64,000 nucleotides of DNA, taken from the NCBI RefSeq assembly GCF_030499515.1, contig NZ_JASTWJ010000001.1, forward strand, positions 6,490,001-6,554,000, written 5' to 3'. The notes below the pieces were generated by a model that did no database searches, was not told where the DNA came from, and saw only the letters and a program-made list of their open reading frames with translations. The first letter of the stretch is position 1; each line of letters begins with the position of its first letter. This DNA comes from Streptomyces sp. DT2A-34 (GTDB taxonomy: Bacteria; Actinomycetota; Actinomycetes; Streptomycetales; Streptomycetaceae). The position numbers were made by a program, and so were the translations under genes. Below, piece by piece: positions 1 to 64,000 of the stretch.

Positions 1-1475
1 TAGGAGACCTCCTTGAGCTTGAGGGAGGCCTCACGGGCCACCGGGTAGCCCCGGACGCGGCCGATGAAGAGCATCGAGCGGGCCTCGGCGTACTGCTGGG
101 CCAGTTTCTCGATCTCCGCCTCCTGCTCCATGATCTCGGAGATCTGGGCGGGCAGCTTGCGCAGGCCCTCGATGATGCGCTTGCCGTCGCGGACGGAGAG
201 GTCGCGGGTGCGGCCCAGGTGCAGGGCGAGGAGCGCGAAGGCCACCGTGGTGTTCGTGAAGCACTTCGTCGAGACCACGCAGACCTCGGGGCCCGCGTGG
301 ACGTAGATGCCGCCGTCGGCTTCGCGGGCGATCGCGGAGCCCACGACGTTCACGATGCCCAGCACCCGCGCGCCCTTGCGCTTCAGCTCCTGGACGGCCG
401 CGAGGACGTCGTACGTCTCACCGGACTGGGAGACGGCGATGTAGAGGGTGTCGGGGTCCACGACAGCGTTGCGGTAGCGGAACTCCGACGCCGGCTCGGC
501 GTCCGCGGGGATGCGGGCCAGCTCCTCGATCATCTGGGCGCCGATCATGCCCGCGTGGTACGAGGTGCCGCAGCCGAGGATCTTCACGCGGCGGATCTGG
601 CGGGCCTCGCGGGCGTCCAGGTTGAGGCCGCCGAGGTGCACGGTGGAGAAGCGGTCGTCGATGCGGCCGCGCAGGACGCGGTCCACGGCGTCGGCCTGCT
701 CGTGGATCTCCTTGTGCATGTAGGTGTCGTGGCCGCCCATGTCGTACGACGCCGCCTCCCACTCGACGGTCGTGGGCTCCGCCGTCGTACGGGTGCCCTC
801 CGTCGTGTAGGTGCGGAAGTCGTCGGCCTTCAGCGTCGCCATCTCGCCGTCGTCCAGCGTCACTATCTGGCGTGTGTGGGTCACCAGAGCCGCGATGTCC
901 GAGGCTACGAACATCTCCTTCTCGCCGATGCCGAGGACGACCGGCGAGCCGTTGCGGGCCACGACGATGCGGTCCGGGAAGTCGGCGTGCAGGACCGCGA
1001 TGCCGTACGTGCCCTCGATGAGGCGCAGGGTCTCGCGGACCTTGTCCTCCAGCTTCTCCGCCTGCGAGCGGGCGATGAGGTGGACGAGGACCTCGGTGTC
1101 GGTCTCGGAGAGGAACTCGACGCCGTCCGCCTCCAGCTTGCGGCGCAGGTCGGAGGCGTTGTCGATGATGCCGTTGTGGACGACGGCGACCTTGCCCTCG
1201 GCGTCCAGGTGCGGGTGGGCGTTCACGTCGGAGGGGGCGCCGTGGGTGGCCCAGCGGGTGTGGGCGATGCCGGTCGTGCCCTTGAAGCGCGCCGGGACCT
1301 TGGCTTCGAGGTCGCGGACGCGGCCCTTGGCCTTGACCGTCTTCAGGCCCGCCGCCTTCGGGGACGTGACGACGATGCCCGCCGAGTCGTAGCCGCGGTA
1401 CTCCAGGCGCTGCAGACCCTCCAGCAGCAGGGGAGCCACGTCACGCTTCCCGATGTATCCGACGATTCCGCACAT
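1..1475 (-). CDS. glmS: Glutamine--fructose-6-phosphate aminotransferase (3' end off window)
   Basis: This cytosolic enzyme makes glucosamine-6-phosphate from fructose-6-phosphate and glutamine, feeding peptidoglycan synthesis. The N-terminus reads MCGIVGYIGK, which places the Ntn nucleophile Cys directly after the start Met. A glutaminase domain (roughly residues 1-220) is followed by SIS isomerase sequence. About 491 residues are present; the last ~120, the end of the second SIS domain, lie beyond the left edge. The ATG at 1475 is 12 bp after the stop of the small gene 1488-1745 on the same strand, so the two are probably co-transcribed. The identification is firm; whether this is the only glmS of the strain cannot be seen. 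Confidence 0.95.
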   Translation of the reverse strand, partial: MCGIVGYIGKRDVAPLLLEGLQRLEYRGYDSAGIVVTSPKAAGLKTVKAKGRVRDLEAKVPARFKGTTGIAHTRWATHGAPSDVNAHPHLDAEGKVAVVHNGIIDNASDLRRKLEADGVEFLSETDTEVLVHLIARSQAEKLEDKVRETLRLIEGTYGIAVLHADFPDRIVVARNGSPVVLGIGEKEMFVASDIAALVTHTRQIVTLDDGEMATLKADDFRTYTTEGTRTTAEPTTVEWEAASYDMGGHDTYMHKEIHEQADAVDRVLRGRIDDRFSTVHLGGLNLDAREARQIRRVKILGCGTSYHAGMIGAQMIEELARIPADAEPASEFRYRNAVVDPDTLYIAVSQSGETYDVLAAVQELKRKGARVLGIVNVVGSAIAREADGGIYVHAGPEVCVVSTKCFTNTTVAFALLALHLGRTRDLSVRDGKRIIEGLRKLPAQISEIMEQEAEIEKLAQQYAEARSMLFIGRVRGYPVAREASLKLKEVS

Positions 1476-1487
1476 ATATATGTATCC

Positions 1488-1745
1488 CTAGCCGTAGACG
1501 ATCCGGCGCAGCTGGCGGAGGGTGAGCTCCGCCGGGGCCACTGCCCGGTATTTCAGGTCCGCCTCGATCTGTTCGAAGATCGTCGCGTTCACCAGGCCCT
1601 GGGCCTGCAGCTCGCGGTGGCGGCGACGGACGTACTCCTCGGTCGTCTCGTCGAAGTAGGCGAGCACATCCTGGATCACCCGCAGCGCCTCGCCCCGGTT
1701 GAGGGGCGTGGTGCGGGTCAGATGATCAACAAGGTCGTCGTGCAC
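1488..1745 (-). CDS. Conserved small actinobacterial protein, 85 aa
   Basis: A soluble, charged, mostly helical protein of 85 residues (MHDDLVDHLTRTTPL to RRIVYG) with no signal peptide, membrane segment or Cys pair. It lies 12 bp upstream of glmS on the same strand, and a protein like it sits beside glmS in related Streptomyces as far as I recall. The motif EEYVRRRHRELQAQG suggests an amphipathic helix that could mediate binding. I recognise no domain with a known function. Coding is supported by codon use and the tight spacing to glmS. Confidence 0.75.
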   Translation of the reverse strand: MHDDLVDHLTRTTPLNRGEALRVIQDVLAYFDETTEEYVRRRHRELQAQGLVNATIFEQIEADLKYRAVAPAELTLRQLRRIVYG

Positions 1746-1926
1746 TCGGTAGATCCTGGGTTATCGGAGACTCGTCCGCAAGAATCCTGCCCGATTTCGG
1801 GCAACTGGCCGGCAACCCGCTGTTGAAACTCTTGGAAGAACATTGGGGGTCTCATGGGGGCCCGTTCCGGAGCTGTCCATGCGTCGGCTCGCATCCCGTT
1901 GCCTGAGGGGACGAGTTTCGGACGCC

Positions 1927-3510
1927 ATGGACATTCCTCGCATGGGAGTACCCCCGCGGCTCGCCGAGCGTATGAGCATGGCCGAGCAGTACGAGTACCT
2001 GCGCGCCAGATTCTCGCGGCGCACGATGATCAGGGGCGGCGCCGTCACGCTGGGCGCCGTCGCGGGTGGGGCGTTCGTGCCGGGCGCCACCGCCCAGGCC
2101 GCCGCCGTACCGACGCAGCGCACCGCCGCGGCCACCGAGGCCGTCGACGGGGCCCTCGTCGCCCCCTTCGGCCGCCACCTCGCCTACGGCAACGACCCGC
2201 GCACCGAGATGACCGTCTCCTGGCAAGTCCCGGTCGCCGTGCAGAAGCCGTTCATCCGCATCGGCGCGCACCCCTGGGACCTCTCCCGCAAGATCGAGGC
2301 CGAGGTGCGCACCCTCTACACCCCGGCCGGCGTCGGCGCGAGCGCCGACCACACCCAGTACTACGTCCACGCCAAGCTGACCCAGCTGCGCCCCGGCCGG
2401 ACGTACTACTACGGCGTCGGCCACCAGGGCTTCGACCCCGCCGAGCCGCACCTCCTCGGCACCCTCGGCACCTTCACCACCGCCCCCGCCCACAAGGTCC
2501 CCTTCACCTTCACGGCCTTCGGCGACCAGGGCGTCAGCTACCACGCGCTCGCCAACGACAGCCTGATCCTCGGCCAGAACCCGGTCTTCCACCTGCACGC
2601 CGGTGACATCGCGTACGGCGACCCCACCGGCCAGGGCAAGGCCTCCGACACCGGCTTCGACGCGCGCACCTGGGACCAGTTCCTCGCCCAGACCGAGTCG
2701 GTCGCCAAGTCCGTGCCGTGGATGGTGTCGTACGGCAACCACGACATGGAGGCCTGGTACTCGCCCAACGGCTACGGCGGCGAGGAGGCCCGTTTCACGC
2801 TCCCCGACAACGGGCCGGACAAGAAGCACCTGCCGGGCGTCTACTCCTTCGTCCACGGCAACACGGCGATCATCTCGCTGGACCCCAACGACGTCTCCTT
2901 CGAGATCCCGGCCAACCTCGGCCTCTCCGGCGGCACCCAGACCAAGTGGTTCGAGGCGCAGCTGAAGAAGTACCGGGCCGCGCAGGACATCGACTTCATC
3001 GTCGTGTTCTTCCACCACTGCGCGTACTGCACCTCCACGGCGCACGCCTCGGAAGGCGGCGTGCGCCAGGAGTGGGTGCCGCTGTTCGAGAAGTACACGG
3101 TCGACCTCGTCATCAACGGGCACAACCACCAGTACGAGCGGACGGATGTGATCAAGGGGAACGAGGTCGCCAAGAAGCTGCCGATCGGCGGCACGGCGTA
3201 CCCCGAGACCGAGGGCGTGGTGTACGTGACGGCGGGGGCGGCGGGCCGCAGCCTGTACGCGTTCAGCGCGCCGGACTCCTACGAGGGGCACGAGCACGAG
3301 CAGGAGTCCGTGGCCTCGTTCGTCAACGTCAAGGACGGCAAGCAGAACGAGACGGTCGCCTGGTCCCGGGTGCGCTACCTCAACTACTCGTTCCTGCGTG
3401 TCGACGTCCAGCCCGCGCCGAGGGGCCACTACGCCACGCTGAAGGTCCAGGGCATCGCCGAGACGGGTGACCGGATCGACCACTTCACGGTGGCCCGCCG
3501 GGCCAAGTAG
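1927..3510 (+). CDS. Tat-exported purple acid phosphatase-like metallophosphoesterase
   Basis: Predicted secreted phosphomonoesterase or phosphodiesterase of 527 aa. A twin-arginine signal (SRRTMIRGG, Arg31-Arg32, then a hydrophobic stretch ending near ATAQAAA) comes first, then a fibronectin-like N-terminal domain typical of purple acid phosphatases. The metallophosphatase core has the full ligand set: FGDQG, GDIAYGD, YGNHD, FFHHC and GHNHQYERT. I chose the ATG at 1927, preceded by a GAGGGG-like ribosome site about 13 bp upstream; ATGs at 1972 and further 5' are possible. It is divergent from the glmS pair, with ~180 bp between. Likely role: phosphate scavenging outside the cell. Substrate unknown. 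Confidence 0.9.
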   Translation: MDIPRMGVPPRLAERMSMAEQYEYLRARFSRRTMIRGGAVTLGAVAGGAFVPGATAQAAAVPTQRTAAATEAVDGALVAPFGRHLAYGNDPRTEMTVSWQVPVAVQKPFIRIGAHPWDLSRKIEAEVRTLYTPAGVGASADHTQYYVHAKLTQLRPGRTYYYGVGHQGFDPAEPHLLGTLGTFTTAPAHKVPFTFTAFGDQGVSYHALANDSLILGQNPVFHLHAGDIAYGDPTGQGKASDTGFDARTWDQFLAQTESVAKSVPWMVSYGNHDMEAWYSPNGYGGEEARFTLPDNGPDKKHLPGVYSFVHGNTAIISLDPNDVSFEIPANLGLSGGTQTKWFEAQLKKYRAAQDIDFIVVFFHHCAYCTSTAHASEGGVRQEWVPLFEKYTVDLVINGHNHQYERTDVIKGNEVAKKLPIGGTAYPETEGVVYVTAGAAGRSLYAFSAPDSYEGHEHEQESVASFVNVKDGKQNETVAWSRVRYLNYSFLRVDVQPAPRGHYATLKVQGIAETGDRIDHFTVARRAK

Positions 3511-3515
3511 GCCCA

Positions 3516-4400
3516 CTACATCCGCTTGAGCACCGCCTGCTTGGCCATCGTGAACTCCTCGTCCGTGAGCACGCCCGTGCGGTGCAGCTCGCCGAGTTCG
3601 CGCAGGCGGCGCAGGAGGGCGTCGTGGTCGTCCTCGGCGGACGCGACCGGAGAGGAAGGCAGTTCCGGTCGCGCGCCCTGTACGTCCGTGGCGCCGGCCC
3701 TGGCCGGATGCGGGAGGCGGGCCTGGACCGCCGCCGCGACCAGGGCCATCAGCGGGTCCTTCTTGAAGCCCCACAGCTCCACGGAGTTGGCGTCGTACTT
3801 GGGCGGGGCCTTGGTGGGCGCGTTCCTGACGGTGAAGCGGAGGCAGCCGTTCTCCAGGCCCGCCGCCGGATGCCACTCCACGGCCGCGATGTCGGTCAGC
3901 GCGAGGGAGCGGATGCCGGCGGCGGCCTTGGCGTCCTCCGTCTTCCAGTTCCACTCCAGGCGGATGTGTTCGCCGTCGAAGGTCGCGGTGCCGTCACCGG
4001 CGGAGACCGACAGGGGCAGGGAGGGCCCCGGCAGCAGGTACTCGTCGACCGGGTCGCCCGGCACCTCGTCCAGCAGCAGGGCGTTGCGTACCTTGTCCAC
4101 GAAGTACTCGGCGACGCCGTACCGGTCGGACTCGACGATCAGCTGGTACGGGTCGTTGGGCTCGGTGAGCCGACCGCCCGTGGCGTGCAGCAGCGGGTCG
4201 GCGCCGTCGCGCAGGCGCAGCCGCAGCCGCCCGGCCTTCTTGCCCTGCTCGAAGGAGACCCCCGCCAACGCCCCCAGGGGGACGACCAGTTCACCCAGCG
4301 TCTTGCGGAAAAGGCTGACGTTCTTGTCCCGTCCGGGGGTCAGCCGCAGGGCGTCGCCGTCGAAGACCCACGTGCCGTCCTTCTGGATGATTTCCGCCAT
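3516..4400 (-). CDS. DUF4429 domain protein with C-terminal SHOCT motif
   Basis: A 294-residue cytosolic protein. The N-terminal ~230 residues contain two similar beta-rich halves (one starting MAEIIQKDGTWVFDGD, the second near DGTATFDGEHIRLEWN), matching the duplicated DUF4429 layout. The last ~33 residues (LLRRLRELGELHRTGVLT, then DEEF and AKQAVLKRM) form a SHOCT short C-terminal helix pair. The domain resembles PH-like folds in pattern, but its ligand is unknown. It converges with the phosphatase gene, the stops being 5 bp apart. No catalytic motif is visible. Confidence 0.85.
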   Translation of the reverse strand: MAEIIQKDGTWVFDGDALRLTPGRDKNVSLFRKTLGELVVPLGALAGVSFEQGKKAGRLRLRLRDGADPLLHATGGRLTEPNDPYQLIVESDRYGVAEYFVDKVRNALLLDEVPGDPVDEYLLPGPSLPLSVSAGDGTATFDGEHIRLEWNWKTEDAKAAAGIRSLALTDIAAVEWHPAAGLENGCLRFTVRNAPTKAPPKYDANSVELWGFKKDPLMALVAAAVQARLPHPARAGATDVQGARPELPSSPVASAEDDHDALLRRLRELGELHRTGVLTDEEFTMAKQAVLKRM

Positions 4401-4462
4401 GGGGGGATTGTTTCATCGGTTCTGCGGGAGAGTGGTCTCTACCAATCCTGAAGGGAGCGCAT

Positions 4463-5725
4463 GTGAGACGGCACCACAGAACGACTCCCCGTATGACCCG
4501 TATGACCCGGATCCTCGGATCCCTGCTGCTGGTGGCGGCGGTCGGCGCGTTCACGGCCGGCGCGGCACCGGCGTCCGGCGAGCCCATACCCCTGGGCCGG
4601 GTGGTCCCGGCACCCGCGTCGGTGGCGCCGGGCGGATCCCCGTACCGCATCACCGACGGCACCCGCATCCTCGTCGACGACTCCCGGGAGGCCCGGCGCG
4701 TCGGCGAGTACCTCGCGGGCGTCCTGCGGCCGTCCACCGGGTACCCCCTGCCGGTCACCTCGCACGGCCGGGGTGGCCTCCGATCGCGCCTGGCGCAGGG
4801 CCCGTTCGGCGCGGAGGGCTACCGCCTCGACAGCGGCCGTACCGGCGTCACCATCACGGCGGCGGGGCCCGCCGGCCTCTTCCACGGCGTGCAGACCCTG
4901 CGCCAACTCCTCCCGGCGGCCGTCGAGAAGGACTCCGTCCAGCCCGGCCCCTGGCTGGTCGCGGGCGGCACGATCAAGGACAACCCGCGCTACGGCTGGC
5001 GGGGCGCGATGCTCGACGTGTCCCGGCACTTCTTCACCGTCGACCAGGTCAAGCGCTACATCGACCAACTCGCCCTGTACAAGATCAACAAGCTGCATCT
5101 GCACCTCAGCGACGACCAGGGCTGGCGCATCGCCCTCGACTCCTGGCCGCGCCTCGCGACGTACGGAGGCTCGACGCAGGTCGGGGGCGGCCCCGGTGGC
5201 TACTACACCAAGGCCGACTACCAGGAGATCGTCCGGTACGCGTCCTCCCGCTTCCTGGAGGTCGTCCCCGAGATCGACATGCCGGGCCACACCAACGCGG
5301 CGTTGGCCTCGTACGCCGAGCTCAACTGCGACGGCGTGGCACCCCCGCTCTACACCGGCACCGAGGTCGGCTTCAGTTCGCTGTGCGTCGGCAAGGAGAT
5401 CACGTACGACTTCGTGGACGACGTGATCCGGGAACTCGCCGCGCTCACGCCGGGCAAGTACCTTCACATCGGGGGCGACGAGGCGCACTCCACCAGCCAC
5501 GAGGACTATGTGCGGTTCATGGACCGGGTGCAGCCGATCGTCGCCGAGTACGGCAAGACGGTGGTCGGCTGGCATCAGCTGACCGGGGCGAACCCCTCGC
5601 GGGGGGCTCTGGCGCAGTACTGGGGGCTCGATGACACCGGTGCGGAGGAGAAGGCGCAGGTTGCCAAGGCGGCGCAGAACGGGACGGGGGTCAACCTGTC
5701 CCCGGCCCACCTACGGGGACGGTGA
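4463..5725 (+). CDS. C-terminally truncated GH20 beta-N-acetylhexosaminidase (probably inactive)
   Basis: Secreted chitobiase/hexosaminidase of glycoside hydrolase family 20. A GTG start at 4463 follows AAGGGAG. A signal peptide spans about residues 15-39, then the N-terminal GH20b domain, then the TIM barrel with RGAMLDVSRHF, LHLHLSDDQGWR and the catalytic pair in HIGGDEAHS (about residues 335-343). Family members run to ~500-540 aa, but this ORF stops at 420, just after NLSPA. The next expected motif, LDMKYT, is present at 5973-5990 in another frame after ~265 bp of unrelated sequence, and nothing beyond it is recognisable. The last barrel strands and substrate-pocket tryptophans are therefore missing. 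Probable decaying gene. Confidence 0.85.
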   Translation: MRRHHRTTPRMTRMTRILGSLLLVAAVGAFTAGAAPASGEPIPLGRVVPAPASVAPGGSPYRITDGTRILVDDSREARRVGEYLAGVLRPSTGYPLPVTSHGRGGLRSRLAQGPFGAEGYRLDSGRTGVTITAAGPAGLFHGVQTLRQLLPAAVEKDSVQPGPWLVAGGTIKDNPRYGWRGAMLDVSRHFFTVDQVKRYIDQLALYKINKLHLHLSDDQGWRIALDSWPRLATYGGSTQVGGGPGGYYTKADYQEIVRYASSRFLEVVPEIDMPGHTNAALASYAELNCDGVAPPLYTGTEVGFSSLCVGKEITYDFVDDVIRELAALTPGKYLHIGGDEAHSTSHEDYVRFMDRVQPIVAEYGKTVVGWHQLTGANPSRGALAQYWGLDDTGAEEKAQVAKAAQNGTGVNLSPAHLRGR

Positions 5726-6084
5726 GTCCGTGGGCGCATCACTCGTACGGGTGAGAGGTGGGCGTATCGTCGGGAAAGCGGCACGGATGCGGCAGGCAGC
5801 GCCTAGTGTGGCGAAAGTCCGCTGGCGACAACCAAGTTGGCGGACGCCTCGGAGGGGTCCCTGACCCGTCCCGGTTGCCGGCAGGGCAGTCGTCAGGCGG
5901 ACGCACGTGCCGTCCAACTCACCGGAGCGATCCAGGGGAGAGTCTCCGGCCGAGCGTCGGAGAGAGCTGCAACTCGACATGAAGTACACATGTCGCAGGG
6001 CCGGAGACGGCCGAGCAAAAGAAGACGGGCACCCCCGGAGGACCGTACTCCGGGGCTGCCCGCCCGTCTGTGTGGGGGTCGTGG
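5726..6084. other. Gene-free stretch with GH20 remnant and desD terminator
   Basis: This 359-bp stretch holds no convincing gene. From 5708 to about 5970 the sequence interrupts the hexosaminidase reading frame. It contains TAGTGT at about 5804, which resembles a -10 box, and an inverted repeat (GTCCGC at 5817-5822 and GCGGAC at 5840-5845 around CAAC/GTTG). Positions 5973-5990 encode LDMKYT, a remnant of the hexosaminidase. The terminator hairpin of desD follows at 6023-6069. No transposase fragment, target duplication or terminal inverted repeat was recognised. Confidence 0.6.
6023..6069. terminator. Rho-independent-type hairpin downstream of desD
   Basis: The left arm AGACGGGCACCCCCGGAG (6023-6040) pairs with CTCCGGGGCTGCC plus CGTCT (6048-6069) across a 7-nt loop, with one 4-nt bulge. 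It lies 16 bp beyond the desD stop codon and is strong enough to act in both directions, as usual for U-tract-poor streptomycete terminators. Confidence 0.75.
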
Positions 6085-7857
6085 CTACAGCCCCGCGATG
6101 GGGTTCTTCAGGTTGCCGACCAGTTGGAGGGCGCCGGCCGGGTCCGCCAGGTCGACCATTTGCTTGTTGTTGCGCAGCTGGAGGCGGTTGAGGCAGGACA
6201 GCGCGAACTCGGGGGCGAACATGTCGTACTGCTTGAACTTGTCGGCGAGTTCGGGCACCGAGTGCTGGTAGTCCCGGGTGACCTCGGCGACCGTGCGCCA
6301 GAAGTCGTCCTCCTCCAGGATTCCCTCGGTGGCGAGGTTCGCGGCGAGGAAGCGGAAGAAGCAGTCGAAGACGTCCGTGAAGACGGACAGGAGCTTCTTG
6401 TCCTCCGGGACCTCCACGCGCAGCCGCTCGACCGTCGGCGGCAGCACCGCGTTCGGGTCCATGACGGCGATCTCCTCGGCGATGTCCTTGTAGATCGCGC
6501 GCTCCACGACGCCGTCCTTCAGGACCAGGATGACGTTCTCGCCGTGCGGCATGAAGACCAGGTCGTAGGCGTAGAAGCTGTGGAGGAGCGGGGTGAAGTA
6601 CGCCCGCAGGTAGCGGCGCAGCCACTCCGTCGGGGGCAGGTCCGACTGCTCGATCAGCGCGCCCGCGAAGGACGCGCCCTCGTGGTCGACGTGGACGAGG
6701 GAGGCCATGGTGGCCAGCGACTCGCCGTCCCGCAGCGACGACACCGGGCTCTCGCGCCACAGGGCCGCCAGCATCTTGCGGTACGGCGAGTAGCGGTCCG
6801 TCGCCTTCTCGTACTCCAGGTGCCGGTAGCCGACGGCCGCGCGCTCGCGGATGATCGACAGGCCCGTCGACTTCAGCACCGGGTCGTTGTCGATGAGCTG
6901 GGCCAGCCAGTCGTTGATGGCGGGGGTGGCCTCCATGTAGGCGGCCGAGAGTCCGCGCATGAAGCCCATGTTGAGGACGGACAGGGCCGTCTTCACGTAG
7001 TGCTTCTCGGGGCTGGACTGGTTGAAGAAGGTCCGGATGGACTGCTGGGCCAGGTACTCGTCGTCGCCCTCGCCCAGGCAGACCAGGTGCTTCTGGGCGA
7101 CCTCGGCGGCGAAGGTGACGGTGAGCTTGTTCCACCACTGCCAGGGGTGGACGGGGATGAAGAGGTAGTCGGCGGGGTCCAGGTCCTGCTCGCGCAGGAC
7201 GCCGTGGAAGCGCTCGACGGTCTCCTCGCCCAGCTCGTCCCGTACGAAGGACTCGTACTCGATGCCGACACCCGCCGTGAACGCGGCGCGCGACTTGTGC
7301 GCCGCCAGCCACACCAGCCGGACCGGGCTCGCGGTCTCCGGGGCGTACGACAGGTACTCGTGGATGCCGAAGCCGAGCCGCCCGTTGTTGGCGACGAAGC
7401 AGGGGTGGCCCTCGGTCATGCCGGTCTCGATGGCCTGGAAATCGCTTTTGACGAGTTCGGCGACCGGGGTCTGCGGCTTGGTGAGCTTGTAGCAGGTGCC
7501 GGAGAGGGTGGAGGAGATCTCCTCCAGGTAGACCGGCAGGACCTCGTCGCTCAGGCCCAGGGACTTCTGCAGATCGATGAAGAAGTCCAGGGCGGCGAGC
7601 GGGAGTTCGGCGCCGTCGCGGTGGCGGGTGATCGAGTCGGCGTCGACCTGCCAGTGGTCGAGGGCGCGGAGCACGGCCGTGAAGGTGTACCGGGTCAGGC
7701 CGTCGTCGCTGCGGACGACGTACGTGCCGTCGCCGGTGGCCTCCGGTGTGATGAGGCGCTCGTGCGCGAACTCGGCGAGTGCCTTGCGGATCAGGAGGCG
7801 GTTGGCCCGCGCCCAGCGGTGGGGGGACAGGTGCGCTACGGCGTCGGACAGGGTCAT
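6085..7857 (-). CDS. desD: Desferrioxamine synthetase DesD (IucA/IucC family NIS synthetase)
   Basis: ATP-dependent NRPS-independent siderophore synthetase that oligomerises and cyclises N-hydroxy-N-succinyl (or acetyl) cadaverine units to desferrioxamines E/B in the cytosol. The protein is 590 aa, normal for the family, running from [15 protein letters not shown] to NLKNPIAGL. It has the IucA/IucC core around EGHPCFVANNGRLGFG and the C-terminal FhuF-like region. The start at 7857 overlaps the desC stop by 4 bp (ATGA), indicating translational coupling; the ORF extending further upstream is only an open frame through desC. Last gene of the iron-controlled desABCD operon. Confidence 0.97.
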   Translation of the reverse strand: MTLSDAVAHLSPHRWARANRLLIRKALAEFAHERLITPEATGDGTYVVRSDDGLTRYTFTAVLRALDHWQVDADSITRHRDGAELPLAALDFFIDLQKSLGLSDEVLPVYLEEISSTLSGTCYKLTKPQTPVAELVKSDFQAIETGMTEGHPCFVANNGRLGFGIHEYLSYAPETASPVRLVWLAAHKSRAAFTAGVGIEYESFVRDELGEETVERFHGVLREQDLDPADYLFIPVHPWQWWNKLTVTFAAEVAQKHLVCLGEGDDEYLAQQSIRTFFNQSSPEKHYVKTALSVLNMGFMRGLSAAYMEATPAINDWLAQLIDNDPVLKSTGLSIIRERAAVGYRHLEYEKATDRYSPYRKMLAALWRESPVSSLRDGESLATMASLVHVDHEGASFAGALIEQSDLPPTEWLRRYLRAYFTPLLHSFYAYDLVFMPHGENVILVLKDGVVERAIYKDIAEEIAVMDPNAVLPPTVERLRVEVPEDKKLLSVFTDVFDCFFRFLAANLATEGILEEDDFWRTVAEVTRDYQHSVPELADKFKQYDMFAPEFALSCLNRLQLRNNKQMVDLADPAGALQLVGNLKNPIAGL

Positions 7858-8402
7858 ACGGCTACTCCTCGGGCGGCCAAGAACTGCTGGCGCGTGCAGA
7901 AGCTCAGCAGCGCCGTCTTCTCCGGCTTCTGGATTTCCCGTTCGGGCACGAACCCGACGGCCTCGTTCAGGGCGTGCACGGCCTTGTTGGCCACGTCCGG
8001 CTCGACGACGACGCGCTCGACCGCCGGGTCCTCGAAGAGATGCGCCATCACGGCGGTGATGACGGACCGGGTGAAGCCGCGGACGGGCTTGTCGGTGGGC
8101 GGCGTGAGGAAGTGCATGCCGATGTCGCCCGGCTGCGGCTCGTACAGGCCGACCAGTTCGCGGTGGGCGGGGTCGTAGTACTCCATCAGGAAGGCCGGTT
8201 CGCCGTCCTGGAGTCCGAGCAGCGCGTGGTGGTGCTCGTCCGCCGCGATCTCCATGTAGGCGCGCTCGACGTCCACCAGGCTCGCGTCCTGCATCATCCA
8301 GAAGGCCGCCTTGGGGTGGGTGACCCAGCGGTGCAGCAGCTCGGCGTCCTTCAGGGGGTCGAGCGGGCGGAAGGTGAAGGTGCCTGTGTCGGTGGTGCTC
8401 AT
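7854..8402 (-). CDS. desC: Siderophore acyltransferase DesC (GNAT)
   Basis: Transfers succinyl or acetyl from CoA to N-hydroxycadaverine, the third step of desferrioxamine synthesis. At 182 aa it has the fold of IucB/RhbD-type N-acyltransferases: [16 protein letters not shown] near the N-terminus and [25 protein letters not shown], and [15 protein letters not shown] in the acyl-CoA-binding core. The start and stop overlap desB and desD by 4 bp each (ATGA), so the operon is tightly coupled. Which acyl donor it prefers cannot be read from the sequence. Confidence 0.95.
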
Positions 8403-9682
8403 ACGGCGAACTCCTGGAACGCGATCGTCTTCTCGACCGGGTAGTACTCGGTGCCGAGCAGCTCGCGGATGATGTACGCGTTCCGGTACGGGCCCATCCC
8501 CAGGTCGGGGCTGGTGATGCTGTGCGTGTGGACGCCGGCGTTCTGGAGGAAGACACCGCGGCCGGTGACGTCGATGGCGTAGTTGCGGGCGACGTCGTAG
8601 TTGCCCCGGGAGTCGTAGACCAGGCGGTCGCGCACGGGCCTCAGGAACTCCGGCTCGGCGTACTTGTAGCCGGTGGCCAGGACCAGGCCCTGCGAGTCGA
8701 GCTCGAAGTCCTTCTCCTGCTCCTCCTGGCGGAAGGAGAGGGTGTACGTGCCGTTCTCGTACCGCGCGCCGTTCAGCGAGGAGTTGGTGAGCAGACGGGT
8801 GGGGACCGGGCCGCCAAGGTTCTTCTGGTAGAGCAGGTCGAAGATCTCGTTGATCAGGTCGCCGTCGATGCCCTTGAACAGGCCCTTCTGCTCGGCGGTG
8901 AGGCGGTAGCGGGTCGCCTCCGGCAGCTCGCGGAAGTAGTCGACGTACTCCGGGGACGTCATCTCCAGCGTGAGCTTGGTGTACTCCAGCGGGAAGAAGC
9001 GCGGGGAGCGGGTGACCCAGTTCAGCCGGTAGCCGTGGACGTCGATCTCGCTGAGCAGGTCGTAGTAGATCTCGGCGGCCGACTGGCCCGAGCCGACCAG
9101 CGTGATCGAGTCCTTCTTCTGCAACTCCTGCTTGTGCTGCAGATAACGGGAGTTGTGGATGAAGTCGCCGCCCAGGCCCTGGCAGGCCTCGGGTATGTAG
9201 GGCGGGGTGCCGGTGCCGAGGACGAGGTGACGGGCGCGGTAGGTGTCACCGGCGGCCGTCCGCACGACGTACAGCTCGGCCCCTTCGTCGTACGTCACCT
9301 CGGTGACCGTCGTGCTGAAGCGGACGCTGCTCAGCTTGTTCGCGGCCCAGCGGCAGTAGTCGTCGTACTCGACCCGCAGCGGGTAGAAGTTCTCACGGAT
9401 GTAGAACGAGTACAGCCGGCCCTTCTCCTTCAGGTAGTTGAGGAAGGAGTACGGCGAGGTGGGGTCGGCGAGGGTGACCAGGTCCGACATGAACGGGGTC
9501 TGGAGGTGGGCGCCGTCCAGGAACATGCCCGCGTGCCACTCGAAGTCCGGCTTCGACTCCAGGAAGACACCGTCGAGCTCGTCGATCGGCTCGGTCAGGC
9601 AGGCCAGGCCGAGGTTGAACGGGCCGAGCCCGATCCCCACGAAATCATGGGTTTTGGTCGGGTTTTCAGGACGCGCGGTCAA
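8399..9682 (-). CDS. desB: Cadaverine N-monooxygenase DesB
   Basis: FAD- and NADPH-dependent N-hydroxylase that converts cadaverine to N-hydroxycadaverine. At 427 aa it belongs to the lysine/ornithine monooxygenase family. The FAD-binding motif [14 protein letters not shown] lies near residue 16, the NADPH-binding motif [13 protein letters not shown] near 190, and the C-terminal ATGYKY motif near 345. The start appears to be TTG at 9682, giving [14 protein letters not shown]; it lies inside the end of desA (17-bp overlap) behind a GGGAGAG ribosome site. The next in-frame start would cut into the FAD motif, so the TTG is preferred. Identity is firm. Confidence 0.96.
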
Positions 9683-11108
9683 GGGACTCTCCCAGGTACT
9701 GCTCGGCGTGGCCGGCGATCAGGTCGAGGACGGCGGCGATGTCTTCGGTCGTCGTCTCGGGGTTGAGCAGGGTGAACTTCAGGTAGTGACGGCCGCCCAC
9801 CTTGGTGCCCGCGACCACCGCGTCGCCGGAGGCGAACAGGGCCTTGCGGGCGTAGAGGTTGGCGCGGTCGATCTCGGCGGGGTCGGTGACGGCCGCGGGG
9901 ATGTAGCGGAAGACCAGGGTGGACAGGGTCGGCTCGACCACGACGTCGTAGCGCGGGTCGGCGGCCAGCAGCTGCCAGCCCTCCACCGCCAGGTCGCAGA
10001 CCTCGTCGAAGAGCTGCCCGATGCCGTCGGCGCCCATCACCCGCAGGCTCATCCACAGCTTGAGGGCGTCGAAGCGGCGGGTGGTCTGCAGGGACTTGTC
10101 GACCTGGTTGGGGATGCGCTCGGTGACCATGCGCTTGGGGTTGAGGTACTCGGCGTGGTAGGTCGCGTGGCGCAGGGTCGAGGCGTCGCGGACCAGCACG
10201 GCGGAGGAACTCACCGGCTGGAAGAAGGACTTGTGGTAGTCGACGGTGACCGAGTCGGCGCGCTCGATGCCGTCGATGCGGCCCCGGTACTTCACGGAGG
10301 CGAGCAGCCCGCAGCCGTAGGCGGCGTCGACGTGCATCCAGGCGCCGAACTGCTCGCACAGCTCGGCGATCTCGGGCAGCGGGTCGATGGAGCCGAAGTC
10401 GGTGGTGCCGGCGGTGGCGACGACGGCCATGGGGACCAGGCCGTCCTTCTTGCAGCGCTCCAGCTCGTGGGCGAGGGCGACGGTCTGCATGCGCTTGTCG
10501 TGGTCGACGGGAACGGAGACCACGGCGTCCTGGCCGAGGCCCAGCAGTTTCGCCGACTTCTTCACGCTGAAGTGGCTGACCTCGGAGGCGAAGATGCGCA
10601 GTTCGGCCAGGCTGTCGGACTTGGCCTCCTCGCGGGCGAGGAGCAGGGCCTGCAGGTTGGACTGGGTGCCGCCGGAGGTGAAGACACCGTCGGCGTTCTC
10701 CCCGAGGCCTATTCGCGCGGTCGTCCAGTCGATGAGCTTGCGCTCGATCAGGGTGCCGCCGGCCGACTGGTCCCAGGTGTCCAGGGAGGAGTTGACGGCG
10801 GAGAGGATCGCCTCGCCGAGCACGGCCGGGATGACGACCGGGCAGTTGAGGTGGGCGAGGTAGCGGGGGTGGTGGAAGTAGATCGCGTCCCGGAGGTAGA
10901 CGTCCTCCAACTCGTCCAGGACCGCGGCGGTGTCCAGCAGCGGCTTGTCGAGGTCGATCGCGTCGATGGCGGGAGCGAGGGCGTCGACCGTGACGCCGGT
11001 GAACGGACGGTCGGTGGCGGCGAGTTTGGCGGCCACCCGCTCGATTCCTTCGGTCACGGAGCGGCGGTACTGCTCCGCGGTCGTGTCGTTGAGCAGGTGC
11101 GAGCGCAT
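9666..11108 (-). CDS. desA: Lysine decarboxylase DesA (PLP-dependent group II)
   Basis: First enzyme of desferrioxamine synthesis, lysine to cadaverine. The protein is 480 aa. The PLP Schiff-base lysine sits in [10 protein letters not shown], with AAYGCG and [12 protein letters not shown] upstream, as in group II decarboxylases of the DOPA/lysine type. The ATG at 11108 ([10 protein letters not shown]) is chosen because GGAGG lies 8 bp upstream. The open frame continues to 11162, but that region abuts the iron box. Expression should be repressed by iron through DmdR at 11161-11185. The gene order matches S. coelicolor SCO2782-SCO2785. Confidence 0.96.
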
Positions 11109-11160
11109 GGGGAGGTCCTCCGGTGGGGACGGGCCGTGAAGTGCGGGGATCCGGCGGTGC

Positions 11161-11185
11161 AACTTAGGTTAGCCTAACCTAAGTT
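11161..11185. promoter_or_regulatory. Iron box (DmdR-type) upstream of desA
   Basis: A perfect 25-bp palindrome: arm AACTTAGGTTAG (11161-11172), centre C, arm CTAACCTAAGTT. It contains the 19-bp DmdR/DtxR consensus TTAGGTTAG-C-CTAACCTAA at 11164-11182 without mismatch, starting 53 bp upstream of the desA start codon. It should shut off desABCD in iron-replete cells. Confidence 0.95.
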
Positions 11186-11284
11186 CCTTGGAATCAGGGC
11201 AGCATCAAGGGTGACTACGATCACTTGGGTCGCAGTCGCCGCCCGATCGCCTTGCTTTCAGGGGCTGTTACCGCTGAGGGGCTG

Positions 11285-12118
11285 TCACTCCTGCTCGCGC
11301 AGCTGCTCCTCGCTCAGCCCCTGCCTCCAGTACCCCACGAAGGTGACCCGGCGGCGGTCGACACCGCGCTCGCCGACGAAGTGCCGGCGCAGCGCCTTGA
11401 CGCAGCCGGACTCGCCCGCGATCCAGACGTACGGGCGCTCGGCGGCGGGGAGTTCGGCGGCCCGGATGGCGTCGAGGGCCAGGGGAGACCCCTCGGCGTG
11501 CGTCCCCTCCTGAACGAGCCAGGTGATCTCTGCGTCGGCCTCGGTCACCAGGTCCTGGATGTCCCCGGCGTCGTGCACCTCCAGCCACACCCGGGCGCGG
11601 GTGCCGGCGGGCAGGGACTCGAGGATGGCGGAGACGGCGGGTACGGCGGTCTCGTCGCCCCAGATCACCACGAGGTCGGTGTCCTCGGACGGCCGGAACC
11701 GTATCGCCCGGTTGTCGGCGATGGCCGGCCCGAGCAGCAGGACCCGGTCACCGGCGGCGGCGCGGGAGGCCCAGCGGGAGGCGGGGCCCGCCGGGGTGTG
11801 CAGGACGAAGTCGACGTCGATCTCGTCGGGGTTCCGGCGCAGCGCCCGCAGCGTGTACGACCGCATCACGGCCCGCACGTCGTCCGGCAGTTCACGCCAC
11901 CCCTGCCACCAGCCGTCACCGAGCTCAAGGGGAACCTGCGGCTCGCTCTGGCCGGGGTGGGGGAGGAAGAGCGACAGGGACTGGTCATGCCCGTCGGAGA
12001 AGAAGTACTCCAGATCCTCACCGCCGAAGGTGACCCGGACCATGGACGGACCGATCCGCCTCGTCCGTACGACTTGCAGGGAGAAGAAGCGGAACGGGGC
12101 GGCTACGGCCGTAGTCAT
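11285..12118 (-). CDS. Siderophore-interacting FAD-binding protein (ferric-siderophore reductase)
   Basis: A 277-aa flavoprotein of the ViuB/SIP family that releases iron from imported ferrioxamine by reduction. The N-terminal FAD-binding barrel includes PSMVRVTFGGEDLEYF and MRSYTLRALRRNPDEIDVDF (RSYT is the flavin motif). The C-terminal NAD(P)H-like SIP domain ends in WIAGESGCVKALRRHF and VGYWRQG. The ATG at 12118 follows AGGAG; the open frame upstream is not used. It lies between desA and desE and is transcribed toward desA. A hairpin-bearing repeat separates it from desE, so the two may be only partly co-expressed. Confidence 0.9.
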   Translation of the reverse strand: MTTAVAAPFRFFSLQVVRTRRIGPSMVRVTFGGEDLEYFFSDGHDQSLSLFLPHPGQSEPQVPLELGDGWWQGWRELPDDVRAVMRSYTLRALRRNPDEIDVDFVLHTPAGPASRWASRAAAGDRVLLLGPAIADNRAIRFRPSEDTDLVVIWGDETAVPAVSAILESLPAGTRARVWLEVHDAGDIQDLVTEADAEITWLVQEGTHAEGSPLALDAIRAAELPAAERPYVWIAGESGCVKALRRHFVGERGVDRRRVTFVGYWRQGLSEEQLREQE

Positions 12119-12144
12119 GTGGGCTCCTGGGTCCTGATCGGGGG

Positions 12145-12212
12145 GCGGGGCCGGCGCGCCCCTCAGGGGCGCGGGGAACTGCGCGACAAGCCACGACGGG
12201 CCCGCAGTCACC
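12145..12212. repeat. Dispersed Streptomyces intergenic repeat with hairpin
   Basis: Contains CCCCTCAGGGGCGCGGGGAA followed by a CTGCGCGAC-type tail and CCACGACGGGCCCGCAG, an element I recognise as recurring between genes in many Streptomyces. GCGCCCC (12156-12162) and GGGGCGC (12166-12172) form a perfect 7-bp stem with a 3-nt loop. It lies between desE and the flavoreductase gene on their shared strand and could attenuate read-through. Confidence 0.65.
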
Positions 12213-12243
12213 CACTGAGCGACGCCCCACGGCGCTGAGCCGG

Positions 12244-13290
12244 CTAGCTGACCTTCTTGGCCTTCTCGATGGCCTCGGCAAGGCTGGTCAGCAGCGGCGT
12301 GCACTTGTCGTACGACAGAATCGGCTCGGGCGACCGGGCGATGACCTGCCCGGCCTTCACCGCGGGCAGCTTCTTCCAGGTGGCCTCGGTGATGTCGGCC
12401 GGCTGAATCGTCGAGGACCGGTCGTCCATCATGATGACGTCGGCCGGGTACTTGTCGACGTTCTCCCAGCTCAGCGACTCGAACCAGCCGCCACCCTGCT
12501 TCTTGGCGCTCTCCGGCGGCTCGACGAAGTTCACGCCGAGGGCCTTGAAGTACTCAAGGTCGATGGAGAGGTTGGTGCCGGAGACGTAGAACAGGTCCTG
12601 GCTGGCGGAGCCGGCCATCACCTTGATCTCGGGACGAGCCTTCGCGGCCTTGCGCAGCCGCTCGGCGGCCGCCTCGAAGTCCTTCTTGGCCTGGGTGACC
12701 TTGTCGGCCTTCATGTCCGCGCCGAGCGACTCGGCCAGCTCCCACATCCGCTCCAGCGGCTTGGTCAGCTGGCGGTCGTAGACGGAGATGGCGGCACTCG
12801 GGGCAAGCTTGGCGATCTTGTCCTTGGAGGCCTCGGGGACGTACCAGAGGGTGCCGGCGCTGTCGAAGGTCGTGGAGATGAGGACCTCGGGGGCGAACGC
12901 GGCGTACTTCTCGACGTTGAACTGGTCCCAGACGTTGCCGAAGACGGTCAGCTTGCTGACGTCCATGTCGCCGGCCTGGACGTCGGCCTTGTCGTCCTGC
13001 GTCTTGGTCGGGCCGAAGACGCCCTTGATCTCGATGCCGTAGTCGTAGAGGGCCGCGGCGACACCGACGAAGGCGACGATCTTCGTGGGCACCTTGTCGA
13101 GCTTCACCGTGGTGCCGCGGTCGTCCTTGAACGTCCAGGGGCCGGACTTGGCAGCGGTCGTGGCCTCGCTGGAGCCCTCGCTGTTCGCGTTGTCGTCTCC
13201 GCAGGCTGCGAGCGCGGCACCGAGGCCGAGGGCGCCGCCCGCGGCGAGGATGCCGCGGCGGGTGAGGTGGGTGGCTCTGGCGTTGGGCAT
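12244..13290 (-). CDS. desE: Ferrioxamine-binding lipoprotein DesE (ABC substrate-binding protein)
   Basis: Membrane-anchored receptor for ferrioxamine B/E. The N-terminus has TRRGILAAGGALGLGAAL followed by a lipobox ending LAAC (Cys29), so it is lipid-anchored and perhaps Tat-exported, as the double Arg suggests. The rest (348 aa total) is a class III periplasmic-binding fold (FhuD/FepB type), with VAFVGVAAALYDYGI in the first lobe and ADVIMMDDRSS in the second. No permease or ATPase gene is adjacent, so it must work with a transporter encoded elsewhere. The iron box at 13340-13358 puts it under the same control as desABCD. Homologous by position to SCO2780. Confidence 0.93.
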   Translation of the reverse strand: MPNARATHLTRRGILAAGGALGLGAALAACGDDNANSEGSSEATTAAKSGPWTFKDDRGTTVKLDKVPTKIVAFVGVAAALYDYGIEIKGVFGPTKTQDDKADVQAGDMDVSKLTVFGNVWDQFNVEKYAAFAPEVLISTTFDSAGTLWYVPEASKDKIAKLAPSAAISVYDRQLTKPLERMWELAESLGADMKADKVTQAKKDFEAAAERLRKAAKARPEIKVMAGSASQDLFYVSGTNLSIDLEYFKALGVNFVEPPESAKKQGGGWFESLSWENVDKYPADVIMMDDRSSTIQPADITEATWKKLPAVKAGQVIARSPEPILSYDKCTPLLTSLAEAIEKAKKVS

Positions 13291-13339
13291 GGGTACGCTG
13301 CTTTCGAACAGGGCGGATCACCCGCCGGACAATTCGAAG

Positions 13340-13358
13340 GTAGGTTAGCCTAACCTGA
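13340..13358. promoter_or_regulatory. Iron box upstream of desE
   Basis: A palindromic core, AGGTTAG-C-CTAACCT (13342-13356), matches the 19-bp DmdR consensus except at the outermost positions. It lies 50 bp upstream of the desE start codon. It is weaker in its flanks than the desA box, so repression may differ slightly in strength. Confidence 0.92.
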
Positions 13359-13557
13359 GCTGATGTCCAGGGGTGGGGGCCTTGCTTTCCAAGCTGTGGG
13401 CACCCTGTGGAGCGCCGGCGCTCGGCCGGTGAGTCCTAACTTCCTTGCAATCGAGCGAAGTTGAGCCTCGGGTGGCGCGCGGTGACCATGTGGTGAAGAA
13501 GCGGGCACATGGGGCCGACCTTCTTCCGGTCGACCCCGAGTGCACCTTCCCGAGCCA

Positions 13558-14718
13558 TCAGCCCGCCAGCCCCAACTCCCGGGCGATCAACATCCGCTGC
13601 ACCTCGCTCGTGCCCTCGCCGATCTCCAGGATCTTGGAGTCCCGCCACATGCGGGCGACCGGGTACTCGTTCATGAAGCCGTAGCCGCCGTGGATCTGCG
13701 TCGCGTCGCGGGCGTTGTCCACCGCGATCGTCGACGAGTACAGCTTCGCCAGCGCCGCCTCCTTCTTGAAGGGCTCACCGGCCACCAGGCGCGATGCCGC
13801 GTCGCGCCAGGCCAGGCGGGCCGTGTGGGCCTTCATCTCCATGTCGGCGATCTTGAACTGGATGGCCTGGTTGGCGCCGATGGGGCGGCCGAACGCGTGG
13901 CGTTCCTTGGCGTACTTCACCGACTCGTCGACGCAGCCCTGCGCCAGGCCCGTCGCCAGCGCCGCGATGGCGATGCGGCCCTCGTCCAGGATGCGCAGGA
14001 ACTGGGCGTAGCCGCGGCCCTCCTCGCCCAGCAGGTTGGCCGCCGGGACGCGGACGTCCGCGAAGGACAGCTCGCGGGTGTCGGAGGCGTTCCAGCCGAC
14101 CTTGGAGTACGGGGCCGCGACCGTGAAGCCCGGGGTGCCGGACGGGACGATGATCGCGGAGATCCGCGGCCTGCCGTCCGGCCCCCGGCCGGTGACCGCC
14201 GTGACCGTGACCAGGCCCGTGATGTCCGTACCCGAGTTGGTGATGAAGCACTTGGAGCCGTTGATCACCCATTCGTCCGTCTCCGGGTCGAGACGGGCCG
14301 TCGTGCGGGTCGCGCCCGCGTCGCTGCCGCCGTCCGGCTCGGTGAGGCCGAACGCGCCCAGCATCTCGCCGGCGCACAGGCGCGGCAGCCACTGCCGCTT
14401 CTGCTCCTCCGTGCCGAAGAGATGGATCGGCATGGCGCCGAGCGAGACGCCCGCTTCGAGGGTGATGGCGACCGAGGAGTCCACCCGGGCCAGCTCCTCC
14501 AGCGCGATGCCCAGCGCCAGATAGTCGCCGCCCATGCCGCCGTACTCCTCCGGGAACGGCAGGCCGAACAGGCCCATGCGGCCCATCTCCCGCACGATCT
14601 CGTACGGGAACTCATGACGCTCGTAGAAGTCGCCGATCTTGGGCGCCACGACATCGTGGGCGAACTCCTCCACCGTGCGGCGGAGTTCCTCCAGCTCGGA
14701 AGAGAGACGGTGGTCCAT
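13558..14718 (-). CDS. Acyl-CoA dehydrogenase, probable isovaleryl/short branched-chain type
   Basis: FAD-dependent dehydrogenase of 386 aa, presumably isovaleryl-CoA to 3-methylcrotonyl-CoA given its neighbours. Typical segments are FGLTEPDGGSDAGATRTTAR, HGGYGFMNEYPVARMWRD and the C-terminal GEGTSEVQR, which supplies a Glu at the position of the MCAD-type catalytic base. True isovaleryl-CoA dehydrogenases use a different Glu, so substrate assignment rests on context. ATG at 14718 with AAGGAG upstream; the HMG-CoA lyase stop is 6 bp before it. Last gene of the leucine-degradation operon that starts at 19246. Confidence 0.88.
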   Translation of the reverse strand: MDHRLSSELEELRRTVEEFAHDVVAPKIGDFYERHEFPYEIVREMGRMGLFGLPFPEEYGGMGGDYLALGIALEELARVDSSVAITLEAGVSLGAMPIHLFGTEEQKRQWLPRLCAGEMLGAFGLTEPDGGSDAGATRTTARLDPETDEWVINGSKCFITNSGTDITGLVTVTAVTGRGPDGRPRISAIIVPSGTPGFTVAAPYSKVGWNASDTRELSFADVRVPAANLLGEEGRGYAQFLRILDEGRIAIAALATGLAQGCVDESVKYAKERHAFGRPIGANQAIQFKIADMEMKAHTARLAWRDAASRLVAGEPFKKEAALAKLYSSTIAVDNARDATQIHGGYGFMNEYPVARMWRDSKILEIGEGTSEVQRMLIARELGLAG

Positions 14719-14724
14719 GGCTGT

Positions 14725-15660
14725 TCACTGCTCCTTGTGGGAGAGGGCTCGTACGGTGCGGGACGGGCTGGGACGGCCCAGTTGTCCGGCCATCCACGCG
14801 CTCGTGGCGACGAGGCGGTCGAGGTCGACCCCGGTGTCGATGCCGAGGCCCCGCAGCATCCACACGAGGTCTTCGGTGGCGAGGTTGCCGGTGGCGGACT
14901 TGGCGTAGGGGCAGCCGCCGAGGCCGCCGGCGGAGGCGTCGATGGTGGTGACGCCGTGTTCGAGGGCGGCGTAGGTGTTGGCCAGTGCCTGGCCGTAGGT
15001 GTCGTGGAAGTGGACGCCGATGACGTTCGTCGGTACGCCCTCCTCGTTGAGCATGGAGAGGAGCTCCCGCACATGGCCGGGCGTCGCGACACCGATCGTG
15101 TCGCCCAGGCTCAGCTCGTCGCAGCCCATGTCCCTCAGCGACTTGCAGACGCGCACCACCTGGTGGATCGGGACCGCGCCCTCCCAGGGGTCGCCGAAGC
15201 ACATGGAGACATAGCCGCGGACATGGAGGTTCTCGTCCTTCGCCCGCTTCACGACCGGGTCGAACACCGCCAGCGACTCGTCCAGCGTCCGGTTGAGGTT
15301 GGCCTTCGCGAAGGACTCCGTGGCACTGGCGAAGACGGCGACACGGCGGGCGCCGAGGGCCAGGGCGCGGTCCAGGCCGCGGTTGTTGGGGACCAGGACG
15401 GGCAGGTGCACGCCCGGCAGACCGGCGACGAGCGGGAACAGCTGCTCCGCGTCGGCGAGTTGGGGCACCCACTTGGGGTGCACGAAGCTCGTGGCCTCGA
15501 TCGTCGTCATACCCGCGTCGGCGAGCCGGCGGATGAACTCCGCCTTGACCTCCGTCGGCACGGTCGACTTCTCGTTCTGCAGGCCGTCGCGCGCGCCGAC
15601 CTCGTGGATACGGACGCGGGCGGGCAGGTTCGGTGCCGATACGGCCATGGGCAACGTCAT
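14725..15660 (-). CDS. Hydroxymethylglutaryl-CoA lyase
   Basis: Splits HMG-CoA to acetoacetate and acetyl-CoA, the last step of leucine breakdown. At 311 aa it is a DRE-TIM-family TIM barrel: [12 protein letters not shown] holds the metal-binding Arg-Asp, [12 protein letters not shown] the metal-binding His residues, and [15 protein letters not shown] the flexible loop with the catalytic Cys. The start ATG at 15660 overlaps the stop of the upstream biotin subunit by 4 bp (ATGA), so translation is coupled. Assignment is strong from motifs and operon. Confidence 0.93.
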
Positions 15661-17615
15661 TGCTCCTCCTCCGCCGGGGTGACGACCGCCAGGACCTGGT
15701 CCATGGCGACCGTCGTGCCGGGCGTGACGTCCAGTTCGGCGACCGTGCCGGCGTGCGGGGCGGAGATGACGTGCTCCATCTTCATCGCCTCCACCACCAG
15801 CAGGCTCTGACCGGCGGTCACCTCGTCGCCGACGGCGACCTTCACGACGGTCACCGTGCCGGGCATCGGTGCGGTCAGGGAGTCGGCGCCCGCGTGGGCG
15901 GCACCGGTCAGCGACGCGGCCACCGGGTCGTGGTCGCGTACGTGCCACGCCTCGCCGTCCCGGCCCAGCCAGTCGCCGGCCCGGTGGAAGGTGTGGCGGA
16001 CGCCGTCGAGCGTGACGGACACGTCGTCCGGGGTGACGGTGTGCGCGCCGCGCGGGACGTACTCCACCGGCTCCTGCACCCGCAGCGGGAAGGCGACGGG
16101 CTTCGCGACACCCCCCAGCCGCCAGCCGCTGGGCACCGAGAACGGGTCCGTCCAGCCGTCGCCCTTCGGTCGCAGCGCCTCCAGCCGTACGGCCGCCGCC
16201 GCCTCGTACACCTCGTCCGGTACGTCGGTGGAGACCAGGTCCTCCACCGCGCGCTCGACCAGCCCCGTGTCCAACTCGCCCGCCACGACCGCCGGATGCG
16301 CGAGCAGCCGCCGCAGGAACCCGGCGTTCGTCTGCACGCCCAGCGTGACCGTCTCCGCGAGGGCCGCCCGGAGCTTGCGGAGCGCGGTGGCGCGGTCGGG
16401 GCCGTACGCGATCACCTTGGACAGCATCGGGTCGTACAGGCTGCCGACCTCCGTGCCCTCGCTGAGCCCGGAGTCGGTGCGGATGCCGTCGCCCTGGGGT
16501 TCGCGGAGCTTGCGGACCGTGCCGCCGGACGGCAGGAACCCGCGGGAGGGGTCTTCGGCGCAGATACGGGCCTCGATGGCGTGCCCGGTGAGCGTGATGT
16601 CGTCCTGCTGGTACGGCAGTTGTTCACCCGCCGCCACCCGCAGCTGCCACTCCACCAGATCCAGCCCTGTGATCAGCTCGGTGACCGGGTGCTCCACCTG
16701 GAGGCGGGTGTTCATCTCCATGAAGTAGTACGAGGAAGGGTCGCCGCCCGGCACGATGAACTCCACCGTGCCCGCGCCCCGGTAGCCGCACGAGCGCGCC
16801 GCCTGCACGGCCGCCTCGCCCATCGCCGCCCGGGTCTGCTCATCGAGCAGCACACTCGGTGCCTCCTCGATGATCTTCTGGTGCCGGCGCTGGAGGGAGC
16901 ACTCGCGCTCGCCGAGGTGGACGACGTTCCCGTGGCCGTCGGCCAGCACCTGGATCTCGATGTGCCGGGGCCGGTCGATCCACCGCTCGACGAGGAGCGT
17001 GTCGTCGCCGAAGGAGGCGCGGGCCTCGCGGCGGGCGGCGGCGATCTCGTCGTCCAGCACGGCCGCGTCCCGCACCAGCCGCATGCCCTTGCCGCCTCCA
17101 CCGGCGGAGGGCTTGAGCAGCACGGGCATGCCGATCTCGCGGGCGGCGTCGGCGAGTTGGCCGTCCGTGAGCCCACTGCCACTGGAGCCCGGAACGACCG
17201 GCACCCCGGCGGCCTTCACCGTCTCCTTGGCCCGGATCTTGTCGCCCATCAGGGAGATGGCGTCCGCGGGCGGCCCGATGAAGACGAGCCCGGCGTCGGC
17301 GCACGCGCGCGCGAAGCCGGCGTTCTCCGCGAGGAAGCCGTAGCCGGGGTGGACGGCCTGGGCGCCGGTGCGGGCCGCCGCCTGAAGCAGTCGCTCCACG
17401 GACAGATAGCTCTCGGTCGCCGGCGCCGGACCGATCCGTACCGCCGTGTCGGCCTCCCGCACATGCCGCGCGTCGGCGTCCGCCTCGGAGAAGACGGCCA
17501 CCGAGCGCACGCCCAGCGAGCGGAGCGTGCGGATCACGCGGACGGCGATCTCGCCCCGGTTGGCCACGAGGACCGTGTCGAACATGGTCTGCGGCATCGT
17601 CATTGTCGTCGTCAT
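15657..17615 (-). CDS. Acyl-CoA carboxylase biotin subunit, probable methylcrotonyl-CoA carboxylase alpha
   Basis: Carries biotin carboxylase and biotin carboxyl carrier domains on one chain (652 aa). The N-terminus [19 protein letters not shown] starts the BC domain; [10 protein letters not shown] is the ATP-grasp loop; [15 protein letters not shown] is the active-site segment. The C-terminal BCCP has the biotinyl lysine in EAMKMEH (about residue 611). The ATG at 17615 is chosen because GAGGGGG, overlapping the end of the previous gene, is 8 bp upstream; a GTG at 17633 is less likely. Context with HMG-CoA lyase and the carboxyltransferase points to methylcrotonyl-CoA as substrate rather than propionyl-CoA. 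Confidence 0.92.
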
Positions 17616-17629
17616 CGTCACAGTCCCCC

Positions 17630-19246
<1,617 letters not shown>

Positions 19247-19275
19247 CCTGCGGTCCCCTCACCAGTGGTCCACCA

Positions 19276-19291
19276 GTTAATGAGCGTTAAC
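19276..19291. promoter_or_regulatory. TetR-type operator copy 1
   Basis: The 16-mer GTTAATGAGCGTTAAC is an imperfect palindrome. It differs at only three positions from a second copy at 19305-19320, giving the shared pattern GTTAAYGASCGYTAAC. It lies 30 bp upstream of the carboxyltransferase start. Likely bound by the divergent TetR regulator. Confidence 0.75.
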
Positions 19292-19304
19292 GCATTTCCT
19301 CCAG

Positions 19305-19320
19305 GTTAACGACCGCTAAC
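19305..19320. promoter_or_regulatory. TetR-type operator copy 2
   Basis: GTTAACGACCGCTAAC, the partner of the site at 19276-19291 with a 29-bp centre-to-centre offset. It ends 22 bp before the TetR start codon, so this copy may serve autoregulation while the other controls the leucine operon. Confidence 0.75.
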
Positions 19321-19342
19321 CTCCCTGTCTAGAATTGCTTCC

Positions 19343-19939
19343 ATGGCCACCAGAACCGACGCCCCCACCCGCCGCGAACAGATCCTCAAGGAGGCCGCGC
19401 GGCTCTTCGCCGAGCGCGGTTTCCACGGCGTCGGTGTCGACGAGATAGGCGCCGCCGTGGGCATCAGCGGCCCCGGTCTCTACCGGCACTTCGCCGGCAA
19501 GGACGCGATGCTCGCCGAGCTGCTGGTCGGCATCAGCGGCCAGCTGCTGACGGGCGCGAAGCGGCGCCTGGCGGAGGCCGACGGGGTGCCGGCCGAGGCG
19601 GTTCTCGACTCCCTCATCGAGGGCCACATCGACTTCGCCCTCGACGACCGGCCCCTCATCACCCTGCACGACCGCGAGCTGGACCGCCTGCGCGACAGCG
19701 ACCGCAAGCTGGTGCGGCAGCTCCAGCGGCAGTACGTCGAGCTGTGGGTGGAGGTGGTCCGCAAGGTCTACCCGGAACTGACGGAACCGACGGCCCGCTC
19801 GGCGGTGCACTCGGTGTTCGGGCTGCTCAACTCGACGCCACACCTCGGGCGGCCGGGGTCGCTGCCGGGGCGGGGGGTCACGGCGGAGTTGCTGCACCGG
19901 ATGGCGCGGGGGGCGTTCGGGGCGGCCGGGGTGGCGTGA
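19343..19939 (+). CDS. TetR-family regulator of the leucine/isovalerate operon
   Basis: A 198-aa repressor. The N-terminal helix-turn-helix runs from REQILKEAARLFAERGFHG through VGISGPGLYRHFAGKDAM; the C-terminal ligand-binding half is a helical TetR_C domain of the type found in fatty-acid/acyl-CoA responsive regulators. It is divergent from the carboxylase operon and flanked by two matching 16-bp operators. The likely inducer is an acyl-CoA or branched intermediate (inference from context). Positional match to S. coelicolor SCO2775. Confidence 0.9.
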   Translation: MATRTDAPTRREQILKEAARLFAERGFHGVGVDEIGAAVGISGPGLYRHFAGKDAMLAELLVGISGQLLTGAKRRLAEADGVPAEAVLDSLIEGHIDFALDDRPLITLHDRELDRLRDSDRKLVRQLQRQYVELWVEVVRKVYPELTEPTARSAVHSVFGLLNSTPHLGRPGSLPGRGVTAELLHRMARGAFGAAGVA

Positions 19940-20139
19940 GCCGTACAGGCGGGTGCCGTAGCGCGCTCGCGGGGGTGGACGGCGGGCGTTGGGTCGCCGG
20001 ACTCGACACCCTGCGCATCCCGCCGACCGCGGCGGTCCGGCAGCGGTCCGGTGGTGAGGCGGAGTCGGCGTGCGCTCGGTGAGTCCGGTCACGACGGGGC
20101 GGCCCTCCTCACTCCGCCTTTAGGTCAAGACTTCGTAAA

Positions 20140-20832
20140 ATGACGCGCATGATCATCGCTGCCGCTTCCGAAGCGCCCGTCGGTGGAGTCGCCGGCTGGG
20201 CCTCCGGCCTGATGGAGAACCTGGGCGGTCCCGGCGCCGGGCTGGCCGTCGCCCTGGAGAACCTCTTTCCGCCGTTGCCGAGCGAGGTGATCCTGCCGCT
20301 GGCGGGGTTCACGGCGAGCCAGGGCCGGATGGACGTCGTCGGTGCCGTCGTCTGGACGACGGCGGGTTCGGTGGTGGGCGCACTGGCCCTGTATCTGATC
20401 GGTGCGCTCTTCGGCCGGGACCGGCTGATCGCGGCGGCGGCGCGGCTGCCGCTGGTGAAGGTCGCGGACGTGGAGCGGACCGAGGCGTGGTTCGTCCGGC
20501 ACGGCACCAAGGCCGTGTTCTTCGGCCGCTTCGTGCCCATCTTCCGCAGCCTGATCTCGATACCGGCCGGAGTCGAACGCATGCGGCTCCCCCTGTTCCT
20601 CGCCCTCACCGCGGCCGGCAGCCTCATCTGGAACACCGCCTTCATCGCGGCCGGCTACGCACTGGGCGCCCGCTGGCACGAGGTCACCGACCTGGTGGGC
20701 CTCTACTCCAAGGTGATCCTGGCGACCGTGGCCGTGGCGGGCCTGGCCTTCGTGGGCGTACGGCTGCTGCGGGCGGGGCGTGGAGAGCGGCGGCGAGCGG
20801 TCCGGCGGAGCGAGGAGGAGGTGCGGCTCTGA
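20140..20832 (+). CDS. DedA-family membrane protein
   Basis: A 230-aa polytopic inner-membrane protein. ALENLFPPLPSEVILPLAGF holds the conserved acidic residue of re-entrant loop 1; FFGRFVPIFRSLISIPAG is the DedA/VTT signature with its essential Arg. Four to five hydrophobic segments follow, and the C-terminus ends in an Arg-rich tail. DedA proteins are lipid flippases or scramblases (undecaprenyl-phosphate or phospholipid recycling); which applies here is not visible. Start ATG at 20140, with an alternative ATG four codons on. Stands alone between the TetR gene and an acyl-CoA dehydrogenase. Confidence 0.88.
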   Translation: MTRMIIAAASEAPVGGVAGWASGLMENLGGPGAGLAVALENLFPPLPSEVILPLAGFTASQGRMDVVGAVVWTTAGSVVGALALYLIGALFGRDRLIAAAARLPLVKVADVERTEAWFVRHGTKAVFFGRFVPIFRSLISIPAGVERMRLPLFLALTAAGSLIWNTAFIAAGYALGARWHEVTDLVGLYSKVILATVAVAGLAFVGVRLLRAGRGERRRAVRRSEEEVRL

Positions 20833-20906
20833 GCGTGTCGAGCGTGACGAGCGTTACGGACCTTGACCTCTGGACGCCTGTGGATACTCGCCGGTACGGT
20901 TGAGTG

Positions 20907-20917
20907 AGCAAGCGCTT
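20907..20917. promoter_or_regulatory. Palindromic element upstream of acyl-CoA dehydrogenase
   Basis: AGCAAGCGCTT, centred on the palindrome AAGCGCTT, lies 28 bp before the GTG start at 20945. The same 11-mer occurs in the LacI-type operator at 57840-57850. It could be a repressor site for a LacI- or TetR-type regulator; no cognate gene is adjacent. Confidence 0.4.
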
Positions 20918-20944
20918 AGACATGGACGTATGGAGGTGGCGGCG

Positions 20945-22102
20945 GTGCGCCGTACGGTGTTCAACGAGGATCACGAGGCGTTCCGGGAGACCATCCGCGC
21001 CTTCATCGAGGCCGAGGTCGTCCCGGTCTACGACGAGTGGTTCGCTGCCGGCCAGGCGCCGCGCGACTTCTACTACAAGCTCGCCGAGCTCGGCGTCTTC
21101 GGTATCCGCGTCGACGAGGAGTACGGCGGCGCGGGCATCGAGTCGTACAAGTTCGAGGCCGTCATGTACGAGGAGACCGCTCGCGCGGGCGTCCAGTTCG
21201 GCGGCTCCGGCGTGCACGTGCTGCTCGGTCTGCCGTACATCAAGATGCTCGCCACCGACGAGCAGAAGAAGCGGTTCCTGCCGAAGTTCGTCTCCGGTGA
21301 GGAGATGTGGGCGCTGGCGATGACCGAGCCGGGCACCGGCTCCGACCTCGCGGGCATGAAGACCACCGCCAAGCTCTCCGAGGACGGCACGCACTACGTC
21401 CTCAACGGCGCCAAGACCTTCATCACCGGCGGCGTCCACGCCGACCGCGTGATCGTCTGTGCCCGCACCGACGCGCCCAGCGCCGAGGACCGCCGCCACG
21501 GCATCTCGCTGTTCGCCGTGGACACCAAGTCCGAGGGCTACTCCGTCGGCCGCAAGCTCGACAAGCTCGGCCTGAAGACCTCCGACACCGCCGAGCTGGC
21601 GTTCGTCGATGTGAAGGTCCCGGTCGAGGACCTGCTCGGCGAGGAGAACAAGGGCTTCTACTACCTCGGCCACAACCTGGCCTCCGAGCGCTGGGGCATC
21701 GCGTTCGGCGCCTATGCGCAGGCCAAGGCCGCCGTGCGGTTCGCCAAGGAGTACGTCCAGGACCGCACCGTCTTCGGCAAGCCGGTCGCCGCCTTCCAGA
21801 ACACCAAGTTCGAGCTGGCCGCCTGCCAGGCCGAGGTCGACGCGGCCGAGGCCGTCGCCGACCGCGCGCTGGAGGCCCTCGACGCCGGTGAGCTGACCCC
21901 GGCCGAGGCCGCGTCCGCGAAGCTCTTCTGCACCGAGGTCGCGCACCGCGTGATCGACCGCTGCCTGCAGCTGCACGGCGGCTACGGCTTCATGAACGAG
22001 TACCCGATCGCCCGCCTGTACGCGGACAACCGCGTCAACCGCATCTACGGCGGTACCAGCGAGATCATGAAGTCGATCATCGCGAAGGACATGGGCCTGT
22101 AG
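20945..22102 (+). CDS. Acyl-CoA dehydrogenase
   Basis: FAD-dependent acyl-CoA dehydrogenase of about 385 aa. Landmarks are WALAMTEPGTGSDLAGMKTT (flavin and substrate loop), LHGGYGFMNEYPIARLYAD and the C-terminal IYGGTSEIMKSIIAKDMGL. The last segment has Gly-Gly-Thr where the paralog at 13558 has Glu-Gly-Thr, so the catalytic base probably sits in the alternative position used by isovaleryl- and long-chain-type enzymes. The GTG start at 20945 is preferred because GGAGGTGG (20932-20939) precedes it; starts at 20900 or 20930 would place the ribosome site inside the gene. A thioesterase follows 50 bp downstream. Confidence 0.92.
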   Translation: MRRTVFNEDHEAFRETIRAFIEAEVVPVYDEWFAAGQAPRDFYYKLAELGVFGIRVDEEYGGAGIESYKFEAVMYEETARAGVQFGGSGVHVLLGLPYIKMLATDEQKKRFLPKFVSGEEMWALAMTEPGTGSDLAGMKTTAKLSEDGTHYVLNGAKTFITGGVHADRVIVCARTDAPSAEDRRHGISLFAVDTKSEGYSVGRKLDKLGLKTSDTAELAFVDVKVPVEDLLGEENKGFYYLGHNLASERWGIAFGAYAQAKAAVRFAKEYVQDRTVFGKPVAAFQNTKFELAACQAEVDAAEAVADRALEALDAGELTPAEAASAKLFCTEVAHRVIDRCLQLHGGYGFMNEYPIARLYADNRVNRIYGGTSEIMKSIIAKDMGL

Positions 22103-22152
22103 GACACGGGTCCGTAAGGACCGCGAAATTACCAGTCAGTAGAAAAGGTGCC

Positions 22153-23028
22153 ATGAACCAGGCACTACAGGGTCTCCTCGATCTGCTCGACCTCGAGCAG
22201 ATCGAGGAGAACATCTTCCGCGGCCAGTCCCGCTCCGCCGTCGTCCCGCGTGTCTTCGGCGGTCAGGTCGCGGCCCAGGCGCTGGTCGCCGCCGGGCGTA
22301 CGGTCCCCGAGGACCGCCACGCCCACTCCCTTCACGCGTACTTCCTGCGCATGGGCGACCCGGGCGCGCCCATCGTCTACAACGTGGAGCGCATGCGCGA
22401 CGGCCGCTCCTTCACCACCCGCCGCGTCGTCGCCGTCCAGCACGGCAAGCCGATCTTCGCCCTGTCGGCCTCCTTCCAGGTCCACGAGGAGGGGATGGAC
22501 CACCAGGCCGTCATGCCGCCCGCGCCGGACCCGGAGACGCTTCCCACCTCCGAGGAACGGCTGCGCGACTACGACCATCTCGACCCGGTGGTGGTGGAGC
22601 GGTTCCTGGAGGCCCGCCAGTCGGTCGACCTGCGCTACGTCGACGAGCCGCCGTACGGCAGGTTCGGCGAGCCCCGCGATCCGCACTCCCAGGTCTGGTT
22701 CCGCACCAACGGCAAGCTGGACGGCGCCGTTGACGAACCGCTCCTGCACGTCGTACTCGCCACGTACGTCTCGGACATGACCCTCCTCGACTCGGTGCTG
22801 CTGGCGCACGGGCGGGGCGGCTGGGCCGTCGGAGACGTGGTCGGTGCCTCCCTGGACCACGCGATGTGGTTCCACCGGCCGTTCCGGGCGGACGAGTGGC
22901 TGCTGTACGACCAGGAGTCGCCGTCGGCGCACGGCGGACGCGGCCTCGGACAGGCCCGCATCTACACGCAGGACGGGCAGCTGGCGGTGTCGGTGATCCA
23001 GGAGGGCGTGGTCCGGATTCCGCGGTGA
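22153..23028 (+). CDS. tesB: Acyl-CoA thioesterase II (TesB)
   Basis: Hydrolyses medium- to long-chain acyl-CoAs. The 291-aa protein is a double hot-dog enzyme: FRGQSRSAVVPRVFGGQVAA in the first half and the diagnostic ASLDHAMWFHRPFRADEWL in the second, with the Asp of SLDH in the catalytic position. It is soluble with no signal peptide. ATG at 22153 follows AAAAGG. TACCAGTCAGTA (22130-22141), just upstream, could be a regulator site. It follows the acyl-CoA dehydrogenase on the same strand and may form a lipid-turnover pair with it. Confidence 0.92.
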   Translation: MNQALQGLLDLLDLEQIEENIFRGQSRSAVVPRVFGGQVAAQALVAAGRTVPEDRHAHSLHAYFLRMGDPGAPIVYNVERMRDGRSFTTRRVVAVQHGKPIFALSASFQVHEEGMDHQAVMPPAPDPETLPTSEERLRDYDHLDPVVVERFLEARQSVDLRYVDEPPYGRFGEPRDPHSQVWFRTNGKLDGAVDEPLLHVVLATYVSDMTLLDSVLLAHGRGGWAVGDVVGASLDHAMWFHRPFRADEWLLYDQESPSAHGGRGLGQARIYTQDGQLAVSVIQEGVVRIPR

Positions 23029-23143
23029 CGGCTCACTGATCTCGGGGCCGGAAAGTCACCCACGCGCGTTCCGCGGGCGCGCGAAGGACGTGTCCGGTCA
23101 ACGCGGTCGAGCACAACCCTCTACTCGACCCCTTGCTCGACCC

Positions 23144-23944
23144 CTACTCGACCAGACCCGCCTCGCTCAGCAGGAAGGCCGTCATCGGGTCGTAGTAGCG
23201 CGGGCTGATGACGTGGTCGTCCAGCGGCACCACGACCTGGACGGTCCCCTCCGCCTCCGCGAGGAACAGTGCCGGGTCGTTGCAGTCGGCGTACCCGACG
23301 GAGTCCACCCCGTGCTGCCCGGCGTACCCCGCCCAGCCGTGGTCGGCGACCACCAGGTCCGGCAGCGGGCGTCCCTCGCGTTCGAGGCCCGTCAGGATGG
23401 CCTTCATCGGCTCGCCGGAGTGGGTGTGCCACAGGGTGGCGCCGTGTTCCAGGACCGCCACGTCGGCGAACTGCATGACGTAGCCCTCGTCCGTCTGCAG
23501 GCCCTCCGGGATGACGACGATCTCGCAGCCCGCCGCGCGCAACGCCGCCGCCGTCGCGTGGTGGACGTCCAGCAGGCCGCCCGGGTGGCCGGTCGCGAAC
23601 AGCACCCGCTGCTGCCCGTCGGCCGCCTTGCGCAGGCGGGCCGCCATGCGCTCCAGCGCGGCCACCGTCAGCTCGGGGTCGATGGTGTCCTGGCCGTGGC
23701 GGTGCTCCGCGTCGTCGTTCACCCCGACGCGCTCCGCCATCACCGCGAGGACGTCCTGCTCGTCACTCCAGCGGTCGCCGAGTTCCAGGCCGAGCCAGTA
23801 GTGGCGGTCGCCGTTCGCCAGCTTGCGGTAGTGGGAGAGGTTGTTCTCGCGGGGAGTGGCGACGTCGCCCGCGATACGGGTTCTGACGAGGTGGTCGACG
23901 AGCTCGGCGCGGCTGGGTGTCCCGGGTATCGGCATGGTCCCCAT
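23144..23944 (-). CDS. Actinobacterial phosphatase-like protein
   Basis: A soluble ~266-aa protein starting MGTMPIPGTPSRAELVDHL (ATG at 23944; a second in-frame ATG lies at 23935). It contains Rossmann-like segments VLFATGHPGGLLDVH, GCEIVVIPEGLQTDEGYV and LPDLVVADHGWAGYAGQ with many His/Asp residues. I associate this with an uncharacterised actinobacterial family labelled 'phosphatase' in Pfam, but cannot verify activity. It converges with tesB, and its start is 66 bp from the 3' end of the PucR gene on the same strand. Substrate unknown. Confidence 0.7.
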   Translation of the reverse strand: MGTMPIPGTPSRAELVDHLVRTRIAGDVATPRENNLSHYRKLANGDRHYWLGLELGDRWSDEQDVLAVMAERVGVNDDAEHRHGQDTIDPELTVAALERMAARLRKAADGQQRVLFATGHPGGLLDVHHATAAALRAAGCEIVVIPEGLQTDEGYVMQFADVAVLEHGATLWHTHSGEPMKAILTGLEREGRPLPDLVVADHGWAGYAGQHGVDSVGYADCNDPALFLAEAEGTVQVVVPLDDHVISPRYYDPMTAFLLSEAGLVE

Positions 23945-24009
23945 TGTGAGGCAGACAACTGTGGGAACGCCCGCGTCCGGTGCGCGTGCGACGCGGGTCA
24001 CTGTGCGGA

Positions 24010-25476
24010 TCACCGCTCGATGTGCCGCAGGGCGAACCAGAGTTCCATCCGTACGTCCGGGTCGTCCAGGTCCGTGCCGAGAAGCGCCGCGCAACGGGCG
24101 ATCCGTTGCCGGACGGTGTTGCGGTGCACGGAGAGGGCGACGGCTGTGCGGTCCCAACTGCCGTGCAGGGAGAGCCAGGTGCGCAGCGTCTCGGTGAGGG
24201 GCGTGGTGAGGGGCGCGAGGAGGGTGCGGGCGTGGGCCTGCGCCTCGTCGGGGGAGAGCAGGTCCACCAGGGCCGGGCGGTGGGTGCCGTGCCGGAACAG
24301 GGGCGTGCGGGTGGCCCTCGCCCGGGACAGGGCACGGGCCGCCTGGGTGTCGGCCGCCGGCCAGTCCTGGGCGGTCGCGGGAGCGCTGACGCCCAGGGTC
24401 CAGCCGGGCAGCGGGGACGGTTCGCGGTCCGCCGGGACGAGGACGCGTACGACGTCCCGCGCCAGGTCGACCAGCGGGGAGCCGAGCGCCGCGCCCAGCG
24501 CAGAGGCCGCCACGGGGTCGCAGGGCTGGGTGTCGGGGCGGCCGTGTACCACGAGCCACCGGTCGGCACCCAGCAGCGGGGCCACCGCCTGCGGCTCGGC
24601 GCCCAGCAGCAGCCGTACGAGCGCCGACGAGCGGGCCGTCCCCGAGCCGCTCTGGTGCTCGCCGGTGAGCAGGGAGAGGAGCACGGCGGCGACGGAGGCG
24701 ATGGTGTGGTCGCCGGGGTCGCGGTGCGGGGCGGCGACGCCGAGGACGAAGCCCTGCTCGGCGCCGAGGGCGTAGGCGGCGAGGTGGGTGCCGGAGGCGG
24801 TGTCGGTGGCGGAGGCGGGCGTCCCCGGACCCGAGGGACGTACGACCTCCGCGAGTTCGGCCAGCGACCCGGTCACCGCCTCCTGCGGCCCCCGCCCCGC
24901 CGCCGCGACCACCGCCCCCTCCGACCCGTACAGCACCGCCCAGCCCCCCACCCGCTGAGCCAGCTGCCGCAGGACCGCCCGTACCGGATCCGGGCGCGAG
25001 GCCGCCGCGGCCAGGCTCTGCTGGGCCTCCGTCACACGGCGCAGTTCGGCGTGCCGGGCCTGGGCCATGAGCTGCCAGACCGCGCGGGCCACGCCCGAGA
25101 AGGTCGTCCGGGGCGGGACCTCCACCAGCGGGAGGCCGTACGCGTCGCACGCCGCCACCAGGGCGCGCGGCACCGTGTCGTGCACGGGGGCGAGCCCGAA
25201 GCCGAGCGCCGCGCCGCCCGCCGCCACGATCCTGGACACGTAGTCGTCGAAGTACGTGCCCGAGCCCGCCGCCTCGGGGATGTGCACGCCCGCCGTCAGC
25301 AGCAGTTCGCCGCCCAGCAGGTAGGGGTACGGGTCGGCCATCTCCGAAGTGTGGGCCCAGTGGATCACCGTGTCCGCGTCCGTCGGTCCGGCGATCTGGC
25401 GCAGGGCCAGGTCCTCGCGGGCCAGGAGGGCCGAGAGCGTTACGGGCGGGGTGGGGGGAACGGTCGGCTCCGGCAT
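24010..25476 (-). CDS. PucR-family transcriptional regulator
   Basis: A 488-aa regulator with an N-terminal PucR (purine-catabolism PurC-like) domain, around EDLALRQIAGPTDADTVIHW to residue ~130, a variable middle, and the C-terminal HTH_30 domain in LRTWLSLHGSWDRTAVALSV followed by HRNTVRQRI. The ATG at 25476 follows GGAGGGAAC. It is divergent from the agmatinase/ThDP-enzyme pair with 184 bp between, which makes those genes the obvious targets. PucR proteins are usually activators responding to nitrogen metabolites; the effector here is unknown. Confidence 0.88.
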   Translation of the reverse strand: MPEPTVPPTPPVTLSALLAREDLALRQIAGPTDADTVIHWAHTSEMADPYPYLLGGELLLTAGVHIPEAAGSGTYFDDYVSRIVAAGGAALGFGLAPVHDTVPRALVAACDAYGLPLVEVPPRTTFSGVARAVWQLMAQARHAELRRVTEAQQSLAAAASRPDPVRAVLRQLAQRVGGWAVLYGSEGAVVAAAGRGPQEAVTGSLAELAEVVRPSGPGTPASATDTASGTHLAAYALGAEQGFVLGVAAPHRDPGDHTIASVAAVLLSLLTGEHQSGSGTARSSALVRLLLGAEPQAVAPLLGADRWLVVHGRPDTQPCDPVAASALGAALGSPLVDLARDVVRVLVPADREPSPLPGWTLGVSAPATAQDWPAADTQAARALSRARATRTPLFRHGTHRPALVDLLSPDEAQAHARTLLAPLTTPLTETLRTWLSLHGSWDRTAVALSVHRNTVRQRIARCAALLGTDLDDPDVRMELWFALRHIER

Positions 25477-25660
25477 ATGTACGTTCCCTCCGTCCAGTCG
25501 TCCCGGGATGGATGAAACGTACACTTCGCAGCCGCCTTCCGGACACCTAGGTTGGCTCCCGGACTCGCATCGGAACCGGTGCCGGCTCACCCGTAGAGTC
25601 GTAGGCGTAGGCATAAAACCCGCATACGCGATGGAAGCTTAGAAAAGAAGGCATTTCACA

Positions 25661-26641
25661 GTGACTGGCAACGAGACGCCCCGCGGCCCCGTCGACTCCT
25701 CCCGCATCCCGCGGTACGCCGGACCCGCGACCTTCGCCCGGCTGCCCCGCCTCGACGAGGTCGGCCGCGCCGACGTGGCCGTGGTCGGCGTGCCGTTCGA
25801 CTCAGGAGTCTCGTACCGGCCCGGCGCCCGCTTCGGCGGCAACGCGATCCGCGAGGCCTCCCGGCTGCTGCGCCCGTACAACCCGGCACAGGACGCCTCG
25901 CCCTTCGCCCTCGCCCAGGTGGCGGACGGCGGCGACATCGCGGTCAACCCGTTCAACATCAACGAGGCCGTCGAGACCGTCGAGGCCGCCGCCGACGACC
26001 TGATCGGCACCGGCGCCCGCCTGATGACCCTGGGCGGCGACCACACCATCGCCCTCCCGCTGCTCCGCTCGGTCGCCAAGAAGCACGGCCCGGTCGCCCT
26101 GCTCCACTTCGACGCCCACCTCGACACCTGGGACACGTACTTCGGCGCCGAGTACACGCACGGCACCCCGTTCCGCCGCGCGGTGGAGGAGGGCGTCCTC
26201 GACACCGAGGCGCTCTCCCACGTCGGCATCCGCGGCCCGCTGTACGGCAAGCAGGACCTGACCGACGACGAGAAGATGGGCTTCGGCATCGTCACGTCGT
26301 CGGACGTCTACCGCCGCGGCGCCGACGAGGTCGCCGACCAGCTGCGCCAGCGCATCGGCGACCGGCCCCTGTACATCTCCATCGACATCGACTGCCTCGA
26401 CCCGGCGCACGCCCCCGGCACCGGCACCCCCGAGGCGGGCGGCATGACCTCCCGCGAGCTGCTGGAGATCCTGCGCGGCCTCGCGTCCTGCAACCTGGTC
26501 TCGGCGGATGTCGTCGAGGTGGCGCCCGCGTACGATCACGCCGAGATCACGTCGGTGGCCGCGTCCCACACGGCGTACGAACTGACCACCATCATGTCCC
26601 GCCAGATCGCGGCGGCCCGGAGGGAGAACGACGGCAAGTGA
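25661..26641 (+). CDS. speB: Agmatinase-family ureohydrolase
   Basis: Manganese-dependent ureohydrolase of 326 aa with the three family signatures: LGGDHT (metal His), FDAHLDTWD and [16 protein letters not shown]. The family includes agmatinase, guanidinobutyrase and guanidinopropionase, and the substrate cannot be decided from motifs. The GTG start at 25661 follows GAAGG. The stop overlaps the GTG start of the next gene (GTGA at 26638), so it is translationally coupled to a ThDP-dependent enzyme. This fits arginine or guanidino-compound degradation, possibly under the divergent PucR regulator. Confidence 0.9.
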
Positions 26642-28332
26642 CCCACGACCACGACCTGGTGCTCCGCCCGACGCAGGCGCAGATCGCCGCCGCTCTGAAC
26701 CCTCCCGCCGGCCGCAACGGCGGGGACCTGGTCGTGGAGACGCTGGCGGCGCTCGGCGCGACGACGGTCTTCGGGCTGCCCGGCCAGCACGCGCTGGGCA
26801 TGTTCGACGCGCTACGGCGCTCCGACCTGCGGTACATCGGCCTGCGGGTGGAGAACAACGCCGGGTTCGCGGCGGACGCGTACGGCCGGATCACGGGCGA
26901 GGCGGCCCCGCTGCTGCTGTCGACGGGCCCGGGGGCGCTGACCTCGCTGGCGGCGCTGCAGGAGGCGGCCGCGGCGTCGGCCCCCGTCCTGGCGATCAGC
27001 AGCCAGGTCCCGACGGCGGGACTGGGTGGTGGCAGGCATGGGTATGTGCACGAACTCCCGGACCAGGCGGCATCGTTCAGGGGCGTGGTGAAGTCCGTCC
27101 ACACGGTCCGCACCCAGTCCCAGATCCCCTCCGCCATCGAGGCGGCCTGGAAGTCGGCGCTGACGGCCCCGCACGGCCCGGTGTGGGTGGAGATCCCGCA
27201 GGACGTACTGCTGGCCGAGACGTCGATCCCGGTCGTGACGGGCGGCGACGCCTTCCCCGAGGAGCTGCCGCCACGCCCCGAACTGACGGCGGTGGCGGCC
27301 GACCTGCTGTCGCGAGCCGCCCGCCCGGCGATCATCGCGGGCGGGGGAGTGGTACGGGCGGACGCCTCGGGCAAGCTGAGGCAGCTGGCGGAGGCGCTCC
27401 AGGCACCGGTCGTCACGACGCCCGGCGGCAAGGGGGCGTTCCCCTGGAAGCACCCCCTGTCCCTCCAGTCGTGGATCGAGGACCGGCACACGACGGACTT
27501 CCTGGAGGACGCCGACGTACTCCTCGTGGTCGGCTCGGGTCTGGGCGAACTCTCCTCGAACTACCACACGTTCAAGCCGCGCGGCCGGGTCATCCAGATC
27601 GAGGCCGACCTCGGCAAGCTGGAGTCCAACCACCCCGCGCTGGGCATCCACGCGGACGCGCGGCCGGCGTTGCAGGCGCTGCTGGAGACGGTGACGGAGC
27701 GGGAGGACCCGGGGGCCGGGGAACGCGTACGTGAGGTGCTCGCCAAGGTCGCCGACCGCATCGCCGCCCAGGAACTCACCCTGGAGCAGGCGGTGTTGGC
27801 GTCCGTACGCCGTGCCCTCCCCGCCGACTCCCCGTCCTTCTGGGACATGACGATCCTCGCCTACTGGGCCTGGTCGGCCTTCGACGCCAAGGGCCCCAAC
27901 CACATGCACTCCGCCCAGGGCGCCGGCGGCCTCGGCTACGGCTTCCCGGCGGCGCTCGGCGCGGCGGTCGCGGACCCGACCCGCCCGGTGCTCGCGGTGT
28001 CCGGCGACGGAGGGGCCCTGTACTCGATCGCCGAGCTCGCCACGGCCCGCCAGTACGACCTGAACGTCACCTGGCTCATCGTCGACGACGGCGGCTACGG
28101 CATCCTGCGCGAGTACATGACGGACGCGTTCGGCGAGGCGACGGCGGCGGCGACGGAGCTGACGCGGCCGGACTATGCGGCCCTCGCCGAGTCCTTCGGC
28201 GTCCCCGGGGTGCGTACGACCCCGGAGACACTGGAGGCCGACCTGGCGAAGGCGCTGTCCGAGCCGGGGCCTTCGGTGGTCGTACTCCCGGCGGTGCTGC
28301 GGATGTTCGCGCCGACGCACCTCACGAGGTGA
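26638..28332 (+). CDS. ThDP-dependent enzyme of the acetolactate synthase family
   Basis: A 564-aa protein with the three-domain fold of acetolactate synthase, benzoylformate decarboxylase and relatives. The ThDP-activating Glu is in [15 protein letters not shown]; ThDP/Mg binding is in [14 protein letters not shown], with VDDGGYG replacing the usual NN pair. It lacks an adjacent regulatory small subunit, so it is unlikely to be the biosynthetic ilvB. Its GTG start overlaps the ureohydrolase stop by 4 bp. A role in processing a keto acid from arginine or guanidino-acid catabolism is an inference from this coupling. Confidence 0.85.
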
Positions 28333-28336
28333 TACC

Positions 28337-28573
28337 TCAGAGGCCCTGGTCACGCGTGTCGTGGATGTGGTCGCGGTCGTAGCAGGCGTCGTCCACCGCG
28401 GGGCCGGTCCACGGTGCGGCTGCCGGGACGAGCGCGAGTGCCTGCCTGCAGAGGTTGGCGGCGGAGTAGCCGGCGATGTTGATACGGCCCCGGTCGCCGT
28501 CGTCGGCGTGGGCCGGGGTGGCGAGTACGAGGGCTGCCATGGTGAGCGCGGCGAGCGCGCTGATCTTCTTCAT
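28337..28573 (-). CDS. Small secreted protein, 78 aa
   Basis: MKKISALAALTMAALVLATPAHA is a clear Sec signal peptide with a predicted cut after AHA. The mature part (~55 aa) is acidic and contains two Cys (NLCRQ and DACYD), which could form one disulfide. It ends 4 bp after the stop of the ThDP-enzyme gene, on the opposite strand. No family recognised. Confidence 0.7.
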   Translation of the reverse strand: MKKISALAALTMAALVLATPAHADDGDRGRINIAGYSAANLCRQALALVPAAAPWTGPAVDDACYDRDHIHDTRDQGL

Positions 28574-28633
28574 AGCCGGGTCAACGGCATCGGATCGGCG
28601 CAGGTCATTCCGCTGTACAGGTGGTGACCGAGA

Positions 28634-28662
28634 GCGCCAGGGGCCGACGAGGCCCCTGGCGC
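28634..28662. terminator. Strong hairpin downstream of the nuclease gene
   Basis: GCGCCAGGGGCC (28634-28645) and GGCCCCTGGCGC (28651-28662) form a perfect 12-bp stem with a 5-nt loop, 29 bp past the nuclease stop codon. Confidence 0.8.
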
Positions 28663-28691
28663 GCTACGGCGACTGAACAGGGTTCGGTCGC

Positions 28692-29495
28692 CTACCAGAT
28701 CGCCTCGACCCACTCCGGGTGGTCGATGAACGGGTTGCGGTTGCCCTGGTAGCTGTCGTAGATGACCTCGTTGCGGCGCTCTTCGAAGGCGTCCGGCGGG
28801 TCCTCGTCGTTCCAGGCCTTCAGGACCGAGAGGCGGCCGTGGAGGGGGACGCTGCCGTTGGTGACGGCGTCGTTGGGCTCCAGGTCGGGCCAGCTGTCGT
28901 CGCCCTCGTAGCGGACGGCCATGTAGAGGATCATGCGGGCCACGTCGCCCTTGACGGCGTCACGGGGCTCGAAGGAGTTGGAGTCGGTCAGGCTGCCACC
29001 GGAGTTGGTGAAGCTGCTGCCGCCGTTGTCGAAGTCCTTGTTGCCGCGGATGCTGTTGACCTGCACGTCCTCGGGGCGGAGGTGGTGCAGGTCGGTGCCC
29101 GGGCCGGCCGAGGTGCCGAAGTCGCCGTGGGACTGGGCCCACACGTGCTCGCGGTTCCAGTTGCCGGTGCTGCCACCGTTGAGGGACTTGCTGCGGGAGA
29201 TGCCCGAGTAGAGCAGCTTCACGTTGCTGCTGTTGTTCGGGTCCTGGTCGGTGACCTTCAGGGCGTTCCAGACGGCCGAGTACGAGATCGTCGTCTGGTC
29301 GCTGATGATCGTGTGCAGCGAGTCCTTCAGGGCCGTGCCGGACTTGCCGATCGCGTCGGCGTAGTACGTGTCGTCGTACTCGGTCGTCGTCGCCGCGGCC
29401 GGGGTCGCCGTCAGCGCCGGGGTGAGAGCGACCAGGACGGCGGCCGTCGTCAGTGCCACTGACTTCCAGCGGGGGCGTGTGCGTGTCGCCAGCAT
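28692..29495 (-). CDS. Secreted endonuclease I-family nuclease
   Basis: A 267-aa secreted His-Me-finger nuclease. A signal peptide runs to about residue 36 (ATPAAA). GNWNREHVWAQSHG, DLHHLRPEDVQVNS and RGNKDFDNGG are the catalytic and metal-binding segments of the endonuclease I (EndA/Vvn-like) family. It probably digests extracellular DNA or RNA for phosphate and nitrogen, or acts in developmental DNA turnover. ATG at 29495. Followed by a strong terminator hairpin, so monocistronic. Confidence 0.9.
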   Translation of the reverse strand: MLATRTRPRWKSVALTTAAVLVALTPALTATPAAATTTEYDDTYYADAIGKSGTALKDSLHTIISDQTTISYSAVWNALKVTDQDPNNSSNVKLLYSGISRSKSLNGGSTGNWNREHVWAQSHGDFGTSAGPGTDLHHLRPEDVQVNSIRGNKDFDNGGSSFTNSGGSLTDSNSFEPRDAVKGDVARMILYMAVRYEGDDSWPDLEPNDAVTNGSVPLHGRLSVLKAWNDEDPPDAFEERRNEVIYDSYQGNRNPFIDHPEWVEAIW

Positions 29496-29663
29496 GTGGG
29501 GTGTCCCATCTACGCGGGTTGAATGGAGGCGGCAAACGGGAGAGTGGCATGGACATGCGGGCGTGTCGAGAGCTTGCGCGTGTCCATTGGGTGACGGGAA
29601 ACGGCAAATCGGGGCTTGTCTACGCGAGTTGACGCACCCCGTGGGGGCGGTCGAGGGCGCGAA

Positions 29664-29693
29664 ACGGCCCCCGACGGGAGGGTCGGGGGCCGT
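29664..29693. terminator. Hairpin downstream of the GT39 gene
   Basis: ACGGCCCCCGAC (29664-29675) and GTCGGGGGCCGT (29682-29693) give a perfect 12-bp stem around a 6-nt loop, 22 bp beyond the stop of the glycosyltransferase gene. Confidence 0.8.
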
Positions 29694-29714
29694 TGGGCGT
29701 GGAGTCGGCCGGTG

Positions 29715-32000
29715 TCAGTTCACGTCCGACGGGTCCAGACGGTAGACGGTCGACTGGTTGGTCTGCGAGGAGTTGTCCGAGCCGGAGTCGGATTCCGCGT
29801 CCGTGTCCGAGCCGGCAGTCGAGCTGTACTCGCTCTCCTTCACCGCCGTCCCGTTCTTCTGCACCCACTCCGTGACCTCGGAGCTGACGCTGCCGCCGCC
29901 GGGGCCGCCGCCCCTGCCGCCGCCACCGAGCTGGATGTAGTGCAACTCGCCCTTCTTCACCAGCTCCTTGAGCTTGGCCAGGGTCATCGCGTTGTCGGAG
30001 CCGGACCAGCCCCACATGGAGATGACGGGTTCGCCGCTGCTCAGGATCAGCTGGGCCGCGCTCTGCGAACTCGACACCGCCAGCAGCCACTTGGCGCCGT
30101 CCTGGTGCTTCTTGAGGTACGTGACGAGCTCGCTGCTCGCGCCGCCGCCCATACCGCCGCCTCCGCCGAAGCCGCCTCCGCCCATGCCGCCCCGCAGGGC
30201 CCTGCCTCCCCCGCTGTTGCCGGTGCCCGTCTCGCCGGGGGCGATGCCGCTGTTGCCGGTGCCGTTCGGGGGCGTACCGCCCATCTCGCCGGTGCCGCCG
30301 GGAGCCTGGCCGTTCTGGCCGTACTGACCACCGGCTTGCCCGTTCTGGCCGCCGGCCTGGGTGTTCTGCCCGCCCTGCTGAGTGCCGCCCCCCGGCATCT
30401 GACCGTCACCGCCATCGAAGCCACCCCGGCCGCCGCCACCGCCCCCACCGGGACCGCCGCCGAAGCCGCTCCCCGTCGAGGGCCCGGCCGTCGGGTTCGT
30501 ACCGCCCATGCCGCCGCCCGAACCGGACGGCACCGACCAGGCGTACGCCGCCGGACCCGCCACCGCGGCGACGACCGCCGCCGTCACGGAGGCCGCCAGC
30601 AGCCGCAGCCGGTTCCCGGACGCGGACCGGAAGACGAGCAGCCCCACGATCGCCGGCGCCATGACGACGGCGATCGCCGGCCACAGCCAGGTGTTCCAGC
30701 CGGAGGCCCGCCGCAGGAGTACGACGGCCCAGATCGCGGTGACCGCGAGGCCCGCCGGCAGCACCCACGCCCACCGCTTGTCGGCGCGGAACGCGCGCAG
30801 CAGCATCACGCCGCCGCCTCCGCACAGAGCCGCGATGCCCGGGGCGAGCGCGGTCGTGTAGTACGGGTGCATCGTGCCCTCGGCCATGGCGAAGGTCAGG
30901 TAGTGCAGCGCGGTCCAGCCGCCCCAGAGGAGCAGTGCGGCGCGGGTGAGGTCGGTGCGCGGGGCGCGCCCGCGCAGGATGAGACCACCGATGCAGGCGA
31001 TGGCCGCGAAGGGGATCAGCCAGGAGATCTGGCCGCCGAGGATGTCGTTGAAGAGACGCCCGATCCCGGCGGTCCCGGAGAATCCTCCGCCTCCGCCTCC
31101 GCCACCGCCGCCTCCGCCGTTGCCCTCGCCGCCGAGGATCCGGCCGAGGCCGTTGTAGCCCATGATCAGGTCCCAGGCCGTGCCGTCCGTCGAACCGCCG
31201 ATGTACGGGCGCTCGTCGGCGGGCACGAGGGAGACGGCCGCCGCCCACCAGAAGCTGGAGACGGCGAGTGCCACCCCCGCGATCAGCAGGTTCACGATCC
31301 GCTTCACGAGCTTGGGCCTGGCCGCGTACAGGTAGACCGCGAAGACGGCGGGCAGCGCGATGTAGCCCTGGAGCATCTTCGTGTTGAACGCGAGGCCGAA
31401 GCACACCGCGGAGCCGACCAGCGGCAGCAACTTGCCGTTGTGCACGGCCCGCAGGGCGAGCGCCGCGCCGCCGGTCATCAGGAACACCAGCAGGGTGTCG
31501 GGGTTGTTGTCACGGTTGATGGCGACGGTGATCGGCGTCAGGGCCAGTACCAGGGCGGCGACCGTCGCCGCGCCGTGGCCCCACACCCGCTTCACCGAGG
31601 CGTGCACGATCCAGATCGTCGCCAGCGCGACCAGGATCATCGGCAGCATCATCTGCCAGGTGCCGTAGCCGAAGACCCGGCACGACAGTCCCATGACCAT
31701 CAGGGCGAACGGCGGCTTGTCGACGGTGAGGAAGTTCCCCGCGTCCAGCGACCCGAAGAACCACGCCTTCCAGCTCTGCGTGCCGCTCAGGACGGCCGCG
31801 CTGTAGAAGCTGTTCAGGCTGGACCCGGAGAGGTTCCAGGAGTACAGCACCGCCGCCAGGATCAGGATCGCGATCAGCGCGGGGAGCGACCAGCGGGGGG
31901 CCTTGTCCGGGGGTGCGGCGGGCGGGGCCGCCGGTGGGGCCTGCGGTGGCACGTCGGGGGGCACGGTCGGGTGGGCGTGGGGATCGGTGGCTGCTGTCAC
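29715..32000 (-). CDS. GT39/ArnT-like membrane mannosyltransferase with Gly-rich extracellular part
   Basis: Integral-membrane glycosyltransferase of 761 aa. After a Pro-rich cytosolic N-terminus, the first helix leads to NSFYSAAVLSGTQSWKAW and LTVDKPPFALMVMG, the conserved acidic loop that binds polyprenyl-phosphate sugar donors. About 11-13 hydrophobic segments follow. A run of 12 Gly interrupts the loop near residue 290, and a long Gly/Gln/Asn-rich stretch (about residues 510-620) joins the membrane domain to an extracellular C-terminal domain ending in RLDPSDVN. The GTG at 32000 is the only plausible start after the last upstream stop. The acceptor (protein or glycolipid) is unknown. Confidence 0.87.
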   Translation of the reverse strand: MTAATDPHAHPTVPPDVPPQAPPAAPPAAPPDKAPRWSLPALIAILILAAVLYSWNLSGSSLNSFYSAAVLSGTQSWKAWFFGSLDAGNFLTVDKPPFALMVMGLSCRVFGYGTWQMMLPMILVALATIWIVHASVKRVWGHGAATVAALVLALTPITVAINRDNNPDTLLVFLMTGGAALALRAVHNGKLLPLVGSAVCFGLAFNTKMLQGYIALPAVFAVYLYAARPKLVKRIVNLLIAGVALAVSSFWWAAAVSLVPADERPYIGGSTDGTAWDLIMGYNGLGRILGGEGNGGGGGGGGGGGGFSGTAGIGRLFNDILGGQISWLIPFAAIACIGGLILRGRAPRTDLTRAALLLWGGWTALHYLTFAMAEGTMHPYYTTALAPGIAALCGGGGVMLLRAFRADKRWAWVLPAGLAVTAIWAVVLLRRASGWNTWLWPAIAVVMAPAIVGLLVFRSASGNRLRLLAASVTAAVVAAVAGPAAYAWSVPSGSGGGMGGTNPTAGPSTGSGFGGGPGGGGGGGRGGFDGGDGQMPGGGTQQGGQNTQAGGQNGQAGGQYGQNGQAPGGTGEMGGTPPNGTGNSGIAPGETGTGNSGGGRALRGGMGGGGFGGGGGMGGGASSELVTYLKKHQDGAKWLLAVSSSQSAAQLILSSGEPVISMWGWSGSDNAMTLAKLKELVKKGELHYIQLGGGGRGGGPGGGSVSSEVTEWVQKNGTAVKESEYSSTAGSDTDAESDSGSDNSSQTNQSTVYRLDPSDVN

Positions 32001-32202
32001 CCGGGCATCGTGTGAGGTGGGGGTGGGTGCGGGCTGTGCCGGACCTGGCGGCTGGCTGTGAAAACTCAAAGTAGTCCGCAATGGGGTGCTGAAGAGGAGC
32101 CAGAAGATTGAGAGTTGAAGTAAAGACTCCCTCGTGTCATGATCACGGCCGCACCAAGTGAACCGATGTGACCACTCGGTTCCACCACATGCAGGGGGAA
32201 TC

Positions 32203-32595
32203 ATGCGCAAGCGCGCTACCTTTGCCATGGCCGCAGCCGGTGCGGCCTTCCTCGCCACGCTGACGTTCGGCGCGGCCCCGGCCTCGGCTGTGATCGACGA
32301 GAAGATCTCGGGCACCGTGTACGACGACGGCTGGTCCCACTACAAGATCAAGCGGTGCGCACAGCGCGACGTCGTTCTCGATGTGCAGAGTTCGCCTGAC
32401 GACGACGACATGTACCACTACGCGTCCAAGAGTCAGGGTGGTGGCGGGTCCTACGGCACCAAGCAGGTCGACGAGTTCACCGGGGCCAAGTACATGGGGC
32501 TCCGCTCCGGCTGCTTCTACTGGAACTCCCGCCAAGAGGAGGGCCTCATCGAAACGGACTGGGAGGACGTCTGGTACGGGGAGATCGACTACTGA
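32203..32595 (+). CDS. Small secreted protein A of the ABC cassette, 130 aa
   Basis: The Sec signal MRKRATFAMAAAGAAF...APASA is followed by a ~100-aa acidic, Tyr/Trp-rich mature domain with two Cys (KRCAQ and SGCFYW). It is clearly paralogous to the protein at 35725-36129: both share YDD-WSHY, -RRC/KRC, QGGGG, SGCFYWN-RQ and a C-terminal G-IDY/G-IEY. ATG at 32203 with AGGGGGA before it. First gene of a six-gene cassette including a lipoprotein and an ABC transporter. No known family; a secreted bacteriocin-like or signalling protein handled by the transporter is one hypothesis. Confidence 0.85.
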   Translation: MRKRATFAMAAAGAAFLATLTFGAAPASAVIDEKISGTVYDDGWSHYKIKRCAQRDVVLDVQSSPDDDDMYHYASKSQGGGGSYGTKQVDEFTGAKYMGLRSGCFYWNSRQEEGLIETDWEDVWYGEIDY

Positions 32596-32629
32596 CAGCC
32601 CCGGCCTGAACGATCAGCGTGGAGCAAGC

Positions 32630-33118
32630 ATGAAAACGCGCCAGTACGTACTCCTGTCCTGTCTCCTGGTGATGGGCCCCGCACTCTCCGCCTGTGGCGG
32701 CACGTCTGAGGCTTCCGACGGCTGGGAGAGCAAGCAGGAGGTGACCGCCGAGGTCAAGAAGCTTCGTGCGGACACCGAACTGCCTCCCGGCGGCAAGTGG
32801 AACGCGGAGGTGTCGGGCTCGGACGACGACCACTACCAGACGGGATCGGCCGATGCCCTCGTCCTGGACGAGGCACAGTGCGAGTGGTACGCGTACTGGC
32901 TCGATCGCACCGAGTCGTCCGACGACAAGGCCGCGGCGACGGCACTGAAGCACTTCGTCGTCCTGCATGACATGCCGGCCTACAAAGCCAACGACAAGTC
33001 GTACCGGGAAGTCGTGCAGTCCGTCGAGGACGCGGCGGAACTGGGTGACCCGAGCGGAGTCCAGGGATTCGTCCGGGACAACTGCGAGGGCATGCAGGAA
33101 GGCAGCGACTACCAGTGA
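32630..33118 (+). CDS. Cassette lipoprotein, 162 aa
   Basis: The signal sequence ends in a lipobox (ALSACGG, Cys21), so the protein is anchored outside the membrane. The mature part is highly charged and helical, with two further Cys (DEAQCEWYAYW and VRDNCEGMQ). GGAG precedes the ATG at 32630, 34 bp after gene A. Its stop overlaps the GTG of the next gene (GTGA at 33115). No domain recognised. By position it could bind the small secreted proteins or give immunity to them (inference). Confidence 0.85.
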   Translation: MKTRQYVLLSCLLVMGPALSACGGTSEASDGWESKQEVTAEVKKLRADTELPPGGKWNAEVSGSDDDHYQTGSADALVLDEAQCEWYAYWLDRTESSDDKAAATALKHFVVLHDMPAYKANDKSYREVVQSVEDAAELGDPSGVQGFVRDNCEGMQEGSDYQ

Positions 33119-33801
33119 GGCTGCGGCGCATCGGCCTCGGCCCCGCCGCCGTGGCCGCGCTGTTCGGTGTGATCGGTGGCATTGCGTCCTGGGCCTTGTT
33201 GGGCACGGCCCAGCAGGGCCAGGCGAGCGTACCTGTCCAGGAACAGGGCGAAAACCATGTCGAGCCCGCCGTGGTGACGGTCCGTACGGCCGACGTCACC
33301 AGCGTGCTCACCATGGAGGGTCGGATCGCGAAGGAGTCCGGGCGCCATGTCGCACAGGCCACTGTCGCGCCGGCCCACCTGTACCGCTTCATCGACACCC
33401 CGCGTACCGCCAAGGTGAAGATCGTGGATGGTCCCGAGGCCTTCACCTGTGGTGACGTCACCGTCGGCGCTGACCCGTCCGACCCCTCCGGTGACGTCCT
33501 GTTCACTTGCACCGTGCCCACGTCCGTCAAGGTGTTCACCGGGCTCCCGATCAAGGTGGCGGTGGCCACCGGGCACGCCGACAACGCGGTTACGGTGCCG
33601 GTCAGCGCGCTGTCCGGAACAGTGGGATCGGCTCACGTCACAGTCGTCGACGACCAGGGCGGCCGCAAGCAGCGGCAGGTCGTCGTCGGTGTCGTCAACG
33701 GTGTCGTGGCCCAGGTGACCAAGGGACTCGAAGCCGGCGAGAAGGTGCAGGATCCAGTGGCGGACGCCTTGGTCGGCGCCGGTGTGGGGGAGAGCGGGTG
33801 A
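33115..33801 (+). CDS. Minimal membrane-fusion/adaptor-like protein
   Basis: A 228-aa protein with one N-terminal membrane segment (AAVAALFGVIGGIASWALL) and an extracellular beta-rich remainder. The C-terminal part (KVAVATGHADNAVTVPVSAL, then VTVVDDQGGRKQRQV and GLEAGEKV) resembles the beta-barrel and membrane-proximal ends of MacA/RND-type adaptors. The long hairpin and classic lipoyl halves are absent, and two Cys (FTCGD, LFTCTV) occur instead. GTG start at 33115 inside the lipoprotein stop; its own stop overlaps the ABC ATPase start (GTGA). Probably the extracellular partner of the transporter. Confidence 0.8.
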   Translation: MRLRRIGLGPAAVAALFGVIGGIASWALLGTAQQGQASVPVQEQGENHVEPAVVTVRTADVTSVLTMEGRIAKESGRHVAQATVAPAHLYRFIDTPRTAKVKIVDGPEAFTCGDVTVGADPSDPSGDVLFTCTVPTSVKVFTGLPIKVAVATGHADNAVTVPVSALSGTVGSAHVTVVDDQGGRKQRQVVVGVVNGVVAQVTKGLEAGEKVQDPVADALVGAGVGESG

Positions 33802-34499
33802 CGCTGTCTCTGCGGGGTGTCACCAAGACAATCCCCCTCGGCGACGGGCGGCACGTCGATCTCATCAGGGACCTGGACTTCGACCTGGCGCCGGGTGACT
33901 CGGTGTCCGTCGTGGGCCGCTCCGGCAGCGGCAAGAGCAGCCTCCTGAACATCCTGGGACTGCTCGACCGGCCGACGAGCGGACAGGTGGAACTCGACGG
34001 CCAGAGCCTGCTCGGCCTGCCCGACCGCAAGCTCTCGACGATCCGGGGACGGCACATCTCGTTCATCTTCCAGCAGTTCCACCTGCTGCCCAGACGGACC
34101 GCGCTGGAGAACGTGTGGACGCCCCTCGCTCACATTCGGGACCGCGCACTGTGGCGGCAGCGCCGTGAACTGGCTGCCGAGGCGCTGGCCCGGGTCGGCC
34201 TGACCGGCAAGGAAGACGCGATGCCGGAGACCCTCTCCGGTGGTGAACAGCAGCGAGTGGCCATTGCTCGCGCGCTGGTCCACCGGCCGCGGTACGTCCT
34301 CGCCGACGAGCCCACCGGGGCGCTGGACGGTGAGACCGCCCACAGTGTCATGGACCTGCTCCTCGACGTGGCCCGCTCCCAGCGGGCCGGGCTCGTCCTG
34401 GTGACCCACGACGCCCAGCATGCCACCGCAACCGAACGACAACTCAGGCTCGACGAAGGAACGTTGGCACCTCTGGTGCCGGAGGGGAAGATGCGGTGA
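33798..34499 (+). CDS. ABC transporter ATPase (MacB/LolD-like)
   Basis: A cytosolic ATPase subunit of 233 aa with all motifs intact: Walker A GRSGSGKSS, Q-loop FIFQQFHLLP, signature LSGGEQQR, Walker B YVLADEPTGALD and H-loop LVTHD. The subfamily is the one that pairs with MacB/FtsX-type mechanotransmission permeases. GTG start at 33798 overlapping the adaptor stop; stop overlaps the permease GTG (GTGA at 34496). It energises the cassette's export or extraction step. Confidence 0.92.
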   Translation: MTLSLRGVTKTIPLGDGRHVDLIRDLDFDLAPGDSVSVVGRSGSGKSSLLNILGLLDRPTSGQVELDGQSLLGLPDRKLSTIRGRHISFIFQQFHLLPRRTALENVWTPLAHIRDRALWRQRRELAAEALARVGLTGKEDAMPETLSGGEQQRVAIARALVHRPRYVLADEPTGALDGETAHSVMDLLLDVARSQRAGLVLVTHDAQHATATERQLRLDEGTLAPLVPEGKMR

Positions 34500-35689
34500 A
34501 CAGTGTCCTTCCCCTACTCTCCTCCGCCTGGCAGGAGTTGCGGGTGCACCGGGTGCGTTCGCTCCTCGCAGGGCTGAGCGTGGTGATCGGAGTTGCGGCC
34601 CTGGTGGCCGTCGTCGCCATGGGAGACCTCGGACGGGCCGCTGTCCAGGAGCAGGTGGAGCGTACGGTCGGCCGTCCCGCGACCCTCTCGGTCCATCTGA
34701 CGGCGGATGGAGAGCAGACCGCGTCCAGGCCATCGGTGGACCGCAACGCGGCGTGGATCAGGCAGCTGGGGGTACGGGCGCTATCACGTGTGGAGGTGCG
34801 CCAGGCGCAACTCGATGCGGTGTCGTCCTCTCCGGTCCCGCCGCTCGGCGTGACGGTCATGGGTGTCGACGGGGCCTATGGGTCCGTCAAGCGCATGGAC
34901 CTCCTCGCCGGGCAGTGGCTCCCGGAAAGGAAGGCAGAGCCCTGGGCTCCGCCGCTCTACCTCAACGCCGAGGCAGCCGAACACTTCGGTGTCGACCACA
35001 ACGCCCTGGGCTCCCGCCTCTCGATCGAGGCGGACACCCCGACCCGGGGAATCGTCCTCGGCGTTGTCGACGACTCCCGCAACGAGCCGGTCGCCTACAC
35101 GGACATCCGGTCGCTGCGGAAGTGGTACTCGGAGTCCACGGCTCCCGAGACGGCCGAGATCCTTCTGACCGTCGCGCCGTCGGAGGCCGAGTACGTGACC
35201 TCCGCTGTTCTGCACCACCTGGCATCGGCTGGCCTTACAGGCAGCGAACGAGTCCAGCGGGTGGACGATTTCTCCGCGTACGAGCGAATCCTCAAACTCC
35301 TGCAGGCTGTACTCGGAGCCATTGCGGGAATCTCGCTCGTCACCGGCGGAATCGGCCTGATGAACCTGACGCTTTCGCAAATACAGTCGCGTGTCCACGA
35401 GTTCGGAGTGCGCCGCGCGTTCGGCGCGTCCCAGTCCCACATCTTCGCCATCATCCTGTGGGAATCCGTCATCCTCACGGCGGTCTCGTCCCTGCTTGGA
35501 ACGCTCCTGTCGGCAGGCGTATTCAACGCCGCCCTGTTCATGGTGCCGGACTTCTCCGGCGGAATTCAATTCCCCGTCACGGCGGCCCTCATCGGAAGTG
35601 CGGCCGCCATTCTCATCGGCGTCGTCTCGGCGCTGGTACCGGCCCTGCGCGCCGCGCGGCTGGACATCATTCGCGCGATTCGCACGTGA
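34496..35689 (+). CDS. ABC permease, MacB/FtsX type
   Basis: A 397-aa permease with four transmembrane helices: one near residues 20-40 (LLAGLSVVIGVAALVAVVAM), a large extracellular domain (~45-265), then three helices at the C-terminus, with MNLTLSQIQSRVHEFGVRRA as the cytosolic coupling helix. This is the MacB_PCD plus FtsX layout. Such systems export peptides, extract membrane-bound molecules or confer bacteriocin immunity. Translationally coupled to the ATPase; 35 bp separate it from secreted protein B. Confidence 0.9.
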   Translation: MNSVLPLLSSAWQELRVHRVRSLLAGLSVVIGVAALVAVVAMGDLGRAAVQEQVERTVGRPATLSVHLTADGEQTASRPSVDRNAAWIRQLGVRALSRVEVRQAQLDAVSSSPVPPLGVTVMGVDGAYGSVKRMDLLAGQWLPERKAEPWAPPLYLNAEAAEHFGVDHNALGSRLSIEADTPTRGIVLGVVDDSRNEPVAYTDIRSLRKWYSESTAPETAEILLTVAPSEAEYVTSAVLHHLASAGLTGSERVQRVDDFSAYERILKLLQAVLGAIAGISLVTGGIGLMNLTLSQIQSRVHEFGVRRAFGASQSHIFAIILWESVILTAVSSLLGTLLSAGVFNAALFMVPDFSGGIQFPVTAALIGSAAAILIGVVSALVPALRAARLDIIRAIRT

Positions 35690-35724
35690 CGGCGAGTCGT
35701 GCCCGGAAATGAGAGATCGAATAT

Positions 35725-36129
35725 ATGCGAACCAAGACAGTAACCGGCCGACTGGTCACAGGGGCCGTCTGTGCCCTCGCTGCCGTCGTGCTGACCTCCT
35801 CCCCGGCGTCCGCGGCGCTGACTGTGGAGCGATTCTCCGGGCTGCTGTACGACGACGATTGGTCGCACTACAGCAATCGGCGGTGTGCCACGGATCCGGT
35901 GAAGTTCTACCTCGACAAGTGGCCCGACGGTGACGGCACGCGCCACATAGCCTCCGCCAACCAGGGAGGTGGCGGCACCGAACGGGGTGAGAAGTACGTG
36001 GCCGGCAAGGACAGCAGCAAGAAGTCCATGGGCTTCTCTTCCGGCTGCTTCTACTGGAACACCCGTCAGTACGAAAGCACCTTCGAGGTGGATGGCGAAG
36101 ACAACTTCATGGGACAGATCGAGTATTGA
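35725..36129 (+). CDS. Small secreted protein B of the ABC cassette, 134 aa
   Basis: Paralog of the protein at 32203-32595. The signal peptide ends SSPASA, followed by a ~104-aa mature domain with YDDDWSHYSNRRC, NQGGGGTERG and SGCFYWNTRQ. The two Cys match those of protein A, suggesting one conserved disulfide. It is slightly more basic than A. ATG at 35725 behind GAGAG; likely read from the same transcript as the transporter. The presence of one copy at each end of the ABC cassette suggests a two-component product or a product-and-cognate pair. Function unknown. Confidence 0.85.
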   Translation: MRTKTVTGRLVTGAVCALAAVVLTSSPASAALTVERFSGLLYDDDWSHYSNRRCATDPVKFYLDKWPDGDGTRHIASANQGGGGTERGEKYVAGKDSSKKSMGFSSGCFYWNTRQYESTFEVDGEDNFMGQIEY

Positions 36130-36142
36130 TCGCCGACTGTTG

Positions 36143-36190
36143 CGGACGGTGGGCGGGGGCGGCGTGCCGTACCCCGCCACCTTGCCGTCC
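36143..36190. terminator. Imperfect hairpin at the end of the ABC cassette
   Basis: GGACGGTGGGCGGGG can pair with CCCCGCCACCTTGCCGTCC with a small bulge, between the convergent stops of secreted protein B and the DUF397 gene. A likely shared terminator, weaker in pairing than others in the window. Confidence 0.45.
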
Positions 36191-36406
36191 TCAGGGCTGA
36201 GATGCCTTGATGGACGTGACGAAGGCAGACCAGTCGGCGGCGGAGAAGACCAGCGCCGGGCCGTGCGGGGCCTTGGAGTCGCGGACGGGGATGCCGGAGG
36301 GGTGGTTGTCGAGGACTTCGAGGCAGCTCCCGGCGTTGTCATCGCTGTGCGACGACTTGCGCCAGCCGCTCAGCGTGGCCGCGTCCGGGATGGTGCGCTC
36401 AGTCAT
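36191..36406 (-). CDS. DUF397 domain protein
   Basis: A 71-aa protein with the DUF397 hallmarks: LSGWRKSSHSDDNAGSCLEV, then IPVRDSKAPHGPALVFS and AADWSAFV. Such proteins occur almost only in actinomycetes, next to XRE regulators of the WhiJ type, and may be their small antagonists. The start overlaps the stop of the XRE gene by 8 bp, so they are co-expressed and probably act together. Confidence 0.92.
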   Translation of the reverse strand: MTERTIPDAATLSGWRKSSHSDDNAGSCLEVLDNHPSGIPVRDSKAPHGPALVFSAADWSAFVTSIKASQP

Positions 36407-37196
36407 GGTGCCCGTACCCCTTCGCAGTGGCCCTGAGCAGGGCCAGTGACTCCTTCAGCGGCAGTGCGTCGCTCATCGCGAGATCGTAGCGGTGCTGCAA
36501 CTTCCGGACCATGGACGGGGAATCGTGCAGCTTTCCCACGTGCCCGCCCTCGGTGTATGCCAGCGGCGGCTGGTCCTCGAACCACATCAGCGTGATCATG
36601 CTGGTCATCAGCGGATGATGGCCCACGTCAAACGGCAGCACATGCACGCGGATACGTCCAGTCTCGGCGAGCTGAACGACGTGCATGATCTGCTCCGTCA
36701 TGACGTCCCCGCCGGCCACCGGGCGTCGCAACAGTGTCTCGTCCAGCAGCGCCCACACTACGGGCGTCAACGGGTCTTCGAGGATCTTCGCCCGCTCAAG
36801 GCGTGTGACAACGCGCCTGTCACATTCCTCTTCACTCACCGGGGGGTACGCCGCGCCCAGAACCGCACGCGCGTACCTCTTCGTCTGGAGGATGCCCGGG
36901 AAGTACGCCAAGGCGAACTCGCGGATCGTCACTGCCTGCTGTTCGAGTACGAGCACCTTCTCGAAGTACTCGGCGATCGACTTCTCGTCGTCCTGCGGCA
37001 GAAAGCTGCTCAGCACATCCCCCGTGCCCAGAGCCGTATCCAGCCGCCGAGCATCCTCCTTGGACGGCACCCGCCGCCCCGCCTCGATATGCGCGATGTG
37101 CGAACGCGTCATGACCGCCTGGTCCGCCAACTGTTGCTGCGTCAGCCCTGCCGCCTCGCGTCGCGCCTTGAGCCAGTCGCCGTACATCGTGCCCAT
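36399..37196 (-). CDS. XRE-family regulator with DUF5753 (WhiJ-like)
   Basis: A 265-aa protein. The N-terminal helix-turn-helix (LTQQQLADQAVMTRSHIAHI) is followed by the long C-terminal DUF5753 region (FPGILQTKRYARAVL, RLERAKILEDP, VHVLPFDVGHHPL). The ATG at 37196 is used; an ATG at 37187 is an alternative. It partners the overlapping DUF397 gene and is divergent from two small genes, a layout seen in WhiJ-type developmental regulatory loci of Streptomyces. An inverted repeat just upstream could be its own operator. Confidence 0.92.
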   Translation of the reverse strand: MGTMYGDWLKARREAAGLTQQQLADQAVMTRSHIAHIEAGRRVPSKEDARRLDTALGTGDVLSSFLPQDDEKSIAEYFEKVLVLEQQAVTIREFALAYFPGILQTKRYARAVLGAAYPPVSEEECDRRVVTRLERAKILEDPLTPVVWALLDETLLRRPVAGGDVMTEQIMHVVQLAETGRIRVHVLPFDVGHHPLMTSMITLMWFEDQPPLAYTEGGHVGKLHDSPSMVRKLQHRYDLAMSDALPLKESLALLRATAKGYGHHD

Positions 37197-37210
37197 TGGA
37201 TCAACCCCCT

Positions 37211-37231
37211 TGTGACAAATGCTCTGTCACA
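37211..37231. promoter_or_regulatory. Inverted repeat upstream of the XRE gene
   Basis: TGTGACA (37211-37217) and TGTCACA (37225-37231) are perfect 7-bp inverted arms with a 7-nt spacer, 15 bp upstream of the XRE start codon. Likely operator for autoregulation, also positioned to affect the divergent genes at 37361. Confidence 0.6.
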
Positions 37232-37360
37232 CGCTTCCCTCTGGCGAGGCTAGCCCGATCCGTCTCAGTCTGTGAGTTGATCGCTACAGAACGCGATACC
37301 CCCGCGACCGTCCAACCGGTCCGGGGGCGTGGTCATCAACAATCGCTAGGAGCCGACGAC

Positions 37361-37567
37361 ATGAGTCACCGTATCGCCCTTCTCTGCGCGCCGCTGCTAC
37401 GTCTTCTGGGCTGCCCGGTCCGGAAGCGAAGGCGCGTTCTCGACGGCCCGACCGTCCGCCAAACCGGCGTCCACACGCCGAAGGAGGCGGCACCCCTGGT
37501 CGCCGTACCCGGCGTCGGTGTCGGGTCCTGCGGCATCCCCGCGTCGTGCATGGTGGTCACTCGATGA
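37361..37567 (+). CDS. Small hypothetical protein, 68 aa
   Basis: Begins MSHRIALLCAPLLRLLG with AGGAG 9 bp upstream. The N-terminus is a short hydrophobic/basic helix, then a Pro/Val-rich tail. Proteins of this look (LLRLL followed by basic and Pro residues) are common beside XRE/DUF397 pairs. The stop overlaps the ATG of the next gene (ATGA at 37564). No function known. Confidence 0.65.
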   Translation: MSHRIALLCAPLLRLLGCPVRKRRRVLDGPTVRQTGVHTPKEAAPLVAVPGVGVGSCGIPASCMVVTR

Positions 37568-37905
37568 ACGACGTTCGCCTGCTTCCCTGGACCGGCGAAG
37601 GCGGCAAGCCGTGCTACCTCGACACCGACGGTACCGGCCACGTCTCCCGCGTGGCCGACACCATCGAGCGCGTACAGCTCGGGATGGCCGGCGACCTCCT
37701 CGACCACGTGGCCGACATGCTCGCCGACCGCCGGACGCCGCCGACACCCGCACAGCTCCGGTTCCTGCTGGCCCGGATGAGCGAGGCGCTGAGCGATGTC
37801 CGTCGGATCGCGGAGAGCCGGGGCGCGCGTCTCCCCGTACCTCCCTGCGACGAGCCCGACCAGGATCAGAAGTGCGTGGCGATCCCGAACACCCGCCGCA
37901 ACTGA
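37564..37905 (+). CDS. Small hypothetical protein of XRE/DUF397 loci, 113 aa
   Basis: Contains LLPWTGEGGKPCYLDTDGTG and a helical core (AGDLLDHVADMLADR, RFLLARMSEALSDVRRIAES). It is soluble, without a signal peptide. Translationally coupled to the 68-aa gene and divergent from the XRE regulator. I recall similar proteins next to WhiJ-like genes; a partner role is inferred. Its last ~40 bp overlap the 3' end of the convergent nucleotidyltransferase gene. Confidence 0.75.
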   Translation: MNDVRLLPWTGEGGKPCYLDTDGTGHVSRVADTIERVQLGMAGDLLDHVADMLADRRTPPTPAQLRFLLARMSEALSDVRRIAESRGARLPVPPCDEPDQDQKCVAIPNTRRN

Positions 37906-38357
37906 GCCATGTCGTGCCGGTCACGGTCCGACGGCTCGTAGCCCTGGTGGAAGTGGACCTGTTGCTCGGCGGACAGGCACGGGACCGGCGTCCCGCCGAG
38001 GGCGCCCGTCACGAAGGCCGACGCGGGGTAGACGAACGGCCGCGACGGCTCCAGTGACGCCTGCACCGCCGAGCCGTCCTCGGCGAAGACCAGCGGATGC
38101 AGATCGATCTCCCGGCCGTCCGGCGCCGTGACCACGAAACGGACGGGACGCCAGTCCACGGTCTCCGCGAAACCCGCGTCCGCCAGGGCCGCCACCACCG
38201 CCGCCTCCTGTTCCTTGCGGTGCATCAGGTCCAGGTCCCGGTGGTCGCGGGTCTGCTCGCCGAGCAGGGCGTCGATGCCCCAGCCGCCGCCGACCCAGAT
38301 GTCGGTCTCCGCCTCGCGCAGCAAGGTCAGGACGGTCAACACGTCGTCAGCTGTCAT
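37866..38357 (-). CDS. Lincosamide/aminoglycoside nucleotidyltransferase-like protein
   Basis: A 163-aa protein of the LinA/aminoglycoside 2''-adenylyltransferase-like family. WVGGGWGIDALLGEQTRDHR followed by DLDLM carries the GG(W/S)...DxD nucleotidyltransferase core; a further acidic residue is in GREIDLHPLVF. Such enzymes adenylylate small-molecule antibiotics, but many genomic copies have no shown resistance role. ATG at 38357; a GTG at 38366 would add three residues. Convergent with, and overlapping by 40 bp, the 113-aa gene. Confidence 0.8.
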   Translation of the reverse strand: MTADDVLTVLTLLREAETDIWVGGGWGIDALLGEQTRDHRDLDLMHRKEQEAAVVAALADAGFAETVDWRPVRFVVTAPDGREIDLHPLVFAEDGSAVQASLEPSRPFVYPASAFVTGALGGTPVPCLSAEQQVHFHQGYEPSDRDRHDMAQLRRVFGIATHF

Positions 38358-38418
38358 CACTCTCACAACCTCTCACGCCCGTACAACCTTTCTCTCGGCC
38401 TCGCGAGTCAAGAGGGGC

Positions 38419-39312
38419 ATGACTCACGAGACATCGAGCGGGACATCGAGCAAGAAGCCGAGAGACCTTTCCAGGCGGGCCAGAGCGCTCGTCGCGGCCG
38501 GCGTGGGTGCCGGCGTGCTCATAACGGGCGTCGCGGCCGCCTCGCCCGCCGCCGCGGCGACCACACCCACCGTCAGCTGCACGTCCGCCAAGGCCGGCCT
38601 GGCCGACAAGCTGAAGAAGGACATCACCGCCGCCCTGGCCAACCGCAGGGGGACCATCGCGGTCGGCCTGTACGACCGTTCCACGAACACCACCTGCGCG
38701 CTCAGGGCCTCCAGTGCCTACGACTCCGCCAGCGTCGTCAAGGTCACCGTCCTCGCCGCGCTGCTGTGGGACGCGAAGAAGCACAACCGGTATCTCACCG
38801 ACCGTGAGGTGTCCCTCGCCAAGGCCATGATCACCAAGTCGGACAACGCGGCGACCAGCACGCTCTGGAAGCAGCTCGGTCTGACGAAGATCAAGGGCTT
38901 CCTCACGGCCGCCGGCATGACCCAGACCAAGCCCGGCGCGAACGGCTACTGGGGCCTGACCCAGATCACCGTCACGGACGAGCAGAAGCTGCTCAAGCTC
39001 ATCACCGCCAAGAACACGGTGCTCAGCGACAACGCCCGCGCCTACATCCTGAAGCTGATGGGCCAGGTCATCTCCTCGCAGCGCTGGGGGACGCCGTACG
39101 GAGTGCCGTCCGGTGTCACCGTGGCCGTCAAGAACGGCTGGCTGTCACGGTCCACCCACGGCTGGCGGGTGCACAGTGTCGGCGCCTTCAAGGGCGGCGG
39201 CCACGACTACATGATCACGGTCCTCACGCACGGCAACAGCACCATGAACTACGGCATCGCGACCATCCAGGGCGTCGCCAAGGTCATCCACCGGGACCTG
39301 GCGGCAAGCTGA
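38419..39312 (+). CDS. Secreted class A beta-lactamase-fold serine hydrolase
   Basis: A 297-aa exported protein with a signal around ALVAAGVGAGVLITGVAAAS. The serine beta-lactamase/transpeptidase motifs are present: SASVVKVT (SxxK), KSDNAAT (SDN) and VAVKNGW in place of KTG. The Glu of the beta-lactamase omega loop is not obvious, so it could be a peptidase or penicillin-binding-like hydrolase rather than a true beta-lactamase. The ATG at 38419 has AGAGGGG immediately before it. Monocistronic. Confidence 0.83.
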   Translation: MTHETSSGTSSKKPRDLSRRARALVAAGVGAGVLITGVAAASPAAAATTPTVSCTSAKAGLADKLKKDITAALANRRGTIAVGLYDRSTNTTCALRASSAYDSASVVKVTVLAALLWDAKKHNRYLTDREVSLAKAMITKSDNAATSTLWKQLGLTKIKGFLTAAGMTQTKPGANGYWGLTQITVTDEQKLLKLITAKNTVLSDNARAYILKLMGQVISSQRWGTPYGVPSGVTVAVKNGWLSRSTHGWRVHSVGAFKGGGHDYMITVLTHGNSTMNYGIATIQGVAKVIHRDLAAS

Positions 39313-39365
39313 CGTTTCACGTGGCAGCCTCCCGTCCGTCACCGTGTCGTCCTACGGTGACGGCC

Positions 39366-40400
39366 ATGCGCCTGAGAACCGTACTCGCGACCGTCACCGC
39401 GTCCCTGGCGGCGGCCACCTGCCTGTCTGCCGCCGGGCCCGCCAACGCCGGGCAGAGCAACGCCTGTTCGCCCTCCGTCTCCATCGACCGCTTCTCCGAC
39501 GCGCTCGACAAGACGACCTACGAGGGCACCTTCGTCGGCAACTTCTCCGCGCTCGCCGTCGACCGCGACGGTTCGCTCGCCGCCGTCTCCGACCGCTCGG
39601 CCCTCTTCAGCCTCGACCGGGAGACGCTCGCGCCGCGGGCCGTCGTCCCGCTCGCCGACGAGAGCGGTGCCGCCCTCGACTCCGAGGGGCTCGTCGTCGA
39701 CCGGGACGGGACGCGGTTGATCTCGTCCGAGACCGAGCCCTCCGTACGCCGCTACTCCCGCGACGGCAAGATCCTCGACCGCCTCCCCGTGCCGGACGAG
39801 CTGTTGGTCGCCCCGGCGGGCCGCGCCGTCTCCAACGGCACCTTCGAGGGGCTGACCCTGCTCCCCGGCGGCCGCACCCTGCTCGCGTCGATGGAGTACG
39901 CGCTGAACGGCGACAGCGCCGGTCTCGTCCGCTTCCAGACCTGGCAGCGGACCCGGACGGCGGGCGGCCACTTCGAGCTCGGCGCCCAGTACGCCTACCG
40001 CACCGACACCGGTCTCGGCGTCCCCGAGGTCCAGGCGACCCCCGACGGCCGCCTCCTCGTCCTGGAGCGCGGCTTCACCTCCGGTGTCGGCAACACGGTC
40101 CGCCTTTACCTGGCCGACCCGCGCCGCGCGACGGACACGAGCGGCGTCGAGAACCTCACGGACCCCACGGGTCAGGACGGCGTACGTCTGATCAAGAAGA
40201 CCCTCCTGGCGGACATCGCCGCGTGCCCGTCCCTGGGCGCCACGGCCAAGCAGCCCCAGCCGAACCCGCTCCTCGACAACATCGAGGGGATGACGATCAC
40301 GGGCCGTACGAACGCTCGCCTGAAGGTGCTCCTGGTCAGCGACGACAACCAGAACGCCGTACAGACCACACGGTTCTACTCCCTGCGTGTCCGTATCTGA
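39366..40400 (+). CDS. Secreted esterase-like/phytase-like protein
   Basis: A 344-aa secreted beta-propeller-like protein. The signal peptide ends near GPANA. Repeated blade-like segments (FSALAVDRDGSLAAVSDRSA, LDSEGLVVDRDGTRLISSET, TFEGLTLLPGGRTLLASME, PLLDNIEGMTITG) match the 'esterase-like activity of phytase' family. Acidic residues at these turns could bind Ca. The ATG at 39366 is the first within the signal peptide context. Role is probably phosphoester hydrolysis outside the cell; the substrate is not known. Confidence 0.83.
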   Translation: MRLRTVLATVTASLAAATCLSAAGPANAGQSNACSPSVSIDRFSDALDKTTYEGTFVGNFSALAVDRDGSLAAVSDRSALFSLDRETLAPRAVVPLADESGAALDSEGLVVDRDGTRLISSETEPSVRRYSRDGKILDRLPVPDELLVAPAGRAVSNGTFEGLTLLPGGRTLLASMEYALNGDSAGLVRFQTWQRTRTAGGHFELGAQYAYRTDTGLGVPEVQATPDGRLLVLERGFTSGVGNTVRLYLADPRRATDTSGVENLTDPTGQDGVRLIKKTLLADIAACPSLGATAKQPQPNPLLDNIEGMTITGRTNARLKVLLVSDDNQNAVQTTRFYSLRVRI

Positions 40401-40488
40401 TCGGTCGCCGATCGTTACAGCGGGATGAAATCCGCCTCTGTCCGTGTTGGTGCCTTCCGGTAGATCAGGGCGAACGGAGGGCACCGGC

Positions 40489-43400
40489 GTGGCAGCGCAG
40501 CAGGGGTGGGCGAGACGACTGTGGGGCTACGCGTGGCGCTACCCCAAGGATGTGATCCTCGCCCTCGGCTCCTCGCTCGGCGGTATGGCCGTGATGGCGA
40601 TCGTCCCGCTGATCACGAAGGTGATCATCGACGACGTCATCGGCGACCACAGCCGCAGCATGGCCGTCTGGGCGGGCCTGCTGATCGCCGCCGCGCTCGC
40701 TGTCTACGTCCTCACCTACATCCGCCGCTACTACGGCGGCCGCCTCGCCCTCGACGTCCAGCACGATCTGCGCACGGAGATGTTCGGGACGATCACCCGG
40801 CTCGACGGGCGGCGGCAGGACGAGCTGTCCACCGGGCAGGTCGTCGGGCGGGCCACCAGCGACCTCCAGCTGATCCAGGGCCTGCTCTTCATGCTCCCGA
40901 TGACCATCGGGAACTTCGCGCTCTTCCTGATATCCCTGGTCGTCATGGCGTGGCTGTCGCTGCCGCTCACGCTCGTCGCCCTCGCCGTGGCACCCGCGCT
41001 GTGGTGGATCGCGGGGCGCAGCCGCACCAAGCTGCACCCGGCCACCTGGTACGCCCAGGCCCAGGCCGCCGCCGTCGCCGGCGTGGTCGACGGGGCCGTC
41101 AGCGGCGTGCGCGTGGTGAAGGGGTTCGGTCAGGAGGAGCAGGAGACCGGGAAGCTCAGGGAGGTCAGCCGGCGGCTCTTCGCGGGGCGGCTGCGCACCA
41201 TCCGGTTCAACTCCAGGTACACCCCGGCGCTCCAGGCCGTGCCGGCGCTCGGCCAGGTCGCCATGCTCGCGCTCGGCGGGTGGCTGGCGGTCCGCGGGCA
41301 CATCACCCTGGGCACTTTCGTCGCCTTCTCCACCTACCTCGCCCAGCTGGTCGGGCCGGTCCGGATGCTCGCCCTGGTCCTCACGGTGGGGCAGCAGGCC
41401 CGCGCGGGCACCGAGCGCGTCCTCGAACTGATCGACACCGAGCCGTCGATCAAGGACGGCACCAAGACGCTGCCCGCCGACGCGCCCGCGACCGTCGAGT
41501 TCGACGACGTTTCGTTCGGATACGACGACGCCTCCGGCAAGACCCGTCCCGTCCTCGACGGGCTCTCCTTCGTGATCCAGCCCGGCGAGACCCTCGCCGT
41601 CGTCGGCTCCTCCGGCTCCGGCAAGTCCACCGTCTCCCTCCTCCTCCCGCGCTTCTACGACGTCACGCGCGGCGCCGTCCTCGTCGGCGGCCACGACGTC
41701 CGCGAGCTGACCTTCGACTCGCTGCGGGCCGCGATCGGGCTGGTGCCCGAGGACTCCTTCCTCTTCTCGGACACGGTCCGCAACAACATCGCGTACGGCC
41801 GCCCCGACGCGACCGAGGAGGAGATCCGTAAAGCCGCCGGCGCCGCCCAGGCCGACCGCTTCATCGCCGAGCTCCCCGACGGTTACGACACCAAGGTCGG
41901 CGAGCACGGCCTCACCCTCTCCGGAGGCCAGCGTCAGCGCGTCGCGCTCGCCCGCGCGATCCTCACCGACCCCCGACTCCTCGTCCTCGACGACGCGACC
42001 TCGGCGGTGGACGCCCGGGTCGAGCACGAGATCCACGAGGCGCTGAGGCACGTCATGGAGGGCCGGACGACTCTGCTGATCGCCCACCGGCGCTCCACCC
42101 TCAACCTCGCCGACCGCATCGCCGTCCTCGACGCCGGCCGCCTCGCCGACATCGGCACGCACGAGGAACTCCAGGAGCGGTCCGCCCTCTACCGCCGCCT
42201 CCTCACCGACCCCGACGAACTCGGCGGCGTCTCACCCGGCCACGTCCAGCCCGCCTCCCCCCGGGAGGACAGCTCCGTACGCGACGAACTGGACGCCGAG
42301 TTCGACGCCGAACGCGGGGTGACGCCGAGGCTGTGGACCGGCGACCGCGAGCGCAAGGACCTGGCGCTGACCGAGTCCCCGGCCACCCCCGAGCTCCTCG
42401 CCCAGGTGGAGGCGTTGCCCCCGGCGGCCGACACCCCCGACATCGACGAGGCCGGTGCGGTCCGGCCGGAGGAGTCGTACGGCCTGAAACGGCTGCTACG
42501 GGGCTTCGGGCGCCCGCTGCTGATCAGCCTCGGCCTCGTCGCCGTGGACGCCGGCATGGGACTGCTGCTCCCGATCCTGATCCGGCACGGCATCGACTCG
42601 GGCGTCACGCAGGCCGCCCTCGGCGCGGTCTGGGCGGCCTCCCTGCTCGCCCTGCTCGCCGTCACGGCCCAGTGGGCGGCGCAGGTCGGCGAGACCCGCA
42701 TGACCGGGCGCACCGGCGAGCGCGTCCTGTACTCCCTCCGTCTGAAGATCTTCGCCCAGCTCCAGCGGCTCGGACTCGACTACTACGAGCGGGAGTTGAC
42801 CGGCCGGATCATGACGAGGATGACGACGGACGTCGACGCGCTGTCGACCTTCCTTCAGACGGGCCTGGTCACCGCCTTCGTCTCCGTCGTCACCTTCTTC
42901 GGCATCATGGTCGCCCTGCTGGTGCTCGACCTTCAGCTCGCGCTCGTCGTCTTCGCGACGCTGCCGCCGCTGATCGTCGCGACGTACTTCTTCCGTCGGG
43001 CGAGCGTGAAGGCGTACGAACTCGCCCGGGAGCGTGTGTCGTTGGTCAACGCCGACCTGCAGGAGTCGGTGTCGGGGCTGCGGATCGTGCAGGCCTTCCG
43101 GCGCGAGCGGGACGGCGGCGCGCGGTTCGCCGAGCGCAGCGACAGCTACCGCCAGGCCCGTATCCGGGGCCAGTGGCTGATCTCGATCTACTTCCCCTTC
43201 GTGCAGTTCCTGTCGTCGGCGGCCGCGGCGGCGGTGCTGATCGCGGGCGGGGCCCGGATCGACGACGCGACGCTGACGACCGGTGCGCTGGTGGCGTACC
43301 TGCTCTACATCGACCTGTTCTTCGCCCCGGTCCAGCAGCTCTCCCAGGTCTTCGACGGCTACCAGCAGGCCACGGTCTCGCTCGGCCGGATCCAGGAACT

Positions 43401-44220
43401 GCTCCGGGAGCCGACGTCGACGAAGGCGGCCGACGAGCCGCTGGAGGTGCTGTCGCTGCGGGGCGAAGTCGCCTTCGAGGACGTGCACTTCAAGTACGGC
43501 GACGAGGAGGAGGCACTCAGCGGCATCGACCTGCGCATACCCGCCGGGCAGACGGTGGCCTTCGTCGGCGAGACCGGCGCGGGCAAGTCGACCCTCGTCA
43601 AGCTGGTCGCCCGCTTCTACGACCCGACCGGCGGACGGGTCACCGTCGACGGCACGGACCTGCGCTCCCTGGACCTCACGTCGTACCGGCACCGGCTCGG
43701 CGTCGTCCCGCAGGAGGCGTACCTCTTCCAGGGCACCGTCCGGGACGCCATCGCCTACGGCCGCCCGGACGCGACGGACGCCGAGGTCGAGGCCGCCGCC
43801 CGGGCGGTGGGCGCCCACGAGATGATCGCGACCCTCGACGGCGGCTACCTCCACGAGGTCGCCGAGCGCGGCCGCAACCTCTCCGCCGGGCAACGCCAGC
43901 TGATCGCCCTGGCCCGCGCCGAGTTGGTCGACCCCGACATCCTGCTCCTCGACGAGGCGACGGCCGCGCTGGACCTGGCCACGGAGGCCCAGGTCAACCA
44001 GGCCACGGACCGGCTCGCGGGCCGCCGGACGACACTGGTGGTCGCCCACCGTCTGACCACGGCCGCGCGGGCGGACCGGGTCGTCGTGATGGACCACGGT
44101 GAGGTCGCCGAGGACGGTACGCACGAGGAGTTGTTGGCGCGGGGCGGGCGGTATGCGCGGTTGTGGCGGGTGTTCGTGGGGCAGTCCGAGCCGGAGGAGC
44201 CGGTCGGGGCGTCCCGATAG
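40489..44220 (+). CDS. Fused two-half ABC exporter (TMD-NBD-TMD-NBD)
   Basis: A single 1243-aa polypeptide made of two complete half-transporters. Half 1: six-helix TMD, Walker A GSSGSGKST (~372), LSGGQ (~476), Walker B LLVLDDATSAVD. Half 2: TMD from ~677, Walker A GETGAGKST (~1026), LSAGQ (~1130), Walker B LLLDEATAALD. NBD1 has Asp where the catalytic Glu should be and NBD2 has a deviant signature, so one ATP site is degenerate, as in heterodimeric exporters. GTG at 40489 with GGAGG 8 bp upstream. Probably a multidrug or lipid exporter; in most relatives the halves are separate genes. Confidence 0.92.
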   Translation: MAAQQGWARRLWGYAWRYPKDVILALGSSLGGMAVMAIVPLITKVIIDDVIGDHSRSMAVWAGLLIAAALAVYVLTYIRRYYGGRLALDVQHDLRTEMFGTITRLDGRRQDELSTGQVVGRATSDLQLIQGLLFMLPMTIGNFALFLISLVVMAWLSLPLTLVALAVAPALWWIAGRSRTKLHPATWYAQAQAAAVAGVVDGAVSGVRVVKGFGQEEQETGKLREVSRRLFAGRLRTIRFNSRYTPALQAVPALGQVAMLALGGWLAVRGHITLGTFVAFSTYLAQLVGPVRMLALVLTVGQQARAGTERVLELIDTEPSIKDGTKTLPADAPATVEFDDVSFGYDDASGKTRPVLDGLSFVIQPGETLAVVGSSGSGKSTVSLLLPRFYDVTRGAVLVGGHDVRELTFDSLRAAIGLVPEDSFLFSDTVRNNIAYGRPDATEEEIRKAAGAAQADRFIAELPDGYDTKVGEHGLTLSGGQRQRVALARAILTDPRLLVLDDATSAVDARVEHEIHEALRHVMEGRTTLLIAHRRSTLNLADRIAVLDAGRLADIGTHEELQERSALYRRLLTDPDELGGVSPGHVQPASPREDSSVRDELDAEFDAERGVTPRLWTGDRERKDLALTESPATPELLAQVEALPPAADTPDIDEAGAVRPEESYGLKRLLRGFGRPLLISLGLVAVDAGMGLLLPILIRHGIDSGVTQAALGAVWAASLLALLAVTAQWAAQVGETRMTGRTGERVLYSLRLKIFAQLQRLGLDYYERELTGRIMTRMTTDVDALSTFLQTGLVTAFVSVVTFFGIMVALLVLDLQLALVVFATLPPLIVATYFFRRASVKAYELARERVSLVNADLQESVSGLRIVQAFRRERDGGARFAERSDSYRQARIRGQWLISIYFPFVQFLSSAAAAAVLIAGGARIDDATLTTGALVAYLLYIDLFFAPVQQLSQVFDGYQQATVSLGRIQELLREPTSTKAADEPLEVLSLRGEVAFEDVHFKYGDEEEALSGIDLRIPAGQTVAFVGETGAGKSTLVKLVARFYDPTGGRVTVDGTDLRSLDLTSYRHRLGVVPQEAYLFQGTVRDAIAYGRPDATDAEVEAAARAVGAHEMIATLDGGYLHEVAERGRNLSAGQRQLIALARAELVDPDILLLDEATAALDLATEAQVNQATDRLAGRRTTLVVAHRLTTAARADRVVVMDHGEVAEDGTHEELLARGGRYARLWRVFVGQSEPEEPVGASR

Positions 44221-44322
44221 GTCCCGTGAACGTGTCCGCGTGACGGTCGTGCAACCATCCGGCATACGCCGTGCGTCCGTACACCAGTACGCTCATTGCC
44301 GGTGTACGGGGAGGACAACACT

Positions 44323-44715
44323 GTGGACAGAGGTGCGATACGCCGACGACTGGCGGTCGGCCTGGCGTTGCTGACCGCGTCCGGACTGCTCGCGGTCGCG
44401 GCCCCGGCCGAGGCGCAGGCCGCCGCCCCCACGCGCTGCGAGGGGCGCAAGGTCAAGACGTACCCGTTCTCCACCGGCACGCTGTACGTCTACAAGCGGG
44501 GCGGCTACGTCTGCGCCATCACCAAGCCCAAGGATCCCGGCCGCGAGCAGTGGATGATGGTCAGCGTGCAGGCCCGCCGCGCCAACGCGGTCGTCGACGA
44601 GTGGTACTACAGCCACCGGGCGGGACCGGTGACGGTGCATGCCGGGCAGCGGTGTGTGTGGGTGAAGGGGCGGGTGGGCAGCGGGTCGGTGAGCAAGGGC
44701 TGGATCCTCTGCTGA
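44323..44715 (+). CDS. Small secreted protein with four Cys, 130 aa
   Basis: The GTG at 44323 lies 13 bp after GGGGAGG. A signal peptide (LAVGLALLTASGLLAVAAP, ending AQA) is followed by an ~90-aa basic mature domain with four Cys (TRCEG, YVCAI, QRCVW, WILC), enough for two disulfides, the last Cys being the C-terminal residue. It converges with a lipoprotein gene, whose stop lies 4 bp beyond. No family recognised. Confidence 0.8.
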   Translation: MDRGAIRRRLAVGLALLTASGLLAVAAPAEAQAAAPTRCEGRKVKTYPFSTGTLYVYKRGGYVCAITKPKDPGREQWMMVSVQARRANAVVDEWYYSHRAGPVTVHAGQRCVWVKGRVGSGSVSKGWILC

Positions 44716-44719
44716 CCGC

Positions 44720-45367
44720 TCACACCGGCCGCGCGCACCCCACCGGCTTCTCGCCGCCCAGTTGGACGTACAGGGCCGTCGACAGGGGGCAGTCGGCCCG
44801 TTCGCCGACGGACTTGGTCACCTTGTACTGCGGCTTCCGCTTGCCCTCGCCGTCGCAGGACGTCTCGCGGACCTGGCCGTCGCCGGAGCCGTAGACGCAA
44901 TCGCCGACGATCGTGCGGGGGCCGCCTCCGCCGCCGGGATCACCGGGGTGGGGCGACGTCAGGTTGCGCATACAGGCGTAGCCCTGCGGAACGGCGCCGT
45001 CGCCGTCCTCGTCGGACGTGCGGCTCTGTTCGCTGATGTGGAGGACGAAGTCCGTGGTCCCGGGACACAGCGGTCCGTCGCCCACCTTGCCGTCGTGCCG
45101 CGCCACGACCCGCGCCGCCGCCCGCTCACTGGTGCAGGACACCTCGGTGAAGCTCGACGTCCCGAAGGAACTGCACTCGTCGACGCCGAGGAACACGGCG
45201 CCGTATCCGGCGGGCCGGGTCGGCGTCACCTGCTGCTCGCTCGCGGTCCTGTCGAGCCGCCCGTCCTCCTCCTGCGCCGCCCCTGACGGACTCTGACAGC
45301 CCGTCAACAGCGTGCTGAGCAGCCCCAGCAACGCACAGGCCACCCCCACGGCACTTCTCCCACGCAT
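44720..45367 (-). CDS. Lipoprotein, 215 aa
   Basis: The signal sequence ends LLTGCQS (lipobox Cys23). The mature domain is hydrophilic with seven or more Cys in the second half (DECSSF, VSCTSE, PLCPG, YACMR, GDCVYG, TSCDGEG, ADCPL), suggesting several disulfides, and one Gly-rich loop. The ATG at 45367 follows GGGGGAG. Faces the four-Cys secreted protein convergently. Function unknown. Confidence 0.8.
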   Translation of the reverse strand: MRGRSAVGVACALLGLLSTLLTGCQSPSGAAQEEDGRLDRTASEQQVTPTRPAGYGAVFLGVDECSSFGTSSFTEVSCTSERAAARVVARHDGKVGDGPLCPGTTDFVLHISEQSRTSDEDGDGAVPQGYACMRNLTSPHPGDPGGGGGPRTIVGDCVYGSGDGQVRETSCDGEGKRKPQYKVTKSVGERADCPLSTALYVQLGGEKPVGCARPV

Positions 45368-45497
45368 TGCACTCCCCCCGGTACCCCCGTCCAGCGTGGC
45401 CCGCGACCACGGGCGCACGCCAGACATGTGGGGTCCTTTGCGCCGGTCAGGGGTGAGTGGGGGCGGTATATGGCGTACGGGTACTACGTCCGAAGTG

Positions 45498-47360
45498 CTA
45501 CGGCCGCCAGCCGCTCCCGTACGACAGCCCGTGTCCGATCGGGTACAGCACCCGCGTCGGATCGTCCGCCCGCTGCACCGGCACCGGCAGCCTCCCGCGC
45601 GGTGCCACCCGTCCGGCGATCACCCGCGCGGCCGCCCGCAGCTCGACGTCGGTCCAGGAGTACGCGGCCAAGTAGGCGGGGACTGCGGGCAGATGGGCGA
45701 CGTCGTACGGGTTGCGGATCGCGACCGCCACCACCGGCCGCCCCGTCGCGAGGAGTTGCCCGACCAGCGTCTTCTGCGTACTGCTCGCCGTGACGTTGTA
45801 CGTCCCGACCACCACCGCGTCCGCCGCCCGGGCCGCCGTCACGGCCCGGGCGATGGTGTCGGCGGAGGGCGCCGTACCCGTGGACAGGGCGGTCGCCGTG
45901 AAGCCCAGGTCGGTGAGGGCGGCGGCGAGCACGCCGGTCGGTGGTCCCGTCGTGCCGGACGGGGAGGCCGGGTCGGCGCCGACGACGAGGACCTTGGGGT
46001 GGGCCCGGCGTGACAGCGGGAGCACTGAGCCCTCGTTGACCAGCAGGGTCGTCGTCCGCTCGGCGATGCGGTCGGCGGTCGCCAGGTGGGACGGGGTGCC
46101 GACGTTGCGGTCGACCCCGTCCTGGCTGACGTACGGCTCCTCGAACAGCCGCAGCTTCGCCTTCAGCCGCAGGATCCGCAGGATCGACTCGTCGAGCCGC
46201 GCCTCGGTCAACTCGCCGCCCTGGACGGCCTTCAGGACCGCGTTCCACGCGATGTCGAGGGAGGGCGGGTTGAGGAGCTGGTCCACGCCCGCCTTGAGCG
46301 CGAGGACGGGAACGCGGTCGTCGCCGTACTTCGTCCGTACGCCCTCCATGCCGAGTGAGTCGGTCACCACGACCCCGTCGTAGCCCAGTTCCTCGCGCAG
46401 GATGCCGGTGAGGATCGGGTGGGAGAGGGTGGCCGGGTCGCCGGAGTCGTCGAGGGCCGGGACCATGATGTGCGCGGTCATGATCGAGTCGATGCCGGCA
46501 CGGACGGCGGCCCGGAAGGGCGGCGCGTCCAGCTCGTCCCACTGCTCGCGGGTGTGCGTGATGACCGGGAAGCCGTAGTGGCTGTCGACGGCGGTGTCGC
46601 CGTGGCCCGGGAAGTGCTTGGCGGTGGCGGCCACTTGCCGCGACCGCTGGTATCCGGCCACCTCGGCGGCGACCAGGCCGGCCACCGCGGCCGGTTCGGC
46701 GCCGAAGGAGCGGACGCCGATGACGGGGTTGGCGGGGTTGACGTTCACGTCGGCCACGGGGGAGTAGTTCTGCCGGATGCCGAGCGCTTCGAGTTCCCGA
46801 CCGGCGATCCGGCCGAGGGTGCGGGCGTCGGCGCGCGAGCCGCCCGCACCGATGGCCATGGCGCCCGGGAAGAGGGTGGCGGGCTCACCGACGCGGCAGA
46901 CGATGCCGTGCTCCTGGTCGGTGGAGACGAGGACCGGCAGGCCGCGGGGCTGGGTGAGGGACGCCTTCTGGATGCCGTTGGAGAGGTCGGCGATCTGATG
47001 GGGGTCGCGGGTGTTGTGCGCCCAGGTGAAGTAGATGATGCCGCCCACGCGGTATCCGGCGATCAGCTCGGCGGCTGTGCGGACGCCGAGCTCCTTGAGG
47101 TTGGCGTCGATGTCGGCCTGGTCGGGGGCGGTCGCGGAGTGGCCGTAGACCCGCGTGACGAAGAGCTGGCCGACCTTCTCCGGCAGGGTCATCCGGGCGA
47201 TGAGGGCGCGCAGTTTCCTGTCGTCCGGGGCGCCGGCGTGGGCGGTGCCGCCGACGGCCAGGGCGGTGGTGACGCCGGCGGTGGCCGCGAGGACCGTACG
47301 TCTTGAAGGGGTCGCGGTGTTTCCCGTGCTTCCTGTGCTCCCCGTGCTGGTGTCGGGCAC
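45498..47360 (-). CDS. Secreted GH3 beta-N-acetylhexosaminidase (NagZ-like)
   Basis: A 620-aa exported glycoside hydrolase family 3 enzyme. The Tat-type signal SRRTVLAATAGV follows a Gly/Ser/Thr-rich N-terminus. The NagZ signature KHFPGHGDTAVDSHYGFPVI, with the His/Asp acid-base dyad of the subfamily, and the nucleophile Asp in VVTDSLGMEGV are present. A C-terminal GH3_C domain follows. Likely cuts terminal GlcNAc from chitin- or peptidoglycan-derived oligomers. The GTG at 47360 follows AAGGAG. An inverted repeat (47392-47428) upstream may be the operator of an amino-sugar regulator. Functionally overlaps the damaged GH20 gene at 4463. Confidence 0.92.
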   Translation of the reverse strand: MPDTSTGSTGSTGNTATPSRRTVLAATAGVTTALAVGGTAHAGAPDDRKLRALIARMTLPEKVGQLFVTRVYGHSATAPDQADIDANLKELGVRTAAELIAGYRVGGIIYFTWAHNTRDPHQIADLSNGIQKASLTQPRGLPVLVSTDQEHGIVCRVGEPATLFPGAMAIGAGGSRADARTLGRIAGRELEALGIRQNYSPVADVNVNPANPVIGVRSFGAEPAAVAGLVAAEVAGYQRSRQVAATAKHFPGHGDTAVDSHYGFPVITHTREQWDELDAPPFRAAVRAGIDSIMTAHIMVPALDDSGDPATLSHPILTGILREELGYDGVVVTDSLGMEGVRTKYGDDRVPVLALKAGVDQLLNPPSLDIAWNAVLKAVQGGELTEARLDESILRILRLKAKLRLFEEPYVSQDGVDRNVGTPSHLATADRIAERTTTLLVNEGSVLPLSRRAHPKVLVVGADPASPSGTTGPPTGVLAAALTDLGFTATALSTGTAPSADTIARAVTAARAADAVVVGTYNVTASSTQKTLVGQLLATGRPVVAVAIRNPYDVAHLPAVPAYLAAYSWTDVELRAAARVIAGRVAPRGRLPVPVQRADDPTRVLYPIGHGLSYGSGWRP

Positions 47361-47827
47361 GTGCGCTCCTTCCGGAGGTGGTGCGCTGAAGGAAACTTCC
47401 GAGAAGTCACCAATAACCGGGAAGTTTCTGCCGGTCAAGGGAACGGGCCGCAACCGAAGACGGGAAGAAGACGGGAAGCAGAGAGCAGAGGGGCCGCCAT
47501 CGGCGCAGTTGGAGGGGGCGCGCCGATGACGGCGTGCTGCCGGCCGCGGTACGGCGGAGAGGGTGGTCAGCGATCGCAGCCAGCAGCGAGGGCCGACACC
47601 GCACCGTGGTGACTCTCCGACAGCTCGCGGGTTGGACGGTCGGGGGTGGGGCTGGGTTCCCGGGGGTGGCCGGAATCCGCGAAGTCGGTAGGCGCGGGAT
47701 CGCCGGGTTCCACGTGACGCGTGGGCAGGGGCGTGCGCGTGACGCGGGGGCAACAGGAGAGGCCCCGCGCGGGTCCATCCCGTGGACGTCGCGGCGCCGA
47801 GGCCGACGCCCGGGTGATCATGAGGCC
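47361..47827. other. 467-bp intergenic region between nagZ-like and aroA-like genes
   Basis: Contains the inverted repeat at 47392-47428 and otherwise no gene I can support; the divergent promoters of the GH3 and AroA genes must lie here. Open frames crossing it have no matching start context, and their codon use is unconvincing. Confidence 0.5.
47392..47428. promoter_or_regulatory. Inverted repeat upstream of the GH3 gene
   Basis: GAAACTTCC (47392-47400) and GGAAGTTTC (47420-47428) are perfect 9-bp inverted arms separated by 19 bp, 31 bp upstream of the GTG start. This spacing suits a dimeric or looping repressor that controls hexosaminidase expression. Confidence 0.55.
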
Positions 47828-49063
47828 ATGTCCGCAGTCGACATCCCCGGTTCCAAGTCCATCACCGCCCGCGCCCTCTTCCTGGCCGCCGCGGCCGACG
47901 GTGTCACCACCCTCGTAAGGCCGCTGCGCTCCGACGACACGGAGGGCTTCGCCGAGGGGCTGACCCGGCTCGGCTACCGCGTGGGCCGGACCCCGGACAC
48001 CTGGCAGGTCGACGGCCGCCCGCAGGGCCCCGCGGTCGCGGAGGCGGACGTCTACTGCCGCGACGGCGCGACGACGGCCCGCTTCCTGCCGACGCTGGCC
48101 GCGACCGGCCACGGCACCTACCGCTTCGACGCCTCGCCCCAGATGCGCCGCCGCCCCCTGGGACCTTTGAGTTCGGCCCTGCGCGACCTGGGCGTGGACC
48201 TGCGGCACGAGGAGAAGGAGGGCCACCACCCGCTGACGGTCACGGCGGCCGGCGTCGAGGGCGGGGAGGTGACGCTGGACGCGGGACAGTCGTCGCAGTA
48301 CCTGACGGCGCTGTTGCTGCTCGGGCCGTTGACCCGGAAGGGCCTGCGCATCACCGTCACCGACCTCGTCTCGGTGCCGTACGTGGAGATCACCATCGCG
48401 ATGATGCGGGCGTTCGGGGTGGAGGTACGGCGGGAGGGGGACGTCTTCGTGGTGCCGCCGGGCGGCTACCGCGCCACGACCTACGCGGTGGAGCCGGACG
48501 CGTCGACCGCGAGCTACTTCTTCGCGGCGGCGGCTGTCACGGGCGGCGAGGTGACGGTCCGCGGGCTGGGCGAGGGCGCCCTGCAGGGGGACCTGGGCTT
48601 CGTGGACGTACTGCGGCGCATGGGCGCGGAAGTCGAGAGCGGCGCGGACGGCACGACGGTCCGCGGAACCGGCGAACTGCGCGGCATCACGGTCAACATG
48701 CGGGACATCTCCGACACGATGCCGACACTCGCCGCCCTCGCGCCCTTCGCCTCCGGGCCGGTGCGGATCGAGGACGTGGCGAACACCCGGGTGAAGGAGT
48801 GCGACCGGCTGGAGGCGTGCGCGGAGAATCTGCGGCGGCTGGGGGTGCAGGTGGCGACGGGCCCGGACTGGATCGAGATCCAGCCGGGTACGCCTGCCGC
48901 GAGCGGGGCGCGGATCAAGTCGTACGGCGACCACCGCATCGTCATGTCCTTCGCGGTGACCGGGCTGCGGGTGCCCGGTATTTCGTTCGACGACCCCGGG
49001 TGCGTACGGAAGACTTTCCCGGGCTTCCACGAGGAGTTCGGGGCGCTGCGCGCGAGGTTGTGA
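47828..49063 (+). CDS. aroA: Atypical EPSP synthase (AroA-like)
   Basis: Transfers enolpyruvate from PEP to shikimate-3-phosphate. It is 411 aa, shorter at the N-terminus than standard AroA. Key residues are kept: [10 protein letters not shown] (Lys, Ser, Arg), [32 protein letters not shown] (catalytic Asp), [10 protein letters not shown] (catalytic Glu), [10 protein letters not shown] and RKTFPGF. The loop usually written GNAGT is RDGATTAR here, so Ala occupies the Gly96 (E. coli) position. ATG at 47828 is within the first strand, as in short homologs. It may be a second AroA with a specialised role; no shikimate genes are adjacent. Confidence 0.88.
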
Positions 49064-49076
49064 CGGAGGTTGTCGG

Positions 49077-49706
49077 GTGAGCTTCAAGCTGGTGGGGCCG
49101 GTCCTGGAGGGCGCGCTGGTGCGCCTGGAGCCGCTGGGGCATCGGCATGCGGCGGATCTGGCGGTGGCGGCGGAGGAGGACCGGGGCACCTACGCGTTCA
49201 CGTGGGTGCCTAGGGCCCATGAGGTCGGCGACTACGTCGACGCGCAACTCGCCCGCGCGGCGACGGGGCGGCTGGCGCCCTACGCGCAGGTCTCCGTCGC
49301 CTCGGGCCGGGCGGTGGGCGCCACCTCCTACTGGGAGCCGCGCCACTGGCTCTCCGACGACCGACTCGACGCCATAGAGGTCGGCTTCACCTGGCTCGCC
49401 CGCTCGGCGCAGGGCACGGGCGTGAACGCCGAGGCCAAGCTGCTCCTCTTCCGGCACGCCTTCGAGGAGTGGGGCGTGTCCCGGGTGGACCTGAAGACGG
49501 ACGCCCGCAACGAGCGCTCCCGCGCGGCCATCGAGAGTGTGGGGGCCCGCTTCGAGGGGGTGCTGCGCAACTGGTCCCGTTCCTGGGCGCCGGGGGAGGA
49601 GGGGCGGCTGCGTGACTCCGCGATCTTCTCGATCACGGCGGAGGAGTGGCCGCAGTGCCGGGGCCGGCTGGAGAAGCGGGTGGCCTCGCGCTCTTGCCGC
49701 GCGTGA
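49077..49706 (+). CDS. GNAT N-acetyltransferase (RimJ/RimL-like)
   Basis: A 209-aa acetyltransferase with [17 protein letters not shown] at the N-terminus, [20 protein letters not shown] (acetyl-CoA loop) and [20 protein letters not shown], the typical RimJ/RimL core. The GTG at 49077 follows GGAGG and is 13 bp after the aroA stop, so the pair is probably one transcript. Substrate (protein N-terminus or small amine) unknown. Confidence 0.87.
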
Positions 49707-49756
49707 CACCAACTTCCTGGCCGGGGACGACAGTTGGCGAGACGGCCCGCATCTCC

Positions 49757-49870
49757 AGCCCGTCCGGCGTTTGAGGACGAGGCCCGTTCAGGGCCGAAGC
49801 GGGGGTCCAGGGGGCGGCAGCCCCCTGGCGGGGTGGAAGGGGGCGGAGCCCCTTCGGGATGGGACGGGTA
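49757..49870. repeat. Dispersed Streptomyces intergenic repeat with two hairpins
   Basis: Begins CCCGTCCGGCGTTTGAGGAC and continues with GAAGCGGGGGTCCAGGGGG, a sequence found between genes throughout Streptomyces genomes as I recall. CCAGGGGGC (49807-49815) and GCCCCCTGG (49820-49828) form a perfect stem; GAAGGGG and CCCCTTC (49836-49855) form a second. It may act as a terminator for the aroA-GNAT transcript. Confidence 0.75.
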
Positions 49871-49931
49871 GGGGCGGCGGGGGCGAAAGACCACTGGACC
49901 GGGGCGGCGATGATCGGAAACCATCGCGGCC

Positions 49932-50513
49932 ATGACCGCCTACCTCATCCTCCACGGCTGGCAGAACCACCGCCCCAAGGACCACTGGCAGCACTGGCTC
50001 GCCGACCGTCTCACCGACCTCGGCCACCAGGTCGTCTACCCGCAGCTGCCCGACCCCGACGACCCCGAACTCGAGGTCTGGCTGGAGGAGTTGGCCCGGC
50101 ACCTCGGCAAGCTCGGCACGGCGTCGGAGCGGGTCGTCGTCGCGCACAGCCTGTCCGCCGTGCTGTGGCTGCACGCTGCCGCGCGCGGGCTGCCGGGCCT
50201 CGACGCCGTGAACCGGGTGCTGCTCGTCGCCCCGCCGTCCGGCACCGTGCTCGCCCGCCACCCGGAGGTCGCCCGATTCGCCCCGCCACCCCTGGACTTC
50301 CCCCTCCCCGGCCCCACCCGCCTGGTCGCCGGCGACGACGACCCGTACTGCGAGGAGGGCGCCGACACCCTCTACGGCCACCCCCTCGCCCTCCCGACCG
50401 ACATCCTCCCCGGCGCCGCCCACCTCGACCTGGACGCCGGTTACGGGCTGTGGCCCGCCGTCCTGGGATGGTGCCTGGACCCCACCGTGCCGCTCATGGC
50501 CCGTCCGGAGTAG
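49932..50513 (+). CDS. RBBP9/YdeN-family serine hydrolase
   Basis: A 193-aa alpha/beta hydrolase with YLILHGWQNHRPKDHWQHWL, the nucleophile in VVVAHSLSAVL (Ser of HSLS), the acid Asp in LVAGDDDPYC and the catalytic His in PGAAHLDLDAGYG. The full triad is thus present, and the length is normal for the family. Small esterase or thioesterase of unknown substrate. Its 3' end overlaps the convergent MFS gene by 20 bp. Confidence 0.9.
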   Translation: MTAYLILHGWQNHRPKDHWQHWLADRLTDLGHQVVYPQLPDPDDPELEVWLEELARHLGKLGTASERVVVAHSLSAVLWLHAAARGLPGLDAVNRVLLVAPPSGTVLARHPEVARFAPPPLDFPLPGPTRLVAGDDDPYCEEGADTLYGHPLALPTDILPGAAHLDLDAGYGLWPAVLGWCLDPTVPLMARPE

Positions 50514-51732
50514 CCGTGCCGTCCCGCAGTTCCGGCGTGCTCGCACCGACGTAGGCCACCGCCAGCACGCACAGCAGCCCGCCCGTGACGAGGGCGGTCG
50601 CGCCGGACGACCAGCCGGCGACCAGGCCGGCGCGCAGATTGCCGAGGTGCGGGCCTCCCTGGCCGACGATCTGCTCGGCGGCCGTCACACGGCCGAGCAG
50701 GGCGTCAGGGGTGCGGGTCTGGACGATCGTGGCGCGCGAGACAACCGACAGGGCGTCGGCGGCACCCGCCACCACCAGCAGCCCCAGCCCCACCCACGGG
50801 CTGGTCGTCAGGCCGAACAACGCCAGCGCCACGCCCCACGTCGCCGCCCCGCACAGCATCACGAGGCCGGGGCGGCCCAGGCGGGTGACCGAGCCCGACA
50901 GGGCCGTCGCCGTGACGCCGCCCACCGCGACGGCCGAAAGGAACAGGCCGAGGGTGCGCGGGTTGCCCCCGAAGCGTTCGGCGTTGATCAGGGGGAAGAG
51001 GCTGACCGGCATGGAGAGGACCGTGGCGGCGAGGTCGGTGATCAGCGCGCCGCGCACCACCCGGTTGCCGGCCAGGAAGCGCAGCCCGTCCAGGACGCCG
51101 TGCAGCCCGGCCCGCGACGGCTCGCCCTCGGGCGGCAGCGCGGGCAGGCCGAAGGCGCCGTAGAAGGCGAGACCGAAGCTCAGGGCGTCCAGCAGATAGC
51201 AGACGCCGATGCCGAACCAGCCGAGGAACAGTCCGCCCAGCGCCGGGCCGAGCAGCATCATCGCCTGGCCCGTGACCTGGTTGAGGGCCAGCCCGGCCGC
51301 CACCTGCTCCTTGGGCAGCAGCCGCGGCACGAACACGCCCGCCGCCGGGCCGCCGACCGCGCCGAAGCAGGAGCCGGCCGCCACCAGGGCGAGGATCCCG
51401 GCCACCGGCACACCTCCGGTGAAGCCCTGCACCGCGAGGAGCAGCACGCACACCGCCTGCCCGACGGTGGCGACCAGGAAGATCCGCCGCCGGTCGCCCC
51501 GGTCCACCCACGACCCGGCGAACAGACCCACACCCACCATGGGCAGCGCCTGCGCCAGACCGACCGCACCGCTCCAGACCGCGCTGTGCGTCATGTCCCA
51601 GACCTGGAACAGGACGGTCACCATGGTCATGAAGCTGCCGAGCACGGACACCGCCCGCCCGATCAGCAGCCGCCGGAAGACCGGGGAGGTACGCAGCGGC
51701 CGTACGTCCATCAACGTACGGGCGAGGCTCAT
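50494..51732 (-). CDS. MFS efflux transporter (MefA/EntS-like)
   Basis: A 412-aa 12-helix major facilitator. Helix 1-2 region RRLLIGRAVSVLGSFMTMVT and the loop GSWVDRGDRRR (motif A variant) place it among the macrolide-efflux/enterobactin-exporter group. ATG at 51732; a run of Pro/Leu precedes the first helix. Substrate may be an antibiotic or siderophore. Transcribed alone, convergent with the small hydrolase. Confidence 0.88.
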   Translation of the reverse strand: MSLARTLMDVRPLRTSPVFRRLLIGRAVSVLGSFMTMVTVLFQVWDMTHSAVWSGAVGLAQALPMVGVGLFAGSWVDRGDRRRIFLVATVGQAVCVLLLAVQGFTGGVPVAGILALVAAGSCFGAVGGPAAGVFVPRLLPKEQVAAGLALNQVTGQAMMLLGPALGGLFLGWFGIGVCYLLDALSFGLAFYGAFGLPALPPEGEPSRAGLHGVLDGLRFLAGNRVVRGALITDLAATVLSMPVSLFPLINAERFGGNPRTLGLFLSAVAVGGVTATALSGSVTRLGRPGLVMLCGAATWGVALALFGLTTSPWVGLGLLVVAGAADALSVVSRATIVQTRTPDALLGRVTAAEQIVGQGGPHLGNLRAGLVAGWSSGATALVTGGLLCVLAVAYVGASTPELRDGTATPDGP

Positions 51733-51828
51733 GAGGGCATGGCGGGGCGCGGAATGGGTTCGGGCACGAGGGGGGACGTTATACGGCGGCCCTCGTGCCG
51801 GGCCACCGAATTACGGCTCCGGCCGGGC

Positions 51829-52629
51829 CTAGGCCGACTCGTTCAGCAGCCGTGAGAGGTGTTCGCGGCCGGCGGCCAGCAGTCCGTCGAGCGGCGCGGC
51901 CTCCTCGTACCACCGCTTCTCGTACTCCCAGCACAGCCAGCCGTCCCAGCCGTGCCGGGAGAGCACCTCCACGCACTCGGCGAGCGGCAGCACCCCCGCG
52001 CCGAGCGGCAGCGGGGTCGTGTCGTCGGCGGAGGCGATGTCCTTGACCTGGACGTAGCCGAGGTACGGGGCGAGGGCCGCGTAGCTCTCGGAGGGCTGCT
52101 CGCCGCCCAGCCAGGTGTGCATGACGTCCCACAGCGAGCCGACGTGGCGGTGGCCGACCAGGCCGAGGACGCGGATCGCGTCGGCGCCGGTGCGGTGCGA
52201 GTCGTGGGTCTCCAGCAGGATCCGTACGCCGATGTCGGCGGCGTACTCCGCGGCCGTACCCAGGCGCCGCGCGGCGGTCGCGTCCGCCTCCTGCCGGCTC
52301 TGCTCGGGGTCGGCGCCGGGGAAGACGCGGACGAAGCCGGCGCCGAGGTCGTGGGCGAGGTCGAGGAGGGTGCGGATCTCCTCGATCACGGGCTCGTCGT
52401 CTCCCGGCGCGGCCACGCGCGCGTACCCGGCGAGGCCGAGCAGTTCGATGCCGGCCGCCTTGAACTCGCCCACCACGTCCGCCCGCTGGGCGGCATCCAG
52501 GCCGGTGTGCACCGGCTCCTCGGGGTGCGTGCGCAACTCGACACCGTGATAGCCGTGCGTGGTCGCGAGCCGCAGCACGTCGGGGAGCGGAAGACCGGGG
52601 ACGCCGAGGGTGGAGAACGCCAGTTTCAT
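51829..52629 (-). CDS. Sugar phosphate isomerase/epimerase family protein
   Basis: A 266-aa xylose-isomerase-like TIM barrel starting MKLAFSTLGVPGLPLPDVLR. Metal-ligand segments occur as LLETHDSHRTG, SLWDVMHTW, YVQVKDI and WLCWEYEKRW. It acts on a sugar or sugar derivative in the cytosol; the substrate is unclear. ATG at 52629. Related in fold to the isomerase at 54610 but not closely. It lies between the MFS gene and the broken MarR-GNAT gene. Confidence 0.87.
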   Translation of the reverse strand: MKLAFSTLGVPGLPLPDVLRLATTHGYHGVELRTHPEEPVHTGLDAAQRADVVGEFKAAGIELLGLAGYARVAAPGDDEPVIEEIRTLLDLAHDLGAGFVRVFPGADPEQSRQEADATAARRLGTAAEYAADIGVRILLETHDSHRTGADAIRVLGLVGHRHVGSLWDVMHTWLGGEQPSESYAALAPYLGYVQVKDIASADDTTPLPLGAGVLPLAECVEVLSRHGWDGWLCWEYEKRWYEEAAPLDGLLAAGREHLSRLLNESA

Positions 52630-52705
52630 GCATCCCACCTTGCCAGAAAACGAGGGCAAGCCCATCCGGCAGGCGGGCCCGGGGTGCCCCGGGCCGGTCG
52701 TCGCC

Positions 52706-53517
52706 TCACTCCTGCGTGCCGTACAGATCAAGCCGCCAGTCCTGGCCGTTCAGATCCTTGCCGAAGGAGCGGTGCGGTTTCTCGGCGGCCAGGACGAAGC
52801 CGTGGCGCTGGTAGATGCGGCGGCCAGGATGTCGTTGGTCCAGAGCACGAGCTCGCGGTAGCCGACCTCGCGGGCGAAGTCGACGACGGCCGCGACGAGC
52901 CGGTCGCCGATGCCGAGGCCGCGCGCGTCCGGCTCGACCAGCAGCAGCCGCAGCCGGGCCGTGGCGGGCGCCTCGTCCCGTACGCACATCACGCAGCCCA
53001 CCGGCCGCCCGTCCAGCTCGGCGATCCACACCCGCTCCAGATGCGGATCGTGGTCCTCCGCGAAGTCCGCGACGATCCTCGCCACCAGCCCCTCGTAGTC
53101 GGCGTTGAAGCCGTACTCGGCGGCGTACAGCGCGGCGTTGCGCTGCACGATCCAGCCGAGGTCGCCGGGGCCGGGCTCGCGCAGCAGGACGTCCTCGCGG
53201 CGGGGAGGGCGGCCGTGGGACAGGATCGTACGGACGGTCGTCATCGCCTCGGCGAGCAGCGGTCGTTCGGCGGCCGGCACGGTCGACAGCAGCGAGCCGA
53301 CCGACTCGGTCGCCCGCTCCTCCAGCAGCTTGCCGGTCTCCCGGCCGCGTGCCGTGAGCGTGACGCGACGGCGCCGGGGGTCCTCCCGGGAGGCCGTGCG
53401 CTCGATGAGCCCGTCCTGCTCGAACTTGTTCGGAATCCGGCTCAAGTGCCCGGCGTCCAGCGAGAGTTCGGCGCGCAGATCGGCCGCGTCGGTACGCGGC
53501 ACGCCGAGAGCACGCAC
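52706..53517 (-). pseudogene. MarR-acetyltransferase fusion gene, truncated and frameshifted
   Basis: The first ~105 residues form a MarR wing-helix (AADLRAELSLDAGHLSRI, RRRRVTLTARG); the rest is a GNAT domain (ERVWIAELDGRPVGCVMCV, LLLVEPDARGLGIGDRLV). At about 52828 the frame changes: LVLWTNDILAA continues in one frame, but IYQRHGFVLAAEKPHRSFGK and WRLDLYGTQE, the expected GNAT end, are in another. One missing base explains this. The N-terminus begins abruptly (VRALGVPRTD), so ~40 residues of the MarR domain also seem lost. Members of this family are ~310 aa single chains. Non-functional as written, unless the break is a sequence error. Confidence 0.75.
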
Positions 53518-53803
53518 CTGACGCCGCGCGGCCCGCCCTTCGGGCGGACGACGGGAACTTGACGACAGGGCCTAGGACACCCGCGCCCGCGCGGCTGCCC
53601 CTCGGCGGCGGGCCGGTAGACGCGCACCTGTACGCGGTGGGCCGTTCGTACGGGAGGCCGGGGCGGTGCCCGCATCTTCGTGGCTTCTGCCAGTACGCCC
53701 CTCTCCCGGGGTGCGACCAGACTGCCCGCCGGAGGCCGCGGTGTCGCCCGGGGACGGGCGGACGCGGCCAAGGACATGACGAAGCACAGGGGAGGACACC
53801 ACG

Positions 53804-54544
53804 ATGAGCGTGCAGCAGTACGACGAGATCGGTGAGGCGTTCGAAGGCTTCAAGTCCCTGCCGCTGACGCGGTACACGGAGGTGCCCGGCTTCCTGGCCA
53901 TGGTCGGGGACGTGCGCGGCAAGGCGGTCCTCGACCTCGCCTGCGGCACCGGCTTCTACAGCCGGGAGTTCAAGCGGCGCGGCGCCACGGAGGTGCTCGG
54001 TATCGACATCTCCGGCGAAATGATCGCCGCCGCACGGAAGTCGGAGGAGGGCAGTCCGCTGGGTGTGCGCTACGAGGTGGGCGACGTGTCCCAACTGCGG
54101 CCGCTGGAGCGGCGCTTCGATGTCGCGACGGGAGTCCAGATGCTCAACTACGCCCGGGACATCGCCGACATGGAGCGCATGTGCCGCAACACGCACCGGA
54201 GCCTGGCACCCGGCGCCGAGTTCTTCCTGCTCGCCCAGTCACCCGACTACCGTACCGACGGGCCGTCCCTGGAGAAGTACGGCTTCCGTTGCGAGCCGAC
54301 CGGTGAGGAGGCCGAGACCGGGCCGCGCTTCCGGGTCACGGCGCTGCTCGACCCGCCGATCAGCATCCTCGCCGCCGCCCCGCGCCGCGAGGTCTACGAA
54401 GCCTCCCTGCGGGCGGCCGGATTCAGCGACCTGACCTGGGTCCCGCTGGAGGTCTCCGACGCCGGCGTGCGCGAGTTCGGCGCGGACTTCTGGGCGGACT
54501 ACCTCGCCAACCCCCCACTGGAGATGCTGCGCTGCCGCGCCTGA
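53804..54544 (+). CDS. Class I SAM-dependent methyltransferase
   Basis: A 246-aa cytosolic methyltransferase. The SAM-binding motif I is VLDLACGTGFYSREF, with motif II EVLGIDISGEMI and the acidic VGDVSQLRPL. The N-terminal YDEIGEAFEGFKSLPLTRYT is typical of ubiE/toxin-methyltransferase-like enzymes. ATG at 53804 behind GGGGAGGA. Acceptor unknown (small molecule likely). Single gene, followed by a strong bidirectional terminator. Confidence 0.9.
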   Translation: MSVQQYDEIGEAFEGFKSLPLTRYTEVPGFLAMVGDVRGKAVLDLACGTGFYSREFKRRGATEVLGIDISGEMIAAARKSEEGSPLGVRYEVGDVSQLRPLERRFDVATGVQMLNYARDIADMERMCRNTHRSLAPGAEFFLLAQSPDYRTDGPSLEKYGFRCEPTGEEAETGPRFRVTALLDPPISILAAAPRREVYEASLRAAGFSDLTWVPLEVSDAGVREFGADFWADYLANPPLEMLRCRA

Positions 54545-54569
54545 CCCGCACCGGCGACCGGGGCACGAG

Positions 54570-54600
54570 GTGGTCCGCCCTCCCGGCGGGGGCGGACCAC
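54570..54600. terminator. Bidirectional hairpin between methyltransferase and isomerase genes
   Basis: GTGGTCCGCCC (54570-54580) and GGGCGGACCAC (54590-54600) form a perfect 11-bp stem with a 9-nt loop, between the convergent stops. Confidence 0.85.
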
Positions 54601-54609
54601 CCCGCCTCG

Positions 54610-55443
54610 TTACGCGGCGTGCTCCACGAAGCGCCGCGCCGTCTCGGCGAGCACCTCCCGCCCGTCCCGCGCCCACAGCCCGTCGTTGAACAGCTCGACC
54701 TCGATGGCGCCCGTGTACCCGGCCGCCTCCACGTACCCCTTCCACTCCCGCATGTCGATCGCACCGTCGCCGATCTGACCGCGGCCGGTCAGGACGCCCT
54801 CCGGCAACGGCGTCGTCCAGTCGGCGAGCTGGAAGGTGTGGATACGGCCACCCGCCCCCGCCCGTGCGATCTGCTCCGGCGCCGTGTCGTCCCACCAGAT
54901 GTGGTACGTGTCCACCGTGACGCCGACCTGGTGGGCCGGGAAGCGTTCCGCGAGGTCCAGGGCCTGGGCCAGGGTCGACACCACGCAGCGGTCGGCGGCG
55001 TACATCGGGTGCAGTGGCTCGATGGCCAGCTTCACGCCGCGCTCCTCGGCGTACGGGCCCAACTCGCCGAGCGCGTCGGCGATCCGCTCCCGCGCGCCGT
55101 GCAGGTCCTTGGACCCGGCGGGCAGCCCGCCGGACACCAGCACCAGCACGTCCGTGCCCAGCGTCGCCGCCTCGTCGACCGCTCGGCGGTTGTCGTCCAG
55201 CGCCGTGGCCCGCTCCTGCGGGTCGATCGCCGTGAAGAAGCCGCCGCGGCACAGGGTGGTGACCGTCAGACCGGCGTCGCGCACCAGCTTGGCCGTCGCC
55301 TCCAGGCCGTACATCTGGACGGGTTCGCGCCACAGGCCGACGTTCGCCACGTCCAACTCGCCGCACGCCTCGACCAGTTCGGGCATGCTCAGCTGCTTCA
55401 CCGTCATCTGGTTGATGGAGAAGCGTTCAAGTCCGGTGCTCAC
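54610..55443 (-). CDS. Sugar isomerase/epimerase of the LacI-controlled operon
   Basis: A 277-aa xylose-isomerase-like TIM barrel. Metal-site segments: KLAIEPLHPMYAADR, VTVDTYHIWWDD, IHTFQLADW and GAIEVELFND. The GTG start at 55443 overlaps the stop of the DUF993 gene (GTGA), so translation is coupled. Third gene of the operon Gfo/Idh/MocA dehydrogenase, DUF993 aldolase-like, isomerase. Likely converts a keto-sugar or sugar acid formed by the dehydrogenase. Confidence 0.88.
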   Translation of the reverse strand: MSTGLERFSINQMTVKQLSMPELVEACGELDVANVGLWREPVQMYGLEATAKLVRDAGLTVTTLCRGGFFTAIDPQERATALDDNRRAVDEAATLGTDVLVLVSGGLPAGSKDLHGARERIADALGELGPYAEERGVKLAIEPLHPMYAADRCVVSTLAQALDLAERFPAHQVGVTVDTYHIWWDDTAPEQIARAGAGGRIHTFQLADWTTPLPEGVLTGRGQIGDGAIDMREWKGYVEAAGYTGAIEVELFNDGLWARDGREVLAETARRFVEHAA

Positions 55444-56594
55444 TGGGCCACTCCGTACAGGGCGAGCAGGTTCTTCATCCGCTCCTCGGCCAGCTTCGGG
55501 TCCGGGAAGAGGCCCAGTCCGTCGGCGAGTTCGTAGGCGCGGGCGAAGTGCGGGAGGGAGCGGGCCGACTGCAGGCCGCCGACCATGGTGAAGTGCGACT
55601 GGTGGCCGGCCAGCCAGGCGAGGAAGACCACGCCCGTCTTGTAGAAGCGGGTCGGCGCCTGGAAGAGGTGGCGGGACAACTCGACCGTCGGGTCCAACAG
55701 CCCCCGGAAGCCGGCCACATTCCCCGTGTCCAGCACCCGCACCGCCTCGGCCGCCAGCGGCCCCAGCGGGTCGAAGATGCCGAGCAGGGCGTGGCTGAAG
55801 CCCTTCTCGTCGCCCGCGATCAGCTCGGGGTAGTTGAAGTCGTCGCCCGTGTAGCAGCGCACGCCCTGGGGCAGGCGGCGGCGGATGTCGATCTCCCGCT
55901 GGGCCTCCAGCAGCGACACCTTGATGCCGTCCACCTTGTCGGGGTGCGCGGCGATGACCTCCAGGAAGGTGTCGGTGGCCGCGTCGAGGTCGCTCGACCC
56001 CCAGTAGCCCTCCAGCGCCGGGTCGAACATCGGGCCCAGCCAGTGCAGGATCACGGGCTCGGCGGACTGGCGGAGGAGGTGGCCGTAGAGCTCCAGGTAG
56101 TCCTCGGGCCCGGAAGCCGCGGCGGCCAGCGCCCGGGACGCCATCAGGATGGCCTGGGCGCCGGACTCCTCGACGAGGGCGAGCTGCTCCTCGTAGGCCG
56201 CCCGGACCTCGGCCAGGGACGCCGGGCCGGTGAGCTGGTCGGTGCCGACACCGCAGGCGATCAGCCCGCCGACCGACTTGGCCTCGGCGGCGCTGCGCCG
56301 GATCAGCTCGGCCGCGCCCGCCCAGTCCAGGCCCATCCCGCGCTGCGCGGTGTCCATGGCCTCGGCGACACCGAGCCCGTGGGACCACAGGTGCCGGCGG
56401 AAGGCGAGGGTGGCGTCCCAGTCCACGGCGGCGGCCGAGTCGGGCGACACATCGGCGTACGGGTCGGCGACGACGTGCGCCGCCGAGAAGACCGTACGGG
56501 AGGTGAGGGGCGCGCCCGGAGTGAGGGCGAGCGGCTCGGTGCGGGACTCGTACGCCCGCAAGCCGCCCTTGAAGTCAGGCAGTCGGATGGTCAC
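55440..56594 (-). CDS. DUF993 (dihydrodipicolinate synthase-like) protein
   Basis: A 384-aa TIM-barrel protein I place in DUF993. Recognisable parts are SRTVFSAAHVVADPYAD, WGSSDLDAATDTFLEVI, DGIKVSLLEAQREIDIRRRL (a candidate Schiff-base Lys in GIKVS) and CYTGDDFNYPELI. It probably acts as an aldolase or lyase on a 2-keto-3-deoxy sugar acid-like compound. GTG start at 56594 overlapping the dehydrogenase stop (GTGA). Activity has not, to my knowledge, been assigned to the family. Confidence 0.85.
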   Translation of the reverse strand: MTIRLPDFKGGLRAYESRTEPLALTPGAPLTSRTVFSAAHVVADPYADVSPDSAAAVDWDATLAFRRHLWSHGLGVAEAMDTAQRGMGLDWAGAAELIRRSAAEAKSVGGLIACGVGTDQLTGPASLAEVRAAYEEQLALVEESGAQAILMASRALAAAASGPEDYLELYGHLLRQSAEPVILHWLGPMFDPALEGYWGSSDLDAATDTFLEVIAAHPDKVDGIKVSLLEAQREIDIRRRLPQGVRCYTGDDFNYPELIAGDEKGFSHALLGIFDPLGPLAAEAVRVLDTGNVAGFRGLLDPTVELSRHLFQAPTRFYKTGVVFLAWLAGHQSHFTMVGGLQSARSLPHFARAYELADGLGLFPDPKLAEERMKNLLALYGVAQ

Positions 56595-57748
56595 AGCGCG
56601 ATCTCCGGGACGTCGAGACGGCGGCCCTCGGCCGAGGACTTCAGGCCCAGCTCGGCGAGCTGGACGCCGCGGGCACCGGCGAGGAGGTCCCAGTGGTAGG
56701 GCGCGTCGGCGTAGACGTGCTTGAGGAACAGCTCCCACTGGGCCTTGAAGCCGTTGTCGAAGTCGGCGTTGTCCGGCACCTCCTGCCACTGGTCGCGGAA
56801 GGAGTAGGTGGCCGGGATGTCCGGGTTCCAGACCGGCTTGGGGGTGAGGGAGCGGTGCTGGACGCGGCAGTTGCGCAGACCCGCGACCGCGGAACCCTCC
56901 GTGCCGTCGACCTGGAACTCGACGAGCTCGTCGCGGTTGACGCGCACGGCCCAGGAGGAGTTGATCTGGGCGATGGCGCCGCCGTCGAGCTCGAAGATGC
57001 CGTACGCGGCGTCGTCGGCCGTGGCGTCGTACGGCTTGCCGTTCTCGTCCCAGCGCTGCGGGATGTGGGTGGTGGCGATGGCCTGGACGGACTTCACGCG
57101 GCCGAACAGCTCGTGCAGCACGTACTCCCAGTGCGGGAACATGTCGACAACGATGCCACCGCCGTCCTCGGCGCGGTAGTTCCACGACGGGCGCTGCGCG
57201 TCCTGCCAGTCGCCCTCGAAGACCCAGTAGCCGAACTCACCGCGGATGGAGAGGATCTGCCCGAAGAAGCCCCCGTCGATGAGGCGCTTCAGCTTCAGCA
57301 GGCCCGGGAGGAAGAGCTTGTCCTGGACGACGCCGTGCTTGATGCCGGCGTCGGCGGCCAGGCGCGCGAGCTCCAGGGCGCCCTCCAGCCCCGTGGCCGT
57401 CGGCTTCTCGGTGTAGATGTGCTTGCCCGCGGCGATCGCCTTCCGGATCGCCTCCTCACGGGCGGAGGTGACCTGGGCGTCGAAGTAGATGTCCACGGTC
57501 GGGTCGGCGAGGACCGCGTCGACGTCGGTCGAGATGTTCTCCAGGCCCAGGCCGTGCTGCTCGGCGAGCGCCTTCAGGGCGTGCTCGCGGCGGCCGACCA
57601 GGATCGGCTCCGGCCACAGCACGGTGCCGTCGCCGAGGTCGAGGCCGCCCTGCTCCCGGATGGCCAGGATGGAGCGGACCAGGTGCTGGCGGTAGCCCAT
57701 GCGCCCGGTCACACCGTTCATGGCGATACGCACCGTCTTGCGTGTCAC
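56591..57748 (-). CDS. Gfo/Idh/MocA-family dehydrogenase
   Basis: A 385-aa NAD(P)-dependent sugar dehydrogenase. The Rossmann start is RIAMNGVTGRMGYRQHLVRS; AGKHIYTEKPTATGLEGAL holds the catalytic Lys of the EKP motif; GGGIVVDMFPHWEYVLHELFG is the substrate side. The GTG at 57748 follows AAGGGAAC. First gene of an operon with DUF993 and isomerase genes, divergent from LacI. The operator at 57840-57853 lies 92 bp upstream of the start. Probably oxidises an uncommon sugar or inositol-like compound. Confidence 0.9.
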   Translation of the reverse strand: MTRKTVRIAMNGVTGRMGYRQHLVRSILAIREQGGLDLGDGTVLWPEPILVGRREHALKALAEQHGLGLENISTDVDAVLADPTVDIYFDAQVTSAREEAIRKAIAAGKHIYTEKPTATGLEGALELARLAADAGIKHGVVQDKLFLPGLLKLKRLIDGGFFGQILSIRGEFGYWVFEGDWQDAQRPSWNYRAEDGGGIVVDMFPHWEYVLHELFGRVKSVQAIATTHIPQRWDENGKPYDATADDAAYGIFELDGGAIAQINSSWAVRVNRDELVEFQVDGTEGSAVAGLRNCRVQHRSLTPKPVWNPDIPATYSFRDQWQEVPDNADFDNGFKAQWELFLKHVYADAPYHWDLLAGARGVQLAELGLKSSAEGRRLDVPEIAL

Positions 57749-57779
57749 GTCGTTCCCTTCGTAGGTGTCTGCGCAGCGT

Positions 57780-57820
57780 TTGTGCGCGCTTCGTACGCGG
57801 TTGTGCGCGCCGCGTACGCC
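57780..57820. repeat. Direct repeat, 21-bp period, in the lacI/dehydrogenase gap
   Basis: TTGTGCGCGC occurs at 57780-57789 and 57801-57810, each followed by a CGTACGC core (57792-57798 and 57813-57819). The exact two-turn spacing places both copies on the same DNA face. A second protein-binding site next to the LacI operator is possible. Confidence 0.5.
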
Positions 57821-57839
57821 CTACCCTGTTGAGCGTCAC

Positions 57840-57853
57840 AGCAAGCGCTTTCT
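57840..57853. promoter_or_regulatory. LacI-type operator
   Basis: AGCAAGCGCTTTCT contains the CG-centred palindrome AAGCGCTT with near-symmetric flanks (GCAAGCG/CGCTTTC), the standard LacI/CcpA-family operator form. It sits between the divergent LacI gene and its target operon. Confidence 0.75.
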
Positions 57854-58079
57854 ATCTGATGAGAAGCTAGCCTCTGAGCAGCGGTGCAGACAAGACCGTG
57901 ACGGGGTTGAGTTGTTCGAGGGGACGAACAAGCGGGGTTGTTGGCCGTAAGGTCTGCTCGACATACACGGAACCGTGGCCACTGGCGGCCTGTCTACGAG
58001 GACGCAGGCCCTGTCCTGTGAGCACGTGGTGACTACGTACGAGGTGGTACGACGAGATGCGCGACCGGAGGACGACGAG

Positions 58080-59090
58080 ATGACGGTGACCCTGGCGGAC
58101 GTGGCGGCCCGCGCCCAGGTCTCCCCCGCGACGGTGTCGCGCGTGCTGAACGGGAACTATCCCGTGGCGGCCTCCACCCGCGAGCGGGTGCTGCGGGCCG
58201 TGGACGAGCTGGACTACGTCCTGAACGGTCCCGCGAGCGCGCTGGCCGCGGCCACGTCCGACCTGGTCGGCATCCTGGTCAACGACATCGCCGACCCCTT
58301 CTTCGGGATCATGGCGAGCGCGATCCAGCTGGAGATCGGGGGCCCGGGCGGCCGGGCGGGCGGCGAACGGCTGGCCGTCGTCTGCAACACGGGAGGTTCG
58401 CCCGAGCGCGAGCTGACCTACCTGACCCTGCTCCAGCGGCAGCGGGCGGCCGCGGTCGTCCTGACCGGCGGCGCCGTCGAGGACGCCCCGCACGCGGCGG
58501 CGGTCGCGGCGAAGCTGCGGAAGCTGGCCGACGCCGGGACGCGCGTGGTGCTGTGCGGTCGGCCGCCGGCGCCGGACACCGGCGCGATCGCGCTGACCTT
58601 CGACAACCGCGGGGGCGGACGCGAACTGACCGAGCACCTGATCGGCCTGGGCCATCGGCGGCTGGGCTACATCGCGGGTCCGGAGGAGCGGACGACGACC
58701 CGGCACCGGCTGGAGGGCCACCGGGCGGCGCTGGAGGCGCACGGCATCGAGGAGGACCCGCGCTGGACGGTCTACGGCCGGTACGACCGGCAGTCGGGCT
58801 ACGAGGCGACGCTGGAGCTGCTGCGCCGGGACCCGTCGCTGACGGCCGTGGTCGCGGCGAACGACTCCGTCGCGCTGGGGGCCTGTGCGGCGCTGCGGGA
58901 TTCGGGGTTGCGGATTCCGGACGACGTGTCGGTGGCGGGCTTCGACGACCTTCCGTTCAGCATCGATGCGGTGCCTTCTCTTACGACGGTGCGGTTGCCG
59001 CTGTCGGACGCGGGGGCGCGGGCCGGGCGGATCGCGATGGGGCGGGAGGAGCCGCCGCCCGGGGGGATCGCGACGATCCGGGGGAGCTGA
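58080..59090 (+). CDS. LacI-family repressor of the sugar operon
   Basis: A 336-aa repressor: N-terminal HTH (TLADVAARAQVSPATVSRVL, then NGNYPVAASTRERV) and a sugar-binding domain (VGILVNDIADPFFG, VVAANDSVALGA, SVAGFDDLPFSIDAVPSLTT). The ATG at 58080 has GGAGG 11 bp upstream; earlier starts in the open frame lack a ribosome site. The C-terminus ends GGIATIRGS; one extra G in the G-run at ~59086 would extend it by ELMVRGSSGGPRE, the usual LacI tail, so a 1-base loss is suspected. Core function should survive. Confidence 0.9.
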   Translation: MTVTLADVAARAQVSPATVSRVLNGNYPVAASTRERVLRAVDELDYVLNGPASALAAATSDLVGILVNDIADPFFGIMASAIQLEIGGPGGRAGGERLAVVCNTGGSPERELTYLTLLQRQRAAAVVLTGGAVEDAPHAAAVAAKLRKLADAGTRVVLCGRPPAPDTGAIALTFDNRGGGRELTEHLIGLGHRRLGYIAGPEERTTTRHRLEGHRAALEAHGIEEDPRWTVYGRYDRQSGYEATLELLRRDPSLTAVVAANDSVALGACAALRDSGLRIPDDVSVAGFDDLPFSIDAVPSLTTVRLPLSDAGARAGRIAMGREEPPPGGIATIRGS

Positions 59091-59140
59091 TGGTTCGGGG
59101 TTCTTCCGGGGGGCCTCGGGAGTAGCCCGGTAGGACGCGA

Positions 59141-59201
59141 TCCTGCGGTTCCTGCGGTTCCTGCGGTTCCTGTGGTTCCTGCGGTTCCTGCGGTTCCTGC
59201 G
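59141..59201. repeat. 9-bp tandem repeat, ~6.8 copies
   Basis: The unit TCCTGCGGT is repeated head to tail from 59141 to 59201, with a single variant copy (TCCTGTGGT, copy 4). It lies between the convergent LacI and mycothiol-isomerase-like genes. A variable-number repeat by slippage is likely. Confidence 0.9.
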
Positions 59202-59232
59202 CGGCGCGCCCCGGTGAGGCGAGGCTGGCCCG

Positions 59233-60099
59233 TCAGTACACGATGGACACGATCTGGCAGGCGGCTTCCGCGAGTCGGGCGTCGCCGTCGATGTGGGCAC
59301 GGGTGAGCGCGTCGGCCGGTTCGATGCCGCGGACGCACAGGCGCCAGGCGCTCTCCGCGTCGAGGCGGAGGAGCGCGGCGGGGCTGCCGGTGGGCGGTTC
59401 GGCCAGGGACCAGTTGCCTTCGGCGGTAGTGGCGGTGGCTGTCCAGATGCCGCCGGCGGGGCTGTCCACGTGGACCTGGACCTGGGTGCCGACGGGCGCG
59501 GTGGTGTCGCGCAGGGTGTGCGGCAGGGCGCGCAGAAAGGTGTCCAGGACCACGGAGAGGTGCCTCGGGTCGGGGTCGGTGCCCTGGCCGGTGGCGTGAC
59601 GGATCTGCTGGCGGTGTGTCCAGTACTCGGTCAGCTCCCGTGCGCTGTCCAGCCACATCGGCGCCGGATCGACGCCGGCCCAGGAGACCCCGAGCGAGGG
59701 GGCCGCCGGGTCGGCGCCCTCGAAGAGGCGGGCGACCTGCCCGCCGACGAGCTCCAGGGTGTCGGCGAGCGCGGTGGGGCTCACGCGGCTGTGGGCGTCG
59801 ACCCACTCTTGATTGATGCGGTGGATGTACGCCTCCAGGGTCTCGCCGGGCGCGAAGGCGGGCCCTTGCCGGTACCCGTCGCGGTGCCGGGCGAGGCGCC
59901 CGTAGCAGTCGCCCAGCACGTGCGCGGCGACATCACGCACGCTCCAGCCGGGCACCGCCTCCCGGGCCCAGTCGGCCGGGGCCAGTGCGCGCAGGGTGGC
60001 GATCAGGGCGGTGTGCTCGGGGGCGAAGAGGGGGCGGGCGTCTATGGGAGGGCCGAGCCAGGAGTCGTCGGGTGGGGCGGCAGCGGGATGCGGGGGCAT
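59233..60099 (-). CDS. Maleylpyruvate isomerase/mycothiol-dependent (MDMPI_N, DinB-like) protein
   Basis: A 288-aa protein. LRALAPADWAREAVPGWSVR followed by DVAAHVLGD is the MDMPI_N signature with a metal-binding His; further His residues follow in AYIHRINQEW and ELTEYWTHRQQIRHA, giving the three-His Zn site of DinB-like mycothiol enzymes. It may be a mycothiol-dependent transferase or isomerase; substrate unknown. ATG at 60099. Monocistronic. Confidence 0.87.
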   Translation of the reverse strand: MPPHPAAAPPDDSWLGPPIDARPLFAPEHTALIATLRALAPADWAREAVPGWSVRDVAAHVLGDCYGRLARHRDGYRQGPAFAPGETLEAYIHRINQEWVDAHSRVSPTALADTLELVGGQVARLFEGADPAAPSLGVSWAGVDPAPMWLDSARELTEYWTHRQQIRHATGQGTDPDPRHLSVVLDTFLRALPHTLRDTTAPVGTQVQVHVDSPAGGIWTATATTAEGNWSLAEPPTGSPAALLRLDAESAWRLCVRGIEPADALTRAHIDGDARLAEAACQIVSIVY

Positions 60100-60168
60100 G
60101 AAGTCAAGGCTGCCGTCGAGGCGTTGGGAGCGCCATCGCTTATGCCTGGCTCGTCGGCGGGAGCGAGG

Positions 60169-60793
60169 ATGTCAGACCCGACGGGCATCCTGTCGACCAT
60201 GGAGAGGATCGAAAACTCGGCCGCTGCGCGATCGCCACGAACTGGACGCGGTGCTGCGCACCGGATTTGACCGGATCAGGACTGTCGCTCCGGGACTGCG
60301 GTACCGGCTCGTCGGCACGGCAGCGGCCTGCCCGCAGGGCGTCGATCTGCCGGTGGGCGATGGCGACATCCTCGTCGACCGACGCGACGACGTCGACGCC
60401 GTTGCCGAAGCACTGGCGGACTTGCCGTGTGTGACCGCTCCGCAATGGCTCGCATCGGCCCCGCAGTACTTCGCCTGCCACAGCCTGGACGGCGTCGGAT
60501 TCAGCGTCAGCACCGTGGAAGTACCGTGCGGCGAGGACGGATGGGAGTGCCAGGGCCCCGGCCCCTGGAGGCACTACGTCACCGTGGACTGCGGCGGGCA
60601 CCGCATCGAATGCGTGCGGCTGGAGCTCCGGCTGACCACCGAGTCCCTCCGCGATCGCCCTGACCGGTACCAGCCGCTACTGACCCACCTCGGCGCTCAC
60701 GGCGCCGACCTGGAACTCCTGCGACAGAGCATGACCGTGCGCAGGGTCCCCGAGACGCTCGCGCGCCTGGCCCGAGGACTGCAGTCGCCCTGA
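60169..60793 (+). pseudogene. Nucleotidyltransferase-like gene with a 5' frame break
   Basis: The body (LRDRHELDAVLRTGFDRIRT, LRYRLVGTAAACPQGVDLPV, GDGDILVDRRDDVDAVAEAL, WRHYVTVDCGGHRIECVRLE) looks like a small nucleotidyltransferase-fold protein. It has no good start in its own frame: ATG at 60098 gives Arg/Cys-rich sequence, GTG at 60248 removes the N-terminus. In another frame ATG at 60169, behind GGGAGCGAGG, gives MSDPTGILSTMERIE; joining that to LRDRHELD needs a shift at about 60215-60223. Either a broken gene or a base error; the minimal intact CDS would be 60248-60793. Confidence 0.6.
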
Positions 60794-60829
60794 CGAGGGC
60801 CAGTGACTCCTGCTGCGACGACGCGTCGC

Positions 60830-61462
60830 TCAGCGCAGCCGGTTCCCGGTGTGCTCCGCCTCCTCCACCCCCTGCACCCCCTCGGCCGCAAGAGCCGCCT
60901 CCTCCACCCGCTCCCGGTGCTTCTCCCACCACGTCACGTCCCCCGGCGCCATGTTGGAGTCCCCGGTGCGCAACCCCGTGGCCCCGTCGACGAGTTCGCG
61001 CACGATGTCCGCGTGGCCGGCGTGCCGATGGGTCTCGCCGATCATGTGGACGAGGACGCGGTGGAGCGTGAGGTCGATGGGCGGGTCCCCGGGGATTCGG
61101 CCGACCGCGTCCAGAGGCAGGGTCTCGATCGTCTCGTCGGCGTGGGCGCAGACCCGGCGGTAGTCGTCGACTATCCGCTCGCGCGTCTCGTCGGCGGTCG
61201 CCCACAGGTCGGCGTTCGGCTCGGGAGCGTCGCCGGTGATCCAGAGCGGGGGTGCCGGGCAGGGGCGGCCGAAGGTGTCGCCGAAGTAGAACGCCTCCGC
61301 GCCGGTCACGTGCTTGACCAGGCCCAGCAGGTTGGTGCCGGTGGGGGTCAGCGGGCGGCGAATGTCGTACTCCGAGAGGCCTTCGAGCTTCCAGAGGAGG
61401 ACGTCGCGCGCGTCCTGGAGGCAGCGGCGGAGGTCCGCCTTGGGGTCCGATCCGGTCGTCAT
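60830..61462 (-). CDS. DinB-family protein (DUF664)
   Basis: A 210-aa four-helix protein of the DinB/DUF664 group. The metal-binding His set is visible in LLGLVKHVTGAEAFYFG and VLVHMIGETHRHAGHADIVR. Likely a metal-dependent thiol (mycothiol) transferase-type enzyme. ATG at 61462. Stands alone, convergent with the nucleotidyltransferase-like gene. Confidence 0.9.
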   Translation of the reverse strand: MTTGSDPKADLRRCLQDARDVLLWKLEGLSEYDIRRPLTPTGTNLLGLVKHVTGAEAFYFGDTFGRPCPAPPLWITGDAPEPNADLWATADETRERIVDDYRRVCAHADETIETLPLDAVGRIPGDPPIDLTLHRVLVHMIGETHRHAGHADIVRELVDGATGLRTGDSNMAPGDVTWWEKHRERVEEAALAAEGVQGVEEAEHTGNRLR

Positions 61463-61555
61463 CGGGTCAGTCTGGCCATGGAGGTGATGCGCCGTCACCG
61501 TCTTTTCCGGGCCGGTGACTTCCCCGGTGCCGACGGCGGCTGGTACATCATCCGG

Positions 61556-62341
61556 ATGAGCAACGGGGGAAGACCAGAGGGTGCCGGACCCATAACCCGG
61601 CGTGCGGCCACCTGCTGTCTCGTGCTGCTGATGATTCCGACCGCCCTGGTCGCGTACTTCTGGTACACGGTCTGGCACGCCGACCAGGTGAACAGCGAGC
61701 GCCGGCAGGACGCCCTGAACTCCCTTCTCCGGCGCGCCCATGAGCAGGCGGACGACACCAGCCGTGCGCTCACCGAGAGCGGCTTCGGCGCCGATGCCGA
61801 CACGCTGACCGGGGTGATCTGGCGGCACAGCGAAACGCCGCTCATCAGCTACGACCCGGCACGTCACCGGTTCACCGCCACCGCGCGCAGGACCGACTTC
61901 TACGAGAGCGAGGGGGTGATTCTGGGGAGCGGCTCTGTTCAGGTCGCACGCTGCCTGCGTTTCACCTTCACTCGCGGCTCCGGTGCGGCCTGGACGTCCG
62001 CCGTCGCCGTGCGGAACTACGACGAGTGCCTGCCGGGCACGCGGATCGGCAGCTGGGCCGACACCGCGCGGAGCCGCATCGCGGAGATGAGCACCATGGA
62101 GCTGACACCCACCGGAGTACAGCGCGCTCTCGACCCCACCGGCAAACTCGGCCATTTCGACGTCAGGAGCGCCGAGCGCAGGGGACGTACCGCCACCGTC
62201 ACCGTCCTGATCGAAGACAAATACGGGGCGGAGGCGCACGCCCCAGCCAAGCAGTGCTACCGGTTCGTCCGGGACCTCGGCGGCGAATACGGCGACGACG
62301 TGACCAGCGTTCCGCTGAGCACCTGCCCAACGGCCACTTGA
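61556..62341 (+). CDS. Membrane-anchored hypothetical protein, 261 aa
   Basis: One N-terminal membrane helix (CCLVLLMIPTALVAYFWYTV, residues ~18-38) anchors an extracellular domain of ~220 aa that contains three Cys (VARCLRF, YDECLPG, AKQCYRF) plus a near-terminal one (LSTCPTAT), possibly two disulfides. The ATG at 61556 (MSNGGRPEGAGP) is chosen over upstream starts because it opens just before the helix. No family recognised. Confidence 0.75.
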   Translation: MSNGGRPEGAGPITRRAATCCLVLLMIPTALVAYFWYTVWHADQVNSERRQDALNSLLRRAHEQADDTSRALTESGFGADADTLTGVIWRHSETPLISYDPARHRFTATARRTDFYESEGVILGSGSVQVARCLRFTFTRGSGAAWTSAVAVRNYDECLPGTRIGSWADTARSRIAEMSTMELTPTGVQRALDPTGKLGHFDVRSAERRGRTATVTVLIEDKYGAEAHAPAKQCYRFVRDLGGEYGDDVTSVPLSTCPTAT

Positions 62342-62486
62342 GGTGCGCACCCCCTGCCGAATCCCCCGTTCCGCGTCTATCACTGGCCCCACCGATGATT
62401 TCCGGGCCCCGCTCCGGTCTCCATCGCCGTAATCACCCGAGCAGCTTCCGAGCGGCACCCGAGCGCAAGAACCAGGAGTGTCTTCC

Positions 62487-63083
62487 ATGCGCATCGTGAT
62501 CACCGAGTTCATCAGCCTCGACGGCGTCGTCCAGGCCCCCGGCGGCCCCGAGGAGGACACCGACGGCGGCTTCGCGCACGGTGGCTGGTCGCACCCGTAC
62601 TTCGACCCGGAGGTGCTCGGCGCCGCGTTCAGCGAGGGGCTGGAGAAGGCCGAGGCGCTGCTGTACGGGCGCCGTACGTATCTGACGATGGCGGGGGCCT
62701 GGCCCGAGCGGGCCGGTGACCCCTTCGCCGACCGGCTGACCTCCCTGAAGAAGTACGTCGTGACCGACACCCTCGGTGACGACGAGCTGACCTGGAACAA
62801 CACCACCCGCATAGCGGGCGGCGAGGCCGTCGCGCGGATCCGTGAGCTGCGTGAGCGCGAGGGCGGCGACCTGGCGATGATGGGCAGCCCCACCCTCGTG
62901 CGGACCCTCATCCAGGAGGGTCTGGTCGACGAGCTCCAGCTGATCGTGATGCCGGTGCTGCTGGGCGGCGGCAAGTCGATCTTCCCCGAGGACGGCGGGA
63001 AGCGGCCGTTCGAGCTCGTGTCCACGGTCACCGGGAAGACGGGCGTACAGGTGTGCGTCTACCGGCCGGCCGCCGGGGACTAG
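62487..63083 (+). CDS. Dihydrofolate reductase-like (RibD C-terminal domain) protein
   Basis: A 198-aa NADPH-dependent reductase fold. MRIVITEFISLDGVVQAPGG is the family N-terminus, with ALLYGRRTYLTMAGAWP, LAMMGSPTLVRTLIQEGLVD and VMPVLLGGGKSIFPE downstream. The group is close to RibD reductase and YwjB/YyaP-like proteins; true substrate unknown. ATG at 62487. Monocistronic. Confidence 0.92.
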   Translation: MRIVITEFISLDGVVQAPGGPEEDTDGGFAHGGWSHPYFDPEVLGAAFSEGLEKAEALLYGRRTYLTMAGAWPERAGDPFADRLTSLKKYVVTDTLGDDELTWNNTTRIAGGEAVARIRELREREGGDLAMMGSPTLVRTLIQEGLVDELQLIVMPVLLGGGKSIFPEDGGKRPFELVSTVTGKTGVQVCVYRPAAGD

Positions 63084-63196
63084 GCGAGAACTTCTGACCG
63101 ACCCCGTGGACAACGGCAACCTGTGCTACAACGCCGACACACCAGCGAGGATTCCGCGCTGCTGACGCCCGTTCGCCGAAGCGGCCGTGGACGCCA

Positions 63197-63583
63197 CTAC
63201 TTCCCGGCCGCCCGCTTCGTGAGCACCGTCAGCACCACCGGGATCACCATCTCCACCACTCGGGACACGGCACCGGGCGCCAGCCCCGTTTTCCGGGCCA
63301 CCGCATGCGCGACCGGTTTGGCCTCCTCGGCCAGCAGCCCGGCCATCAGGCCGCCCGTCGCGAAGCCGCCCACGGTGGCCACGCCGGTGAGCGGGGCGTC
63401 GTGCGGGGTCGCCACGGCCTCCGCCTCGCCGGACAGCGCCGACACCGTCGTACACACCATCTGCCGGGCACCCGGCTCGTCGGTGCCCAGCAGCCCCGCG
63501 ATGTCGCCGATCCGGTCGTCACCGAGCTCGTCGAGTACGTCGTTCTGGAGAGATGTGAGGGGGTTTGCGTCTACTTCTGACAT
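63197..63583 (-). CDS. DUF937-family protein, 128 aa
   Basis: Begins MSEVDANPLTSLQNDVLDEL (ATG at 63583). The repeated helical pattern DRIGDIAGLLGTDEPGARQM and KTGLAPGAVSRVVEMVIPVV matches DUF937 (YidB-like). The Gly-rich middle LTGVATVGGFATGGLMAGLL may be membrane-interacting. An open frame continues upstream, but this start fits the family N-terminus. Function unknown. Confidence 0.82.
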   Translation of the reverse strand: MSEVDANPLTSLQNDVLDELGDDRIGDIAGLLGTDEPGARQMVCTTVSALSGEAEAVATPHDAPLTGVATVGGFATGGLMAGLLAEEAKPVAHAVARKTGLAPGAVSRVVEMVIPVVLTVLTKRAAGK

Positions 63584-63763
63584 ATCTGAAACGCTACGTC
63601 TGTTCGTATTTCCGGGCATGCCGAAGGTGGCGGGACGCGCCGGAAAAAAATCCGCGGAGACCGTACAACCCTTCCTCCACCCCGCCGGTCGTACTTGGCA
63701 TCAGGACTCTTGGAGGGGGATCCGGGGGGATCGCGGGGGTTCTGATGGGGAGGGGAAACCCCG

Positions 63764-63791
63764 AGGGGCTCGGTCGACGGACCGGGCCCCT
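63764..63791. terminator. Hairpin downstream of rbsD
   Basis: AGGGGCTCGGTC (63764-63775) and GACCGGGCCCCT (63780-63791) form an 11 of 12 bp stem with a 4-nt loop, 24 bp beyond the rbsD stop. Confidence 0.7.
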
Positions 63792-63814
63792 CGAAACGTT
63801 CGTACGCCGGCCCC

Positions 63815-64000
63815 TCAGAAGAAGACCCCGCAGCGCAGCAGCACATTCGCGTACGGCCGTGCCTCCCCGGTCCGTACGACCAGCCGCGCCCCGGCCGACA
63901 GCTCCTTGAGCCGCTCGTGCGTGACCAGCTCCAGCTCGGGAAACTCGCCCGCCAGCAGCGCGGCCGCCGCCGGATTGGCCTCGCGCACCTCCCGCGCCGC
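63815..64000 (-). CDS. rbsD: D-ribose pyranase, C-terminal part
   Basis: Only the last ~61 codons lie in the window. They read [20 protein letters not shown] followed by FF and a stop, the C-terminal signature of RbsD/FucU mutarotases, whose Tyr-Ala-Asn segment lines the active site. The enzyme interconverts ribopyranose and ribofuranose for ribose use, and usually sits next to the ribose ABC transporter and ribokinase, expected beyond the right edge. Confidence 0.85.

Follow-up and report, generated by a model that had tools for sequence, protein, structure and literature searches.

The window analysed here, 64,000 nucleotides of a Streptomyces genome of 10.3 Mb, contains a run of six genes in which two genes for small secreted proteins enclose those of a lipoprotein and a putative ABC pump. 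Direct reading of the open reading frames bears out six genes on one strand between 32203 and 36129, as the sequence-only reading had proposed, and the GTGA overlaps at 33115, 33798 and 34496 that link the four middle genes are present in the sequence. Its gene names and its idea of one cassette were also right. The features are as follows.

32203..32595, + strand: gene A, small Sec-type secreted protein (130 aa; open reading frame reading, no known family)
32630..33118, + strand: lipoprotein (162 aa, lipobox LSAC; no known family above cut-off)
33115..33801, + strand: shortened MacA/HlyD-type adaptor (228 aa), without lipoyl region
33798..34499, + strand: ABC ATPase of LolD/FtsE/MacB type (233 aa)
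34496..35689, + strand: MacB/FtsX-type permease (397 aa)
35725..36129, + strand: gene B, paralogue of A (134 aa)
32194..36136, + strand: conserved unit, with bounds from the DNA comparison with S. cupreus, where the neighbours are different

The six-gene unit and its secreted proteins

Gaps of 34 bases between A and the lipoprotein gene and 35 bases between the permease gene and B complete the layout, in which the start of the lipoprotein is a choice made within a longer reading frame. The same six genes, in the same order and under purifying selection, are present in two other Streptomyces, S. cupreus and the genome G151. In the DNA comparison with S. cupreus, the cassette region forms one conserved block, 32194-36136, with 82% identity. 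The XRE/DUF397 genes, which had been described as following the cassette directly, lie on the opposite strand and outside this block; since the block covers 32194-36136 only and its surroundings differ, they are excluded from the unit. No regulator, including one of the two-component type, is found within the six genes.

The flanks of the S. cupreus cassette match 49988-53630 and 54618-59123 of the window, and the cassette there adjoins a gene that matches 62485-63086, whereas in G151 the match to the window extends from the block into the flanks and takes in the XRE genes. A single move of all six genes to another site is the simplest explanation, although rearranged flanks would give the same picture. 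The identities to S. cupreus are 104/130 for A, 126/162 for the lipoprotein, 165/226 for the adaptor, 211/233 for the ATPase, 345/397 for the permease and 112/134 for B, and A is identical in G151 (130/130). The dN/dS values of the six genes are 0.15-0.35 against S. cupreus and 0-0.33 against G151, which indicates that none of the six is a chance frame.

The proposed paralogy of A and B is confirmed, with 58 of 134 aligned positions identical (43%, E 3e-32) and the identity concentrated in YDD.WSHY...RCA, QGGGG and SGCFYWN. The N-terminal hydrophobic segments of both proteins end in AxA-type sites; a Sec-type signal peptide implies a likely exit by Sec, and export of A and B by this route is thus likely. 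Mature A has approximately 102 residues, and mature A and mature B are each acidic with two cysteines; the pI values of A and B are 4.4 and 4.9, whereas typical pore-forming bacteriocins are not acidic. No Pfam or NCBIfam model, including those of bacteriocin or toxin families, is matched by A or B, and a PDB search adds no clear match to a known enzyme or structural family: the predicted structure of B, all-beta with six strands, is of low confidence (mean pLDDT 41), and its best PDB match has an E of 0.86.

The pump and its shortened adaptor

Three Pfam models are matched above their cut-offs by the pump, namely PF12704 (57.3 bits, cut-off 27), PF02687 (60.8, cut-off 25.5) and PF00005 (115, cut-off 25). 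The LolD, FtsE and MacB models of NCBIfam match the cassette below their cut-offs, as do all 25 of the 199 NCBIfam matches of the ATPase that were listed; the match of the ATPase to TIGR03608 is also below cut-off. Hydropathy places hydrophobic segments of the permease at 19-51, 264-284, 314-338 and 355-392, and the first of these four membrane segments is followed by a large extracytoplasmic domain. With its MacB_PCD and FtsX domains and a separate LolD/FtsE-like ATPase, the permease is, as judged from the protein sequences, of MacB/YknZ type.

Outside the cassette, the nearest relatives of the pump among the loci found are three-gene operons on the Arthrobacter plasmid StoSoilB13-1 and in G665, G650 and G679, in which the ATPase is 52-53% and the permease 30-33% identical to those of the cassette and the C-terminal part of the adaptor is homologous. 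These MacAB-like operons differ from the cassette in their full-length adaptors with lipoyl/HlyD matches, and A, B and the lipoprotein are unmatched in all four stretches (that of G650 ends just past the permease). In the other Streptomyces MacB-like operons examined, the adaptor is longer, two-component-type genes often adjoin, and some loci have a lipoprotein of another kind.

The window adaptor begins with a hydrophobic segment (5-32, by hydropathy) and matches positions 218-305 of TIGR01730 and 295-360 of MacA below cut-off, a stretch that we take to be the membrane-proximal end of the model. Its residues 74-225 align with the Arthrobacter adaptor, of which only residues 171-368 are aligned well; a weak N-terminal match to Arthrobacter 54-85 (E 3.4) was placed differently by MAFFT, and the break point is therefore uncertain. 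Biotin_lipoyl and HlyD_3 have no match in the window adaptor at an E of 1 or less in Pfam, whereas both exceed their cut-offs in the Arthrobacter adaptor and both are present in the adaptors of G665, G650 and G679 (five of the six matches under cut-off), and these four adaptors align with each other over their full length. The lipoyl stretch of the Arthrobacter adaptor has no counterpart in the window adaptor. The adaptor of G527 (341 aa) has a longer middle part than that of the window, yet it also has no Pfam lipoyl match. A natural MacA-type adaptor that lacks the lipoyl region raises the question of how little of such a pump is needed for it to work.

Among described systems, the layout of the middle genes matches that of Mr10EFGH, which in the accessible part of PMC8306556 comprises Mr10E (163 aa, unknown function), the adaptor Mr10F (406 aa), the ATPase Mr10G (227 aa) and a permease, and which is given there as close kin of AS-48EFGH, beside genes for secreted antimicrobials. 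According to the same excerpt, loss of the as-48EFGH genes renders strains sensitive to enterocin MR10, and the E proteins of AS-48 and Mr10 are 46% identical whereas F, G and H exceed 95% (PMC8306556), so the E protein varies the most of the four. By analogy with the E protein, the window lipoprotein may be the recognition part. The likeness, which was compared by layout alone, lies in the order of the middle genes and the sizes of two parts; the adaptor, in contrast, has 228 aa in the cassette and 406 aa in Mr10F, and AS-48, as the excerpt presents it, is circular and exits by a second transporter, whereas A and B carry Sec-like signal peptides.

The excerpt of PMC5985334 states that YknXYZ guards Bacillus against its own SDP toxin, as AS-48EFGH does against AS-48. 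As far as the sources describe it, YknWXYZ shares with the cassette an adaptor, an ATPase, a MacB-type permease and one accessory protein, together with Sec-dependent export of the toxin; however, the accessory YknW is of the Yip1 family, whereas the cassette has a lipoprotein and no Yip1 match, and the toxin gene sdpC lies, to go by its name, outside ykn. In the lactococcin 972 operon, a small Sec-exported protein likewise adjoins presumed immunity and transport genes, as outlined in the available text of PMC11796350, and the sub-threshold TIGR03608 match of the ATPase is a further likeness; A and B differ from that protein, however, in that PF09683 does not match them and their similarity to it does not exceed that of shuffled sequences. 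The statement that no described system has this gene set thus holds in part: the four-gene pump layout is known from Mr10EFGH, and YknWXYZ is a related pump of four parts. Flanking secreted genes, this lipoprotein family and a lipoyl-less adaptor are not described together among the papers listed from the open-licence literature, at the level of titles and abstract openings.

Distribution of the cassette and of the lipoprotein family

A profile search for A/B reached an E of 0.01 or less in 6 of 392 Streptomyces genomes (up to ten candidates scored in each), with full matches solely in the window genome and G151. G007 has one weak orphan match (26.9 bits); the matches in G419 and G197 are, by eye, frames antisense to a dehydrogenase-like gene, a third match in the window genome is a different secreted protein, and the sixth genome matched is G359. 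All close A/B homologues found lie in complete cassettes (3 of 3 loci, the window included), which agrees with the co-occurrence that the initial idea had called for. The permease is matched at an E of 1e-40 or less in 2 of the 392 genomes (up to four candidates scored in each), and a pattern scan of named genomes, which sees near relatives only and may omit records near the window, returned S. cupreus alone.

In a wider permease search across the phylum, 4 of 198 genomes are matched, namely the window genome, G527, G471 and G469, and the latter two have no match to a cassette-type lipoprotein. Across the class, 15 of 91 genomes including the window genome are matched, and the 14 loci, several of them at contig ends, contain no further cassette; two frames there that best match B or the lipoprotein (E 0.001 and 0.007) are non-coding by eye. 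In Streptomyces with weaker permease matches (19 of 38 genomes other than that of the window, 20 loci), A, B and the lipoprotein are never the best match among the genes listed, which lie mostly within 4.5 kb of the permease and in some cases include a different lipoprotein; gene calling at these loci is crude, and the permease itself is uncalled in L090, L093 and L100. Plasmid searches found no copy of A, the lipoprotein or the adaptor, and a viral search found none of the lipoprotein. These few matches indicate that the cassette is rare and patchy within the searched set.

The lipoprotein, which has sub-threshold matches only in Pfam and NCBIfam, has relatives in G527, G256, G039 and G272, each related to it by a shuffle test, although the G272 protein is not significantly like those of G256 and G039 (165 and 80 of 1000 shuffles). 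In G527, from another class of the phylum, the order is small secreted protein (132 aa), lipoprotein (175 aa), adaptor, ATPase and permease, followed 3' by genes that look flagellar by eye, with no B-like gene. In the Streptomyces genome G256, a gene for a 123-aa secreted protein lies directly upstream of the lipoprotein gene, and in G039, also Streptomyces, a relative of that secreted protein is encoded approximately 1.6 kb upstream, beyond a gene on the opposite strand; no small secreted neighbour is seen at the G272 locus. Neither an adaptor nor a permease is matched at the loci of G256, G039 and G272, of which the first two were read over 12.5 and 13 kb. That two Streptomyces pair the lipoprotein with a secreted protein where no pump is matched hints that the two work together.

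The window A and B give Z values of -0.9 to 2.6 against the small secreted proteins of G527, G256 and G039, and the profile comparison with that of G527 gives an E of 0.057; no sequence link is thus found, and what the loci share is no more than the type of protein and its position. As a rough control, a comparable upstream small secreted neighbour was counted for 2 of 250 called genes; since the positives among the loci beyond the cassette, 2 of 4, were picked by eye, the comparison is indicative only. The lipoprotein family is rarely found in the genomes searched. One search matched 22 genomes, comprising two cassettes, the relatives in G256, G039 and G272, 16 matches to the first 49 residues only, and G289, whose protein is a different lipoprotein by eye. 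Another matched 13 of 199 genomes, with full matches in the window genome, G151 and G039 and ten partial, N-terminal ones, and a family search in 70 genomes matched G527 itself and one partial case.

Possible functions of the secreted pair

That the cassette makes, exports or resists its own secreted pair stays the best reading in the form of a Sec-secreted protein pair for which the lipoprotein and pump provide self-protection, a reading that draws on gene association and precedent and that we hold at slightly less than even confidence. A and B would be exported by Sec as a pair capable of disulfide formation and would act outside the cell, most likely as antagonistic, bacteriocin-like proteins. 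The lipoprotein would bind A/B on the outer face of the membrane, and the MacB-like pump, acting from that face with its membrane-proximal adaptor, would use ATP to push A/B that return to the membrane back out, as reported for AS-48EFGH and YknWXYZ. Antibacterial activity, binding, transport direction and self-protection are all what we infer. Several observations stand against this reading: the known bacteriocin and toxin families are not matched by A or B, both proteins are acidic (pI 4.4 and 4.9), and neither can be tied by sequence to the small secreted protein of G527, G256 or G039; an opposite-strand gene intervenes in G039 and no small secreted neighbour is seen in G272; and the lipoprotein family is rarely found and the unit contains no regulator. 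The likeness of A and B to lactococcin 972 is also not above chance. In favour of a divergent membership of that family are a profile comparison that aligned a WSxY..RC stretch (E 0.0012, probability 18.9%, signal-peptide residues included) and, at low confidence, the all-beta prediction of six strands for B, since the excerpt of PMC11796350 describes a beta-sandwich for lactococcin 972-like proteins; we regard such a membership as highly improbable.

The main rival of self-protection is surface delivery, in which A and B are no toxin but the product itself: the lipoprotein, adaptor and pump would extract the Sec-exported proteins from the membrane for release or assembly at the wall or the spore surface. 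Export of dispersin, and tentatively of CexE, is reported for MacB-type pumps in the part of PMC5985334 available; the genes for A, B and the pump follow one another on a single strand, and the shortened adaptor would suit work near the membrane. However, G256 and G039 have relatives of the lipoprotein close to a gene for a small secreted protein where neither adaptor nor permease is matched, so the pump would be dispensable there, and the patchy occurrence of A/B (full in 2 of 392 genomes of the genus, the window genome included) fits poorly with a general surface or developmental role; we regard this explanation as rather unlikely. It is more doubtful still that the pump is a MacAB-type drug or peptide resistance pump and that A and B serve it as decoys or sensors of an outside antimicrobial. 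The three-gene form on the Arthrobacter plasmid and in G665, G650 and G679, where A, B and the lipoprotein are unmatched, and the two-component-type genes that by eye adjoin several other Streptomyces MacB-like operons argue for it, but the present unit has no two-component regulator, and A and B are about as well conserved as the pump genes.

Beyond self-protection at this locus, the cassette may belong to an undescribed class thinly spread over the phylum, in which fast-diverging Sec proteins of approximately 100 aa are tied to one recognising lipoprotein family and some lineages recruited a MacB pump, whose adaptor lacks the lipoyl region in the present case; A and B would then be a two-protein bacteriocin of a new family on a site-changing unit, which we suggest tentatively. 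The antagonism of Streptomyces has been studied mostly through small molecules and modified peptides, and this suggestion, if true, would add a system of two unmodified secreted proteins, encoded together with its protection genes in one unit of 3.9 kb that would be easy to move, express and assay. The cassette also gives three unclassified proteins one shared context. Its GC content is 66.5%, against a mean of 71.0% outside, and is lower than that of all 104 of 104 tiles of equal length.

Surroundings of the cassette

DNA comparison reveals that the cassette in S. cupreus lies together with a gene matching window 62485-63086, which appears by eye to be dihydrofolate-reductase-like (L001, 3624-9524 for the two). 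The two are flanked by sequences that correspond to the window at 53.6 kb on one side and 54.6 kb on the other (53630-54618), and this joint placement points to a variable spot approximately 17 kb from the cassette's position in the window.

In the window, the minus strand beside the cassette carries a gene for an XRE regulator and another that is DUF397-like (36191-37196).

In the DNA comparison, these genes are common to the window and the cassette-bearing Streptomyces G151, and they do not adjoin the cassette in S. cupreus.

Secreted proteins and lipoproteins elsewhere in Streptomyces

In Streptomyces G256 (L043:5247-6312), a 123-aa secreted protein is encoded immediately 5' of a lipoprotein related to that of the window; no adaptor or permease matches were found near this pair, and neither protein has a Pfam family above the cut-off. 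Relatives of the pair are present in Streptomyces G039 (L044:4258-7935), interspersed with genes that appear regulator-like by eye, together with one further feature:

L044 7363-7935: additional secreted protein

An orphan 139-aa secreted protein of Streptomyces G007 (L006:1480-1899) exhibits a weak likeness to A/B, the cassette's paralogous secreted proteins (26.9 bits), and adjoins a Ser/Thr-kinase-like gene.

Other genes in the window

By eye, the secreted protein at 28692-29495 resembles the endonuclease I family nucleases, and the very long 1258-aa frame at 40444-44220 looks like two fused ABC exporter halves.
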